From the NCBI GenBank assembly GCA_948144175.1, contig CANXME010002306.1, positions 175,001 through 239,000 of the forward strand: 64,000 nt of DNA, given 5' to 3'. Shown here one piece after another: positions 1-64,000 of the stretch (position 1 is the stretch's first letter; each line of letters starts with the position of its first letter). The DNA comes from Closterium sp. NIES-65. Taxonomy: Eukaryota; Streptophyta; Zygnematophyceae; Desmidiales; Closteriaceae. Position numbers and translations under genes: made by a program. The notes beneath the pieces are model-generated. The model did not search any database and had not been told where the DNA came from. It was given only the letters and a program-made list of their open reading frames with translations.

Positions 1-3
1 CCT

Positions 4-56
4 GCTGGTGGCAGCAGCCATGCTGGTGGCAGCAGCCGTGCTGGTGGCAGCAGCAC
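4..56. repeat. 18-bp GCTGGTGGCAGCAGCC tandem repeat
   Basis: Three head-to-tail copies, the last partial, of an 18-bp unit open the window. They merge into GCA/GCT-rich triplet sequence up to about base 280. The array may continue to the left of the window. Confidence 0.8.
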
Positions 57-243
57 AAGGAGCAGGAGCAGAAGCAGGAGCAGGAGGAGCAGGAGGAGGT
101 GAGGCGTTGACTGCTGCTGGTGCTGCTGCCGCTGCTGTGGTCATGCTGGTGTCTTGACCAGGATCAGCAGCTGTAGCAGTGGCAGCTGTAGCAGGGGCAG
201 CTGTAGCAGGGACAGCTGAAGGAGCGGTGGCAGCAGAATCAGC

Positions 244-274
<31 letters not shown>

Positions 275-1421
275 GGGGGTTCGAACGCAACACGCCTGAG
301 GGGGTTCACAACAGCATCAAGACATGAACTGTCAGTACGAACTATCCCCTCCCCCATTTCCCCATGCATGCCCATGCCTATACCCATGCCCATGCCCACG
401 CCCATGCCCATGCCTGTGCCTGCGCCTGTGCTCACACCCACAGCACCAGCCTTGCCACCATCATACAGCCCACCTTCCTTGCTCGTATTCCCCATGATTC
501 GCCGCCACGTCGCACCTATAGTCCCACTGCCGCCCACACCAACACCTGTGCGCGCCAAGGCAGCACCACTGCCGCCCATCCCCATGCCACTGCCGCCCAT
601 TTCAACACCACCAAGCTCTCCCCCTTCCGCCCCATTCCCGTCCTTCCCCCTCCCCCATCCGCCTTCTATCCCTCCCTCTCGCCCTCCCTTCCCCTGCTCC
701 TCCCCATGCTCCCCCGATCCCTTTCCCCCTGCAATAGCGCCTTCCCCTACTTCCCATTCTTCCCCCAAATCCGCCCCTCCCCCCAGTGCGCCCCTTCCCC
801 CCACCTTTTCCGGCAACCGCTCCGCACAGCTAATAGACAGCTGCCGTCCCAAACCACTGAGCCCCCGAAGCAGACTGCCAGGTCCGGCAACAGTGGCCCC
901 CGAGCCTGCAGAATCAGTAGGCCCGAAAAAACTGAATTCGTAAGAGTCAAAGCGGAAGATAGAGCGGGGAGCAGAGGGCACAAAATGCAGATCTAGAGAC
1001 CTCAAATCCCCCTCCCCCTCCCCTTCCCCTCCTCCCGCTCTCTCTCCGCCCTCTCCCGTTTCTCTGCCCTCCTCCCCGCTGCTCCCTCCCTTTCCCCCTT
1101 CCCCGCGCGCCACACCCCCTTGCACCTGCGCCCCTGCCATGCTTGCACGTCCGCCTTCCCCCTCCCCCACAGCAGAAGCCTCCCCTTTTGTTACGAGCGG
1201 CTCGGCAAAAGCCTGCTGCCCCCCCTGCCCCTTCTGCTCCGCTTCTCCTGCATCAGCAGCACCAGCAGCAGCAGTGGCAGCTGTGCCAGCAGCAAGAGCA
1301 GCAGAAGGAGCAGAGGGAGAACCGCCGTCTTGCTGCTGCAGCAGCGCTGTCACAGGCTGGTGGCGCTGCAGGGAGGGCTTGTGGTGCGCAAGAGAGAGCT
1401 CCTGATGCAAGGAGGAATCCC
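57..1421. other. Low-complexity C-rich region, no gene recognised
   Basis: The stretch is triplet-rich and then C-rich, with CCCATG-type short repeats near 362-420. Several frames stay open and would give Pro/Ala/Met-rich peptides, but none has a recognisable domain. I see nothing that can be called a gene with confidence. Confidence 0.5.
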
Positions 1422-1720
1422 GGTGCAGGGATAACTCACGGTGCAGAGGGGAATCCCGGTGCAGGGATAACTCACGGTGCAGAGGGGAATCCCGGTGCAG
1501 GGATAACTCACGGTGCAGAGGGGAATCCCGGTGCAGGGATAACTCACGGTGCAGAGGGGAATCCCGGTGCAGGGATAACTCACGGAGGAGGGGTGAACCG
1601 CGCTGGAGTGATAACTCGCGGTGAAGCGGTGAAGAGCGGTGCAGGGATAGCTCCCTGTGCAGGGGCGAATTGCGGTGGAGGGATAATTCCCGGTGAAGGG
1701 GAGAACTGCGGTGGAGGGAG
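1422..1720. repeat. 36-bp tandem repeat with degenerate tail
   Basis: Four exact 36-bp units start at 1422, 1458, 1494 and 1530. A fifth is cut at about 1585, and more diverged units run to about 1720. The unit contains GGTGCAGGGATAACTCACGG. It is a multiple of three, so frames stay open on both strands, but no frame looks selected. Confidence 0.85.
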
Positions 1721-1840
1721 GGGGTGCGGTGCAGAGGTGGATGGGGGGGCAGTGGGGGGGACGAAGACCAGGAGGAGAGAAGCTGCAATGACTTGATACT
1801 GCTGGTACACCTCTCACTCTTCCCCTCTCCTCCCTCCTCC

Positions 1841-1930
1841 CCTCCTCCTCCTCCTCCTCCTCCTCCTCCTCCTCCTCCTCCTCCTCCTCCTCCTCCTCCT
1901 CCTCCTCCTCCTCCTCCTCCTCCTCCTCCT
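1841..1930. repeat. (CCT)30 microsatellite
   Basis: About thirty uninterrupted CCT/CTC triplets. On the plus strand it would read as poly-Pro. I regard that as a repeat effect. Confidence 0.95.
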
Positions 1931-1982
1931 ACTATTCCGTCTCCTTCTGCTGCGTTTCCTTTATCCCCCGTTTCCCCTTCCC

Positions 1983-2726
1983 CTACCATTGCTCCTTCTG
2001 CCCTCCCCGCGCCCACCCCTTCAGCTCCCCCTTCCGCCCCTTCCCTCCCCACGTGCCCGTCGATTCCCCCCGTCGCTTCCCCCGCCAACCCGCCCCGTGC
2101 CTGCGCGGAAATCCGTTCCGCGAATAGCAGAGGTTCTTCCGCCTCCGCCTGGCGCGCCAGGTGCGCCGCCGCGGATGAGCTAGTGGGCGCGGAGGGCCCT
2201 CCGGCGGAACCTGGGGAAAAAGCGGGAGGGGAGGGGAGGGGAGGGGTGGGCGTGGGGAAAGAGGGGGAGCGCGCGGAGGGCGACGGGAAAGAGGGGAGAA
2301 ACATTGGCGCAAGGGAAGCTGCGGAGGAAGGACGTTCGGTACGCGCGGGGGCACGAGGAGGAAAGGGAAGTGCAGAAGGATGATAGCGGGGGGAAGGGGG
2401 GGGCAGGGCACGGGCTGGTTCAGGGACGGGGGCGAGGACATGGGCGGGGACGGGGGAGGAGTCAGTACAAACGGGGGGATCGGCGGGGAGGAAACTTTAC
2501 CGTTGAGGGATCGGAGGGAGGGCGAGCCGTGGCTGGGCGGCGGCGGGAAGAGAATGTACGACGCGAGCTCGACCGCTTGCGCGTCCATCGATATTGACGG
2601 GTACAGGGGCGCGAGCATCGGCGCGCTCGCCGCCATGCTTCCGCCCGCCATCCCCGCCGCTGCCGCGTCCCGCGCGCCCGCGTCCTCGGCCTCCCAGTGC
2701 GGCACCCCCGACGACTGCGACAGCAT
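1983..2726 (-). CDS. Possible hypothetical protein (weak)
   Basis: This is a 247-codon minus-strand frame. Its first 60 or so residues (starting MLSQSSGVPHW, later SISMDAQAVELASYILF) look more protein-like than the Pro/Arg-rich remainder. If real, only the first part may be exon, with the rest intron or UTR. No family is recognised and overlapping frames are also open, so this is kept only as a candidate. Confidence 0.2.
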   Translation of the reverse strand: MLSQSSGVPHWEAEDAGARDAAAAGMAGGSMAASAPMLAPLYPSISMDAQAVELASYILFPPPPSHGSPSLRSLNGKVSSPPIPPFVLTPPPSPPMSSPPSLNQPVPCPPLPPAIILLHFPFLLVPPRVPNVLPPQLPLRQCFSPLSRRPPRAPPLSPRPPLPSPPLPLFPQVPPEGPPRPLAHPRRRTWRARRRRKNLCYSRNGFPRRHGAGWRGKRRGESTGTWGGKGRKGELKGWARGGQKEQW

Positions 2727-3476
2727 TTCTGCCGCGCGACCGTTCCGCTTACTAGCTTCCTTATTCCTACTCCGCCTCCTCTTCCGTCTTCTCTTCCGCC
2801 GCCTCTTCCAACTCCTCTTCCGCCTCCCCTTCCGCCTCCCTTTCCGCGTGCTCTTCCGCCACCGCTTGCGAACCCGTTCTCCTGCTCCGCGCCACCGCGG
2901 TCCACCAGCGCGTTTCCTCCGTTGACGGCTCCGCTGACTGAAGTCAACCTAACGAGTCAATAATGAGGCGCCACAGGAGTAGACAGCCCTCGCGTTGACT
3001 GCAGTCAACCTACAGAAGTTCGCCCTCTAACGCGCATAGAATCTCGCGTGTAAACAAGCGCGAATTGCCTACTACATAGCGTCTCCCGGATCACTGTAGA
3101 CATACGCGATGCAAGATGCCTCCTTGCGAGAGACAAGCTGTCGGGGAATGTATTCCACGATGGTGGAGGACAGCTTCTGCCACACCTCAAACGACGGATA
3201 AAAACGCCAACTATAGCAATGCACGTCACGTAAGCACGTCTCAGCCCCTAACATTGCGGAGCGGGGCGGGACGCGACGCACATAGCGGACGAGACGCACA
3301 TATCGGACGAGACGCTATTAAAATAGAGGCAAGGGGAGTGGGATAACCCACGTGTCCCCAAACTGTAATTAGGCTGCCCGTTGAGTGAGTAAAGCGAGCG
3401 GCGTGAGGCGGAAAATCTCAGCAGAAACAAGTCGTCAAGCCCGACGACCGTCTGACGACTTGACGACATGCAGCCC
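2727..3476. other. Intergenic, nothing firm
   Basis: A pyrimidine-rich run with repeated CTCTTCCGCC-like words (2770-2870) is followed by ordinary sequence. Two copies of an ACGCACATA-CGGACGAG unit sit near 3275-3320. No gene is seen. Confidence 0.5.
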
Positions 3477-3620
3477 CGGGCAGAAACAAAAACTAAAACC
3501 CCATCGGATGGCATGCCATCCTAGGGAGGCATCAACCCTAAATCCATGCCCTCCCCGTGTTTAGGGTTGATGCCTCCCTGACCGGATGCATGCCCTTCTG
3601 GGGTTTATTTTGTTTGCCCG
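3477..3620. mobile_element. Foldback / MITE-like element
   Basis: Two long arms pair almost end to end. The core is a perfect 19-bp inverted repeat (3524-3542 and 3560-3578, arm GGGAGGCATCAACCCTAAA) around a 17-nt loop. Outside it the arms continue imperfectly to CGGGCAGAAACAAAA on the left and its near complement ending at 3620. There is no coding capacity. A diverged relative lies near 11.85-11.97 kb, which suggests a dispersed family. No target duplication was identified. Confidence 0.65.
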
Positions 3621-3904
3621 CGGGCAGCGAGCTCCCCCAGGCGGACTCGCTTGTTCGCTGAGAAGCGACAAGGGGGAAGACGGTCTCGTGCGCGCCGGGC
3701 AGCTGCGAAGCAGAATTGCGGCTTTTTCACGAATGTACGGTACTGTACATGCAAGGTTGTCGTTTCCGCGTCCACGAACATGCTCACGCGGAAACTGGGC
3801 ATGCACAGTGCACACGGAATGAAGAGCAAATACACCCAGCATACAAATTGAGAACATAGAAATTTGACAACGACATAATAAGAAAAAGTAAACACCATAC
3901 AGGA

Positions 3905-6317
3905 TTAGAAGCTACGAGCCTGCAGAATATCGCCAAGCAACACCCGTCCTGCCACTAAATCCAACAAGTCTTGGTTGGCCTTTTCAGCTTCACCCAACCC
4001 CCAACACCTACAAAACCAATCCAGCCATTCACCACCAAACCACACATCACCCCTCTGTAACCCATCACCACACCAAACCCGACCGACTCGCTTACGAGCC
4101 CGAGCCTTGGCCTCGGCCAAGCCTTTAGGTTGGGGCCAAGGCTTCCAGAGGCACGCAAACTGAGCGTGATGCATGGACGAGTAAACCGCAACCTTTGCTC
4201 GACCACCCACGCGTCCCAGAGCTTGCTCTAGTGTGAGGCTGCAGTGAGGCGGCGCATATGCATCTCCTGGGCTGCACTGCAGCAGCATTGGGGGAAGGAA
4301 GTCAGCAGGCTTTATACTCCCTTCCACAATGCCTGATATGATTCTTTCACCAGTCTGCCGCCCAAATTCGGAGAAGAAAAGAGACAAGGCTGCATCAGAT
4401 GAAGGTGTGTCTACACTCTCGGCCCCTCCTGTAGCTGTGGCATGCGTTTCCAGGCCTGCTGCTGCTACAGCTTCGGCCAGTGCTGAGAACAGGTTCGGAG
4501 GAGAGCCTCGCGCAAAGGCCGCTGGGCCTCCGACTGCTTCGACAAAGCAGGTGAGAGGGGCGGTGCTGGTGGTGACTGTATACGTGTGCATGTAGTGAAG
4601 GTCGAAAATGCCACTCAGTGCTATCACACAGTAAGGCTGGCGGGTATCTGTTATAGCCCTGTGCCCTTCAAACTGCTGCCGTTCACCCCACTGCTGCGGC
4701 TGATGATAAAGATTATCATCATTAACACTCTTAATGTGATGGTGATCTGGATAAGCAGCTCCTTCCTTAGCCTCTCTGGTACCACTGCCCCCTCCCTTCT
4801 CACCTCCCACCGTCCCTGCCTCTCCTTGCCTCCTCCCCCCTTCCGCCCTCGCTGCCCTGCCTGCTGCGTCTGCTGCCCCCAACAGGCCTTCCTTGAAGCG
4901 GCGCCACATCAGCATGGCCACCGTGTGCGACCCTGTGAGTCAACAGAAGTCAATGCGAGTCAATGGGGTCAAAGGGGGCTAATTGGAGTCAACAGGGGTC
5001 AAAAAGACTCAACTGGTGCCAAAAACGATCAGCACGGGTCAACAAAGGTCAAAGGGAGCTCAACACGACTAGAAGAAATGGGAATCAAAACTTGTCAATG
5101 GAATTAACGTGAAATTATCTGTCAAGGGAGGGGTACAGCAGAGGGGCATGGATGAGAGCCACACCAGAGGAGTGGCCGCACAGGAAGACACGCGTGGGGT
5201 CGCCACCGTAGCCATGGATGTTGTCACACACCCATGAGAGGGCCGCACCTGCCTCCTCCTGCTGCCCCTCTGCTAAGAGCTGGCGGGATTGGAAGGAAAA
5301 AACATGTTAAACATATTACATGTATACCTATTTATTGCATAAATGTTGGCCCAGAAAACGGCGTGATCAGAAAATGGCCCATGAGAGTTTCAAGTCCGAC
5401 TTACCTCGGGGTAGAGGGTGTATTGAATAACAACCGCAATTGCCCCTTCGGCAGCGGATCTGGCAGCAAGGGGAGCGTAAAGCCACTTATCACCGCTCAC
5501 CCAGCATCCCCCATGCACAAACACCACCACCCTGCACCCCTCACTCCTGCTACTGCTGCTTCTGGTAATGGTGCTGCTGCTGCTAGTGCTGTTGTTTTCG
5601 CTGACAGTGGCAGCGGTGTTGTCGTGCTGGGGATGGCGGTCGTGGTGATGATGATGGTGGTGGTGGTGCTTGCGGTGATGGTGGAAACTGGGCAGATAAA
5701 TATCCATTCTGGACGGAAAGATGGGGCACATTGAGAAAGAAAAGAGGGTGGTGAAGAAGACAGCAGCGGGCGTCGGAGGGAGGGAAAAGGGGGAGGGGAG
5801 GGAGGACGGAGTGGGGGGGTGGGGGGAGAGAACGGTAGTGTGGGGCAGTCACTTACATGTTGCGCGGTCGATGCCCATATCTGACGTCAGTAACCACGTG
5901 AACTCGAGCCAATCGGAGAAGAGAACGAAAGGCCGAGAGTTGGGGACACACCCGGCTCCAAAACGAGCCGCGGGCTTTCACCAACCCGCTCAGCCGCTGC
6001 AACCCCGCCGCGATCCGCGCAACGGTCGCGACTACGCGGCTCCAAAACCGAGGAGGAACCACGCGGCGGGAAATCCGGCGCCATATTCGGCAGCAATGGC
6101 GGAGGAAAACGCGGGTGCGGGAAGCTAGGCGCAGGAGGGAGTAGAGGAGGAGTGCTAACGCGCCGCACGGGACGGTCGAAACGACACCAGCGAGCTCAGC
6201 CAATAGGACGAGAGAGAGACGCGACGCGACGGAGAGCTTCTGGAAAACGGTCGTTTGCTGGGTTACCTCCCTAATTGCCCCGCTAAATGCCCTTTTTAGC
6301 AGCTGTCCTAGCACCAT
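3905..6317 (-). CDS. Alpha/beta hydrolase, isoprenylcysteine methylesterase-like
   Basis: Four exons join in phase on the minus strand: 6317-5857, 5708-5405, 5279-5165 and 4932-3905, giving 635 residues. The oxyanion motif HGGCW is in exon 2. The nucleophile elbow GHSSG (Ser about 292) ends exon 3. A likely Asp (about 517, SPGD) and His (about 548, SSMHH) complete the triad. The start of exon 2 (MDIYLP after RYGHRPRN) is typical of isoprenylcysteine alpha-carbonyl methylesterase (ICME) and related carboxylesterases. ICME demethylates prenylated proteins at endomembranes. The N-terminal 100 residues contain hydrophobic stretches that could be membrane anchors. The protein is longer than typical ICME (around 400-430), mainly through a His-rich insert in exon 2 and a charged insert after the nucleophile. 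Specificity is inferred; a general carboxylesterase is possible. The C-terminal 80 residues are not recognised. Confidence 0.75.
4939..5125 (-). repeat. 10-bp periodic GTCAA (W-box core) array in intron 3
   Basis: Ten GTCAA pentamers occur on the plus strand, many spaced 9-10 or 20 bp apart (4939, 4949, 4959, 4968, 4988, 4998, 5038, 5048, then 5093 and 5121). Read on the gene's strand they are TTGAC, and the first eight have T or C next, matching the WRKY W-box TTGACY. The array sits in the hydrolase intron, right next to its splice acceptor at 4933. It could simply be a degenerate decamer repeat. Confidence 0.7.
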
Positions 6318-6628
6318 TGGTAGCGAGCAGGATTCGATTTGAGTCTGGGGTGTTCAATTGGGGCGAATTGGGGGCACGTTAGTTTTCAATGAGCAAGACT
6401 GGGGAGGCCATACAATCAGCTTCGCGACGTATACTGTAAGGTAGAGCGCTGTTATCGGTACAACAAAATCAGAAATACATATGGTATTTTACTATCATAA
6501 GGGTATATAAAACAAGAGTGATCTTCCATTCCATCCTAGATTCCACATCAAAATCCAGATTTAAAGGCTGAATGTACGTACACGTCAAGGAAATAAAAAT
6601 ACTACGTAAACTGGATGTTCCTTTCCTC

Positions 6629-7364
6629 TTACAATCTCAGCTCAAGATCCATCATTTTCATGTCAGCAGGTGATGCTGGTGACTCGTCTGTGACCAGCAC
6701 ATCAGGCAGCCCAAGGCTAAGCAGCCTCCCATCTTCCCTCCAAGCTCCACGGGACCTCTGCCTGCCCGCACCTGCACTCACACCTGCACTCACACCTGCA
6801 CTAGCATCCATAGTAGCAAACGTACTCGTACCTGTATTAGCTAATGCATTTGCACCTGTATTAGCAAATGCAATCGCACCTGCATTAGTGAATGCACTTG
6901 CACCTGTATTAGCACCTGTATTAGCACCTATATTAGCGAATGCAATATTGCCTTCGTTACTAAATGCATTTGCACCTGTATTCGCAAATGCATTTGCACC
7001 TGGATTAGTGAATACACTACCACCTGCATTGGCAATTACACCTGCACTCGCGCCTGCACTAGCGGATGATCCCCCACCTATGGCTGGTATCCCTTCTTGC
7101 ATGGCAGGAAAACCGTTGAGAGAATGTTGCTGGAAATGACTACCATGAGGGGCATTGATAGCACAAGGTTGTGTGATGGTGGGGACTGGGGCTTGGATGA
7201 AATTCTGATGCAGCAACTGCCCTGCCTGCTGCTGTTGTGAATGTTGCTGAAAGTGCTGCTGCTGCTGCAGATGCTGCTGCTGTTGCTGTTGTTGTTGTTG
7301 CTGCTGCTGCCACTGTTGCTGTTGCTGCTGCTGCTGCTGCTGTTGCTGCTGCTGTTGCTGCTGC

Positions 7365-7436
<72 letters not shown>

Positions 7437-10248
7437 AAATGTTGCTGCAGCTGCAACAGAACTTGCTCCTGCTGCAGTTGCTGATGCTGCTGCAAAAGAA
7501 GCTCGTGTTGCTGCTGCACTGGTGTCCTTGACACAGGGTCCCTGGGAGCTGGTGATTGCTGCTGCACCTGATGCTGCTGCTGCTGCACCTGTTGTACCTG
7601 CTGCTGCATCTGCTGGTGCTGCTGCGTTGAAAACTTGGGGGAAGGAGCACCGGAGGTTGAGGACGACCGGAAGAGGGCGCGGAGACCATCCGGTAGCTTC
7701 TGCACTTGAAACACATCTGAGCGACGCACAGGAACCTGCCGATCCCCCTGTGCCGTCGACAGCTGCTGCTGCTGCTGCTGCTGCTCTTGTGGAGGCTGCA
7801 GCTGCTGCTGAGGTTGCTGCAAGTGCTGCTGCTGCTGCTGCTCCAACTGGCTCTGCTGCTGTTGCTGCTGCTGCTGTTGCTTCTGCAGCAGTGGCAGCTG
7901 TTGCTTCAGCAGAGACGCTAGCGCTCGCAGCTGCCCAAACCCCGCATTTCCCAGGCCCGAAGTTCTTGTCGGACTGCCCTTCCTGCCACCGCTGCTGCCG
8001 GCAGGTGCGGCCGGTTCTGCAATATTCAGGTCTGCCCGACCCAAGTCTGCTGCCGGAACTGCTGACGACGACGCTGCTCGTCTGTGAAACAGCTGGCGGG
8101 TCGGCGAGGAGGCGGTCTGTGTCGGACGCAAAACCGTCGCCATTTCAATGTTACCAGCATTGTTTGTTGTATGATTAACACCATCAATATTTCTTACGTT
8201 ACTGCCTGAAATGTCACCCGCTGGACTGTAACTGGTCTGATTGGTGTTACCAAACCGAGCAGCCCCGGCAGCACCCTGCGTAGCCTGAACCAAGGGATTT
8301 ACGCTCCCCCCACCGCCCTCCCCCATGAGAATATCTTTCTGCTCAGCCAAGAACCGGTCTGCCGAGCCTGCTCCCGACGTGGAGCCTAGGGCGCCTTGAG
8401 CTGCGGAAGTACCGAGAGATTGGTTGAGTGCGGCTGACCGCGTTGTCCCTACCGAACCGCGAGATCCGGACCTCCACCACGCGCCTAGAGAGTTGCGTGC
8501 TCCGCCTGACGTTCCCGAAGCAATATTTCCCTTCGGCACAGCACCTGCGGGAATAAAACAACACACACACACACAAAAACAAAGAGATAAAGGAAAAATA
8601 GCCGTTACTCGGCAACGGTGTAAACGAGAGTGACTATTCGTGCCAACTTGCAAACCCTAAACAAGCCCGTGAAACGAAAACTCCCGTGGAAACTCTCACG
8701 TGAACATGCAACAAAGACTCTGTGTCTGCACCCGCTTTGCACACCTTCTGTGGGCACGATCGCGGCAATAACGGCCGCAGCTAGTGCTTCCGAGGGTACT
8801 TCCGCAAGGCCCTCCATTGGCGCGCGTTGTTCCGCAAGCGCCGAGCCCTCTTCACCCGGACGTCTTCGCGCGATTGCATCCGCGGCGCTGCTCCCTCCCA
8901 AGCCAGATCCACCCGAGCTCCCGGAACCCACGCCGCCCACCGTGCTACCCGCTGCTGCTGCTGCTTTCGTTCCAGGAGCCCCACTCCGATCCGCGCCGCC
9001 CGCGTTCTTTCGCCCCGAGTGCGGCTGCGGGTGACGGGGGGGAACAGAGATATTTTTGCCGGCCGGGGCTGAACCTGGCTGCGCCGCCGCCGCCGCCGTC
9101 GTCGGCCGCGCGCCCGCCGCTCCTCCGCCGAGCTCTCCGCGCGGAGCTTCCGCGCCCGGCGTGAGCGCTTGAAACATAGTCACAAGCTGCTGCTGATCCG
9201 GAGGGCTGCCTCGCACAGAGGCGGAAGGCGGAGAACGCTCGGGGGTGGTAGAAGCGGCTGCGGCGGCGGTCCCCTTCGCTTGCCGCCTGTTGTTAGCGGT
9301 CGCAGCGGTCGCAACGGTCGCAGCGGCAGAAGATGAGCTTAGAACTTGCGAGGCGCCACCCGCGGAGGACGCGGGACCAGCGACGCAATCGGTTTCTTTC
9401 GTCTCCGAGCTCTCGCCGCTCATCGCGGATTCCTGAATCGGCTCCGACGGAATCCGTGTGCGCTTCCGCCCATTCGGCGTTCCGCAAGACCAGTCCGCGG
9501 GTGGTGAGGCTTCGTCTTCCCCCGTTCCTTGACTTGTTTGACTCATCGGACTCGCTTGACCGCTGGTCTTTCGCGCGGTGACTCTCCGCGGCTCCAGGGG
9601 CCCACTCACGACGCGCCGTCCCGTGCGTCGTCGCGGCGCCTCGAGCGGACCGCTAAGAACACGCCGTCCGTTGCCGCGTTTCGTGCGCCCACTGTTCGAT
9701 ACCGAAGACTCTATTACCGGGGATCCCGAATCCAGACGTTCTGAGATTCCGCTAGGAGGCGTAAGCGCTCCGGCGCCATGGATAAGAGGGGAGTTGGAAT
9801 TAGAAAGGTGGGTCTCTTTCTGGTGCTCCTCCTGATAGTGCTCGTTAAGTGCATTTAACGAGGGGAACTTCCCCGAGCACTCGCGACAACCGTAAGGGTT
9901 GTTCGTGGATGCGTGGAGGTTTGCGTTATTGGCGACACTCGGGCTGAGGAGAAGCAGTAAGTCGGTCGCAGAGAGATTTACAGTCTTGGCGGGAACTGCG
10001 GGAACAGAGGCTCTTTCCACGTTCTCGAACTGCTTTATCGCGGCGGCATCTACAGAACAAAGAAGCGACACTGACGTGTCCTTCGAAAGGGTTCTACGCG
10101 CCGCGTACACGCTGGACAGGGCTCCCGGCGAATCATCGTCGGCGTGGTTACCGAAAAGCGCGTTCGTAACGGACTTCCCGGCAGAGTAGGACGTTCTGTG
10201 CGGCGGCCGGAGGGGGGCCGCCACAGGATGGTGATCCGTGCTCGTCAT
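6629..10248 (-). CDS. C2H2 zinc-finger protein with poly-Gln and C-terminal EAR motif
   Basis: Exons 10248-8745 and 8544-6629 are joined by a phase-1 GT-AG intron (8744-8545), giving 1139 residues. One C2H2 finger lies at residues 121-142 (C-x2-C-x12-H-x4-H, CRECSGKF). A Leu run, DLLLLLSP, precedes it. Basic Ser/Thr/Ala-rich sequence follows, then a long Gln-rich part with 41 consecutive Gln. After that come degenerate NTGANAFA-like repeats (DNA about 6770-7060). The protein ends exactly in DLELRL. A terminal DLELRL-type EAR motif recruits TOPLESS-class co-repressors in plant C2H2 proteins, so a nuclear repressor role is inferred. Plant EAR fingers usually have 150-300 residues and a QALGGH finger. 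This one is far longer and lacks QALGGH, so it is not a standard member. Confidence 0.7.
7227..7435 (-). repeat. CAG/CAA (poly-Gln) repeat inside exon 2
   Basis: CAG and CAA triplets on the minus strand encode long Gln runs. The longest uninterrupted block (7313-7435) is 41 codons of mixed CAG/CAA, which should be more stable than pure CAG. More Gln clusters lie at about 7440-7640 and 7760-7890. Confidence 0.9.
8545..8744 (-). other. Intron of the C2H2/EAR gene
   Basis: The donor is CAGAAG|GTGT and the acceptor TTCCCGCAG|GTGC, preceded by a TG-repeat pyrimidine tract. The joined frame is phase 1 and uninterrupted. Reading through would add only a short tail before a stop at 8605. Confidence 0.8.
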
Positions 10249-13200
10249 CGAGAGATAACCTGAGACTTCTTGGCACAGAAAATTGATTCTAAGATAGAAG
10301 GCAGCTTTGGCTCTGCGAAGGATACAAGACTAGGGTTCCGGTTACAGGTGAACACGCAGCTTTGCGTGATTTTGGCGAGCCAGGCAGCGCCGAGCCTCTG
10401 TCTACTAAACCTAGAGTAAGTTCGGGTCAGAATGTTGTGAGCTGGGTCCTCGAGGCGCAGCGGCTGGGATTAGGTGGTGGTGGTGAGTTGTGGCATCCAA
10501 AGGGAACGTTGTTTGGGAGAAATGGGACGAAGGATGACGACGAGGAGGAGCAGATGAACATGAGGTGGTGGGAAACGGAAAATGCTGTTGGTTTGGGGGT
10601 GGGAGGAGGGAGGGCGGTGGAAGTAACGAAACGAACCACCTGTTGTGCGAAACGCTTTTCTGCACAGCAGCACTCCTGCTGCCCAGAATACACTGTACAT
10701 CGGTGTCTTGAGAGCACGGGAGGGGAGACTGGCACTGGTGGAGATGTGTGCATTCGTCGTGGGGCAAGGTCAGGGCAGGTCGGGGACTCGAACCAAACCC
10801 CCACAAAGACCCAGTTTGGTTTGGAAAAGTCAGGGCAGGAGTGAGGGGGAGGCCAGCACAAGAAAGTTGATGTGAATGGAGGATGCTCAAGTCTTGAGGG
10901 CTGACGTGGTTGGTGGGAGGGTGCGGTGGAGAGAACTAGCGACAAATCGTACGACGGAGAGGACGACAGGCATGCTGATGTCCCAAACCAAGTGCAGTCG
11001 TACACCTTGGATCATGGATCAACAAGAAGAATGGCTTGGCATCACCTGGGTCAGTTCCTGATTGCTGCCTGAATTGGTTTCGGCTGGTTGTTTGTGGCAA
11101 AGGAAATTCTAGGAGCGTGAATGTATAATACTGTACAGAGACTGAGCCTCGGCTCACTGAGTTTTCTTTCGTCCTAGAGCGGTCTATATATTGATGACTG
11201 ATCGAATAGAGTCAGGCGCCGAAATTCAAAAACTTCTTTCTTGTAACGCTGTCCCAAGGACGTGGATCGTTCACACTGGGAGGACCACCCCATCCCACCT
11301 CACAACTGTACATCGTCCCTCTCGGAAACGCCAAACTTGAACTGCCAAAATCCAATGCTTCCAAGTTCCGACTGTCGTTCTGTTCCGCACGATTCCATCT
11401 CCGTTTCGGGGGTGTAGTGGCCTGCCCTCTTTCGAGAGGGAGGGAACAAGAGAGGACTACAGTACACGTACAAAAACAATAGTGACATTCTCTCACTCGT
11501 CGTGTTTTTCCGGGAGAAGATCATATTGAGGCCGAACAGTGCCAGAAGGGTGATCGAAGTAGGGCCGGAAAATCTCGACCGTAGGATTTCAACCTGGAGC
11601 TGACCAAACGACTCGGCAAACAAGCCGAACCATAAGTAAAAGATAACTGCTAAAAGAAATCTAAATTGAGTTCTTATTATCTATTGAGGGTTTTGACCGC
11701 CACCTACTACAGCGCGCGCGTCGCCTTCTTCTGGAATTGAATTCGGCGTGTCAAATCGTGATTACGTAACAACATAAAATATTCTGGGTGATGCATACCA
11801 CCTGCCCAATCGGAAACCACATTAAAAAATATTATATATATATTACCCATTCGGAAACGGATGTGACTCGGGAGGGATCAACCCTAAATACCAGGAAGTT
11901 TCATTTTTAAGGGTTTATCCATCCCGAAATTGCATCCAGGTTCCCAATGAGTTTTAGTTTTTTTCTGCCCTAGAGTTCCCGGTAGAGTCGGCTCGCTAAA
12001 CGACACGCGAGCGAAAATGCGAGCCGGTACATGCCACTAGTAACATAATTACGTGAAATAAATGAAGACTCTTTGTTAAATCCTCTATGCGAAGCGGTTT
12101 GGTAATATCGGGCCTCTTGGCCCCTGGTCGATCACCCCTCTGCCACTGTTCGGCCCCTGAATGGTCTTCTCCCTTTTTGTCCTCAATCTGTACTGTATTT
12201 TGGTTTGCGAAAAGATGAGATGGAACATGTTTACAGTGCGTGTTTGTGACTCCCTTGCGCCCACCCGGCCACATCACTTTCGTTCCCTTGTTTTTGTTTG
12301 TCATGTGTTGGATGGAGATTGGTCAACAAGTCGGTGTGCAGAAGCCCACCATCCAAGACGGGGGTCGTGTACAGTGCCATTGATAGGCGCGTCGCGATTT
12401 GGGGGTTCCGTCCGGGATGTGGCATATGGTAATTACCCTGTCTACCCTTCGAGAAGAACAAAACATCGTACACTACAGTTGACCGCTGTAATACAGAAAT
12501 AGAATGGTCTGGGCAGGCTATGAAACTGCAGATCTCAAGGTGGCCGAAAAAACGAGAGGTACAGTGCTGTGCTGTGTATTGATCCGTACACCTAGGCTGC
12601 ACATTCGAGGAGAACGTGGAGGTTTGACCAATCTGGATGTGAGTTGACGGCCGTTGGAATTTGACGCGGAATCTGGGGTACAGTTGGCCTTGCCTTTTGC
12701 TGTACCGTATACACCCTGTTTCTCGACCCTCTCACCTTGCGCGATTCGCTGCTATAGTGCGGTAAGGTGCCATAAACCGTATGGCTGAAACCTGCGGGCA
12801 AAGCCGCACCAGCTGACGGAGTGGTACTGGGGGCAAAATTTTTCTTTATCGCTGTATACCCTTTTCAACCGCTTTGAAACGCTTGGTTAATGTTCTTTAC
12901 CATGCAGCATCCTAGCTAGCCGCTTTCTTGTGAATGTGCTTGTACCGTCGGTGATAAGACCATTTCAAACGTGGTGACGTTCTACAACCAGCGCATGTTC
13001 TGCAACCAGATGCTCTGCTAGCGCGAAACAGGGTGTAAATGTTCGAACATCCCCAAACGAGCTGTGACTGTAAAGGGGCCACAATACATCATTGAATTTA
13101 TGTACACAATTGTGAGATGGCTCATCTCTCCCAAACAATCATTTACCAGTCATGTTTTGGCATGGGAAACATGAGACGCCAAGTATTGGTCACAGTGCCC

Positions 13201-13855
13201 AGAACATTTGACAACACAAAACACGGAATAGCCGCTGGTCCAGGTTGGCAAAATAGTAACCAACTTTTAATTATTATTCATGCCAACATGAAAGAAACTA
13301 GAAGAGACTTGAAACCGAGATGCAAAATAGTGAACCCAAACCCAACTTGAAAGGGCGCAGGGACGAGTTTGCCGGGCGAAACAAAGTTTAGACGGACTGA
13401 GAAGTTTGTACCGTTTCAAACGCTGCGGACGTGCAAATCGAACACCTTTGGTTGGTTCCCGCCAAAATTGAGACATTTTCCTGATGTGTGACGTCGTACT
13501 TCTCATTGCTAAGCCCGCACGACAATTGCACAGGCGATCGTTTCAGTCTGTCCAATCGATTTGGGCCCAACTGATGTTTCAAGTTGGGATGGGGTGAACT
13601 ACTACCAATTTTGCGTCGGAAGTTTTGCCGTAAGTAGCTAGGCTAGGCGTAGGCTATGTCTCAACTTAGGCCCTCGTTATCTACACATGTATTAATCAGA
13701 ATGTCCGTCGTGTTGCATCCGAAAGCTATGAGTGTAAGCTTTTCAGTCTGTCCCTTTGCGCCCGCGTTTTTCCGTCCCGTCGCCCACGCGATCTCCTCTC
13801 GCCTCCCTTACCCACGCGACTGTCGCCGCCCTTCCGTGGCTCGTCCCGCTGCCTT
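10249..13855. other. 3.6-kb intergenic region without a recognised gene
   Basis: The first ~200 bases are probably 5' leader and promoter of the minus-strand C2H2 gene. The rest is AT-richer with only short frames. It holds one foldback element (11850-11965) and many scattered TGTAC/GTACA words between 12170 and 12800. No protein domain, tRNA or other RNA gene was recognised. Confidence 0.5.
11850..11965. mobile_element. Second foldback element, related to the one at 3.5 kb
   Basis: Imperfect arms meet around GGGATCAACCCTAAA and TAAGGGTTTATCCATCCC, with a loop near 11890-11907. The outer arms are CCCATTCGGAAACGGATG and the complement of CATCCAGGTTCCCAATGAG. The flanking AACTAAAAC next to a TTTCTGCCC stretch also occurs (inverted) beside the 3.5-kb element, so the two are probably diverged copies of one family. 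Confidence 0.5.
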
Positions 13856-14174
13856 CTCATCGCCCATCCCATTGTCCATCCCGTCGCCCATACCATCGCC
13901 CATCTCGTCGCCCATCCCGTCGCCCATCCCATCGTCGATCCCGTCGCCCTTCCCGTCGCCCATCCTGTCGCCCCTCCCTCCGCCCTTCCTATCTCCCCTC
14001 GCCTATCCTCTCCCCCGTCGCCCTTTCTCTCCCCCGTCGCCCTTTCTATCTCCCGTCGCCCTTTCTCTCTCCCGTCGCCCTTTCTCTGTCACGTCGCCCT
14101 TTCTCTCTCCCGTCGCCCTTGCTCTCTCTTGTCGCCCTTTCTCTGTCACGTCGCCCTTTCTCTTTCCCGTTGCC
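13856..14174. repeat. GTCGCCC-type short tandem array (left flank of element 1)
   Basis: Degenerate repeats of CCCGTCGCCCATC shift into CCCGTCGCCCTTTCTCTCT. Copia element 1 is inserted at the right end of this block. The same repeat type resumes after the element, so both were one array before insertion. Confidence 0.8.
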
Positions 14175-14306
14175 TGTCAGAATATTATAGCTTACTTATT
14201 TGTGTAGGCTATAGTGGGGTATCTCATAGGGGGTACAACCCAACTAGAGTTTCCTATTTGTACTCACTTCATTCATAGTCATTTCATTCTCGTTCTAAAT
14301 TTCTCA
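14175..14306 (+). repeat. 5' LTR of element 1
   Basis: A 132-bp LTR starting TGTCAGAATATTATAGC and ending TTCTCA. It differs from the 3' LTR only near positions 6 and 24. Such short LTRs leave little room for a promoter. Confidence 0.95.
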
Positions 14307-14320
14307 TGGTATCGAGCAGG
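14307..14320 (+). other. Primer binding site of element 1
   Basis: TGGTATCGAGCAGG directly follows the LTR. It resembles the copia consensus TGGTATCAGAGC that pairs with initiator-Met tRNA, with a small rearrangement after TGGTATC. Confidence 0.7.
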
Positions 14321-14439
14321 TTCCCCCGTGGGAACTGTGCTTAGGGCCCACCACATCGAACCTTTTTTTTTTCCTGCCCGGAGCGCGCTCCGGGCCCTTG
14401 CTCTTACTTTTTTTTTTCGATCTGCCCTAACGGTCCGAG

Positions 14440-15340
14440 CGCCGCCTTAGCGAGCCGCCCGCCCTAGCAGCCCGAGCGCCGCCTTAGCGCCCGCGCCCCG
14501 CTGCCCGCCCTCGCGCCGCCTTAGCGGCCTCGCCGCCCTGCTCTCGCGGCTCTCGCCGCCCTTCCTCACGCGGCTCCGCCGCCCCTGATCTCGCGGCCCC
14601 GTCGCCCCTGATCTAGCGGCCCCGCTGACCCTGAAAGCGCGGCCCTCGCCGCCCCTGATCTCGCGGCCCCGCCGCCCAAGCGCTCGCGGCCCCGCCGTCC
14701 CTGATCTCACGGCCCCGCCGCCTCAGCGCTCACGGCCCCGCCGCCCCTGATCTCGCGGCCCCGCCGCCCCAGCGCTTCCGGCCCCGCTACCCCTGATACG
14801 CGGCCCCGTCGCCCCGGCGCTCCCGGCCCCGCCGCCCCTGATACGCGGCCCCGCCGCCCCAGCGCTCCCGGCCCCGCCGCCCCTGATACGCGGCCCCGCC
14901 GCCCCAGCGCTCCCGGCCCCGCCGCCCCTGATCTCACGGCCCCGCCGTCCCTGATCTCGCGGCCCCGCCGCCCCAGCGCTCACGGCCCCGCCGCCCCTGA
15001 TCTCGCGGCCCCGCCGCCCCAAGCGCTCCCGGCCCCGCCGCCCCTACTACGCGGCCCCGCCGCCCCTGGTCTCGCGGCCCCGCCGCCCCAGCAGTCACGG
15101 CCCCGCCGCCCCTTACTCTCGCGCCGCCCGACTGCAGCAGCCGAGCCGCCCAACTGCAGCAGCTGAGCCGCCCACCTGCAGCAGCCGAGCCGCCCTGCAC
15201 CCGAGCCGCCCAGCAGCCGAGCCGCCCCGCCCGAGCCGCCCTACCGCCGAGCCGCCCGGGAGCCGAGCCGCCCGGGAGCCGAGTCGCTGAGTAGCCGAGC
15301 CGCCTTTCTACCGAGCCGCCCGACCTGCCCTGCCCGGTGA
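14440..15340 (+). repeat. GC-rich leader minisatellite in element 1
   Basis: Alternating units of about 23-24 bp, built on GCGGCCCCGCCGCCCC, carry variants such as CTGATCTC and AGCGCTCA. They fill the untranslated leader between primer site and gag. The last part shifts to GAGCCGCCC-type units. Minus-strand frames of Gly/Ala/Arg are a by-product. Confidence 0.85.
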
Positions 15341-15403
15341 GCACTGTACCGCTCTCACTGCGTGCCCTTCCCCTACTGCTTGCACTGCTTCACTCTCGTC
15401 GTC

Positions 15404-18400
15404 ATGGCTACCCCTAGTGTCCTCGCTTTTGACGCTGAGGGTCGAGCCATAGACTTTGAGGTCTGGCTCGACCACCTGCAGCTGTTTTTACAGTGCGATA
15501 GGGCAGACGGTCTGTCTCTCTTTGACCTCACCTCTGGCGCCGTCCCTTCCCCTGCTGCTGATGCTGACGCCACTGTTCGCTCACAGTGGGCCACGCGCGA
15601 TGCTGCTGCACGTCTTGCTGTGCGTCGCCACTTGCCTACTGCTGAGCGCGCGCACTTTAGCCAGTACAAGAGTGCCCAGACCTTGTACGACGCTGTAGTT
15701 GCGCGCTACTCCTCCCCTGCCACTGCTGCACTGAGCCGCCTCATGCTCCCCTTCCTCTCCCCTGACCTTGCCGCCTTTCCCACTGTCGCTGATCTCATCA
15801 CGCACCTCCGCACTAATGACACTCGCTACCGCGCTGCGCTTCCTGCTGACTTCTGCGCCAAGAACCCCCCCCCCATGTACATCACTCTCTACTTCTTAGT
15901 CACTCGCCTCCCTGACTCCCTTCGTGTAGTCCGGGACCACTTCCTCGCAGTCTGTCCCACCACCCTCACAATCGACAACCTAGAGAAGGCCCTCCTTGCA
16001 GCAGAGAAGAGCATAGTCGCTGTAGGAGCCTCTAGAGGTGACCCCCGCGCCTCCATCTTTGAGGGGTGTTCTCCTTCCCCTCTCCTGCCCTCTGTCGCCT
16101 CTGCCGCTGCGGCCGACCTCGTTGGTCTTGAGTCGGTCGGTGCGGCGTCTGCCCCTAGCGGGAGACGCCGCTCTAGCAAGGGCAAGGGGGGCAAGGGAGC
16201 GGGTGGGGCCAGTGGGGGCGGTGGCGGTGAAGGTGGAGGCGGCGGAGGGAGTGGGGGTGGCGGTGGAGGTGGTAGCGGGGGTGGGGGTGCTAGTGGCAGC
16301 AGTGGAGGAGGGAGTGGCGGCGGCGGTGGTGGTGGTAGCAGAGGTGGCGGAGGTGGCGGCGGTGGAGGTGAAGGCGGGGGCGATGGAGGCGGAGGCGGGG
16401 GTGGCGGAGGTGGAGGTGGTCGGAGTGGAGCTTCACAGCGGAGCGACACTGGTGGCGGTCAGCGCCAGCAGCAGCAGCAGCAGCGTTCTCGCGACGTCCC
16501 CACCCCTCAGCAGCTCCGTGAGTGGTACACGCAGCGTCAGCCCGGTGGGGGTTTTGGTCCCTGCACCTACGTTCTCCGCACTGGCGACCGCACAGGAGAG
16601 CAGTGTGGGGGTGCCCACTCCGCCCTGCGCTGCTTTGGCCGCCTGACGGACGCTTGGCGTCAGCAGTTCCCGGAGGCCGCGGAGATCCCCCGCTGGGGAG
16701 AGCTGTCTAGGGCAGATGTCGCTATCTTTGATCTTGATTTTGATGCTATCCTTGCTGCCATGTATGCTGTGACCATTAGTGAGGAGGGTGACTGTAACCG
16801 GTGTTTCCCGCCCGACCCGGGCATTGGTACTGCTGCTCCAGGTGCCGGTGAGGCTTCTGCTCTAGGTGCCAGTGCGTCTGTGCTCTCAGGTACTCGTGAG
16901 ACTGCTCTCTCAGGTACTAGTGCGTCTGCGCTCTCAGGTACTGCGTCGGCTTCGGCCTCCAACACCTTCACTCTTGACTTTGGAGCGTCTCGCTCTTTCT
17001 TTCGGGACCGCACCACACTTACGCCGCTTAGTCGGCCGGTTGCGGTTTCCCTGGCTGACCCCTCTGGGGGTCCTGTCCTGTCTCGCTTCTCCACAGTCCT
17101 CCCGTGTCTGGCGGCTCCCTCTGGCACCCTGTCTGGTCTCTACCTCCCCTCGTTCTCTACGAACTTGGTGAGTGGTGCTGACCTACAGGATGCGGGAGTC
17201 CACCAGTTCACCCCTGCTAGTCAGCGAGTGACGCACTGCACGGAGGCTAGCACGGGTCGTCACCTGGCTACGTTTACACGTCAGCCAGGGTCGAGTCTGT
17301 ACACACTGACCACTGCTTCTCCTCCAGGTGCTGAGTTTGGTAGAGTCCCTTCGGCTGGTCAGGTGTTTGCTGCAGCGTCCAGGTCTGGTCCTGAGTCTGC
17401 CCCCTGTTCGTGTCGCCGTCTGTCTCACGAGACTCTCCTCTGGCACCACCGCCTTGGCCACCCCTCTCTGCTTCGGCTCAGAGGCATGGCCTCCCGTCTT
17501 CTTGTGTCTGGTCTCCCCCGGTCTCTAACTCCCCTTCCTCAGGGCCCTGGCCCTGCCTGTGTCCCCTGTGTCGAGGGGCGCCAGCGTGCTGCCCCTCACT
17601 CCTCCCAGTTTCCTCCGACAGAGGCTCCGTTGCAGACGCTTCACATGGATGTGTGGGGCCCTGCCCGCGTCCATGGACTCGGTCACGAGCGCTACTTCCT
17701 GCTGGTGGTTGACGACTACTCGCGTTACACCACAGTCTTCCCCTTGCGCAGCAAGGGTGATGTCACTGAGGTGCTGATCGACTGGATCCGCGCAGCTCGT
17801 CTCCAGCTCAGGCAGAGCTTTGCCTCGGACTTTCCTGTGTTGCGTCTGCACTCGGACAGAGGCGGAGAGTTCTCCTCTGGCCTTCTGCGTGCCTATTGTC
17901 GTGCGCGAGGCATCCGCCAGACCTTCACGCTTCCGGACTCCCCGCAGCAAAATGGGATTGCAGAGCGCCGCATTGGCATGGTCATGGACGTCGCTCGTAC
18001 GTCCATGATGCATGCGGCTGCCCCCCATTTTCTGTGGCCGTTTGCGGTCAGGTACGCAGCGCATCAGATCAACCTCCACCCCAGGGTCTCTAGGCCGGAG
18101 ACCTCCCCAGCGCTGCTGTGGACGGGGAAGGTTGGCGATGCGTCGGCGTTCCATGTCTGGGGATCTCGGGCGTTTGTCCGCGACTTGTCTGCGGACAAGC
18201 TGTCCCCTCGCGCTGCTCCCTGCGTCTTCCTGGGGTTCCCCCCTGACGTCCCTGGGTGGCAGTTCTACCACCCCACCTCTCGACGTGTTCTGTCCTCCCA
18301 GGACGTCACGTTCGACGAGTCGGTACCCTACTACCGCCTCTTCCCCTACCGCACTCCGTCCCTCCCCCCGCCCCCGCTCTTCTTGGTACCAGGTCCCCCC

Positions 18401-21338
18401 CCGGTAGACCCCCTCCCCCCTCAGGGTCCTGCCCCTTCAGGTGTGTCCCAGGTAGACGCGGTCGAGCCTGTCGAGGTCACTGGTGACTCTGGTGCTGCTG
18501 CGGGAGCTGAGCCTGGGGGTGCTGAGACTGGAGGTGCTACACCTGAGGGTGCTGAGCCTGGGGGTGCGGAGTCTGGAGGTGCTGAGCCTGGGGGTGCTGT
18601 GCCTGGGGGTGCTGAGCCTGGGGGTGCTGAGCTTGGGGGTGCTGAGCCTGGGGGTGCTGAGCCTGGGGGTGCTGAGCCTAGGGGTGCTGAGACTGGGGGT
18701 GCTCCGCCTGGAGGTGCTTCGTCTCGCCGAGAGCCACTCTCCCCTCAGGAGCTACGTGAGTGGTTTGCCAGGCGCTGGAGGCGTGCTGCTGGTGCTAGAG
18801 GTTCTTCGGCTGCAGAGGGTACTGCTGCCGAGCGTCCCGGCGGTGCTCGTACTGTGGGTGCAGGAGCTGCTGGGTCTGAGGGTTCTCCTGGAGCTGGTGC
18901 TGCTGAGGGTGCTGACGCTGAGACTGCCGCTGGAAGTCCGCCTGGCGGTGCTCGTGGTGGTGCTGCAGGAGGTTCTGGAGCTACTGGAGGTCCTACTGGA
19001 GGTGCTGCTGGAGCGGGTACTCCTGCTGGGGGTACTGGTGCTGTCCCTGCTGTTTCTGGCAACGCCGCGCGGCCCCGGCCGTACTTCGTTCCACTCCTGC
19101 AGCAGGTTCTTGGTCTTACACCTTCTCCTGGTCCTCCTCCTCTTCCCTTAGAGGGTCCACAGCCTGTCTCGTCACAGTCACAGCTACAGCCTGCCTCACC
19201 TTTGCCTGCTCCTTCTCCCTACGCTGGTCCGACTGGAGGTCTTACTGAGCGTCGTGAGCCTGCGTCTCGTCCTGCGTCGCCTGTTCGTACTGCGCGCGCT
19301 AGTGGTCGCGGTTCGCGTCAGCGTCCTCCTCCTGTCCCTGGCACGCACCGAATGTCTCTGCATCCGTCTACTGCTCCTCTGCGTGCCCCTTTGCCTTCTC
19401 CTCCTGCTTCCTCTCTTCTTGCTCTTACCGACCCGGAGTCGGACTCTCTTCGTGCTGCCAGTCCTACTGTCACGCGTCTCCTTGCTACTGCTGTCACTGA
19501 CCCTTCTTTCGAGTCTTCTGTTGCGTCTGCCCTTGTCACTAAGCTCGTCGACTTTGTTGCGCGCTGTCGTCTAGACTACGCTGCTAGTCTTGTCGCTGAG
19601 TCTGAGTCTGCCTGTCCTCCGTCCGTCGGGGGTGAGTGTGCCCTTGGCACAGACGTCCTTGAGGACAGGCAGGAGGAGTTCCAGTGTCTGGCCGCCGCTT
19701 CACCTCATCTCGCGTCTGTACTGCTAGACCCTGAGGGAGACCCGGATGCACTAGACATCCCGACTCCGCGCTCTTACGCGGAGGCGATAGAGGGTCCCTA
19801 CTCCTCTCAGTGGCAGGCAGCTATGGATGCTGAGATGGCTTCCTGGAAGTCCACAAGCACCTACGTCGACGCTGTTCCCCCTCCTGGGGCGAACATCGTC
19901 AGTGGCATGTGGATTTTCAGGGTGAAGCGGCCGCCATGTTCTCCGCCTGTCTTCAAGGCGCGTTACGTGGCTCGTGGCTTCAGTCAGCGGCAGGGGGTTG
20001 ACTACTTTCAGACCTTCTCCCCCACTTCGAAGATGACCACTCTTCGGGTACTGCTGCACGTTGCTGCTCACCGTGACTACGAGCTGCACTCTCTCGACTT
20101 CAGCACAGCTTTCTTGCAGGGCAGCCTGCACGAGGAGATCTGGCTGCGTCGCCCACCTGGCTTCACTGGGTCTTTCCCTCCTGGTACCCAGTGGAGTCTC
20201 CGGCGTCCAGTCTACGGTCTCCGCCAATCGCCACGTGAGTGGCACGACACACTGAGGACTACGCTGGCGACACTTGGGTTTGCTCCTTCTACTGCCGACC
20301 CGTCGCTGTTTCTGCGCACCGACACCTCTCTGCCGCCGTTCTACATCCTCGTGTACGTCGACGACTTGGTCTTTGCCACAGCTGACACTGCTTGACTCGC
20401 CTACGTGAAGTCCGAGTTGCAGAAGAGACACACATGCACTGACCTGGGTGAACTGCGTAGCTACCTTGGCTTGCAGATCACCCGGGACAGAGCACGCCGC
20501 ACCATTACCCTGACTCAGTCACACATGGTGCAGCAGGTCCTTCAGCGCTTCGGCTTCACGTACTCCTCGCCTTAGGCCACTCATCTGCCTACTCGACACT
20601 CGCTCTCAGCTCTGCCTTCGGATGAGTCCGTAGAGTCGAGTGGCCCGTATGCGAAGCTTTTTGGCTGCCTCATGTACCTGATGACCTGCACACGACCTGA
20701 CCTTGCATACCCTCTTAGCATTCTTGCACGCTATGTTGCTCCTGGGAGACACCGACCAGAGCACATGGCTGCAGCGAAGAGGGTGTTGCGCTACTTGTGC
20801 AGTACGTCGGGCATGGGGCTAGTGCTTGGAGGGCGCAGTCCAGTGGTCCTTACTGGGCACGCGGACGCTTCTTGGGCTGACGACCAGGCTACGCAGCGGT
20901 CGTCACAGGGTTACACCTTCAGCCTTGGTTCCGGCTCTGTTTCGTGGCGGGCTACCCGCTCGTCTTCTGTTCTCGGCTCCAGTTGTGAGGCTGAGATCTA
21001 CGCCGGGGCTATGGCTGCACAGGAGTTACACTGGCTCACCTACCTGTTGACCGACCTTGGAGAGCCGCCTCGTTCTCCTCCAGTCCTGTACGTAGACAAC
21101 AAGGCCATGCTGGCCTTGTGTCGAGAGCAGCGACTGGAGCACAGGACAAAGCACATTGCTCTCCGCTACTTTCCTTGCTCGTGAGCTACAGCAGCGTGGA
21201 CAGTTGCGACTTGCGTACGTGGCCTCTGAGGCCAACACTGCTGATGTCTTCACCAAGGCACTTGCGCCTTGTGATCATCAGCGTTGCTGCACGCAGTTGG
21301 GTCTTGTGCCTGTCTTGCCTCACTTGCTCACTTCTTGA
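15404..21338 (+). pseudogene. Broken gag-pol polyprotein of element 1
   Basis: The first ATG in frame (15404, MATPSVLAFD) is taken as the start. In order: gag; a long Gly-rich linker (about 16,170-16,420); a partial zinc-knuckle-like CGGAHSALRC; protease with DFGAS where element 2 has DSGAS; integrase with D (MDVWGP, 17645), D (LHSDRGGEF) and E (NGIAERR); a GGAEP pentapeptide repeat (about 18,500-18,720); reverse transcriptase with YVDD (20354-20365); and RNase H (GHADAS, CEAEIYA, YVDNKA). Breaks against element 2 are TGA at 20393, TAG at 20573 (CAG in element 2) and an extra base near 21171 shifting the frame in RNase H. The protease Ser change may also be inactivating. As read, it yields gag to mid-RT only. 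Confidence 0.9.
18500..18720 (+). repeat. 15-bp repeat encoding GGAEP between integrase and RT
   Basis: About fourteen copies of GCTGAGCCTGGGGGT or variants encode Gly-Gly-Ala-Glu-Pro in tandem. Element 2 has a related but diverged array (GGAEPGGATT-like), so the repeat linker is a family trait. Confidence 0.85.
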
Positions 21339-21550
21339 CCTTGCTTGTACCTCGACCTATATATACTCTTGCTCTTGCTTGCTTGACTCTTGTATATCTC
21401 TATATATGGTCTTGCATGTGAACTGGCCTTGTGGCCCTTGAACTTGTGCTCGAAATGTGTGGTGACTTTGTGATCCACGCTGAGCTTTGCTTTGTTTTGC
21501 TTGACTGGTCTTGTGACCCCTTGTTCTCCCCCACTTTGCCTATGGGGGTG

Positions 21551-21682
21551 TGTCAAAATATTATAGCTTACTTTTTTGTGTAGGCTATAGTGGGGTATCT
21601 CATAGGGGGTACAACCCAACTAGAGTTTCCTATTTGTACTCACTTCATTCATAGTCATTTCATTCTCGTTCTAAATTTCTCA
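21551..21682 (+). repeat. 3' LTR of element 1
   Basis: A 132-bp copy starting TGTCAAAATATT and ending TTCTCA. It is preceded by the G-rich tract TATGGGGGTG, a likely polypurine primer, and followed by the duplicated target TTGCC. Confidence 0.95.
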
Positions 21683-22000
21683 TTGCCCTCCCTCCCGTCG
21701 CCCTTTATCTCTCCCGTCGCCGATCCTCTCTCCCGTCGCCCTTCCTTTCTCCCGTCGCCTATCCTCTCTCCCGTCGCCCTTTATCTCTCCCGTCGCCTAT
21801 CCTCTCTCCCTCGAAAAAGTCGTCGCCCTTCCTCTCTCCCCTCCCGTCACCCACCTCGGCGCCCTGGCGCTCGCCCCGAAATGCCTGCCCGTCGCCCTTC
21901 GTTTCTCCCCTCCCATCACCCATCTTGGCACCTTCGCGCTCGCCCCGAAATGCCTGCAAGTCACCCTTCCTTTCTCCCCCCCCATCTCCCCACACCCTAC
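21683..22000. repeat. GTCGCCC-type short tandem array (right flank of element 1)
   Basis: Units such as CTCCCGTCGCCTATCCTCT continue the array seen before element 1. Near 21835-21985 there is a 65-70 bp direct duplication containing GCTCGCCCCGAAATGCCTGC. No coding potential is seen. Confidence 0.75.
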
Positions 22001-22365
22001 CATTCCACAATTTTCGCTCAATCAGCTCTCTACGTGCGTTGTCGTTTCCTTCTCGTTCTTCGTTTTTTTATTCCTAACATAAAACTTCTATGTTTTTTAT
22101 GAATTTCCGCTTTTCCTACGCTGTTTGTGCCGCTCCAGCAGGTCCATGTGTGAGGCGTTTGTTGTGCGTGAATTGCACATGCAAAACCTGTTGAAATTGG
22201 CCCCCTCGTGTAATCGGGAATCGCACGTCTCATTTGCACATGCTTGCGACATTTTTTGTGAAAATAAATGTGAAGACTTGAAAGCGCCTGAAAAACAAAA
22301 CAGAACAACGCTTCAACCGTCAAAAGCATTAAAAAGTTAGTTAGAGATTTCAAGTGGATCCACTA
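22001..22365. other. Intergenic, nothing recognised
   Basis: AT-richer sequence between the simple array and the next LTR element. It ends with the target-duplication bases CACTA (22361-22365). No gene or repeat was recognised. Confidence 0.5.
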
Positions 22366-22801
22366 TGTTGGGCTGAAACGCCCTAGGATCTTTGTAGAGT
22401 TTAAGTTTGAGTAGGATGATGTAATAGCGGAAGCGTTGAATAAGAAAGCCTTGAACCACCTTGCGCTGGTATGTGAGGGCAAAGTAAGTTGATTAAAATA
22501 GGCAAATACAAAGTTTTATATAAGAGTACAAGGAATACGAATAGATGTAATTAAACTACCTTGCTGTTGCGATTCGATAGAGTGCGACTCGGGCAACTGC
22601 TCAATGTCGAGTCAGTTGTGTGTCCTTGTTGTTGCGCTGTATTGGTCAAGTCAAAGGTCGCTGACCTTTGACCTTCCCGTAACCTTCAGGCGGTTACCCT
22701 AACCTCCGAGGGTTGACTCGCGATGCTTCGATTTGGACTTCTTCGCTTTGTGTCCTGAGTTTCGACACGACAGAGGCGCTTAAGACTTATTGTTCCCAAC
22801 A
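22366..22801 (-). repeat. 3' LTR (element at 22.4-28.5 kb)
   Basis: 436 bp, inverted-terminal TGTTGGG/CCCAACA. It contains the TATA-like and W-box-like sites also found in the other LTR. Confidence 0.95.
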
Positions 22802-25800
22802 CTCCCCTTCGCTTCTGGAGTGTCTCTGATGGTGACGTGGCCTTGTCCAGTCAGCAGCATGCAGTACTCGAAATTCTGTTTTTCGAGCCTTTTGGTCAAG
22901 TAGTCGGCTGCCATCTCGGACGTGGGACAGTAGGATAGTTCGAGTTTTCCTTTCTCGATTTCGTCTTTCACGAAGAAGTATCGCAGGGCGATATGCTTCG
23001 TTCGGTTCGCGAATCCGCTCTTGTTGGCGATGCGAATTGCGGATTGGTTGTCGCAGAACAAGGTGAAGTTGGGTAACTCGGCTAACTTTGCTTCTTCCAG
23101 CAGCTCGCGAAGGTAGAGTCCTTCCTTGGTGGCTGAGCAAAGGGCGATATATTCTGCTTCAGCTGAGGAGAGAGCGATTAGTTCCTGCTTACTCGACTGC
23201 CAGGAGATAGGTCCGATAGGCTCTAGACGATAGACGTAGCCAGTGCGAGAGCGCCTGTTATCTGAATCGCCCGCATGGTCGGCATCGACGTAGCCGATTA
23301 GTTTCGTTGACGTAGCTTCGCTCTTGTAGTCAGTCAGGCCGATCGTCGGCGTGCTCACGAAATAGTGCAGTGCGCGATCGAGCTCCGCCAGGTGCTCTGC
23401 TTCGGGTTTCTTGAGGTAGGTAGCGAGTTGGCTTGCGGAGTAGGATAGATCCGGGCGACAGGTGACGGCTGAGAAAAGGAGGCAACCCAGTTTCCTCTGG
23501 TAGTCTCGTATTCCGGCAGCTTTGAGTGGAGCGGAATTTCCTTTGTCATCTCTTGCCGTGTAGCGGTATAACGTGGCGATAGCGGTAGGTGTGAGCGAAA
23601 AACGCTTGGCGATTGTGTCGGCGTATTTCTCGGCGCTTAGATAGATCGCATTTTCTTCTTCGCGGATGTTGAGCCCGAGGTACTGCGTGACGGTAGAAGA
23701 GACCGTGAGCGTGAGGTCCTTCTGCAGCTCCCCTTCGAACCAGGTGGTGACGTCGTCGGTGGAGCCGATGTAGAGCAAGTCGTCGACATAGACTATCACC
23801 AGGATGTAGTCTGCGTCTTTGGTGAGTCGGTACATCCCTTGGTCGTGAGGTAGTTGACGAAATCCGATGCGAGTAAGGCGGGTGTGTAGGTACTGTTGCC
23901 ACAGCCGCGGTGCTTGTTTGATTATGTAGAGAGATTTCAGTAGCTGACAGACCTGATTGGGGTTTCCGTGGGTACCATGTGGGAGTTCGACGAAGATTTC
24001 GGCGTCGACGGGTGCGTAGAGGAATGCATTGGCGACATCAATTTGTCGCAGCTTCTTCTTCTTCATGGCGACGACGGCGAGAAGGATTCGGAGAGAGGTA
24101 TGTCGACTGACTGGGGCGAATGTCTCGGTGAAGTCTCGTCCTTGCTCCTGATCGAATCCACGCACGACCCAGCGTGCTTTGAATTTCTCGATCGTGCCGT
24201 CTGCTTTCGTTTTGATGCGGAAGACCCATTTCCCGGTGAGAATAGTCTTGTTCCTTGCCACGCTTGCGGGAACGACCTTCCAGGTGTTGCGTTCCTCCAA
24301 TGCCTTTAGTTCTCTGTCCATGGCTTCACGCCATTCCTCCCTGTGTTCCCCCCCCAGAGCCTGCTGAGCCGTCGCAGGCTCCTTAGGAAGCGCGTTGCCG
24401 TGCACTGCGGTGACGAGGCCGAGGATTTGCAGCCCAGTCTGTGAGTATCGGGGGAGTGTTGGATCCTCGGGATAAGCTGCTTCGTCTCCCGCTTCTGGAT
24501 CGGGTATGAAATTTGGCCCTATCCGTTCTGCTTCATTTGTGTTGACTGTCGCAGGTGTTACGTAACCGTTGTCGGCGAAGTGATAGAAGACTTCGGCGTT
24601 GGCACTGTCGCGAGGATTTTCTTCGTCCATGGGCACGTGGACGGAGCAGAACGGGAGAGGCCCGGATTCGTCCGATGCGTTGTCGACGTTCTGTTCATCC
24701 CAGTTTGCTTCGTCCGCTGATGAGGCGAAGGCTCGGTCACCACGAAAGCCACCTGTGGGGTTTTGATTCTCGTGCAAGTTGGCGAGGTACGTTTGAAGGG
24801 TGAGTCGCTCGTAGAAGATCACATCACGTGCTGCTACTGTTTCCTTTGAGTGGACGTCGAAGATTTTCCACGCGTTGTAATTTTTCTCGATGCCGAGGTG
24901 TAGTCCCCACTGTGCGCGTTGTGAAAATCTTCCCGCTCGTGCTTCTGGGGGTCGGTACTGTACCATGCACCCGAAAACTCGTAACATTTTTGTGCTGCCC
25001 TGCTTCCATGTCCACAGCAGGTGCGGTGATGCGTTGTTCGGGAGTGACGACGACGACAACAAGTTGTGCAGCATGACAGCATGGTCCATTGCTGCAGGCC
25101 ACTGGTGGTTGGGTAGCCGCATGCCACGTAGCAGTCTGCGCATGCTGTTCTGCAGAGTCCTGTTCATTCTTTCTGCGACACCTTGCTTCTGATGTGCGTA
25201 GGGAAGGGAGAGGAGTTGCTTGATTCCCCTTTCCGCCAGGTACTGCTTGAAGCGCTGAGAGGTGTACTCTCCTCCTCCGTCTGACTGAAAGCTTTTCAAT
25301 TGTGTTCCTGATTCCCTCTCTGCTACCGGTAGCCAAGCGGCGAACGCTGCGAGAGCCATGTCGCGGCTGGGTAGGTTTCGATTCCATACGTATCGAGTGG
25401 CGGCGTCGATGAAGGTTATCGTGTAATTGTAGGTGACTTGTCCTGGTTCTCGATTGAAGAGGATGTCGCTGTATACTTTCTCGAGTGGTGCGTATGTAGG
25501 TGCGCTTGGGTTGTGGTGAGAAGAAAACGGTCGATGGGGTAAGTCGGCTTCGGGGCAGATAAGGCAAGTTCCTCGTGCACGTTGAAGTTCTGTGCCGTCG
25601 GGTAGTAGTAGCGAGTCCTTGTCTAAAACTCCTGCTCGAATTGTGTTATTTAACACTGTGTTGCTTGGATGTCCTGTGCGTGCGTGCCAGATGTCTTCAA
25701 GAGCGCGGTGTCCGGGTGAGCGTTAATACGCGTCGGAGTTGGAGTAGAAGCTGGCGACGAAGTGTGCGCTTCTGTGGACTTCTTGTGGAGTTGGTTTCAA

Positions 25801-27963
25801 CTGCTGTGCGGGTGTTGGTGGTTCTTCGTCGACGAGGACTGGTGTCGTTGTTCCTGCTGCTGCTGCCGATGTTGTCTCTGCTGCTGCCGATGATGTCTCT
25901 GCTGCTGTCGTTGTTGTTTCTGCTGCTGTCGATGTTGTCTCTGCTGCTGTCGATGTTGTGTCTGCTGCTGTCGAGTGTTGTATTGTTGCTAATGCGTGTG
26001 TTCGTTCTGCTTCAGGGATAGTATGGGAGTACCAGAAGCCTTCCGAGCTGAAGTCTGGATCAAGGTCTGGAGGGTGCGTCCAGTCCGTGAAGTTAACAAT
26101 AGCGTCGCTGTCTGCGGTGCCCAGGTCCGGGACGAAATCCAGGACGAAGACGTTGTTCTTCAGAACTGCCTTCCCGATGTAAAGGCCGCCTTTCCCGTGA
26201 TATAATTTAAATTTCTGGGTGGTGCTGTCGGCTTCCAGGTGGATGCCCTTCGCCATCAACTGGCTGACGCTCAGTAAGTTGTAGCCGAGTCCTTCTGCTA
26301 TTAGTACCTTTGACATGTGTAGTATAACATTAGTCTCCCTGGACTGAAGCTGTACCACTCCTTGTCGTCGTGTGCGCAGGTTCTGATTGTTGGCAACTGT
26401 GATGACGACCTCTCGTTGAAGTCGATGTTCGCGTTGGACGAAGCGTCCCGAAGAGCACATGTGTTGTCCGCAGCAACTGTCCAAGAACCAAGTATCTTTC
26501 CCGGATGGTTCACTTTGAGCAATGGCGGCGTACGTCGGATTCGGTTGAAGAGACTCGCGGCGAGGCGTGCTGTTGTCAAGTTGTTCTTCGGGTGAGTAGT
26601 ACGGTGGTGACTCGGTTGTGCAGGAGTCGGTTATCTTTACCATGCAGTTGACGATATTCCTTGGTTTTTGCGCAGGTTGTCGTGTTGGAGTCGTTGAAGC
26701 TTGGACTGAAGTTGTTGGGGCTGCTTGCGTCGAGGTGACTTGGCTGCTCGAAGGTCGGAGTTGTCGCTGTGGTGCTGTCGATTGATGAAGATACGGGCAG
26801 TGAGTGCGAGGATGTCCTTAAGTCTTGCAGATATGGCAAAAAGGAGGTACTGGCTTCGGTTGTTGTTGCTGTCGAGTGTTGCTATTGTTGTAACGTCGCT
26901 GGGTGTGAAAGGCGAATTCTGGTACTGATGCCTTTTTCTTATGTCGTTCTTCTTGCAGGTCCATATCTTGCTGCTCGGCGTGGATTTCGGCGCAGAGTGC
27001 CGCTTCGGAGATTCTTCCGTGTGCTCGTAATATGGCGCGAGTGGAGCGCCAGTGAGGGCCGAGACCGCCGATGACGACCGTGACGAAGGCGTCTTCTGAA
27101 ATTGAACCTCCACATCGAAGGAGCCTGTCGCGCAGCTCGCGGCAGCGACTGATATACTCCATGCCTTTTTCGCCTGGCTTCATTTCGATTGTTGTTAGCT
27201 GCGCCATTAACCGGCTTTGGTTTACACTGTCTGTTGCTTGATACAGGTTCTTCAGGTGGTTGTACGCGAGCTCCGCGGAGTTGCCGTAGCCTCGGTAAGG
27301 CCTGATGTTCTGCTGTTGGGCCGGGGTAATGTTCCTTAGTAGTATAGTGTACGCCATCATTGATTGATAAGTATGCTGCTGCTTCTCATACTGTGTGCCG
27401 TTTGTTGGATATGGCAGGGACCCGTCGAAGAAGCCAAGGATTTGCGCTCCTTCCATCATCAGCTCGAATTCGAAAGACCAGGTGAAGAAGTCTTTTCCGT
27501 CAAAGGGCTTTGTCGTTTGCAGCTTTAAAACGTGCGCGAATTGCGACTGAACTTGTAATGCGTCCAGTGCTCTCTCTTGTCCCGGTGCAGGTTGTGGTTG
27601 CGGCATAAAGCTGACGGAGCCACGCTGGGGCTCGTACGGAGCAAAGGTGGGTTGTTGATGTTGATTCCCGCGCGCGTAGGATGAGCCATCGAGACTCATA
27701 GGCGTCACGTTGTTGTTGTTGTTGCTGTTGTTTGATTGTGCAGGTGCTCCTTGCTGGTGCTGCTCGTAGAAGGACATGAAGGAGAAACTTTTTTCCATCA
27801 TGCTTGGATCGAAGCCCGCGCCTTGGTTTGCGGGTGTTTCCGTAGACCCAGCTGCTGGTCTCGTCGTTGTCCCTTCCTCTCTCAGTAGGCCAGAGGCAGG
27901 TGGTGGAGTAGGGGTAGTACCGGGAGAGCCGTTGGAGGAGCTCCTCTCCTTTCTAGCAGACAT
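22780..27963 (-). pseudogene. Gag-pol polyprotein with two in-frame TAA codons
   Basis: One frame of 1728 codons runs from MSARKERSSS (27963) to its stop at 22780. TAA codons at 26820-26818 and 25725-25723 interrupt it. The first falls inside the gag zinc knuckle (CHICKT, stop, GHPRTHC). The second lies just before the pre-integrase HHCC region (WHARTGHPSN ... CLIC). Protease reads DSCCGQHMC, lacking the Gly of the usual D-S/T-G triplet. Integrase has SDGGGEYTS and KQGVAERMN motifs. RT has YVDDLLY and RNase H has DADHAGD and SSAEAEY. A STAAETT-type repeat lies between protease and integrase (about 25,850-25,990). Everything else is open, so the damage is slight. The last part of the frame overlaps the LTR. 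Confidence 0.9.
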
Positions 27964-28007
27964 GTCTTCTTCGATGTACTGAGTGTTGAATAATGAATTT
28001 TAACTCT

Positions 28008-28023
28008 AACTGCTCTCATACCA
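28008..28023 (-). other. Primer binding site (element at 22.4-28.5 kb)
   Basis: Immediately inside the 5' LTR the minus strand reads TGGTATGAGAGCAGTT, one base from the copia iMet site TGGTATCAGAGC over its first twelve bases. Confidence 0.8.
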
Positions 28024-28172
28024 TGTTGGGCTGAAACGCCCTAGGATCTTTGTAGAGTTAAAGTTTGTGTAGGATGATGTAATAGCGGAAGCGTTGAATA
28101 AGAAAGCCTTGAACCACCTTGCGCTGGTATGTGAGGGCAAAGTAAGTTGATTAAAACAGGCAAATACAAAGC

Positions 28173-28180
28173 TTTATATA
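28173..28180 (-). promoter_or_regulatory. TATA-like box in the 5' LTR
   Basis: The minus strand reads TATATAAA, conserved in the other LTR at 22514-22522. Its position downstream of the W-box cluster in the same LTR fits a U3 promoter. Confidence 0.6.
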
Positions 28181-28302
28181 AGAGTACAAGGAATACGAAT
28201 AGATGTAATTAAACTACCTTGCTGTTGCGATTCGATACAGTGTGACTCGGGCAACTGCTCAATGTCGAGTCAGTTGTGTGTCCTTGCTGTCGCGCTGTAT
28301 TG

Positions 28303-28376
28303 GTCAAGTCAAAGGTCGCTGACCTTTGACCTTCCCGTAACCTTCAGGCGGTTACCCTAACCTCCGAGGGTTGACT
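28303..28376 (-). promoter_or_regulatory. W-box cluster and 10-bp inverted repeat in U3
   Basis: TTGAC(C/T) cores occur on both strands, including two about 5 bp apart, one in the right arm of an inverted repeat, and one in GGGTTGACTCG. The inverted repeat has arms GTCAAAGGTC and GACCTTTGAC with a 3-nt centre. The left LTR has the same arrangement (about 22645-22718). In plants W-boxes bind WRKY factors, and some copia LTRs are stress-induced this way. The role here is inferred. Confidence 0.55.
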
Positions 28377-28743
28377 CGCGATGCTTCGATTTGGACTTCT
28401 TCGCTTTGTGTCCTGAGTTTCGACACGACAGAGGCGCTTAAGACTTATTGTTCCCAACACACTAGAAGGGGGGGGGGGGTCACTATTTTAGCTGCTGGCT
28501 TTAATTGCCTGAAAAAATCAACACACCCTTTGGTTTACCTAGCTACCTGCCTTTCTACCTAGTAAGGTAGGGCAACTAACGGTGACTACGGTATCTTTGT
28601 CATGGTACCGTATGTTACATAATGACAGCACAGATTGTACACTGTCAAAACTAGCAGAAAACGCAGGCAATGAACCCAGACCTGGTACAATCTGGATGAA
28701 GATAGTACAAACTGTACACTCACCCAGACTAGCTATGGGTTAG

Positions 28744-29073
28744 TCAGCCATCAGATTGCTCTTGAGATCCAAGAGAACTTGACAGGGAAAAACTTTCTTC
28801 GCTAAGAGACTGCAGCCATGCCTCTTCTTCCCCAAGCAGCCGATTTTTCAGTCCCTCCATGTTGAAGGTACTCTCCAAATGCTCAATTATTCTGTTTCCG
28901 GGCACTTCCTTTCCCAGCCTCCTGCTGACGTGATCTGTCAACGCGAAGAGCATAAAATGGCGGTGAACTCCTAAGAGGAGATGTGCAGGATAAACTTCAA
29001 GGCCATCCAATAACGCGAACTCGAACATGAGTTGCTGTTTACAAGGATCCGCGTCAGCGTCTTGATTCTCCAT
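28744..29073 (-). CDS. EAF7/MRGBP-like chromatin protein
   Basis: A single-exon frame of 109 residues starting MENQDADADP. Residues about 18-75 follow the CT20/EAF7 pattern: FEFALLDGLEVYP, then a GVHRHFMLFAL helix equivalent to the family's GVNRHFHMLCI, then IIEHLESTFNMEGL equivalent to its LWDHL-x-YD-x-EAL. EAF7 (MRGBP in animals) is a small subunit of the NuA4/TIP60 histone acetyltransferase complex that binds the MRG15/EAF3 subunit. Plant homologues are similarly short. The tail is Ser-rich and acidic. I see no intron and no sign of decay, but a processed copy cannot be excluded. The start is the first Met of the frame. Confidence 0.7.
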   Translation of the reverse strand: MENQDADADPCKQQLMFEFALLDGLEVYPAHLLLGVHRHFMLFALTDHVSRRLGKEVPGNRIIEHLESTFNMEGLKNRLLGEEEAWLQSLSEESFSLSSSLGSQEQSDG

Positions 29074-30176
29074 CAGTCACGAGCTCTGCCATCAAGAAAC
29101 GCACGAACGATAATGTTATCTGATCTAACGACCGTACAATACTCAACCGCCATGTGAACACCGCCTAGACTCGTGGCTGACTTTACGAGGAAGTAAAACG
29201 ATATGCATCTGAATTGCGGAAACATAAGCCGGTTGGTCAATAGAAGGCTTCAACAGCTCGGGAAACAGGTGGAGAACGGGCAACAAGCCGGAATACTTCG
29301 TAGAGTTTGGAAAATGTAACAGTCTACTTTCAGTTCCACCAAAGACGACGCGTTTTTTGCAAAAGACGACAGATATGGTGGCTTAACCATGTGCGCGTAC
29401 GTGATGCTTGCTGCGTGTTGAAACGACCAGAGAGTCGACGATGGAAACTGTTGCCAGTTGACACAGGCGCTGGCCTGCGCCTCGACTAGATTTCATACGG
29501 GTGCAAGCGCACAGACGCCACAGCCTTCCTCCGCAAAACTCTGATTGATAACCAGCTATCAGGGTGTCGAGCTAATCCCTGCTCCAGGAACGAATAACTA
29601 AAAGCTGGCTGGATTTCTCAGCTCTAGCTATCAAAATATGCTGGAAATTTAGAGGTGGTGGTTGCTATTCAACTAGTCACCCTTGCGATCACTCAGTCAG
29701 CTATGGTGGTGCTGTTTCTCGTCTCTTTTTCTGTCTGCGATTGAGCTTTTGACGGCGAAATGGGAGGGCGTCAGAGGGAAGGCTTTGTTCGATTTGAGTA
29801 GTCGCGTTTGAGCACGGATTGGCTGGAGATTGGCGAACGGATTTGTGGCACTGTCGCATGCAGGATTTTTTTTTGCGCCATCGTAAACGAAACGTTGTTC
29901 CACCACAGGGCAGCGAACGAGAGCACAGCCGAGTGCTCCAGCAATGATCCCCGCTGCCATGCAAGGAGTTGCGCACCGCAAGCCCAGCCTATCTACTTGT
30001 GTTCGGTTTGGGGGAGTAAAATACACTGCCGTTGCACACCAGCAGCGGGGTGTGGGGGAATGGGGGATAGGGAACTTGCGCCGTGAACAGCTGGAAATGC
30101 TGGACCAATTGCGCAGAGAAGCGACTCGCTCGTTTGTGCGCTTTAGGGGGGTGTATAAAACACCCTGGGCCGCCAG
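29074..30176. other. Intergenic, nothing firm
   Basis: Ordinary mixed sequence upstream of the EAF7-like gene. A TATA-like GTATAAAAC lies at about 30152-30160, just before the small frame at 30177. No domain was recognised. Confidence 0.45.
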
Positions 30177-30527
30177 ATGCCAGGATTAACGGACGAGATT
30201 CTCTCATCCGACTCATCCGACACTGCGACATTTGCGAGACTGAGAGCACGATCGCAATCAAAGAACTCTATTGAAATTGCTGAGTCCGGCAACGGCATTT
30301 CGGTGCCTGAACGAGATCCACCCCAACAGGCAGCTACACATGTTGTAATGAATACACAATTCATTACTGTAGAGGCTGCTCCTAGCAAGGACAGCCCGAG
30401 CACATCGCGTCAGGTGGCTCGGCCTACACTTCCGCACCGAACCAATTCCGAGTCGCCCTGCACCAATCGCGACACATACAACCCATCCACGTGCCGAGGT
30501 CCTCGCCTAGCACGGTTTCGACCCTAG
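30177..30527 (+). CDS. Possible small hypothetical protein
   Basis: A 116-codon frame starting MPGLTDEILSSDSSD, Ser/Thr-rich and polar, with no recognised domain. A TATA-like GTATAAAAC lies only about 20 bases before the ATG, which is too close for a normal leader, so the true start may differ or the frame may be chance. Confidence 0.25.
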   Translation: MPGLTDEILSSDSSDTATFARLRARSQSKNSIEIAESGNGISVPERDPPQQAATHVVMNTQFITVEAAPSKDSPSTSRQVARPTLPHRTNSESPCTNRDTYNPSTCRGPRLARFRP

Positions 30528-30809
30528 AAATGCGTGCTCCTTATCATTCTTGATCATTCGGTAATTCATTCTCTTTATAAAGTCTTCCGCACACTCTGTC
30601 TAATAAAACTCATAACACATGTCATCGGCTGAACTTACCTCACAAAATTACGATTTCTCAAGTCTGTAGAAACATGATATAGGAAATGAGAAGGCATTAT
30701 TAGGACAAATCAACCAAGACAAGCCATAGCAAAAAAATGTGAACAATATACCTGCATCTGAGCCTCTATGCAACACCAAAACGATTGAGCTGCGCCTCGA
30801 TCCTAGTCC
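30528..30809. other. Probable 3' UTR / intergenic
   Basis: AT-rich sequence just downstream (minus strand) of the 1332-residue gene's stop, likely containing its 3' UTR. Confidence 0.4.
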
Positions 30810-33800
30810 CTAAGCAATTTCCGGATGCTTGGCGTAAGCCTGCCCCAGCTGAGCAGTTTCCAAAGCATGTGCAATGGAATTCACATTCAACGCACGAGCA
30901 CTCGCAGTTTCCCGCAGGGGGCGCGTGGCACAAGCTCCTTTCTGAACCGCAGCACTGATGGGAGAATACGCACTCATGGATGAAATCCTCCCCGAGCCAG
31001 CTGAAAATTGACCCATAAGCTCACAGGACTGAGGCACCACGACTGCACTGCTGCTACGCTTGTGATGTGCCCTTGCTTGCGAGCCTTTACCGGCAGGAGC
31101 GGCCAGAGAGGAAGAAGCAGCAACCGTGTTAGACACAGCACCATCAGCAGCCCTCCCAGCCCCTCCAAGGGAAGGCACTCCAGGAGTGCCAGGCCGCAGC
31201 AGCTTTCCACAGGCAGGAAAAAGTTCACAGGCACTGCCCGGCAGAGCATTCCCAGGAAGTTCCTGACCAACCCTAGGGGGAGTTCGGGGAGACTCGGACA
31301 GCCTGGTGATGTCACCTCCAAGCAGCTTGCCAATGGAAGCAGGGCGAGGAGGGGCGTGAGGGCCTACGGACCCGAGAGGCGCGAGATGGCCAGGAGGACT
31401 GGCAGGACCAGCAGGGCCAGAGGGACCAGGAGGACCAGGAGCAGGGGAGCCGGCAGCAAGTGAGGGGTAGCAGACTCCAGCGATCCGCCGCGCCTCATTC
31501 AAGCACATTTGCCTCGACCGCTCGCTGCTGCTGCCGCCGCCGCTGCTGGTCACATCCACAGCCATGGTTACACCCGTGTCTTTGGTGGGGTAACCAGTGG
31601 CGTAACCAGACGTGTAGTCAGAATCGCTAGTTTCAAAGCTGCTGCCGCCGAGCAGAGCACTGAGGTCGCCCGCGCTGAGGCGCCGGCCGTTCACTCGCAG
31701 CGAGTTGGCAGGTCGAGCAGTCGCCCTGTCTGTGGCAGCAACAGCAATGGCTGGAGCCATAGCAGCAGCCCTGTCGACAGCCACAGCAGTAGGTGGACCA
31801 GCAGCAGCAGCAGCAGGGCGGCGGCACGACTGAGCGATGGCAGGGTTGTGCGAGGCAGCAGCCCACAGAGACGCCACACCACCAGAGCGGCTCACACCAA
31901 CCCTGCTCGAGTCACCTCCCGCACACCCTCCTCTTCTCGCACCCCCTGCCGCTGCGCGCACTGCCATGGCCCCGCCCTTAGGCGTGCTGGCACCACCATT
32001 AGGGGCCAGTGCTGCTGGAGCGTGCTGCGGAAACCCAGCCACAGCAGCAGCTGCTGAGGGGGACGTTAAGGGGCTGGCTGATGGGGAAATTAATGAGGCT
32101 GGAGAGAGGGGAGTGGGGGAAGAGGCGGAGTACCCAAGAGGGAGGTCGTCGGGGGCTAGAGGCGTGAGGGCAATGGAGAAAACAGAGGCGGAGGAGGAGG
32201 AGGAACCGGAGCCAGACGGGGTTTTCCCGCTTCCTGTGCGTTCCTCTGCCGCTGCTGCTCTTGCGCTGTATGCTGCTGGCACAAGAGGGTCTGTAACGGT
32301 AGAAAGCGGTGCGGGGAGATGCACGACTCGGGTACTCATATACTCGTCCACGTCATCCTCCTGGTCAACCAAGTCAAGGAATTCCTTCAGCTCCGTGTCG
32401 ATGCACGTGATGCTGTGCCGTCGCCCATGGCTGCGAGGTCCTGCTGCCAATGCCGAACTTGACGCCGAAGCTGCAGCCAAAGCTGATGCCGAAGCTGCTG
32501 CCAGAGCTGGTGGGCTTATAGCCGCCGGCCTCCACGGTTTGAACAGCAGCTCAGCAGCTGCTGCGTTGACAGGAGCAGCAGGGGCAGCAGCGGCGCCAGC
32601 AGCAGCACTGCGACGGGCAGAGGAGGCAGCCTCAGGCGTAACAAACTCAAAGCTCACCCTCCGCCCTTCTCCCTCCCCTCCTTCACCTTTCCCCGTTTCC
32701 CCGCCCTCTCTTCCCTCCCGCTCGTCCCGCGGAACACATTCTCCCTCATCCGTCTCGTCCCCTTCGTCCGAGTCAATGAGGTCAAGGAATTCCTTCAGGT
32801 CCGTGTCGATGCACGTCTGGCTGCGGCGCCGCGCGGGGCGGCGCGCAAACGGGCTGGCGCTGGTGGCAGCGTGGGTGTTTGCGAGCAGTTGACCGGAATG
32901 CGTGCGAGGCGAAGGGTTACTAGTGCGCATAGACGCGGGGTTATTCCCAGTCGGCGACGCTACTGCTGCTGCTGCAGGAGAACGAACAGTCGCATTCGCA
33001 GTGGGGATCGCACCTGGGCGACCCCTGGTGTCTCTCCTGACAAGATTCCTTCCATTCCCTCCATTTCTGCGCATCCCTCCCTGGTGTCCCTCCCGACAAG
33101 CGGGGTGCTCCGCTTCTTTCTCCGATTTTCCCGCCGCTTCCCCATTCTCCCCTTCCTCCGCAGCTTCCTCCGCAGCTTCCTCCCCCTTTAAGTCAACCAA
33201 GTCAAGGAGTTCCTTCAGCTCCGTGTCGATACACGTGATGCTGTGCCGCCGCCTGTGCCCCGGCCGCGCGCTCTCATCCCCGCTACACGCAACCCCGTTA
33301 CTAGCCGCGCCGTATTTGGGAAAGGCGAAATCTGCAGCAGCAGCAGCAGCGGCAGCCGCAGCGGCGGTTTCTTTTTCTCCGAGCCTGCCCGAGCCCGTAG
33401 CGATATCGCCTGAACCGCCTTCCCCACATCCCACCTGCCCCACCTGTCGCCGCGCGAACCGCCCGCTTCCGTCCCCTTCCCCGGCCTGCAGCGGATCCTG
33501 CGACTCCGCGAGGTTGCCCCAGCTGCTGCTCCGCCTCCGCCTTCCCCCGAGCCCTTCCACCTTCCCCCCTCCGCCAAACTCTTCCGCATCGTTGCTGCGC
33601 CCGCCGTGCCGCGTGCTTCCCCCCACCAAACATGCGTCCCCTCTTCCCTCTTTTGCGCCCACCCCGAGTCGATTCAGCGCCGTGGAAAGCGCCGCGTTTG
33701 CCGCTTGGCGGTGCTCCACAGCCGTCCAATAAAGACCCACAAACTCGTCGTCCGAATCACCGCCGTCACTCGCGCCGTCACTCGCACCGTCGGTCACGGC

Positions 33801-34808
33801 GCCATCCGCGGCTTCGTCGCGCTTTCCATCGATTGTCTCCTCGAAAGACGCACAAGCATCCCCAATTCGGGGGCTGTATCGAGCGGAACTTTCGCCGATG
33901 TTTCTCCCGCTGCCAGAAACACCGCGTGCGTGACGCGCGGAACTGCATCGAGCGTCGCTGCTGGCGGACGGGCGCAGTAACTCATTCCCCGCGCGGTCTT
34001 CTCGTCGCGCGGAACCACCGGCCGTGGCGGGAGTGGAAATTCCGCTTCCGTCCTCCGCACCCGCCGCGGGTTGTTTCGTCTGCTTGGCCCACATCCCAAC
34101 GAGCGGGAACGACGAAATAGCGGCAGCGGCGGGGGCGGAGGCCGCCGCATTTGACGCAGCGGAATGCGGCGAACGTTGCGCCTCCGACCGGACGGGGCAA
34201 GAGCTGAATCTCCGCGCGACGTTGTGCGCGAAAGGTTCCGCAGATGCGTCCACGGCAGCGAATCCCGCCGAAAGCGCCGGGGGCTTGGGCGACGGCGGAG
34301 AAATTGGCGGCTTCCGACCGCGGGGACTCGGCGCGGCGCGTTGCGGCGCGGTATTCTGTTGAAAGATCATATTTCGTCGAGCAGCAACGGGGGATAACTG
34401 GGCGGCTTGATACGACGGCTGCTTCTGCTGCGAGGGTGACCGCATGGGCTGATTCGGATTGCTAGCTGAGGGAGAGGTATTCATTGGCTCTGGTCTGCGG
34501 TTTCTGACGTTGACGTCTAGTCGCTCCATCTCCGCTAACGTTCTCCGTCTGCTTATCGTTATTCGCGGACTGTCGCCGCTTGCGCTACCGCGCATGGCGA
34601 CATTGCTTCCGGAAGTCCCTCTCTTGAGCGTGTTCAGAAACCCTTTCACGGAATATCCGCCGCGAGACGCGGCGGATTCGGCGGAGGGTGACCTAGCGGC
34701 TGTGCGACAGTCTCTGTTCAACGAGCCTTGCTGGTCCTGATTTTGGTGCTGACGCCATTGATGCGGCTCGCCGGACATGACGGCGACCTGAGACTGACAT
34801 TGCATCAT
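30810..34808 (-). CDS. Unrecognised 1332-residue protein with three CIDT/LKEFLDL motifs
   Basis: An uninterrupted 1333-codon exon. A TTTCGTTTCAG acceptor about 20 bases upstream of the ATG suggests a 5' UTR intron. The protein is low-complexity, rich in Ser, Ala, Gly, Pro and Arg. Three near-identical motifs stand out: R-R-(H/R)-S-x-TCIDT followed by an amphipathic LKE(F/L)LDL(V/I)D and an acidic run, at about residues 519, 660 and 795 (DNA 33253-33194, 32830-32773, 32425-32365). Further R-R-x-S sites occur as RRRSSSWG, GRRLSAGDL and HKRSSSA. R-x-x-S sites suit basophilic kinases and 14-3-3 binding, and the helix may be a docking motif. Both are inference. The N-terminus has GYSVKGFLNTLKRG and SRRRTLAEMERLDVN. 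No family was recognised. Protein-level conservation of the motif against the noisy background argues it is coding. Confidence 0.65.
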   Translation of the reverse strand: MMQCQSQVAVMSGEPHQWRQHQNQDQQGSLNRDCRTAARSPSAESAASRGGYSVKGFLNTLKRGTSGSNVAMRGSASGDSPRITISRRRTLAEMERLDVNVRNRRPEPMNTSPSASNPNQPMRSPSQQKQPSYQAAQLSPVAARRNMIFQQNTAPQRAAPSPRGRKPPISPPSPKPPALSAGFAAVDASAEPFAHNVARRFSSCPVRSEAQRSPHSAASNAAASAPAAAAISSFPLVGMWAKQTKQPAAGAEDGSGISTPATAGGSARREDRAGNELLRPSASSDARCSSARHARGVSGSGRNIGESSARYSPRIGDACASFEETIDGKRDEAADGAVTDGASDGASDGGDSDDEFVGLYWTAVEHRQAANAALSTALNRLGVGAKEGRGDACLVGGSTRHGGRSNDAEEFGGGGKVEGLGGRRRRSSSWGNLAESQDPLQAGEGDGSGRFARRQVGQVGCGEGGSGDIATGSGRLGEKETAAAAAAAAAAADFAFPKYGAASNGVACSGDESARPGHRRRHSITCIDTELKELLDLVDLKGEEAAEEAAEEGENGEAAGKSEKEAEHPACREGHQGGMRRNGGNGRNLVRRDTRGRPGAIPTANATVRSPAAAAVASPTGNNPASMRTSNPSPRTHSGQLLANTHAATSASPFARRPARRRSQTCIDTDLKEFLDLIDSDEGDETDEGECVPRDEREGREGGETGKGEGGEGEGRRVSFEFVTPEAASSARRSAAAGAAAAPAAPVNAAAAELLFKPWRPAAISPPALAAASASALAAASASSSALAAGPRSHGRRHSITCIDTELKEFLDLVDQEDDVDEYMSTRVVHLPAPLSTVTDPLVPAAYSARAAAAEERTGSGKTPSGSGSSSSSASVFSIALTPLAPDDLPLGYSASSPTPLSPASLISPSASPLTSPSAAAAVAGFPQHAPAALAPNGGASTPKGGAMAVRAAAGGARRGGCAGGDSSRVGVSRSGGVASLWAAASHNPAIAQSCRRPAAAAAGPPTAVAVDRAAAMAPAIAVAATDRATARPANSLRVNGRRLSAGDLSALLGGSSFETSDSDYTSGYATGYPTKDTGVTMAVDVTSSGGGSSSERSRQMCLNEARRIAGVCYPSLAAGSPAPGPPGPSGPAGPASPPGHLAPLGSVGPHAPPRPASIGKLLGGDITRLSESPRTPPRVGQELPGNALPGSACELFPACGKLLRPGTPGVPSLGGAGRAADGAVSNTVAASSSLAAPAGKGSQARAHHKRSSSAVVVPQSCELMGQFSAGSGRISSMSAYSPISAAVQKGACATRPLRETASARALNVNSIAHALETAQLGQAYAKHPEIA

Positions 34809-37177
34809 TTTGAACTCGGCGACGTCTGAAACGAAACTGAACTGTAGCGTTCACTGCTACTATGCGACTGACAAGCGCATCTGAATCACGGAATGGCTGA
34901 AGCGGAGAGCTACTAGCGCCGGAGATTCTAACTAACCTGACAAGAGGGTTCCGTGTAGTTATCGTCTGATCTATTTTCTTGAAATGGCGTTCTTGGAAGG
35001 GACTGAGAGCTATGTGAGAGTGAATGTCTATCATTCGCACTTGCTGTACTGTACTACTCATGTCGTACGGGGCTCTCGTAACTGAAGTCATCTCTAGTTG
35101 TCTGGTCCAGTGGTGCTTCTGTTTCAGTTCCCCGAACCGCCAAACGCTTGGTTGTGATGAACCGCGGGGGCTTCTCAACCAGGGGGGCCATCAGTGGATA
35201 AAAGCACTGTAACACTGATGGAAATTGGGGTAGAAATTGCCTTCTTATTGTTTGGGCTGTACAATACAGTGCCAATTTCGAAATTCAGGCCAAGCCTTGT
35301 TTGGTCCCAAAACAGCTGGGCCAGAGTGTAGTGTACCGTTCCAGCACAGTTGGTCACATGGATTCCGTCAAGAACCGTGCACCAGGTTTTACTACAAGGT
35401 TTTACGTGTACTGTACATGGTCGAGCCTCCGAAAACAAGGTGTCATGGAGTTGATTGCAGGAATCGTGTCCTTGTGGTCCTGAGTCCGATCGGATCCCGT
35501 AGATTGGCGTACGTTCAAAATGTCATGTGGGGCCTACCACTAGCGCATATTGTCATTTCGAAGTTGGGTTTGGGGGCAACTCCAAGTTTTTGGATTACGT
35601 GTTTCTGTCTGTACGTTAGTTCATCTTGAAAAAAATGAAAATGAACATATGATCAGGGGGCTTGCCCCCTGAACACCAAGTTCGGGTTTGATGTAAGTGC
35701 TTGGAGTTCGTGGAATGAGTAACCCTACTGAAAGCATTGGGTACCCACTCAATACAGTATGAAAACACCAAGAAAAATTTCGATAACCTTGATTCTGGAA
35801 GGAGAGGAAATCCATTTCAAAACCTTCGCTCATAAGGACGTGGGCCCAATCGAGTTTCATCCCGACTGATCTGATCGGGTCGGATCGCTTGTGATCACAT
35901 TTCTCGCGCCGCCCGATCAGCGATGTTTTTTTCGAAAAAGTTTTGTTGCGCCTGCACAGCAAGCGCGGTTTAAATACCTGGTAATTTCTTCCTAGCGAGA
36001 ACGGCGACCACAAGGCCACCTGACTAAAATCTTTGTTTCCCTGTAATATCGTAAACCCCATCCCGCACGATATCGAGGGCTGTTCCAAAGAGTTCTCGTG
36101 ATTCGCAATGTATGGGCGAGGGTTTGACGAGACCTATTACAACTGCGTAACCTTTCGCAGGAGTCGTTATGGCCCCCGATCACATGGAATCCATCGCCTG
36201 TGGTCGAGGAAAACTGAGTTTGATCGGGGTGTAAATCGGGTCTGATCGAGTTGGATCGATCATCTTATTGCGATCAACTGATTGCCCCCGATTGCCTGAA
36301 ATTGGCTTCCAGGCTTCTTGGAAGCTGTTGATCACTTCTAGTCGAGGCGATTCAACCCGATTGGGTCGACGTCCTAAAGGGTGGTGATGCGGCACCATCA
36401 TAGCCACATAAACGTGCACATCGCCTTTCTTCGTGTCCATGAATTGTGCATGCATTTTCCCACACGTGATTTCGGGTCTGCTCGATTTGGGGCTTGCGGG
36501 TTCCACCTGTAGGGGCGGGCCCGGGTGTGGAATTTTCGGGCTTTGAGCGATGTGATGTGATAGCAACACCACTCACAGCTGGAAATCGTGGAATCCAGGC
36601 TTTGTGTGAAGCTCTCTCCCATCAGGGTGCACTCACTGCGCACCACAACTTCTGTAGTAGCACCGATTAAATAACTAGCAAAAAGTCACAGATATTTTGC
36701 ACGTCGAGATGGTTGACATGCTGAAGGCTTGTAATCATAACCTCGCATGGACTTTGACATCCTGCATCTACTCGCAACGGAAATCTTCATCTTTTCCATC
36801 CGCCGGTTGCTGCAGCGGTTTGCAAATCCTGTAAGAGAAGTTCGTGGACAGGGTGTGGGCTCAAGATGGTAGAATCAGTTGGTGTGAGGGTAACGTTCCA
36901 TCCACGCAGGCAGCTAGTCACTGGACAGCATATGTGGGCACGGTTGCGCCAACCATGCAATGGTCAAACGGCTCCAGCTAGCGCAATTGGCACGACAAAA
37001 CCGCGTAGAGAGCTCATTCATGCAGCGTCATGAAATTGCAGAGCGCTCATGATACGCATTAAAGGGTTGCACGATCTCAGTTAAACAAGCAGAAGCAGCA
37101 GATAAACATAGCTGGTCGTATAAAAAACACACAGAGTTACCAACTCTGAATCTCTGGGGGGCAGGGCCCACGTTATC

Positions 37178-37222
37178 AGTGTAAATCACCCTGATGACCT
37201 GATTAGAAGGGTGATTTTTGGT
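37178..37222. repeat. Short inverted repeat
   Basis: Arms AAATCACCCT and AGGGTGATTT flank about 17 bases. Nearby words ACCCTGA/TCAGGGT recur to about 37,740, suggesting a small degenerate foldback cluster. Confidence 0.5.
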
Positions 37223-37647
37223 AGTAACACTGATGCTGTTGGGTAATTTTTCGACACCTTGATTTACCCTAATGTGCCAGATTTTGAGATTAAGGAACAC
37301 TGTCGCCTCAGGGTTGCCGTTCCGCTTATCGAGGTTTACCCTGAAGCACGTACCAACGAACCCCCACCCCCCCCGTCCCCTAACCATCCGACCCCGGGAC
37401 TAGGATTTTCCCTTGGCCAACTGTCGAAAATGTAGATTTCGGCAGGACTTTACGTGTGCTGGAACGAGGTGGGCCACCATTGGCCAGAAATATAGTTTCA
37501 TTCGAGGCAAGGAGAAAGTGCCGGAGCCAGAGGAGGACAATGACCACGAGCAACAACCTTGTGGCATGTCTGATGATGATGATTAAGCCTGTTATTGTGT
37601 GCTGTGTTAAGAACAACTGAAACAGGGTTTTGCGAATTGGTGCACTG

Positions 37648-37710
37648 ATGCCTCAGGGTAGTCGTTTTAATACATGCAAAAACCCTGACGCATCAGGTTT
37701 TCCACAACGG
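37648..37710. repeat. Inverted repeat CTGATGCCTCAGGGT
   Basis: CTGATGCCTCAGGGT is followed by ACCCTGACGCATCAG, 14 of 15 bases complementary, with roughly 30 bases between. More CAGGTTTTT/AACCCTG words flank it. Confidence 0.5.
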
Positions 37711-37979
37711 ATAACCCTGAAAATCAGGTTTTTGAACAGGTTCTAGACTGACTGTAAAGGTTGGTCAAAACAAAAAATGAGCCCTGCTGGGGGTGCAAAA
37801 CTTGATCACAAATGACTCAACCTTTTCTTTGCTCTTACATAGATCCTAGACGTAATACGTAAATCCACGGAATGGTGAAGGGGTATGTGCGCGTGAGAGG
37901 AGATAGTTGTCAAATACCGTAATAGAAGAGGGGAAAACAGGAAACAACTTATAGATAAAGCGGAAGGGGGAAGACTGGA

Positions 37980-40900
37980 GTGCAAGGCCAAATGGATGAA
38001 AGAGTTGGTGTAGAGGTAATGAATCATTCTTTCCATGTTATAAGAAATCCGTATCTAAACCTGTATCGCATGATACCATATCTTGGGAACTTTCAGTTTC
38101 AAGCTGCGGAAAAACTACTTGATACAGCTCTCTTTCACCTTCATTCCCTACAAGTCTTCCCCTCAAGCCGGTTCCCTGACGAGCTCGCCACCGTGGCGTC
38201 GCACTGTGTTCCTCTCTCAGTGGAGCGGACAATCGCGACGCGCGTGGGTTTGGACACGTGGCGAGTCCGCTCTGCGCGATCCACGCCGTGCTTCCCAAGG
38301 TGCCGCGTAGATTTTCTTGCTAAAACCTTCCTCGCACCACCATCCGAATTCTCAAATTCAAGGACAGGGAACCCGCTGCAAAGTTTGTGTGGAAATAGCT
38401 CGTCCGTCGAAACGCAACTGGCGCAGTTTAAAGTCCTTAACTCCGGCGGCGCGTCGCGGCTTACCTTTGCTTATGCTTTCGCGCACGGGTGGATTGGACC
38501 ACGCAGTCCAGAACTGATTGCTAGACTTAGCACCCGTTTTATAGCGAATCGTTCAGTTCGCACTACTGCTGCTGGGAAACACAGCTTGGGGTGGGAAGCT
38601 GGAACGAAGGCAGGAACAGGAAGGGAGGTATTGACCGGAGGAGCAGCCTTTACAGGAGCGAGTAGTCGAGAAACTCAATATCGAGGATTCGCCTCAGTGC
38701 ACCTTGGCTCACCTCAAACGTCGTTCCGCGAATTTGCGTCTGTCCAAGGGCGGTTTCAAGATCAGCAGCAGTTGCAAAGGAGCCAATTGCGTGAATTTCA
38801 GGTCCCACGATCAGCGCCGACGTCAGCAACGGCCGCGCCGGAAGATCCTAGCCTGGACGCGGCTGAGTCAGCGCGTGAAAATTACACGTCAGAAGCGGTA
38901 ACTTCCACGTCAGCGGGTGCGGAGTTCGCGGAGCCGCTAAAGCGCCCGCCTCGCGTCGGTTCCGCGATGGCGTTCGGCGATCCCGAGGCGGTGCGGGTGA
39001 CGGGGGAGGTGCGGCTGAGTGCGGACGAGTCGCACTTGTTCAGCACTCTGAGGGACGTGGTGTCGCACTACGGACTGGGCACACAGCTGCGCGTGGCGGG
39101 TGGATGGGTGCGCGATAAGGTGAGGTGAAGCGAGAGATTTGGCAAGGTGAGGTGTGAAGCAAAGGAGCGGCACTTATCAGCACTCTAAGGGACGTGCTTT
39201 GGTGTCGCACTATGGACTGGAAGCACGCAGCTGATGGTGGCGGGCGGACGGGTGCGCGACAAGGTGAGTGGTGACGCAAACGGGGTGTGAAGCAAGGGAG
39301 GTGTGACAGAAAGGAGGTGTGAAGCAAGAGAGCAGCACTCGAAGGGACGTGCTTTGGTGTCGCACTATGGACTGGAAACACGCAGCTGAGGGTGGCGGGC
39401 GGATGGGTGCGCAACAAGGTGAGGGGGGAGGCCGGAAAGGGGTAAAGCAAGCAAGGGAGGTTCTTTGGCATTGACACCACTGCACTCGACAACCTGCTGG
39501 GGATTCGATTCGCAGGGAAGGTCAGTTAATGCTCTCCCTTTCCCTCTCCCGCTTTGCTTTCCCTTCCATTCCTCTTATCCCCTTTTTGTCCATTCTCTCC
39601 TTTGCCCATTCCTGCTCAGCTTCCAGTCCAACCCTCTCCACCCCACTCCACCCCACTGAATCGCAGCTGATAGGCCGGGACTGCATAGACATTGACATAG
39701 CTCTTGACAACCTGCTGGGGCGGAAATATGCAGAGAAGGCAACTTGTTGATTCACCCCCTCCCATCCCTCTCCACCCCTCTGCACCCCTCTCCATCCCAC
39801 TCAATCGCAGCTGATCGGGCGCGACTGCATAGACATTGACATAGCTCTGGACAACCTGCTGGGGAGGGAGTTTGCAGAGAAGGTCACCGAATACCTCAAG
39901 GAGCGAGGGGAGGTCGTGCGGGGCGTGGGGGTCATCCAGAAGTGAGTGGGGGGCTCAGGGCGTGGGGGTTTAGGGCGTGGGGGAAAGTGAGTGGAGGGTT
40001 TAGGGCATGGGGCAAAGTGAGTGGAGGGAATTCAGAAGAGGGTTCGGGGTATAGGGTTTGAGAGAGTTTGCAGAGAGGGTCACGGAATATCTCAAGGAAC
40101 GAGGGGAGGTCGTGCGGGGCATGGGGGTCATTCAGAAAATGAGTGGGGGGTTTAGGGCTTGGGGGAAAGTGAGTGGAGGGAAGTCAGGAGAGGGTTTCGG
40201 GTATGGGAGTTGAGAGAGTTTGCAGAGAGGGTCACGGAGTATCTGACGGATTAGGGGAGGTCGTGCTGGGCATGCAAGTCATTCAGAAATGAGTGGCGGG
40301 TTTAGGGCTTGGGGGGAAAGTGAGTGGAGAAGTCAGGAGACGGTTTAGGGCATGCAGGTTGAGAGAGTTGGGCCAAGGAAGGAGCGAGGAGAGGTCGTTC
40401 TGGGCATAGGGGTCTTCAAGAAATGAGTGGCGGGGAGTGAGGCGAGGGTTGGGCCATGCTGTGTGAGGGGCTGTGCTGCGCTTACCTTACCACCTCTCTC
40501 GCTTGTAGTTCAAAAGTCGCTACTGTCTATGTAGTGTGTTTGAGTCGACTCCCAACACACTTGGCCCATGCAGGGCAAGGGGCTGTGCTTACCTTAACAC
40601 CACTCGAGTGGCTTACCTTTGCACCATGCTCGCTTGTAGTTCATGTGAAATGTCGCCACTGTACTTCTCCTTCGCTTGTCTGGCCATGTGTGTGCTTCCT
40701 ACATGGCCATGTGTGCGCTTCCTACATGGCAATGTGTGTGCTTCCTACATGGCCATGTGTGTGCTTCCTACATGGCCATGTGTGTGCTTCCTACCTACTC
40801 CTGCAGGAACCCCGACCAGTCGAAGCACCTGGAGACGGCAACGATGATGATTCACGGCATGTGGATCGACTTTGTGAACCTGCGGGCCGAGGAGTACGCC

Positions 40901-43900
40901 CACGACTCCAGAATCCCTCACACCATTGTGAGTGCTCTCTCTTACTGGTTACAGTATTAGACATGGTTACAGGGTTACTAGCTGATATGGCTCTGTCTCA
41001 GAGGGCACAATAGTACACCCACGAATCCAGAATCCCACCTTTCTCCCATAGTAAGAGCTCAATATTTCCGGCGAGCTGCTAGATGTATGGCTTTTGAGTC
41101 GACTCAAAAGCATAGTAAGAGCTCAATATTTCCTTGATGGCCGAACGGCAAGGTTCAGGCGAGCTGCTATTGCTTCAATTTGTTCATTCCCCCTCACGTC
41201 CCCGTTGCTTCCGTGGCAGGAGTTTGGGACAGCAGAGGAGGATGCTCTGAGAAGGGATTTGACGATCAACAGCATGTTTTACAACATCAGCACGGAGCAA
41301 ATCGAGGACCCCACTGGGCGAGGTGAGAGGAGTGGTGAGGCGTGTGAGTGAATGAATGTGTGGGCCGAGACATGAACATCGACAGTCTGAATATGTGGAG
41401 GATGGACCTGACCGTCGACCTGAATATGCTTTTCAACATTTCAACGGAGCAAGTGGAGGACCCCACGGGGCGAGGTGAGAGGAGGGGGAGAGTGAGGCGC
41501 CTCATAGATGCTGTGGTGGGGTGGTCGCTCTGAGGAGGGATCTGACGATCAACACCATGTTCTACAACATCCAAGTGGAGGACCCCACCACTGGGCGAGC
41601 GAGGTGAGGAGTTTGTTGTGGTGAGGCATCTTCTGCTTTTTGAGAATTCTCAAAAGTGAGGCATCTTCTGCTTTTTGAGAATTCTCAAAAGTGAGGCATC
41701 TTCTGCTTTTTGAGAATTCTCAAAAGTGAGGCATCTTCTGCTTTTTGAGAATTCTCAAAAGTGAGGCATCTTCTGCTTTTTGAGAATTCTCAAAAGTGAG
41801 GCATCTTCTGCTTTTTGAGAATTCTCAAAAGTGAGACATCTTCTGCTTTTGAGAATTCTCAAAAGTGAGGCATCTTCTGCTTTTTGAGAATTTTCAAAAT
41901 TGAGGCATCTTCTGCTTTTTGAGAATTCTCAAAAGTGAGGCATCTTCTGCTTTTGAGAATTCTCAAAAGTGAGGCATCTTCTGCTTTTTGAGAATTCTCA
42001 AAAGTGAGGCATCTTCTGCTTTTGAGAATTCTCAAAAGTGAGGCATCTTCTGCTTTTGAGAATTCTCAAAAGTGAGGCATCTTCTGCTTTTTGAGAATTC
42101 TCAAAAGTGAGGCATCTTCTGCTTTTTGAGAATTCTCAAAAGTGAGGCATCTTCCGCTTTTGAGAATTCTCAAAAGTGAGGCATCTTCTGCTTTTTGAGA
42201 ATTCTCAAAAGTGAGGCATCTTCTGCTTTTGAGAATTCTCAAAAGTGAGGCATCTTCTGCTTTTTGAGAATTCTCAAAAGTGAGGCATCTTCTGCTTTTT
42301 GAGAATTCTCAAAAGTGAGGCATCTTCTGCTTTTGAGAATTCTCAAAAGTGAGGCATCTTCTGCTTTTGAGAATTCTCAAAAGTGAGGCATCTTCTGCTT
42401 TTTGAGAATTCTCAAAAGTGAGGCATCTTCTGCTTTTTGAGAATTCTCAAAAGTGAGGCATCTTCTGCTTTTGAGAATTCTCAAAAGTGAGGCATCTTCT
42501 GCTTTTGAGAACTCTCAAAAGTGAGGCATCTTCTGCTTTTGAGAATTCTCAAAAGTGAGGCATCTTCTGCTTTTGAGAATTCTCAAAAGTGAGGCATCTT
42601 CTGCACGCCACTTTCCCCCCCACCAGGCCCTATACGACCCTCGTTCGTTGCTCTTCCTATCATCCAGCCAAGGCACCTAACCTCCCGTTCCCCCTCCTCC
42701 CCCACTCAGGAATATTGGACTCGAATGGAGGCCCCATCCACACGCCTCTCCCTCCCTTCCCACCAGACCCTATACGACCCTTGTTGCTCTTCCTATCATC
42801 CAGCCTGCACCCCACACTCACCAAAGCCCCCACCCCCTCATTCCCCCCCACATCCCTCCCCTTCCCAGGAATCGCTGACCTGAATGGGGGCATCATTCGC
42901 ACGCCTCTCCCTCCCCACCAGACCTTTCTCGACGACCCTCTCCGAGTGCTTCGGGCTGTCAGGTTCGGTGAGTGGTCCTGCTGCTGTTCGGTCCTGCTGT
43001 TCCTTTCAACTGCATGTTCCCTCCTTTCCCCCGTTACCCCCCCGTTCCCCATTATCCCGCCATTCTCCCTTTATCGCTCCCTCCCCCCTGTATCCCCCCA
43101 TCCTGCCGCTGTGCGGTCCTGCTGTTCCTTTCAGCTGCCCGATTCGGCTTCTCATTGGACGAGGAGTTGCGGGCAGCTGCAGCTTCGGAGGAGGTTCGGA
43201 CAGCGCTAGGAAACAAAGTCAGCAAAGAGAGGATCGGAAAAGAGGTGCGTGTAAGAGAGAGGTACGGGATAAAGGTATGGGATAGAGGTATGGGATAGAG
43301 GTATGGAGTACAGTACGGGATAGATGCACGAAGTTTCCACTGGGTGCATTTGGGATTACTCAATCGACAGAAGTATTTTTTTTGGTGCCCGAAAATGCGC
43401 CTCTTTTTTAGGCACCACTAAAGTCGTCTCACTGGGCGCATTTGAGAATGCTCAATCAACACAAATTTGTACCAATGGCCTCACTCAGTCACTTAGCCAT
43501 GATTTGTCTGTCCCCTTACACCCGTTTTCCCTTTCCTCCTATTCTTCTCTTCCCACCCCTCACAGGTAGAGGTGATGCTCAAGTCCCGTGACCCCTATGC
43601 AGCTATCTCCCTCGTGGTCGACCTGAACCTCTTCCCCACCGTCTTCCCATGCCCGCTCTCCGCGTGCTGCTTCAACTGCCTCCTTACGCCTGTTTTCCCC
43701 TTTCTGTCTTTCCTTCCGCCCCTCACAGGTAGAGCTGATGCTCAAGTCCCGTGATCCCGATGCAGCTATCTCCCTCGTGGTCGACCTCAACCTCTTCCCC
43801 ACCGTCTTCCTGTGTCTCTCTCCTCTTCCCTCCCCTCTCCTTCACAGGTAGAGCTGATGCTGAAGTCACGCGATCCCTACGCAGCAATCTCCCTGGTGGT

Positions 43901-44367
43901 CGACCTCAACCTCTTCCCCACCGTCTTCCCGCTCCCCCACGCCCTCTCGCACACTGCTGATGTGCCCCCTGACGACGAGTTACCTGGGTGAGTAACGTGG
44001 TAACCAGAGACAGTAATATGTGGCTTGTGCTTCAAACATGTCCCAATTCCCCTTACTCCCTCATGCCGTTTCCCCCGCTCCCTCTCCCCTTTCTACCCCC
44101 CCACCCTTTCCCCCTCTCCCCTTTCTACCCCCCCACCCTTTCCCCCTCTTCCCTTTCTATCCGCCTCCCCTCCCCTTTCCCCCCTCCCCTCGTTTTTCAC
44201 TTCCCTTGCAAGTCCACTTTTCTATTTTCTCTAGAGCTTCTCTCCCAAACGCTGTCATTCCACACCATGTATCGTCCATTGCACTCACTCCCTGTATCGT
44301 CCATTGCACTCACTCCCTGTATCGTCCATTGCACTCACTCCCTGTATCGTCCGTTGTACTCACTCCC

Positions 44368-44406
<39 letters not shown>

Positions 44407-44422
44407 AGAGAGTGTGTGTGTG

Positions 44423-44453
<31 letters not shown>

Positions 44454-47400
44454 GTCCCACATGCATCAGCCTCTGTGAAGCTTCATTTGCAGCCACTTGC
44501 ACACGCCTGCACCAATGGGAGAAACACCTGCCCCAGGTAATGTTCACCCTAAACCGTCCTCCAGATATAACCTCCCCCAGCTACAGCCTGTCTTCAGATG
44601 CAGCCTGTCATCAGATGCAGCCTGTCCCCAGATGCAGCCTGCAACCCATTCATGAACCACACAGAAAGCACCATGCTTTTGTATTGCTTGATCTGTGGCC
44701 CTTGACTCACTCCCTCTGCTGTTCTGCATGTGTGCCACGTGGCAGGCTCTGATTGATCACTTGTCGGACCTTAGTGTGGGGCTGCTGCTGGCGGCGCTGC
44801 TGATGCCTCTCAGGCACGCCCACTACCTGGATAAGAAGAAGAAAGAGGTGAGAGAGTGGTAGAGAGGGGTGGAGAGGGGTAACAAGGGGTGAAGATGGGG
44901 TGGTGAGCGGTTGTGATGGGTGAAGAAGGGTGCTGGCGGCGCTGCTGATGTTTCTGAGGCACACGCACTACCTGGATAAGAAGAAGAAAGAGGCGAGGAA
45001 AGGGTGGAGAGCGGTGGAGAGTGGTGAAGAGAGGTGCTGGCGGTGCTGCTGATTCTTCCCGCATGCGAATTACCTGGATAGGAAGAAGAAAGAGGTGAGA
45101 GGGGTGGCGAGGGGTGGAGAGGGGTAAAGCTGGGTTGTGAGAGGGATGAAAGGGGTTGCTGGCAGCACTGCTGATTCCTTACAGGCACGTGCACTACCTG
45201 GACAGGTTGAAGAAAGAGCTAAGAGGGGTGGAGACTGGCAACGAGGTGTGGAGAGGTGGTGAGAGGGATGAAGAGGAGTGCTGCTGTTCTGACTGATGCC
45301 TCTCCAGCACGTGCACTACCTGGATACCGAGATGACAGAGGTGAGAGACAAGCGGTGGTGAGGGGCGGCCACCGCTGCTCCTGTGGTTGTGACTGATGCC
45401 TCTTAGGCGCAAGCATCACCTGGATAGGAAGCAGACAGATAAAGGACCTCTCAAACCCTCAAACCCTCAAACCCGAAAACCCGCAAACCCTCAAACCCTC
45501 ATCAGACGAGTTCTTTGGCGCCTCAGATTTGAGCCTTCTCTTTGTCTTTGCATGTACCTTTGCAGGTGCCCTTCGCGCAACACATCGCGCTGGACTCACT
45601 CAAGCTCAAGCGAGCCCCTGCAGGGTGTTTTTGAGGCGCCTCAAAAACGACCTCAACACATCGCGCTGTACTCACTCAAGCTCAAGCGAGCCCCTGTCCC
45701 TGTCCCTCCACTTTCTTGAACCCCGGAATCTTAAACCCAAACCCCCGAACCTCCCCATCCCCTCTCCATGTCTTGTCTCGCTGCAGGTGCCATTTGCACA
45801 ACACATTGTTTTGGACTCACTCAAGCTCAAACGAGCATATGCTGACATGGCAGGTGGCCCCACCCTTTATGCTGATGTGGCATGTGCCCCCACACCCTCT
45901 ATGTTGACATGCCTCTTGTTCAAATATTTCAATGCTACCTTCCCTCTTCACACAGCACTTAACCTTCTTTCACTCTTGATGATCCTCGAAGTTCCCTATG
46001 TCAAGTTCCCCCTTTCGCCTTCTCTCTCCCTCTGCCTCCCTCCCTCCATCCTGCCGCCTGCAGGTGGTGCTGCTGCATGCAGCAGCGGAGGACTTCTCTG
46101 CCCTGGCACCGCTGCTGGCCACAGGAGGAGATGCTGGAGGGAACGCAAAAGCCTTATGGAGTCATTCTTGCCCTCTCCGCCTCTGCTCCTTGCTCCCTCT
46201 TCCCCCTGCTGCTCCCTCAGGCGGTGCTGCTGCATGCAGCAGCGGAGGACTTCACTGCCCTGGCGCCCCTACTGGCCGCAGTACAGGGAAAAGGAGGAGG
46301 AAGCACAGAGGGAGTATGACATTATCCGTATCTTCTCTCTCCCTCCGCCTCCCTCCCTCCATCCTGCCGCCTGCAGGTGGTGCTGCTGCATGCAGCAGCA
46401 GAGGACTTCGCTGCCCTGGCGCCCCTGCAAGCCACAGGAGGAGCAGCAGGAGGGACACAAGACATTATCCTTATCCTCGTTACCTCTGCTCCTGACCGCT
46501 GCTCCACGCTCCCTCACCCCCCCCTGACCCCCTCAGGTGGTGCTGCTGCATGCAGCAGCGGAGGACTTCACTGCCCTGGCGCCCCTGCTGGCCACAGCAG
46601 GGGCAGAGGGAGCAGGGGCAGCAGTAGGAGGAGTGGGTGATGAAGCTCGAGCTCTCACGCTGATCCAACCCCCACATGAGGAGTTCCGAGGCAACCCAAG
46701 AGTGCTGGCAGGTGCGCTGGGTGCTGGCAGGTGCAGTGCGGTTGCTGGCCACAGCAGGGGCAGAGGGAGCAGGAGCAGCAGTAGGAGGAGTGGGTAGCAC
46801 GGCACGAGCTCTCGCGCTGATCTCACCCCCTTATTAGGAGTTCCGAGGCAACGCAAGGGTGCTGACAGGTGCGGTGCGGTTGGTGGGTCACTGGCAGGTA
46901 AGAAGGCACGAGGCCTTACTCTGATCGCACCCCGCATGAGGAGTTCCAAAGCAACGTAAGAGTGCTGGCAGGTGCGGCTGGTGGGGTGCTGGCAGGTAAT
47001 GAACCACGAGCTCTCACGTGAATCCCACCCCCGTATGAGGAGTTTCAAGGCCATGCAAGGGTGCTAACAGGTGCAGTTGGAGCTGGCAGTGCAGTGCGGT
47101 TGGTGGGGTACTGCCTGGCAGGTGCGCTTCTTTCTGCACTGCTCGTCTGCATTCCAACCCCCCATTCCAGAACCTTTTTGTCCTTTTCTTTTCTCCATCC
47201 CCCCTTCTTCCCTCACCATGCAAACTCCTCCGCAAGGTGAAGGGCTGCTGGCCGTCGGCTGTGCTGCTCGCCTCTATTCTGCCCCTCATCAAAAGCCCTT
47301 CTTCTCAAAACCTCCTTCCTAACCCCTCTTCCCCAAATCTCTCTTCCCTCACGCCCTTATTCAGGCAAGCTCCTCCGCAAGGTGAAGGGCTGCTGGCCGT

Positions 47401-48580
47401 CCGCTGTGCTGCTAGCGTCCACTCTGCCCCTTGCTCTGAAAGCCCTTCTTCCCAAACCCCCCCTGCTGCCCCCCTTCACTCAAATCCACCTGTCCTTCGA
47501 AATCCCCTCTCCTCCCTCCCCAGGCAAGCTGCTCCGCAAGGTGAAGGGCTGCTGGCCATCCGCTGTGCTGCTGGCCTCGACTCTGCCGCCCGTTTCATCG
47601 GCCGCCCGCAGTGAACAGTGTGGGCGGGAGGGGGAGGGGGCAAAGGGGGAGAGAGGCGAGGGAGAGAGGGAAGAGGAGGATTGCAAGAGGAGGCGGATGG
47701 AGGGGAAGGAAGGGGGTGCAGGAGAGGATGTGGGGAGTGGAAGGAAGGGGTGTGAGCAGAGCGAGTTTTATCTGCAAGTTCTACAAGCGGTGCATGCCAT
47801 GGGTATGTACTTGTATTGAGGTCACTATTGGGTGCAAGCATGTTGTGGTATGTGCTTGTATTGAGGTCACTATTGGGTGCAAGCATGTTGTGGTATGTGC
47901 TTGTATTGGGGTGACTTTTGACTTGATTCTTATGTCACATATTGGTGAATGCCATGAGTTGCCGATGTTGGCATGGTATGTGTTTGTATTAGGACTCAGG
48001 CAAAAATGCTCGTGTTTACGTCTGCATGCATCTTTTGCCCCCCTCCTTCCCCCTCCCCACCCCCCTCTCTCCCTGTTTTCACGACCAGCACTATTCTGAG
48101 GCTTCTGCCGTATTCATAACCTCCCTTCCGGCCAGGCTTGGATGGCGTGTGGGGCACGAAGCCCATATTCAATGCACGGGATGACATTTTTGCTGACTTG
48201 ACTGTGCTTTCAACCCCTTCCCCTACCAGGTTTGGATGGTGTGTGGGACACGAAGCCCATACTGAATGGCCGGGATGTGGTTGCTGCTCTGGAGCTCAAG
48301 AAAGGCGACCCACGTACCGGATACTGGGTACGTCAAGTGAACAAGTGTGTCAGAAGTTTGCCGATTGCACTTCCCAGTTGTGTAGTTCACATCTATTCCG
48401 ACACATCCCAGGCCTTGGCACGTCCAGTTCTTATGCGTGGCTTTTGTTTATGCTTGTGGTGTGCAGATGGATCGAGTGATGGAGTGGCAGTTAGCTAATC
48501 CAGATAATGGATCAACCGAGGAATTTACTGCTTGGTTGAAGACGCAGGCGCAAGTCCGTGAAGCGGGAAGTACCAAATGA
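37980..48580 (+). CDS. CCA-adding tRNA nucleotidyltransferase
   Basis: The enzyme adds CCA to tRNA 3' ends. Fourteen exons join in phase: 37980-39119, 39811-39941, 40807-40927, 41220-41322, 42869-42967, 43135-43244, 43848-43987, 44470-44536, 44746-44847, 45787-45849, 46537-46711, 47524-47802, 48230-48327, 48467-48580 (913 residues). Class II motifs: GGWVRDK (374-380), DID metal ligands (388/390), RRDLTIN (475-481), DDPLRVLR (520-527), then ARFGFSLDE. The C-terminal WPSAVLLAS, LDGVWDTKP and MEWQLANP match plant enzymes. The ~320 residues before the catalytic domain exceed a normal targeting peptide. The start is the first ATG, but later in-frame ATGs are possible and the extension may hold dual mitochondrial/plastid targeting. 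Exon 10 ends at an apparent GC donor. Exon 12 has an Arg/Glu/Gly-rich insert. Introns are full of decayed exon copies. Confidence 0.85.
39178..39418 (+). repeat. Two ghost copies of the exon-1 end with donor
   Basis: 39178-39263 and 39333-39418 repeat the last ~82 bases of exon 1 (GTGTCGCACTA-GGACTGG ... GTGCGC-A-AAG) and the following GTGAG donor and intron start. Both share changes absent from exon 1 (for example GTGCTTTGGTGTCG), so one was copied from the other. Spacing is about 155 bp. Confidence 0.85.
39460..40430 (+). repeat. Five partial ghost copies of exon 2
   Basis: Upstream of exon 2: 39460-39515 (CTCGACAACCTGCTGGGG) and 39667-39738 (nearly exact first half with its CAG acceptor). 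Downstream: about 40067-40138, 40215-40288 and 40377-40428 repeat the second half (GGGGAGGTCGTGCGGGGCAT) with the following GAGTGG. Reading frames are broken in several. Confidence 0.85.
40681..40794 (+). repeat. 23-bp minisatellite in intron 2
   Basis: About five copies of a 23-bp unit, TGGCCATGTGTGTGCTTCCT plus ACA, end just before the acceptor of exon 3. Confidence 0.9.
41010..41125 (+). repeat. Ghost of exon-3 end and a short duplicate
   Basis: 41010-41040 resembles the end of exon 3 (CCCACGA-TCCAGAATCCC). The word ATAGTAAGAGCTCAATATTT then occurs twice (about 41048 and 41112). Confidence 0.6.
41390..41603 (+). repeat. Two ghost copies of exon 4
   Basis: 41390-41473 and 41521-41603 repeat the second part of exon 4 (AACAT-TCAACGGAGCAA-T-GAGGACCCCAC-GGGCGAG), each followed by a GTGAG donor-like sequence. 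One copy carries a few added bases. Confidence 0.85.
41623..42604. repeat. 28-copy palindromic minisatellite in intron 4
   Basis: Twenty-eight complete units of 34 or 35 bp plus a partial 29th lie head to tail. Each unit is GAGGCATCTTCTGC followed by a perfect palindrome, TTTTGAGAATTCTCAAAA, and GT. In 34-bp units the palindrome is 20 bp (CTTTTGAGAATTCTCAAAAG); 35-bp units add one T. Only a few units carry substitutions (for example at 41833, 41867, 42144, 42489). Each palindrome holds one GAATTC. The array lies wholly inside an intron, between exon-4 ghosts and an exon-5 ghost. Confidence 0.97.
42706..42777 (+). repeat. Ghost copy of exon 5
   Basis: GGAAT-TTGGACTCGAATGG resembles the start of exon 5 (GGAATCGCTGACCTGAATGG), continues as ACGCCTCTCCCTCCC, and keeps the upstream CAG acceptor. 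It diverges after the CACCAGACC word. Confidence 0.8.
43566..43811 (+). repeat. Two extra copies of exon 7 with intact acceptors
   Basis: Copies start at 43566 and 43729, each after a CACAG acceptor. They repeat the first ~85 bases of exon 7 (GTAGAG-TGATGCTCAAGTCC through CTCTTCCCCACCGTCTTCC). Both keep an open frame over that part but lose the exon's 3' half and donor. They differ from exon 7 at several mostly silent positions. Confidence 0.85.
44268..44452 (+). repeat. Intron-7 repeats: 25-bp x4, (TG)n, G29
   Basis: Four units of TGTATCGTCCATTGCACTCA plus CTCCC (44268-44368) are followed by about 17 TG repeats (44369-44403), GAGAG, more TG, then 29 consecutive G (44424-44452), shortly before exon 8. 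Confidence 0.9.
44931..45440 (+). repeat. Five ghost copies of the exon-9 end
   Basis: Copies at about 44931-44997, 45034-45093, 45159-45219, 45279-45341 and 45384-45440 repeat CTGCTGATG...CACTACCTGGATA-GAAG, most with a GTGAGAG donor-like end. Spacing is about 105-125 bp and decay increases roughly with distance from exon 9. Confidence 0.85.
45566..45693 (+). repeat. Two extra copies of exon 10
   Basis: 45566-45619 (after a TTTGCAG acceptor) and 45657-45693 repeat CAACACATCGCGCTGGACTC and CTCAAGCTCAAGCGAGC. The copy at 45787 is chosen as the real exon because its frame continues to ADM and then the next exon, but the first copy could also be spliced. Confidence 0.75.
46064..46440 (+). repeat. 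Three ghost copies of the exon-11 start
   Basis: Copies at 46064, 46221 and 46377 follow CTGCAG or CCTCAG acceptors and repeat the first ~65 bases of exon 11 (GTGCTGCTGCATGCAGCAGC ... GCCCTGGC-CC). All keep frame over this part. Exon 11 itself (46537) is the only one continuing to a proper donor. Confidence 0.85.
46839..47070 (+). repeat. Three ghost copies of the exon-11 end
   Basis: Near 46839, 46939 and 47038, GAGTTCC-A-GCAACG-AAG and GTGCTG-CAGGTGCGG repeat the exon-11 3' end with its donor, spaced about 100 bp. Confidence 0.85.
47218..47440 (+). repeat. Two extra copies of the exon-12 start
   Basis: Copies near 47218 and 47365 repeat CTCCGCAAGGTGAAGGGCTG through the CTCTGCCCC region. 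The second has an intact TTCAG acceptor. The real exon 12 starts at 47524 because only it runs on to a donor in the right phase. Confidence 0.85.
48136..48210 (+). repeat. Extra copy of exon 13 with intact acceptor
   Basis: Starting after GGCCAG, the sequence TTGGATGGCGTGTGGGGCAC onward matches exon 13 in frame for about 45 bases, then decays and lacks the donor. Confidence 0.8.
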
Positions 48581-50086
48581 TATACAGATGGATGGAGGTT
48601 TATGAAAGCAAGCTGTTACGCATAGCTAGCTTGTGTACATGATCCAGGTAGTGTACTGTAATGAAAAGGTGATCTGCCATTTTACAAATCTGTTCAGCGA
48701 CTTTGTGGAACTCCGCACGTGTTCAGCAGAAGGGTGTGCTGGCTGGATCTGGGAGTCTCTCACGTGGCTGCGTGACAGCACACGCGATTTCAGCTGCTTC
48801 GATTCGTTCAAGACGGTTCCTGGTTGTTTCAGCCCACCGATTGGGGGTGTCCGCCAGTAGGGGGCCCGATTGACCCGAATTCACACCTCAGCTTCGCACA
48901 CCTGACCAATCGAGTAAATTGACTGACCCCATGCCACTTTCATATCCTGAGAATGCTAGGCAAGTCGTAGCTGACGTGTGCGAAGGGTCACCATGACCCG
49001 TCATGATATCACAATCTGACAACTGTATGCCACAGAGGATGCTGCTGGAGGGACAGCGATGACAAGCTCTGTTCTCATAGCCGTTCGATCTGTCGAAATA
49101 ACCAATCGAAACCGCACGGTCCATGTCTGACAAGATGAAGATTTCGCTCGCTGGCGGGTACCTTCGGCTTTCAGCAGCATTTCTTGAGATTGTTCCACTC
49201 CACACCATCTTCGTCCTCATCCTCATCATCCTCATTGTCATCGTGGTAATTTTGTTGTTGGCATTGTCAAATTCATTTTTTCACATCTTCATTTTCTGTT
49301 TTTCTCCTGTTTCGTGTTCAACCAGTAGTGTCGGCCGTGATTTCGCAGCATTCGTCTTGCATTTATCCAAGTTTCGTGCTCGCATTAGGGTTAAGTAATC
49401 TGCATTGCTATTTAAACATCCATCAGTCGCGGCTATCGTATTCTTAAACGTGTGAAGAACATTGTATCTGAGCCGGGCCCTCATTCCACCCGGCTTTCTC
49501 CTCTTTGTAAGCTCCAACGCAGGTCGAAGCCTGGTTATAACTGTGCTCTTTCTTTCGCACTGCTACCTTCACTCATCCATCATATTCGTCTTGCATCCTC
49601 GTTTCTGATGTCCTTACATCGGCGGTTTCCATGATTTCGCAATTGGTTAGGCTGTCGGAAGCTGACAGACGACGCTCGTCGTCAGCACTTGACCGCTTCA
49701 CGGTTCCACGATCCATTACCCTTTTTCGCCATTCCTTGAACACTGTGAAACCTGTTGTCCAACCCTCGAATGTCCCGAAACATCATGAATCCCGGAGGTC
49801 TACTTGTTAACAGTCTCGACAACTCATTGCACCATCTTCCACAGAGTTTACCAGCCAGGCGAAGATGACCCCCCTGACCCCCCTTTCCCTCTTAATCCCT
49901 CTTCCTCTTATTGACCGACTCGTTCAAGCTCTCCTGAATCCATGCTGGCCATCTTGCACAAGTCCATAAGCGATCACCGGAGGAGGCAATGACACCTGCA
50001 GCATTCCACGCTCCCCCCTCACTGACGCCATGGCTCCTTCTCCCCTGTTCATTCCACCAGTAGGTCGACCCAAAGCGCTTGCAGCC
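48581..50086. other. Intergenic between the two plus-strand genes
   Basis: Contains the 3' UTR of the nucleotidyltransferase and the promoter/leader of the AILP1-like gene. No other gene or notable repeat was recognised. Confidence 0.5.
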
Positions 50087-52853
50087 ATGTTGGCCATCTT
50101 CCAGAAGTCGATAGGCGAGGCGCCACAGGAGCTGATGGCGCCGAAGCTGAACCGATCGGCGTCCATGTCGGGCCGGCTCGACGCGAAGGAGATCCTTCAC
50201 GGCTTCAAGAAGGCGCACCCGGGCGCCGTGCTTATGCAGTTTGACGAGCAACACGCTATCGCGTACACGCACGACATGCAAGACTTTCTCATGCCCAGGT
50301 GGGTCGCAGCCTTCAGATGTTTCTTCATTCTCGGTGCATCCGTGCTTCTGGTCGTTGCGTGAGCTGTCATGGCTCTAAGCTTGAGCTGAAACATACCTTT
50401 ATTCTCGTTTTGTATAGTTTACTTCGTCAAAGAAACTCCTTCACGACATTCTACCCTAACCTCTTCCGCCGTTTCCAGCACCTGGGAACTTTCCGCGTAC
50501 GATGCCATCTCCTCCACCTCCGGAGTCAACTTCCAAGGGCCTCGCGCAGTTCGGGCACCTGCACTCTTTGTACTTGCTCCTCGCGGTGTTCCTTGTCCCT
50601 CTTCCGAGAGGCCCGGCTTGAACCTTAACTCGTTCATCCATGTTCTCCCGGTCAAATGTAGAACTTCGGGTACAGCGTCGGCAGCGGTGCTGCCTGGGCC
50701 GGCATGCCAGCATGGCCAACCCTCCCGCATTCTTTCCCTCTACTCTTTCCGCTCCCTCCGCTCCCCCCGTTTTAACAGGCAATTTGCAGCATGCGACGAT
50801 GTCTTCTGCGCGTTCGCCGGCAACATCGAGAACCTCGCGCAGCTGCGACAGCGGTACGGGCTGGACCGGCACGTGAGCGAGGTGAATCTGATCATCGAGG
50901 CGTACAAGACGCTGCGCGACCGCCGTCCGTACCCGCCGGACCAAGTCATCGCGGACCTCGCAGGCGCGTTCGCGTTCGTTCTGTACGACAACAAGGCCAA
51001 GACGGTGTTCGTGGCGCATGTGAGTTGGCGGAGGGGATAAGGGCGTATGAAACAGGACATTCTGGGAATGGGGAGCGATGTATGGTAGGGAGGAACGCAG
51101 CGTTCGCGTTTGTGCTGTACGGCAACAAGGCGAAGACGGTGTTCGTGGCGCATGTGAGTTGATTGAGTGGAAGTTGGTGTAGATGGCAATGCTAGCGATT
51201 TGGCATTGTTTGGTTAGGGTTATGGATAACCGGTCAGAGTTAGGGTTGCTTTGTGAGGCTCTTGTAGACATCGTTTAGTCGTGACCCGTTGAGCTAGTCA
51301 GAGAGAGAATCTGAAGAACAGAAGAACGAGGCAGGGTACAGTAGCGAAGATGACAGATGATGAGTCAGGAGGAATTAAGAGCCAGGGCGGGTGTCCAAAC
51401 TGAAGTCCGAGGATTCAAATTCACAGATGATGATCCAGAGGGGGATGAAGAGGAGACGAGGAGACGGGAATGGTGCTCTTTGTCAGAGGGCGCTTGCTTG
51501 CTAGATTCTACGCGTTGTATTCCGCTACCTTCCGCTCCGCCCCTCCCCCACCCCTACATCCACCATGCCGATGCTTCCCATTGTCACCACAAATACCCGA
51601 AAGGAAAGGTGCCCTTGTACTGGGGCAAGTGTTTGGATGACTGTTTGCTCGCGTTCCCATTCTCGCCTTCGCTTCCCTCCCCTCCCCCCTACACGTACCC
51701 CCACTGCCCCCACCAGGACGCGCAAGGCAAGGTGCCCTTGTACTGGGGCAAGTGCCTGGACGACGGAGTGCTCGCCTTCTCCGACGACCCTGCTGTGCTC
51801 AAAGCCGGCACCGGCTCCTCCTTCGCCCCCTTCCCTCTCGGTACGTCTCCTTCTCCTTCTTTGTTCTCAGTATGCGCCTGCCCCCCCGCCCCCCTTCTGC
51901 TTGGTACGTCCTTACCACTTCCCCCCCCATCGCGTTCGCGGACGACCCTGCTGCCCTCAAGCCTCGAACTGGTTCCTCCTTCACCCCCTTCCCTCTCGGT
52001 ATGCGCTTTGCCCCCATCACGCATCCCATCCACACATCTCTTCACACATCCCATCACACACCCCATCCCACATCCCTTCAAATTCCATCCCACATCCCAT
52101 CCCACATGCCATGGCACATCCGTTCACACACCCCATCACACACCCCATCACGCACCCCATCACACACCCCATCACGCACCCCATCACACACCCTATCACA
52201 CACCCCATCACACACCCCATCACACACCCCATCACACACCCCATCACACACCCCGTCACACACCCCATCACGCACCCCATCACACACCCCATCACACACC
52301 CCATCACGCACCCCATCACACACCCCATCACACACCCCGTCACACATCCCATCACACATCCCATCACACATCCCTTCCCACCCTGAGAAGCAGCTCAAGG
52401 CCATTCAGCACGCGGACAGCCAACTTACCCCCACTTTTCTCCCTGTCACCCCTTGGCAACCCTTGTCAACCTTTGTCACCCAGCCCCACCCTTCGTCACC
52501 GCATCCCACCCACATTAGGCTGCTTCTAATTCTCGGACGGTGGGCTCCGCATTTTCACGGACCCCAAGAAGCAGCTCAAGGCCATTCAGCACATTACCTG
52601 CCAACTTACCACCGCTTCATTTCCTGTCACCCCTTGTCACCCCTTCTCACTTATCCCCACTCATGCAGGCTGCTTCTACTCTTCTGACGGTGGCCTCCGC
52701 AGCTTCACAGACCCGGAGAAGCAGCTCAAGGCCATTCAGCACATTGACAGCCAGGGGGAGCTGTGTGGTGCCACCTTCAAGGTCGACAGCCAGCAGGATC
52801 TGACTCAGATGCCTCTAGACTCCAAGGACGACAGTGGACGGGGCTGGTCGTAA
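50087..52853 (+). CDS. AILP1-like protein (YGL and LRDR motifs)
   Basis: Four exons: 50087-50298, 50779-51019, 51717-51840 and 52669-52853, all in phase, 253 residues. It starts MLAIFQKSIGEAP, matching the MLA-F-K start of aluminium-induced / stem-specific TSJT1-like proteins (DUF3700). The defining YGL (97-99) and LRDR (116-119) motifs are present, followed by FAFVLYDNKAKTVFVA, GKVPLYWG and GCFYSSDGGLRSF. The fold is the class-II glutamine amidotransferase-like (Ntn) type, but family members lack a demonstrated amidotransferase role; many are induced by stress, auxin or starvation. Length is normal. The very end is less conserved. Introns contain decayed exon copies. Confidence 0.88.
51094..51154 (+). 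repeat. Ghost copy of AILP1-like exon-2 end
   Basis: GCGTTCGCGTTTGTGCTGTA onward repeats the last ~55 bases of exon 2 with its CAT|GTGAGTTG donor, about 135 bp downstream. The donor is intact, so an alternative splice is conceivable. Confidence 0.85.
51578..52001 (+). repeat. Ghost copies of AILP1-like exon 3 on both sides
   Basis: 51578-51650 repeats the first half (AAGGTGCCCTTGTACTGGGG). 51926-52001 repeats the second half (GACGACCCTGCTG-CCTCAA through CCCTTCCCTCTCG and a GTATG donor). Confidence 0.85.
52125..52376 (+). repeat. 12-bp minisatellite in intron 3 of AILP1-like gene
   Basis: About twenty regular copies of ACACCCCATCAC, with GCACCCC and CCCGTC variants, preceded by degenerate units from about 52020. 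The unit is a multiple of three, giving His/Thr/Pro-rich spurious frames. Confidence 0.9.
52383..52600 (+). repeat. Two ghost copies of AILP1-like exon 4
   Basis: 52383-52430 and 52517-52600 repeat GAGAAGCAGCTCAAGGCCAT and, in the second, the exon start with a TTAG acceptor (GGCTGCTTCTA-TTCT-GACGG). Both end with the shared non-exon word GCCAACTTACC. Confidence 0.85.
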
Positions 52854-53394
52854 ATGTGTTTGGAAGTATGGATAATTTTTATCAGCGGGGAGCGGAGGTT
52901 TAGGGTGGAGGATGGTTGTTCTGCTACAGTGGTGCTCGTTACACCTACGGGGTGTCGACTATACAGCACCAAGGGGAGTTGTGCTGCTGCTGCTGCAGCT
53001 TGTTACGGAACGCCGTTTGAGAAACACAATTGTTCTCTACATGGAATAGTGTGCAATACTAGTGTAGTGGAGGCCATGGGGCAGGACGGGATGCTGTTAA
53101 AGGCTCGTTCGTTTGATTTCATTGCAATGGATGATGCCTAATTTGTTTCCAGTACATTATTGTCCCTCACTCCAGCTTGGGGAGTGGGTAGGCAGGTGTT
53201 TGTTCTGCTATACAGATGCGCATTACACTAACAGGCATACAATAGCTGCTGCTGAATGATAAGATAGTACAGGGTGACAGTAGAGCGCTGACGAGTGAAA
53301 CTGTCCCGCTGCAGCTTGTTTGCTCTGGTCAATAAACACAGATGTCACCTACAGGTGCAGCATTTGATAGTGGTTTAGCGGCGACGGTGTAGGG
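52854..53394. other. 3' UTR and intergenic
   Basis: Downstream of the AILP1-like stop, ending with the duplicated target TAGGG (53390-53394). Nothing else was recognised. Confidence 0.5.
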
Positions 53395-53515
53395 TGAGGA
53401 AAGTAGAACGAGAATGAATGACTAAGGAATGGAAGTGATACAAATATGCTACACTAGAAATGTGTACCCCATATAGGCTACCCCACTATAGCCTACACAA
53501 TATTATAATTCGACA
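53395..53515 (-). repeat. 3' LTR of element 2
   Basis: 121 bp, reading TGTCGAATTATAATATTGTG on the minus strand and ending TTTCCTCA. It is shorter than, and clearly diverged from, the 132-bp LTRs of element 1. Confidence 0.9.
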
Positions 53516-53624
53516 CACCCCCATAGGCAAAGTGGGGGAGAACAAGGGGTCACAAGACCAGTCAAGCAAAGCAGACAGTCCGAGCACAAGGTCAAGGCCA
53601 CAAGGCCAGTTCACATGCAGGAGT

Positions 53625-53664
<40 letters not shown>

Positions 53665-56600
53665 CTAAACAAGCAAGAGCAGGTATATATATATATATAT
53701 GTAAGAGTACAAGCAAGGTCAAGGGGTGCGCAAGTGAGGCAAGACATGCACAAGACCCAGCTGAGTGCAGAAGCGCTGATGATCACAAGGCGGAAGTGCC
53801 TTGGTGAAAACATCAGCAGTGTTGGCCTCAGAGGCCACGTACGCAAGTCGCAATTGACCACGCTGCTGCAACTCACGAGCAAGAAAGTAGCGGAGAGCAA
53901 TGTGCTTCGTTCTGTGCTCCAGGCACTGCTCCCGACACAAGGCCAGCATGGCCTTGTTGTCTACGTACAGCACTGGAGGAGAACGAGGCGGCTCTCCGAG
54001 GTCAGTCAGCAGGTAGGTGAGCCAACGAAGCTCCTGTGCAGCCATGGCCCCGGCGTAGATCTCAGCCTCACAACTGGAGCCGAGAACAGAAGACGAGCGA
54101 GTAGCCCGCCACGAAACAGAGCCGGAACCAAGACTGAAGGTGTAACCCTGTGACGACCGCTGCGTAGCCTAGTCGTCAGCCCAAGAAGCGTCCGCGTGCC
54201 CAGTGAGGACCACTGGACTCCGCCCTCCAAGCACTAGCCCCATGCCCGACGTACTGCACAAGTAGCGCAACACCCTCTTCGCTGCAGCCATGTGCTCTGG
54301 TCTGTGTCTCCCAGGAGCAACATAGCGTGCAAGAATGCTAAGAGGGTATGCAAGGTCAGGTCGTGTGCAGGTCATGAGGTACATGAGGCAGCCAACAAGC
54401 TCTGGGTACGGGCCACTCGACTCTACGGACTCATCCGAAGGCAGAGCTGAGAGTGAGTGGCGAGTAGACAGAGGAGTGGCCTGAGGCGAGGAGTACGTGA
54501 AGCCGAAGCGCTGAAGGACCTACTGCACCATGTGTGACTGAGTCAAGGTAATGGTGCAGCGTGCTCTGTCCCGGGTGATCTGCAAGCCAAGGTAGCTGCG
54601 CAGTTCATCCAGGTATGTGCACGTGTGTCTCTTCTGCAGCTCGGACTTCACGTGGGCGAGTCCAGCAGTGTCAGCTGTGGCAAAGACCAAGTCGTCGACG
54701 TACACGAGGATGTAGAACGGCGGCAGAGAGGTGTCGGTGCGCAGAAACAACGACGGGTCAGCAGTAGAGGGAGCAAACCCAAGAGCCGCAAGCGTAGTCC
54801 TCAGTGTGTCGTGCCACTCGCGCGGTGCCTGGCGGAGACCGTAGACTGGCCGTCGGAGGCTCCACTGGGTGCCAGGAGGGAAAGTCCCAGTGAAGCCAGG
54901 TGGACAGCGCAGCCAGATCTCCTCGTGCAGGCTACCCTGCAGGAAAGCAGTGCTGAAGTCAAGGGAGTGAAGCTCGTAGTCACGCTGAGCGGCTATGTGT
55001 AGCAGCACCCAAAGAGTGGTCATCTTCGGGGTGGGAGAGAAGGTCTGAAAGTAGTCAACTCCCTGCCACTGACTGAAGCCACGAGCCACGTACCGCGCCT
55101 TGAAGACAGGTGGAGAGCCCGGCAGCCGCTTCACCCTGAAGATCCACATGCCATTGACGATGTTCGGCCCAGGAGGAGGAACCGTGTCAACGTAGGTGCC
55201 TGTGGACTTCCAGGAAGCCATCTCTGCATCCATAGCTGCCTGCCACTGAGAGGAGTAGGGACCCTCTACGGCCTCCGCGTAAGAGCGCGGAGTCGGGATG
55301 TCTAGTGCATCCGGGTCTCCCTAAGGGGTAAGCAGTACGGACGCGAGATGAGGTGAAGCAGCAGCCAGAGACTGGAACTCCTCCTGCCCGTCCTCAAGGA
55401 CGTTCGTGCCAAGAGCACACTCACCCCCGACGGACGGAGGACAGACAGACGCAGACTCAGCAACAAGACTAGCAGCGTAGTCTACACGAGAGTGAGCAGC
55501 AAAGTCGATGAGCTCAGCAACAAGAGCAGACGCAGCAGTGGACTCAAAAGAGGGGTCAGTGACGACAGTAGCAAGGAGACGCGTGACGGTAGGACTGGCA
55601 GCACGAAGAGAGTCCGACTCCGGGTCGGCAAGTGCAGGAAGAGAGGACTCAGGAGGAGAAAGCAAAGGGACACGCAGAGGAGCAGTGGACGGACGTAGAG
55701 ACATCCGGTGCGTGCCAGGGACAGGAGGAGGACGCTGACGCGAACCGCGACCACTAGCGCGAGCAGCACGAACAGGCGACGCGGGACGAGACGCAGGCTC
55801 ACGACGCTCAGCATGACCTCCAGTAGGACCAGCGTAAAGAGAGGGAGCAGGCAGTGGGGAGGCGGGCGGTAACTGTGACTGTGACTGGACAGGCGGTGGA
55901 CACTCTACAGGAGCAGAAGGACCAAGAACCTGCTGAAGGAGCGGAAAGAAATACGGCCGAGGCCGTGCGGCGACTCCAGACACAGCAGGGACAACACCAG
56001 CACCCTCAGCGGCAGCACCAGCGCCAACAGCACTTCCAGCTGCAGGACCTCCAGTAGTACCAGCAGCACCCGCAGCAGGACCACCGCCAGGACTGACAGC
56101 AGTAGCCTCAGCGCCAACACCCTCAGCAGCTCCAGCTCTAGTCGTACCCGCAGGCCCAGCAGCTCCAGCACTCCCAGGACGAGCACCTCCAGGACCGGCG
56201 GCACCAGCACCCTCAGCGGCCGAAGAAGCTCCAGCTCCAGCAGTACGCCTCCAGCGCCGGGCAAACCACTCGCGCAGCTCCTGTGGAGAGAGTGGCTCCC
56301 GCCGAGACGAAGCACCCGGAGAACCTCCAGGCCCAGCACCGCCAGACGCCACACGAGCAGGTCCAGCGGCCGCTGGCTCAGCACCACCAAGCTCAGTAGC
56401 TCCAGACGCAGCACCCCCAGGCTCAGCAGCTCCTGACGTAGCACCCCCAGGCTCAGCACCCCCAGTCGTAGCACCCCCGGGCTCAGCACCCCTAGTCGTA
56501 GTACCCCCAGGCTCAGCACCCCTAGTCGTAGCACCCCCAGGCTCAGCACCCCCACTTGCAGCACCCCCAGACTCAGCACCCCCAGGCTCAGCGCCCACGC

Positions 56601-58576
56601 GCGCAGCACCCCCAGAGTCAGCACCCCCAGGCTCAGCACCCGCAGCAGTACAAGAGTCACCAGCAACCTCGACCGGCTCGACTGCGTCTACCTGGGACAC
56701 ACCTGAAGGGGCAGGACCCTGAGGGGGGAGGGGGTCTACCGGGGGGGGACCTGGTACAAGGAAGTGCGGTGGTTGGGGGAGGGAAGGAGTGCGGTAGGGG
56801 AAGAGGCGGTAGTAGGGGACTGACTCGTCGAACGTGACGTCCTGGGAGGACAGAACACGACGAGAGGTGGGGTGGTAGAACTGCCACCCAGGGGCGTCAG
56901 GGGGGAAGCCAAGGAAGACACAGGGAGCAGCACGAGGGGACAGCTTGTCCGGAGACAAGTCGCGGACAAACGCCCGAGATCCCCAAACACGGAACGCAGA
57001 CGCATTGCCGACCTTCCCCGTCCACAGCAAGGCTGGGGAGGTCTCCGGCCTGGAGACCCTGGGGTGAAGGTTGATCTGATGCGTCGCGTACCGAACCGCA
57101 AACGGCCATAGAAAATGGGGGGCAGCCGCATGCATCATGGACGTACGAGCGACGTCCATGACCATGCCAATGCGGCGCTCAGCAATCCCACTTGCTGTGG
57201 AGAGTCCGGAAGCGTAAAGGTCTGGCGGATGCCTTGCGCACGACAGTAGGCTCGCAGAAGGCCAAAGGAGAACTCTCCGCCTCGGTCAGAGTGCAGACGC
57301 AGAACAGGAAAGTCCGAGCCGAAGCTCCTCCTGAGCTGGAGACGAGCTGCGCGGATCCAGTCGATCAACACCTCAGTGACATCACCCTTGCTGCGCAAGG
57401 GGAAGACTGTGGTGTAACGCGAGTAGTCGTCAACCACCAGCAGGAAGTAGCGCTCGTGACCCTGTCCACGGACGCGGGCCGGGCCCCACACGTCCATGTG
57501 AAGCGTCTACAGCGGGGCCTCTGTCGGGGGAAACTGAGAGGAGTGAGGGGCAGCCCGGAGCCGCCCCTCGACACAGGGGACACAGGAAGGACCAGGCCCC
57601 GGAGGAAGGGGAGGGAGGGACCGGGGAAGACCAGAGACAAGGACACGGGAAGCCATGCCTCGGAGACGAGGTAGGGAGGGGTGACCAAGACGGTGGTGCC
57701 AGAGGAGAGTCTCGTGAGACAGGAGGCGACACGAGCAGGGGGCAGACTCAGAACCAGACTTGGACGCTGCAGCAAACACCTGACCCGACGCAGCTACCTG
57801 GCCAGAAGCAGGGACAGTAGGGGACCCAGTGGTCAGGGTGTAGAGGCTTGACCCCGGCCGACGCGAAAACGTGGCCAGGTGTCGGCCCGTGCGTGCGTCC
57901 GAGCAGTGGGTCACCCGCTGACTCGCAGGAGTAAACTCGTGAACCCCCGCATCCTGCAGGTCAGCACCACTCACCAAGTTCGTCGAGAACGAGGGGAGGT
58001 AAAGACCAGACAAGGTGCCAGAGGGGGCAGCCGGACACGGGAGGACAGTAGAGAAGTGAGAGAGGACAGGACCCCCAGAGGGGTCTACCAGGGAGACTGC
58101 AACCGGCCGACCAAGCGGCGTGAGTGTGGTGCGGTCTCGAAAGAAGGAGCGAGAAGCCCCCGAGTCAAGTGTGAAGGTGAGGGAGGCCGAAGCCGACGCG
58201 GTACCTGAGAGCGCAGCCTCACCAGTACCTGAGGGCGCAGACGCGCTGGCACCTAGAGCAGCAGCCTCACTAGCACCTAGCGCAGCAGTACCAATGCCCG
58301 GGTCGGGCTGGAAACACCGGTAATAGTCACCCTGATCACTAATAGTCACAGCATACATGGCAGCAAGGATAGCATCAAAGTCAAGATCATAGATAGCGAC
58401 ACCTGCCCTAGACAGCTCTCCCCAGCGGGGGATCTCACTAGCCTTTGGGAACTGCTGACGCCAAGCGTCCGTCAGGCGGCCAAAGCAGCGCTGGGTGGGG
58501 TGGGCACCCCCACACTGCTCACCCGGGCGGTCGCCGGAGCGAAGGACGTAGGTGCACGGGCCAAAACCCCCACCAC
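53516..58576 (-). pseudogene. Decayed gag-pol remnant of element 2
   Basis: It begins within the gag region (GGGFGPCTYVL). Protease DSGASRSFF is intact. Stops and shifts against element 1: TAG near 57507 before integrase (CAG in element 1), a one-base deletion near 57185 after the integrase SPQQ motif, TAG at 55321 (GAG in element 1), TAG at 54520 (CAG) and TAG near 54167 (CAG). RT keeps YVDD (54691-54702) and RNase H keeps GHADAS, AAQE and YVDNKA parts. A diverged GGAEP-type linker lies at about 56,350-56,650. It cannot make a polyprotein. Confidence 0.9.
53630..53702 (-). repeat. (TA)n microsatellites inside element 2
   Basis: Two AT runs (about 53634-53661 and 53682-53700) lie near the 3' end. 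The matching place in element 1 has only short TATATA words, so the runs expanded after the copies split. Confidence 0.85.
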
Positions 58577-58595
58577 TTTTTTTTTTTTTTTTTTT
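58577..58595 (-). repeat. 19-A tract joining 5' LTR to internal gag
   Basis: On the minus strand the LTR reads CGTTCT, then runs into 19 A, then GTGGTGGGGGTTTTGG of gag. In intact copies the LTR continues AAATTTCTCA and then the primer site. Confidence 0.9.
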
Positions 58596-58706
58596 AGAAC
58601 GAGAATGAATGAGTAAGGAGTGGAATTGATACAAATATGCAACCCTAGAAATGTGTACCCCATATAGGCTACCCCACTATAGCCTACAAAATATTATAAT
58701 TTGACA
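58593..58706 (-). repeat. Truncated 5' LTR of element 2
   Basis: Starts TGTCAAATTATAATATTTTG on the minus strand; the inner end (about 8 bases ending CTCA) is missing at the poly-A junction. Confidence 0.85.
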
Positions 58707-58951
58707 TAGGGAATGCCGAGGCATGCTATATGATACCGAGAATGCAAAGAATGTTACAGCCAGGTAAATACGGTACGGTACCTGAGTTGTTACGGTACCA
58801 ATACCATTTTCTTGATTCCAGACCTTCCAAAGATTGAATCACTTGCTTGGCAAGTGAGGTGGTACACCTGGAAATAGACTTCGGTGCAGGGGTAAATAAT
58901 TATAATTATAATGACAAACGAAATTGCCACACTAATCCGTCTAGCCCCGGA

Positions 58952-58973
58952 TATAAGCGCATATGCGCTTATA
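58952..58973. repeat. 22-bp perfect palindrome upstream of the transposase
   Basis: TATAAGCGCAT followed by its exact complement gives a 22-bp perfect palindrome. A near-palindromic relative, ATAAGCGCCGGTGCTTAT, lies about 65 bp downstream, just before the ATG. Confidence 0.9.
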
Positions 58974-59041
58974 ATAAAATCAGTTTTTTTAGGGGTGGCG
59001 CTTGTAATCGAGTAACGGCCATAAGCGCCGGTGCTTATACG

Positions 59042-61048
59042 ATGTCAAAAATGAATTCTGTTTTTAAGGGTACGAAATTGAAGCCCTCAATATGGAGAAC
59101 AAGGCCATGTGATGTGCGCATGGGATCGTGCATGAAATTCCGCCGAAAAACAGCCGCGACTCGATTTCCCACCGCACAAACCCTGTCCCGGAGCAACGCA
59201 CCTGGCAGCGATGACGAGCTCCCCGACGCTGAGGAGGACTGTCGCGAGGAGGGAGGCGATGGCGCCGAGGGTGGCACGGAGGCTGGCACCGAGGCCGGCA
59301 CCACTGAGGATGTGTTACCCGAGGGTGCGCCGGGCGCCGACGAGGACGACGGTGTTGAGTATTGGTGACGCGACGGGCTCCCTGAGAAGTTGCCGATACC
59401 TACCTACCCTCCTACTAATCGCCAGTGACCCCACCTTTCTACACGGAACCGTGATGCCCGCCCCCCCTCTCCCAGGCATAAGCTCAACGATCACAAGCGT
59501 CAGGCCTATACCGCCGCCGAGAAACTAAAGTACGTCGCGCTGCTGCAGGTCGCGGTTTCGGTGCGTGCTTTGGCCCGCGAGAGCGGCATAATCCGCAAGT
59601 GCCTCACCAACTGGAAGCGCTCTGCGGATTTCCTGAAGGAAGCTCACTCCGCGCGGAAGCGGATGCACGGTCGCGGGAGATCGTCGTGGTACCGACCGAT
59701 GGAGATGAAGGTGTACGAGCGTCTCCTCGAGTGGCGCCCCAAAGGAACTGCCGTGTCAATCGGCGGCCTGCAGGAGTGGTCCAAGGAGTTTATGAAGGAG
59801 CTCTACCCTCAAGAGAAGTGGAAGGGCAGTCAAAGGTGGTCGGAACGGTTTCGGAAGCGCTGGAATCTAAGCGTCCGCATGAAGACAAGGGTTGCACAGA
59901 AAACCGCCGCTCGTAAGCCCTCGATTTCATAGTCCTGTGTAATTAACCCATGTGATGTACTCATTGCACCCGAGTGTATCGCCCTGTCTCCCACCGTATC
60001 GCAAATGTCGTGGAGTAGTGCAGGAACTTTTGGCTGTTCATCCGAGACAAGCGACGCGAGCGCGGCATCGAGACCACGTGGATCATCAACGCCGACAAGA
60101 CGCCTCTGTGGCAGGAGATGCCCGCCACCACGACCGTTGAGCAAGCTGGCCTTCGCTCGGTGCCCATCAGGAGTGCTGGGTACCAGAAGGAGCGTGTGAC
60201 CGTGATGCTGGCATGCACAGCGGACGACGCCAAGCTTAAGCCGTGGGTTTTTTTCAAGAGGAAGACGCTGCCGAAGGGCGACTTTCCGCCTGGTAAGTGA
60301 GGTTCTTGGACGTGCGTCGCACATGTTTAATGTTTTTTTTTTCACTAATTTTTTGTTTCAATACCTGATTGTGCAGACGTGGTCGTGGCGTGCCACGAGA
60401 ACGGGTGGATGGACGCCGCGGGCGTTATCCGCTGGCTCGAAGAATGTGTCAAGCCGTTCTTGAAGCCGTCTTTCGGTCGGCACTCCAGGAGCTCCATGGT
60501 GGCTCTGGATTCCTACCGCGGGCACCTCACTAAGGGTGTCAAGGAGAAGTTTCGCGAGATGAACTGCGTGCCGGCGATCATCCCGTTGGGGCGTACAGGT
60601 GAGCTTCAACCCCTTGATGTCTCCGTCAACAAGAGTTTCAAGGCCTCCTTCCGTCAGCAGTACCAGAAGTGGTTCGAAGCGGAGGGGCAGGTACAGCTGA
60701 CTGCAGCAGGTACGGTGAGACCGTGGTTTCTAGGTACGGCATGCACGTTGCTATAAACCCCCCTTGGTTGCCCTAATCACCGTCGTTTCTTTGTGATTTT
60801 GCAGGCAATCTCAAGAAGCCGTGGTTCTGAGGTGGATCTCGCGGGCCTGGAAGGCAGTGCTCGCCGACCTCATCAGGCGCGCCTTCCTCACATGTGGCAT
60901 CAGCAACGCCCTTGACGGCAGCGAGGACAGCCTCGTCATGGCGCACACGCGGACGCAGCTGACCGCGGAAGTCGATGTCGACGACGGCATCATCGCCGAT
61001 GGCTTCTTTGGCAACAACTGCCAGGAGCCCGAGTCTAACGAGGAGTAG
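59042..61048 (+). pseudogene. Pogo/Tigger-like DDE transposase gene, one internal stop
   Basis: Five exons fit in phase: 59042-59364, 59476-59912, 59975-60292, 60377-60709 and 60816-61048 (548 codons including stop). Exon 1 is acidic. Exon 2 has a CENP-B/pogo-type helix-turn-helix (RQAYTAAEKLKYV ... LARESGIIRKCLTNWKR) and a second HTH (SIGGLQEWSKEFM ... GSQRWSERFRKRWNLS). Exons 3-4 carry the DDE_1 core: D294 (INADKTPLW), D404 (VALDSYRGHL) and D440 (LQPLDVSVNKSF), with 35 residues between the last two, typical of pogo. One in-frame TAG (60016-60018) lies before NFWLFIRDK. It may be a real nonsense change, or a different acceptor may skip it. The exon-5 acceptor at 60815 is preferred over 60804, which gives an early stop. 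Terminal inverted repeats were not identified. It may be a dead transposon or a domesticated gene. Confidence 0.75.
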
Positions 61049-61111
61049 ATGCTTCCTTGGTGGATAGGCCTTAGTAAACGCCTTTTAAAGCCCGAGTACA
61101 GCATGGTAATT

Positions 61112-61138
61112 TTCAAGTTCAAGATTCTTGAACTTGAA
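61112..61138. repeat. 27-bp inverted repeat after the transposase
   Basis: TTCAAGTTCAAGA, one T, then TCTTGAACTTGAA: perfect 13-bp arms with a one-base centre, 64 bases past the transposase stop. Could be a hairpin terminator-like structure or part of the element's end. Confidence 0.85.
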
Positions 61139-62279
61139 GTCGCCAATAATAGGGTTACCCTACTTGTTTTGAGAAAATTCTCGCGACCCCAGGCAATCGT
61201 CCTGCGACAACGAAACCCGAGTGCCCAAAACCAGAACTGACGCGATGATCGCAAACCATTTGTACTATTCACCACTCTCATAACTTGCTTACCAAGTAGT
61301 ACTCCTAGGCTAGGAGGCTCCAAGGCAGAAACTAACGCTAGTTGGCAAAAGCGAGTCGTTGATAGGTGTTTTTTTTTAGTGTGGAAGGAAATATAAGTCC
61401 ACCTCAACCATCTTAGTCAGTGTACGCTCTAATCTCTCCCTCACGTCACCGGTCTCGTGTTACAACCCGTACACCCACGGCACTTACGTTAGTAAACGCG
61501 ATTCGCGTTACTCGAGTCTTGCATTCAAGCTCGTGTCGCAGACGCAAGATCTTGTCACACTTGCTGCCATTCAGCCTCGTGTCACGATCGTACCATTTTA
61601 GGCACGGGTCGCTCACGCGAATGCCGTACTGGTTCGCGTAACGCACTCAGCCGTTAGTCGCACATGTTCCTCCTCGTCGGCCGCTCTTGCCCACGTCAGA
61701 CCGCTTTCCTCGTCGCCCGCGCTTTCCCTCATTACCCTCCCCGACCCTCTGGTCGCATATGTTCCCGTAGTTGCCCACGCTCTCCCACGTTAACCACACA
61801 TCCCCTCGTCGCAATTGCTAGTAGTAAACATACCGCGCTTCAGATCGTCACCCGCGCTCGCCTCATCACCCTCGTCGACCCACACCGATCCTCGCCGCCC
61901 TCACCTCCCTAGGTCTCCGACATTCCCTCTCGTCGCTCGCGCTTCCCCTCATCACCTGTGCCGACCCTCGCCGCCCTCGCCTCCCCTCGTCGCCCGCGCG
62001 TCCCGTCGTCGGGCTTGCCTCCCAGTCACTCGCGCTTCCCCTCGTCATCCGCGTTTCCATCCGCTCTTCCCCTCTCCCCATCTCACCATCTCCAGCCCAT
62101 CCTTTCTCCCTCATTCCTTCCGAAGGGGTGGGACAGATGGGGAGGAACAGATGGGGAGGAACAGATGGGGAGAAACAGAGGTGGTCGCTTCCGCCACCAC
62201 AATCGAATAGCGTTTTGATTCCCTCTCTGCTTCCCACCATCCTCCCCCCAGCTCTCTCCCTGGCATCTGCCCCCGTTCC
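61139..62279. other. Intergenic; becomes pyrimidine-rich
   Basis: Unremarkable to about 61,650, then C/T-rich with CGTCGCCC-like words resembling the flanks of element 1. Three GGGACAGAT/GGGAGGAACAGAT units lie near 62,130-62,175. No gene was recognised. Confidence 0.5.
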
Positions 62280-64000
62280 CCCCATCCTCTTCCCTGTTTC
62301 CCCGTATCCCTTGCCGTGCTTCCCCCCATCCTATCCCCTCTTACCCCATATCCCCTGCCCTGCTTCCCCCCATCCCCTTCCCTGCTTCCCCCCATCCCCT
62401 CCCCTGCTTTCCCCCATCCCCTTCCCTGCTTCCCTCCATCCCCTTCCCTGCTTTCCCCCATCCCCTGCCCTGCTTCCCCCCATCCCCCTCCCTGCTTCCT
62501 CCCATCCCCTTCCCTGCTTCACCCCATCCCCTTCCCTGCTTCCCCCCATCCCCTTCCCTGCTTCCCCCCATCCCCTTCCCTGCTTCCCCCCATCCCCTCC
62601 CCTGCTTTCCCCCATCCCCTTCCCTGCTTCCCTCCATCCCCTTCCCTGCTTTCCCCCATCCCCTGCCTTGCTTCCCCCCATCCCCTTTCCTGCTTCCCCC
62701 CATCCCCTCCCCTGCTTCCCCCCTTCCCTTTCCCTGCTTCACCCCATCCCCTTCCCTGCTTCCTCCCATCCCCTTCCCTGCTTCACCCCATCCCCTTCCC
62801 TGCTTCCCCCCATCCCTTTCCCTGCTTCCCCCCATCCCCTCCCCTTCTTCCTCCCATCCCCTTCCCTGCTTCCCCCCATCCCCTTCCCTGCTTCCCCCCA
62901 TCCCCTTCCCCTGTTTCCCCCTATCCCCTTCCCTTCTTCCCCCCATCCCCTCCCCTGCTTCCCCCCATCCCCCTCCCTGTTTCCCCCCATCCCCTTCCCT
63001 GCTTCCCCCCATCCCCTCCCCTGCTTCCCCCCATCCCCCTCCCTGATTCCCCCTATCCCCTTCCCTTCTTCCCCCCATCCCCTCCCCTTCTTCCTCCCAT
63101 CCCCTTCCCTGCTTCCCCCCATCCCCTCCCCTTCTTCCTCCCATCCCCTTCCCTGCTTCCCCCCATCCCCTCCCCTGCTTCCCCCCATCCCCCTCCCTGT
63201 TTCCCCCCATCCCCTTCCCTTCTTCCCCCCATCCCCTTCCCTGCTCCCCTCCATCCCCTTCCCTGCTTCCCCCCATCCCCTTCCCCTGTTTCCCCCTATC
63301 CCCTTCCCTTCTTCCCCCCATCCCCTCCCCTGCTTCCCCCCATCCCCCTCCCTGTTTCCCCCCATCCCCTTCCCTGCTTCCCCCCATCCCCTCCCCTGCC
63401 TCCCCCCATCCCCCTCCCTGTTTCCCCCTATCCCCTTCCCTTCTTCCCCCCATCCCCTCCCCTTCTTCCTCCCATCCCCTTCCCTGTTTCCCCCCATCCC
63501 CTTCCCTTCTTCCCCCCATCCCCTCCCCTGCTTCCTCCCATCCCCTTCCCTGCTTCCTCCCATCCCCTCCCCTGCTTCCTCCCATCCCCTTCCCTGCTTC
63601 CCCCCATCCCCTTCCCTGCTTCCCCCCATCCCCTTCCCTGCTTCCCCCCATCCCCATCCCTGCTTCCCCCCATCCCCTTCCCTGCTTCACCCCATCCCCT
63701 TCCCTGCTTCCCCCCATCCCCTCCCCTGCTTCCCCCCATCCCCCTCCCTGTTTCCCCCCATCCCCTTCCCTTCTTCCCCCCATCCCCTCCCCTGCTTCCC
63801 CCCATCCCCTTCCCTGCTTCACCCCATCCCCTTCCCTGCTTCCCCCCATCCCCTTCCCTTCTTCCCCCCATCCCCTTCCCTGCTTCCCCCCATCCCCTTC
63901 CCTGCTTCCCCCCTTCCCTTTCCCTGCTTCACCCCATCCCCTCCCCTGCTTCCCCCCATCCCGTCCCGTGCTTCCCCCCATCCCCTTCCCTTCTTCCCCT
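62280..64000. repeat. 22-bp minisatellite, about 75 copies, reaching the window edge
   Basis: The unit is TTCCCTGCTTCCCCCC plus ATCCCC (22 bp), with TTCTTCC, TGTTTCC and CTCCC variants. The minus strand is G-rich (GGGGATGGGGGGAAG), with many closely spaced G-runs that could fold into G-quadruplexes. Because 22 is not divisible by three, a full 66-bp cycle reads through all frames; minus-strand frames stay open for hundreds of codons with a 22-residue Gly-rich period. I treat these as non-coding. Confidence 0.95.

Follow-up and report, generated by a model that had tools for sequence, protein, structure and literature searches.

Intron growth is usually attributed to transposons, and introner elements are repeated DNA that shapes introns genome-wide. 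Repair-mediated short duplications in vertebrates, as described in the excerpt of the report considered here, copy nearby DNA and can include exon–intron borders, and no constraint was seen in the two whole duplicated exons that were tested (Pace et al., 2009; PMC2671141). In potato, tandem duplication at exon sequence of RdRp has a peptide effect that can be hidden by splicing, according to the available part of that paper (PMC4974935). Tandem exon duplication, with mutually exclusive exons, likewise leaves tandem exon copies in the neighbouring intron, as far as the excerpted text goes (PMC9013439). Short tandem duplications are known to arise in mouse and human cells when staggered ends are filled in and joined, and in the sections at hand such duplications at breaks with 3′ overhangs are an outcome for which repeats at the break are unneeded (PMC8355091). 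The locus compared with these systems here is a gene of Closterium sp. NIES-65 whose introns hold many partial copies of its own exons. With a probability of roughly 0.8, these copies are relics of many direct tandem duplications, mostly of 100–200 bp, across one exon–intron border, and record an accretion of introns that is filtered by splicing.

The window, that is, the whole stretch of 64,000 nucleotides that was analysed, comprises positions 175001–239000 of contig C2008 (genome of 874 Mb in 2400 contigs), and the examination at the DNA level concerns one genome, that of NIES-65. The gene for a plant-type CCA-adding enzyme occupies 38,967–48,580 of the window and is modelled with 14 exons, 13 introns, and an in-frame end. 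All exons and exon copies given below are on the forward (+) strand, in window coordinates. The exons are located at 38967–39119 (exon 1, coding part from ATG), 39811–39941 (exon 2), 40807–40927 (exon 3), 41220–41322 (exon 4), 42869–42967 (exon 5), 43135–43244 (exon 6), 43848–43987 (exon 7), 44470–44536 (exon 8), 44746–44847 (exon 9), 45787–45849 (exon 10), 46537–46711 (exon 11), 47524–47802 (exon 12), 48230–48327 (exon 13), and 48467–48580 (exon 14, to the stop). Over exons 1–13 (547 amino acids), the model and P0002, an annotated protein of strain NIES-64, align without gaps and disagree at two residues, the assumed GC donor of exon 10, with which P0002 is consistent, included. Past exon 13, P0002 runs into another gene, and exon 14 has no counterpart in it. 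P0001, the NIES-65 model on contig C2008, equals our gene model over exons 1–11 and then includes intron sequence. A GC splice donor is apparently used by exon 10 (ATG/GCAGGT), and this donor region is tandemly repeated (45850–45911). Elsewhere in the window, open frames at 15341–21990, 22780–28000, and 53400–58676 resemble, by eye, remains of Copia-type retrotransposons, a long array of a 22-bp tandem repeat (62276–63999) reaches the window end, and four other open reading frames matched no Pfam family.

Comparison of the exons of the CCA-enzyme gene with its introns (blastn, plus strand, E < 2e-4) yielded 30 direct partial exon copies, one at E = 1.6e-4 and the others at E < 1e-5, in nine of the 13 introns (1, 2, 3, 4, 6, 9, 10, 11, and 12); introns 7, 8, and 13 gave none at this threshold and on this strand. 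Self-comparison additionally found in intron 5 a duplicated acceptor region of 38 bp that includes four exon bases and is kept outside the 30. Five minus-strand rows under the E threshold were excluded from the count, namely two low-complexity purine runs (an exon 12 match in intron 7 and an exon 11 match in intron 10) and three rows from a part of exon 11 that is self-complementary. The first-pass annotation had described introns packed with copies of neighbouring exons, and self-comparison recovers the copies where it had placed them; its figure of ten introns is reached only if the acceptor copy of intron 5 is counted. Every one of the 30 copies sits in an intron adjoining its parent exon, the sole sub-threshold match in a non-adjacent intron being a purine run of exon 12.

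Twenty-five copies include one exon border, five include none, and none includes both. Copies downstream of an exon represent its 3′ part and copies upstream its 5′ part, and identity between copy and parent ranges from 78.7 to 93.8% (n = 30). In self-comparison, the alignments continue at the same period from the exon part into a contiguous intron part, which indicates that the duplicated unit was genomic DNA; several copies retain a GT or AG border. Neighbouring copies are offset, start to start, by about 76 to 200 bp, so that the 90–165 bp first given was too narrow. Recognisable duplications with a period of at least 60 make up 3813 of the 7859 intron bases (49%); a further 984 (13%) belong to short-period repeats only. 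The earlier view that duplication across exon borders took place repeatedly, left copies of differing age, and lengthened the introns is upheld by the first of these proportions.

Exon 1 is represented by two copies of its 3′ part, at 39170–39263 (with donor GTGAGT) and 39333–39418 (with donor GTGAGG). Upstream of exon 2 lie a copy of its positions 34–76 (39482–39524) and a copy of its 5′ part with the acceptor (39667–39739), and downstream of it three copies of its 3′ part (40060–40137, 40212–40288, and 40379–40422). Exon 3 has a short copy of 25 bp in intron 3 (positions 87–111; 41012–41036), and exon 4 has two copies of its 3′ part, at 41426–41474 (with donor) and 41527–41599. Copies of positions 21–72 (42593–42642; the match at E = 1.6e-4) and 14–71 (42723–42781) precede exon 5, and the acceptor-region copy of intron 5, with four bases of exon 6, is found at 42976–43013 (parent, 43101–43138). 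Two copies of the 5′ part of exon 7, both with the acceptor, are located at 43566–43648 and 43729–43810. Exon 9 is followed by five copies of its 3′ part, at 44931–44992, 45035–45094 (with donor), 45157–45218, 45293–45340 (with donor), and 45393–45439. The 5′ part of exon 10, with the acceptor, recurs at 45566–45615, and its positions 13–50 recur at 45654–45691, in the second unit of a palindrome-tagged duplication that is single in the gene copy on contig C276 (see below). Copies of the 5′ part of exon 11 are at 46064–46128 (with acceptor), 46223–46300 (the 92-bp piece from 46238 on is missing in the C276 copy), and 46377–46452 (with acceptor), and copies of its 3′ part are at 46743–46868 (with an in-frame stop), 46906–46971, and 46995–47065 (with an in-frame stop; four palindrome-separated units in the C276 copy). 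The 5′ part of exon 12 is copied at 47220–47283 and, with the acceptor, at 47365–47428, the peptide of which is present in annotated P0001, and that of exon 13, with the acceptor, at 48138–48183.

This pattern probably arose as follows. A tandem duplication spanning one border would leave the gene with a pair of donors or of acceptors. Provided that the outer splice site were still used, which agrees with the NIES-64 protein model P0002, the extra exon piece would join the intron, which would become longer with the protein the same; a duplication inside an exon or round a whole exon would alter the protein and would presumably be lost. One-border tandem duplications would survive because splicing removes the extra copy, and introns would thus grow by accretion. 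Repeated rounds would act as a ratchet that assembles introns from exon edges, from which the polarity, the orientation, the single borders, and the mixture of ages would follow. The copied edges would decay neutrally, and the arrays could then expand or shrink. The duplications would most likely stem from staggered breaks or paired nicks that were repaired in an error-prone way, and some junctions may additionally have been left with a palindrome. On the best reading, then, the exon-border pattern follows from ordinary tandem duplication combined with a filter imposed by splicing; neither this filter nor the palindrome figured in the first-pass annotation. The five borderless copies among the 30, 2 of 37 proteasome copies that break the polarity, 9 of 29 sampled exon segments without a copy of at least 30 bp, and copy-derived peptides in some protein models (see below) count against it. 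A uniform rate is also opposed by the apparent rarity, at the exon-copy period, of intron-only duplications in the CCA-enzyme gene; these should be harder to see, because both of their sides decay, and a few were found with palindromes. After removal of small-period arrays and low complexity, the local duplications of the window all fall within a pair of neighbouring multi-exon genes, which may point to a gene-linked process instead of a uniform one.

The gene adjoining the CCA-enzyme gene, which we take to be of the DUF3700 type (presumably the name for PF12481), also carries exon copies: exon tails with the donor at 51100–51161 (parent, 50966–51027) and 51930–52001 (parent, 51772–51843), an exon head at 51577–51656 (parent, 51700–51779), and a piece of the last exon at 52380–52422 (parent, 52711–52753). 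A wider sample, picked without sight of copies, consisted of proteasome and chaperonin genes located by Pfam profile, and when both sets are pooled, 20 of 29 exon segments have copies and nine are without a copy of at least 30 bp. The polarity seen in the CCA-enzyme gene recurs in 56 of the 58 copies, and inverted ones are absent. The first-pass annotation had proposed a search over all genes of the genome; the neighbour, proteasome, and chaperonin genes examined here do contain exon copies.

The proteasome set comprises 13 loci drawn from 44 profile matches, the groups on C2400 near 3.70 Mb and on C1988 being left out. An extra copy at E < 1e-3 was found for 13 of 18 exon segments (12 of 18 with copies restricted to at least 30 bp; 10 of 16 if L026, which was selected after its copy pair was already visible, is dropped). 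Polarity is as expected for 35 of the 37 copies of at least 30 bp and against expectation for two, with none inverted (17 segments, L026 counted once). These loci are not all independent, since L036 and L037 are close relatives and L028 and L031 have a common paralogous exon; L027, L030, and L031 gave no exon copies. Among 11 chaperonin genes, each represented by its best segment, eight have copies (those of L059 are short, about 31 bp at E = 4e-4), all 21 copies have the expected polarity, none is inverted, and L065, L068, and L069 gave no exon copies. The chaperonin profile search by itself had returned a repeated piece in 4 of the 11 genes (by our own grouping, with 87 of 166 candidates scored). 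Comparison of the segments with other loci of their own family gave 8 rows for the proteasome and 12 for the chaperonin set, which we read as paralogous exons or copies thereof.

Of 15 arbitrarily chosen stretches of 10 kb, 9 held at least one local duplication. Inspection by eye identifies the duplications in L020 and L022 (genes that are presumably kinase-like and MYST-like) as exon copies, and several others, among the matches listed, resemble transposon repeats. The stretch L011 (C532:200001–210000) has long open frames, a GC content of 0.66, and no local duplications, and by tblastx it resembles none of the other sampled loci. Across 16 gene regions, 50 of 70 periods fall within 100–199 bp (median of this set, 145 bp for 68 offsets of 60–400 bp). 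In the chaperonin and proteasome sets, of which the proteasome set overlaps the first, periods scatter widely and only 38 of 70 fall in that range; a nucleosome-sized unit is therefore not claimed.

A second copy of the CCA-enzyme gene lies on contig C276; it is about 98% identical to the window copy, with differences at 235 of 12,078 aligned positions. It may represent the second haplotype or a recently duplicated gene, and the older state could be that of either. Length differences of at least 12 bases comprise pieces of 17, 28, 76, and 92 bp that C276 lacks and of 46, 92, 100, 227, and 408 bp that the window lacks; several of them are short-period repeats. The 76-bp piece (exon 10 copies) and the 227-bp piece (exon 11 copies) are unit duplications with palindromes between the units, and at both sites the other contig holds one unit without a palindrome. 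The copy number of the units thus differs between C2008 and C276, by recent duplication or loss.

A palindrome accompanies part of the duplications. Among perfect palindromes of at least 16 bp in the fetched loci, a recurrent class has the form TTTTGAG-NNNN-CTCAAAA with the centre TCGA, GCGC, AATT, or ACGT, and the pattern TTTTGAGNNNNCTCAAAA (TTTTGAG-NNNN-CTCAAAA) has 30,327 exact copies genome-wide versus four for the reversed pattern. Some members of the family form arrays with a period of 29–53, and often they stand between direct repeats. In the CCA-enzyme gene, one palindrome with a TCGA centre lies between two direct repeats of intron 3 (41090–41111; seen by eye, weak in the ungapped test), one with a GCGC centre lies between two exon 10 copies (45627–45648), and a unit of about 16 bp plus a palindrome with an AATT centre forms an array with a period of 34–35 (41621–42604); no strand is assigned to these features. 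Most exon-copy arrays of this gene are without a palindrome. Palindromes or close matches in or between exon-copy arrays were seen by eye at L009, L032, L061, and L063.

The window and the first loci had suggested a position between direct repeats, and flanking repeats were then tested at 20 further sites from among the matches listed (16 on contig C6 and four on C9; two C6 arrays and several C9 sites were skipped). Direct repeats of 20–94 bp, anchored within 15 nt on both sides, were present at 12 of the 20 sites. Among random positions the rate was 2 of 600 when tandem arrays were avoided and 90 of 915 in all. Six of the remaining eight sites have nearby repeats in a looser alignment, with scores of 56–117 against array-including control scores of 49 at the 90% level and 96 at the 95% level; L049 and L053 have practically no flanking repeats in that alignment. 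With array-including controls, 7 of 20 sites exceeded the 95% level and none the 99% level in the first test, and 7 of 27 palindrome sites exceeded the 95% level in another; both tests discriminated poorly.

These observations raise the alternative that the palindrome is a mobile element, which would insert as 20–30 bp with a long and variable target duplication and would have left the exon copies as old insertions with a decayed palindrome. The large excess of the palindrome over its reverse speaks for such an element, as do the anchored repeats at 12 of 20 sites, the two places of the CCA-enzyme gene at which palindrome-separated units face a single palindrome-free unit in the other copy, and the four loci with palindromes among exon-copy arrays. 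However, outside the 41621–42604 array the window has two matches (with at most two mismatches) against 30 exon copies, and L026, L029, and L035 hold young copies with no palindrome at 12 or more of 14 matches; the contrast in anchored repeats also shrinks against the array-inclusive rate and in the two tests just cited. The repeats that flank the palindrome are variable in length, unlike the fixed short target duplication of a MITE. No mobile element known to us makes target duplications so long and so variable, and exon-derived intron growth of this extent is likewise not known to us. We regard this explanation of the copies as unlikely. A broader version, in which introns are actively growing genome-wide as a palindromic insert of a fixed family (TTTTGAG, one of four main self-complementary centres, CTCAAAA) enters with a long target duplication of variable length, and in which repeated insertion near borders has rebuilt most introns from exon edges, is a minority possibility.

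A second alternative is that the copies are functional, as tandem alternative or mutually exclusive exons or as selected splicing decoys. The retained GT and AG borders would suit such a role, but with both borders in none of the 30 copies, none is usable as a cassette exon. Differences between exon and copy amount to 65/643, 60/641, and 131/633 at codon positions 1, 2, and 3 (30 copies of the CCA-enzyme gene). If the copy is free and the exon is frozen at positions 1 and 2 and free at third positions, a ratio of about 1:1:2, to which these counts are close, is expected under neutrality, whereas coding constraint on the copies would predict a higher third-position ratio. A test for unequal positions gave P = 2.6e-10, which is overstated because copies within one array share history. 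Frameshifts occur in 7 of the 30 copies and in-frame stops in two. Judged from these differences, the copies look neutral, and their first description as decayed fits.

Public protein models also bear on this alternative. By direct diagonal count, copy-derived repeated peptides are present in three of nine Closterium models, namely P0001 (a repeat of 22 amino acids), P0007 (two repeats), and P0009 (an exon 7 peptide three times); P0007 comes from strain Naga37s-1, and its repeats are the sole hint of such copies outside NIES-65. As some models of NIES-65 and Naga37s-1 hold such peptides, splicing may occasionally include some of the copies. By the same count, however, P0002, P0004, P0005, P0006, and P0008 have no repeated peptide and P0003 merely a short low-complexity one, and in the NIES-64 model P0002 the copies are spliced out. 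A blastp self-search of the nine proteins (P0001–P0009) detected no repeats, whereas the diagonal count did. Taken with the codon positions and the frameshifts, these models make a function of the copies very unlikely.

An artefact of assembly is scarcely credible, as divergence between copy and parent amounts to 6 to 21%, the arrays are common to contigs C2008 and C276 with differing copy numbers, and copy-derived peptides occur in the other-strain model P0007.

Other candidates were rejected. Whole-exon tandem duplication finds no example among the 30 copies, none of which has a whole exon with both splice sites, and retrocopied exons, made from mRNA and free of introns, do not agree with copies that carry a contiguous intron part. 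Inverted copies are lacking in the proteasome and chaperonin sets, and in the CCA-enzyme gene the minus-strand rows are low-complexity or self-complementary only.

If border-crossing tandem duplication with removal of the extra copy by splicing is the correct reading, Closterium introns gain length from accreted copies of the adjoining exon edges, and another route of intron growth can be read in the sequence. The conserved exon serves as a reference, and each duplication event can thus be dated; the rate, the size spectrum, the selection filter, and the junctions of intron growth would become measurable, and several related Closterium strains have been sequenced. The copies also bear on the choice of the spliceosome among near-identical splice sites. 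For annotation they are a warning, in that repeated peptides derived from exon copies have entered three of the nine public Closterium models examined.

For the assembly of 876 Mb taken as that of NIES-65, a mean intron length of 485 bp is given in the genome paper on the Closterium strain complex, the excerpted text of which has no mention of exon copies (PMC10407611). Titles and abstract openings of the open-licence papers listed contain nothing that describes exon copies of such extent or the accompanying palindrome. As far as these titles and abstract openings tell, the elements of the process are each known in outline, and the extent in the sampled genes and the palindrome are new to the literature found. 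An introner-like family is less likely: the repeated sequence in Closterium comes from exons of the gene itself and appears to vary between genes. In potato RdRp, a new intron arises, as the available part of the paper describes (PMC4974935), whereas in Closterium existing introns appear to grow. Tandem exon duplication, in the excerpt at hand, concerns whole exons that are chosen in splicing, in contrast to the 30 copies here, none with both borders (PMC9013439). The overhangs at 3′-overhang breaks are about 43–50 bp in the sections considered, whereas Closterium units are mostly longer and have a palindrome at some junctions (PMC8355091). In the vertebrate survey, as far as its excerpt reports, 4 of 824 donors were partial exon/intron and one duplicated exon was inverted, whereas in Closterium 20 of 29 exon segments have copies, often in arrays and in direct orientation throughout (PMC2671141).
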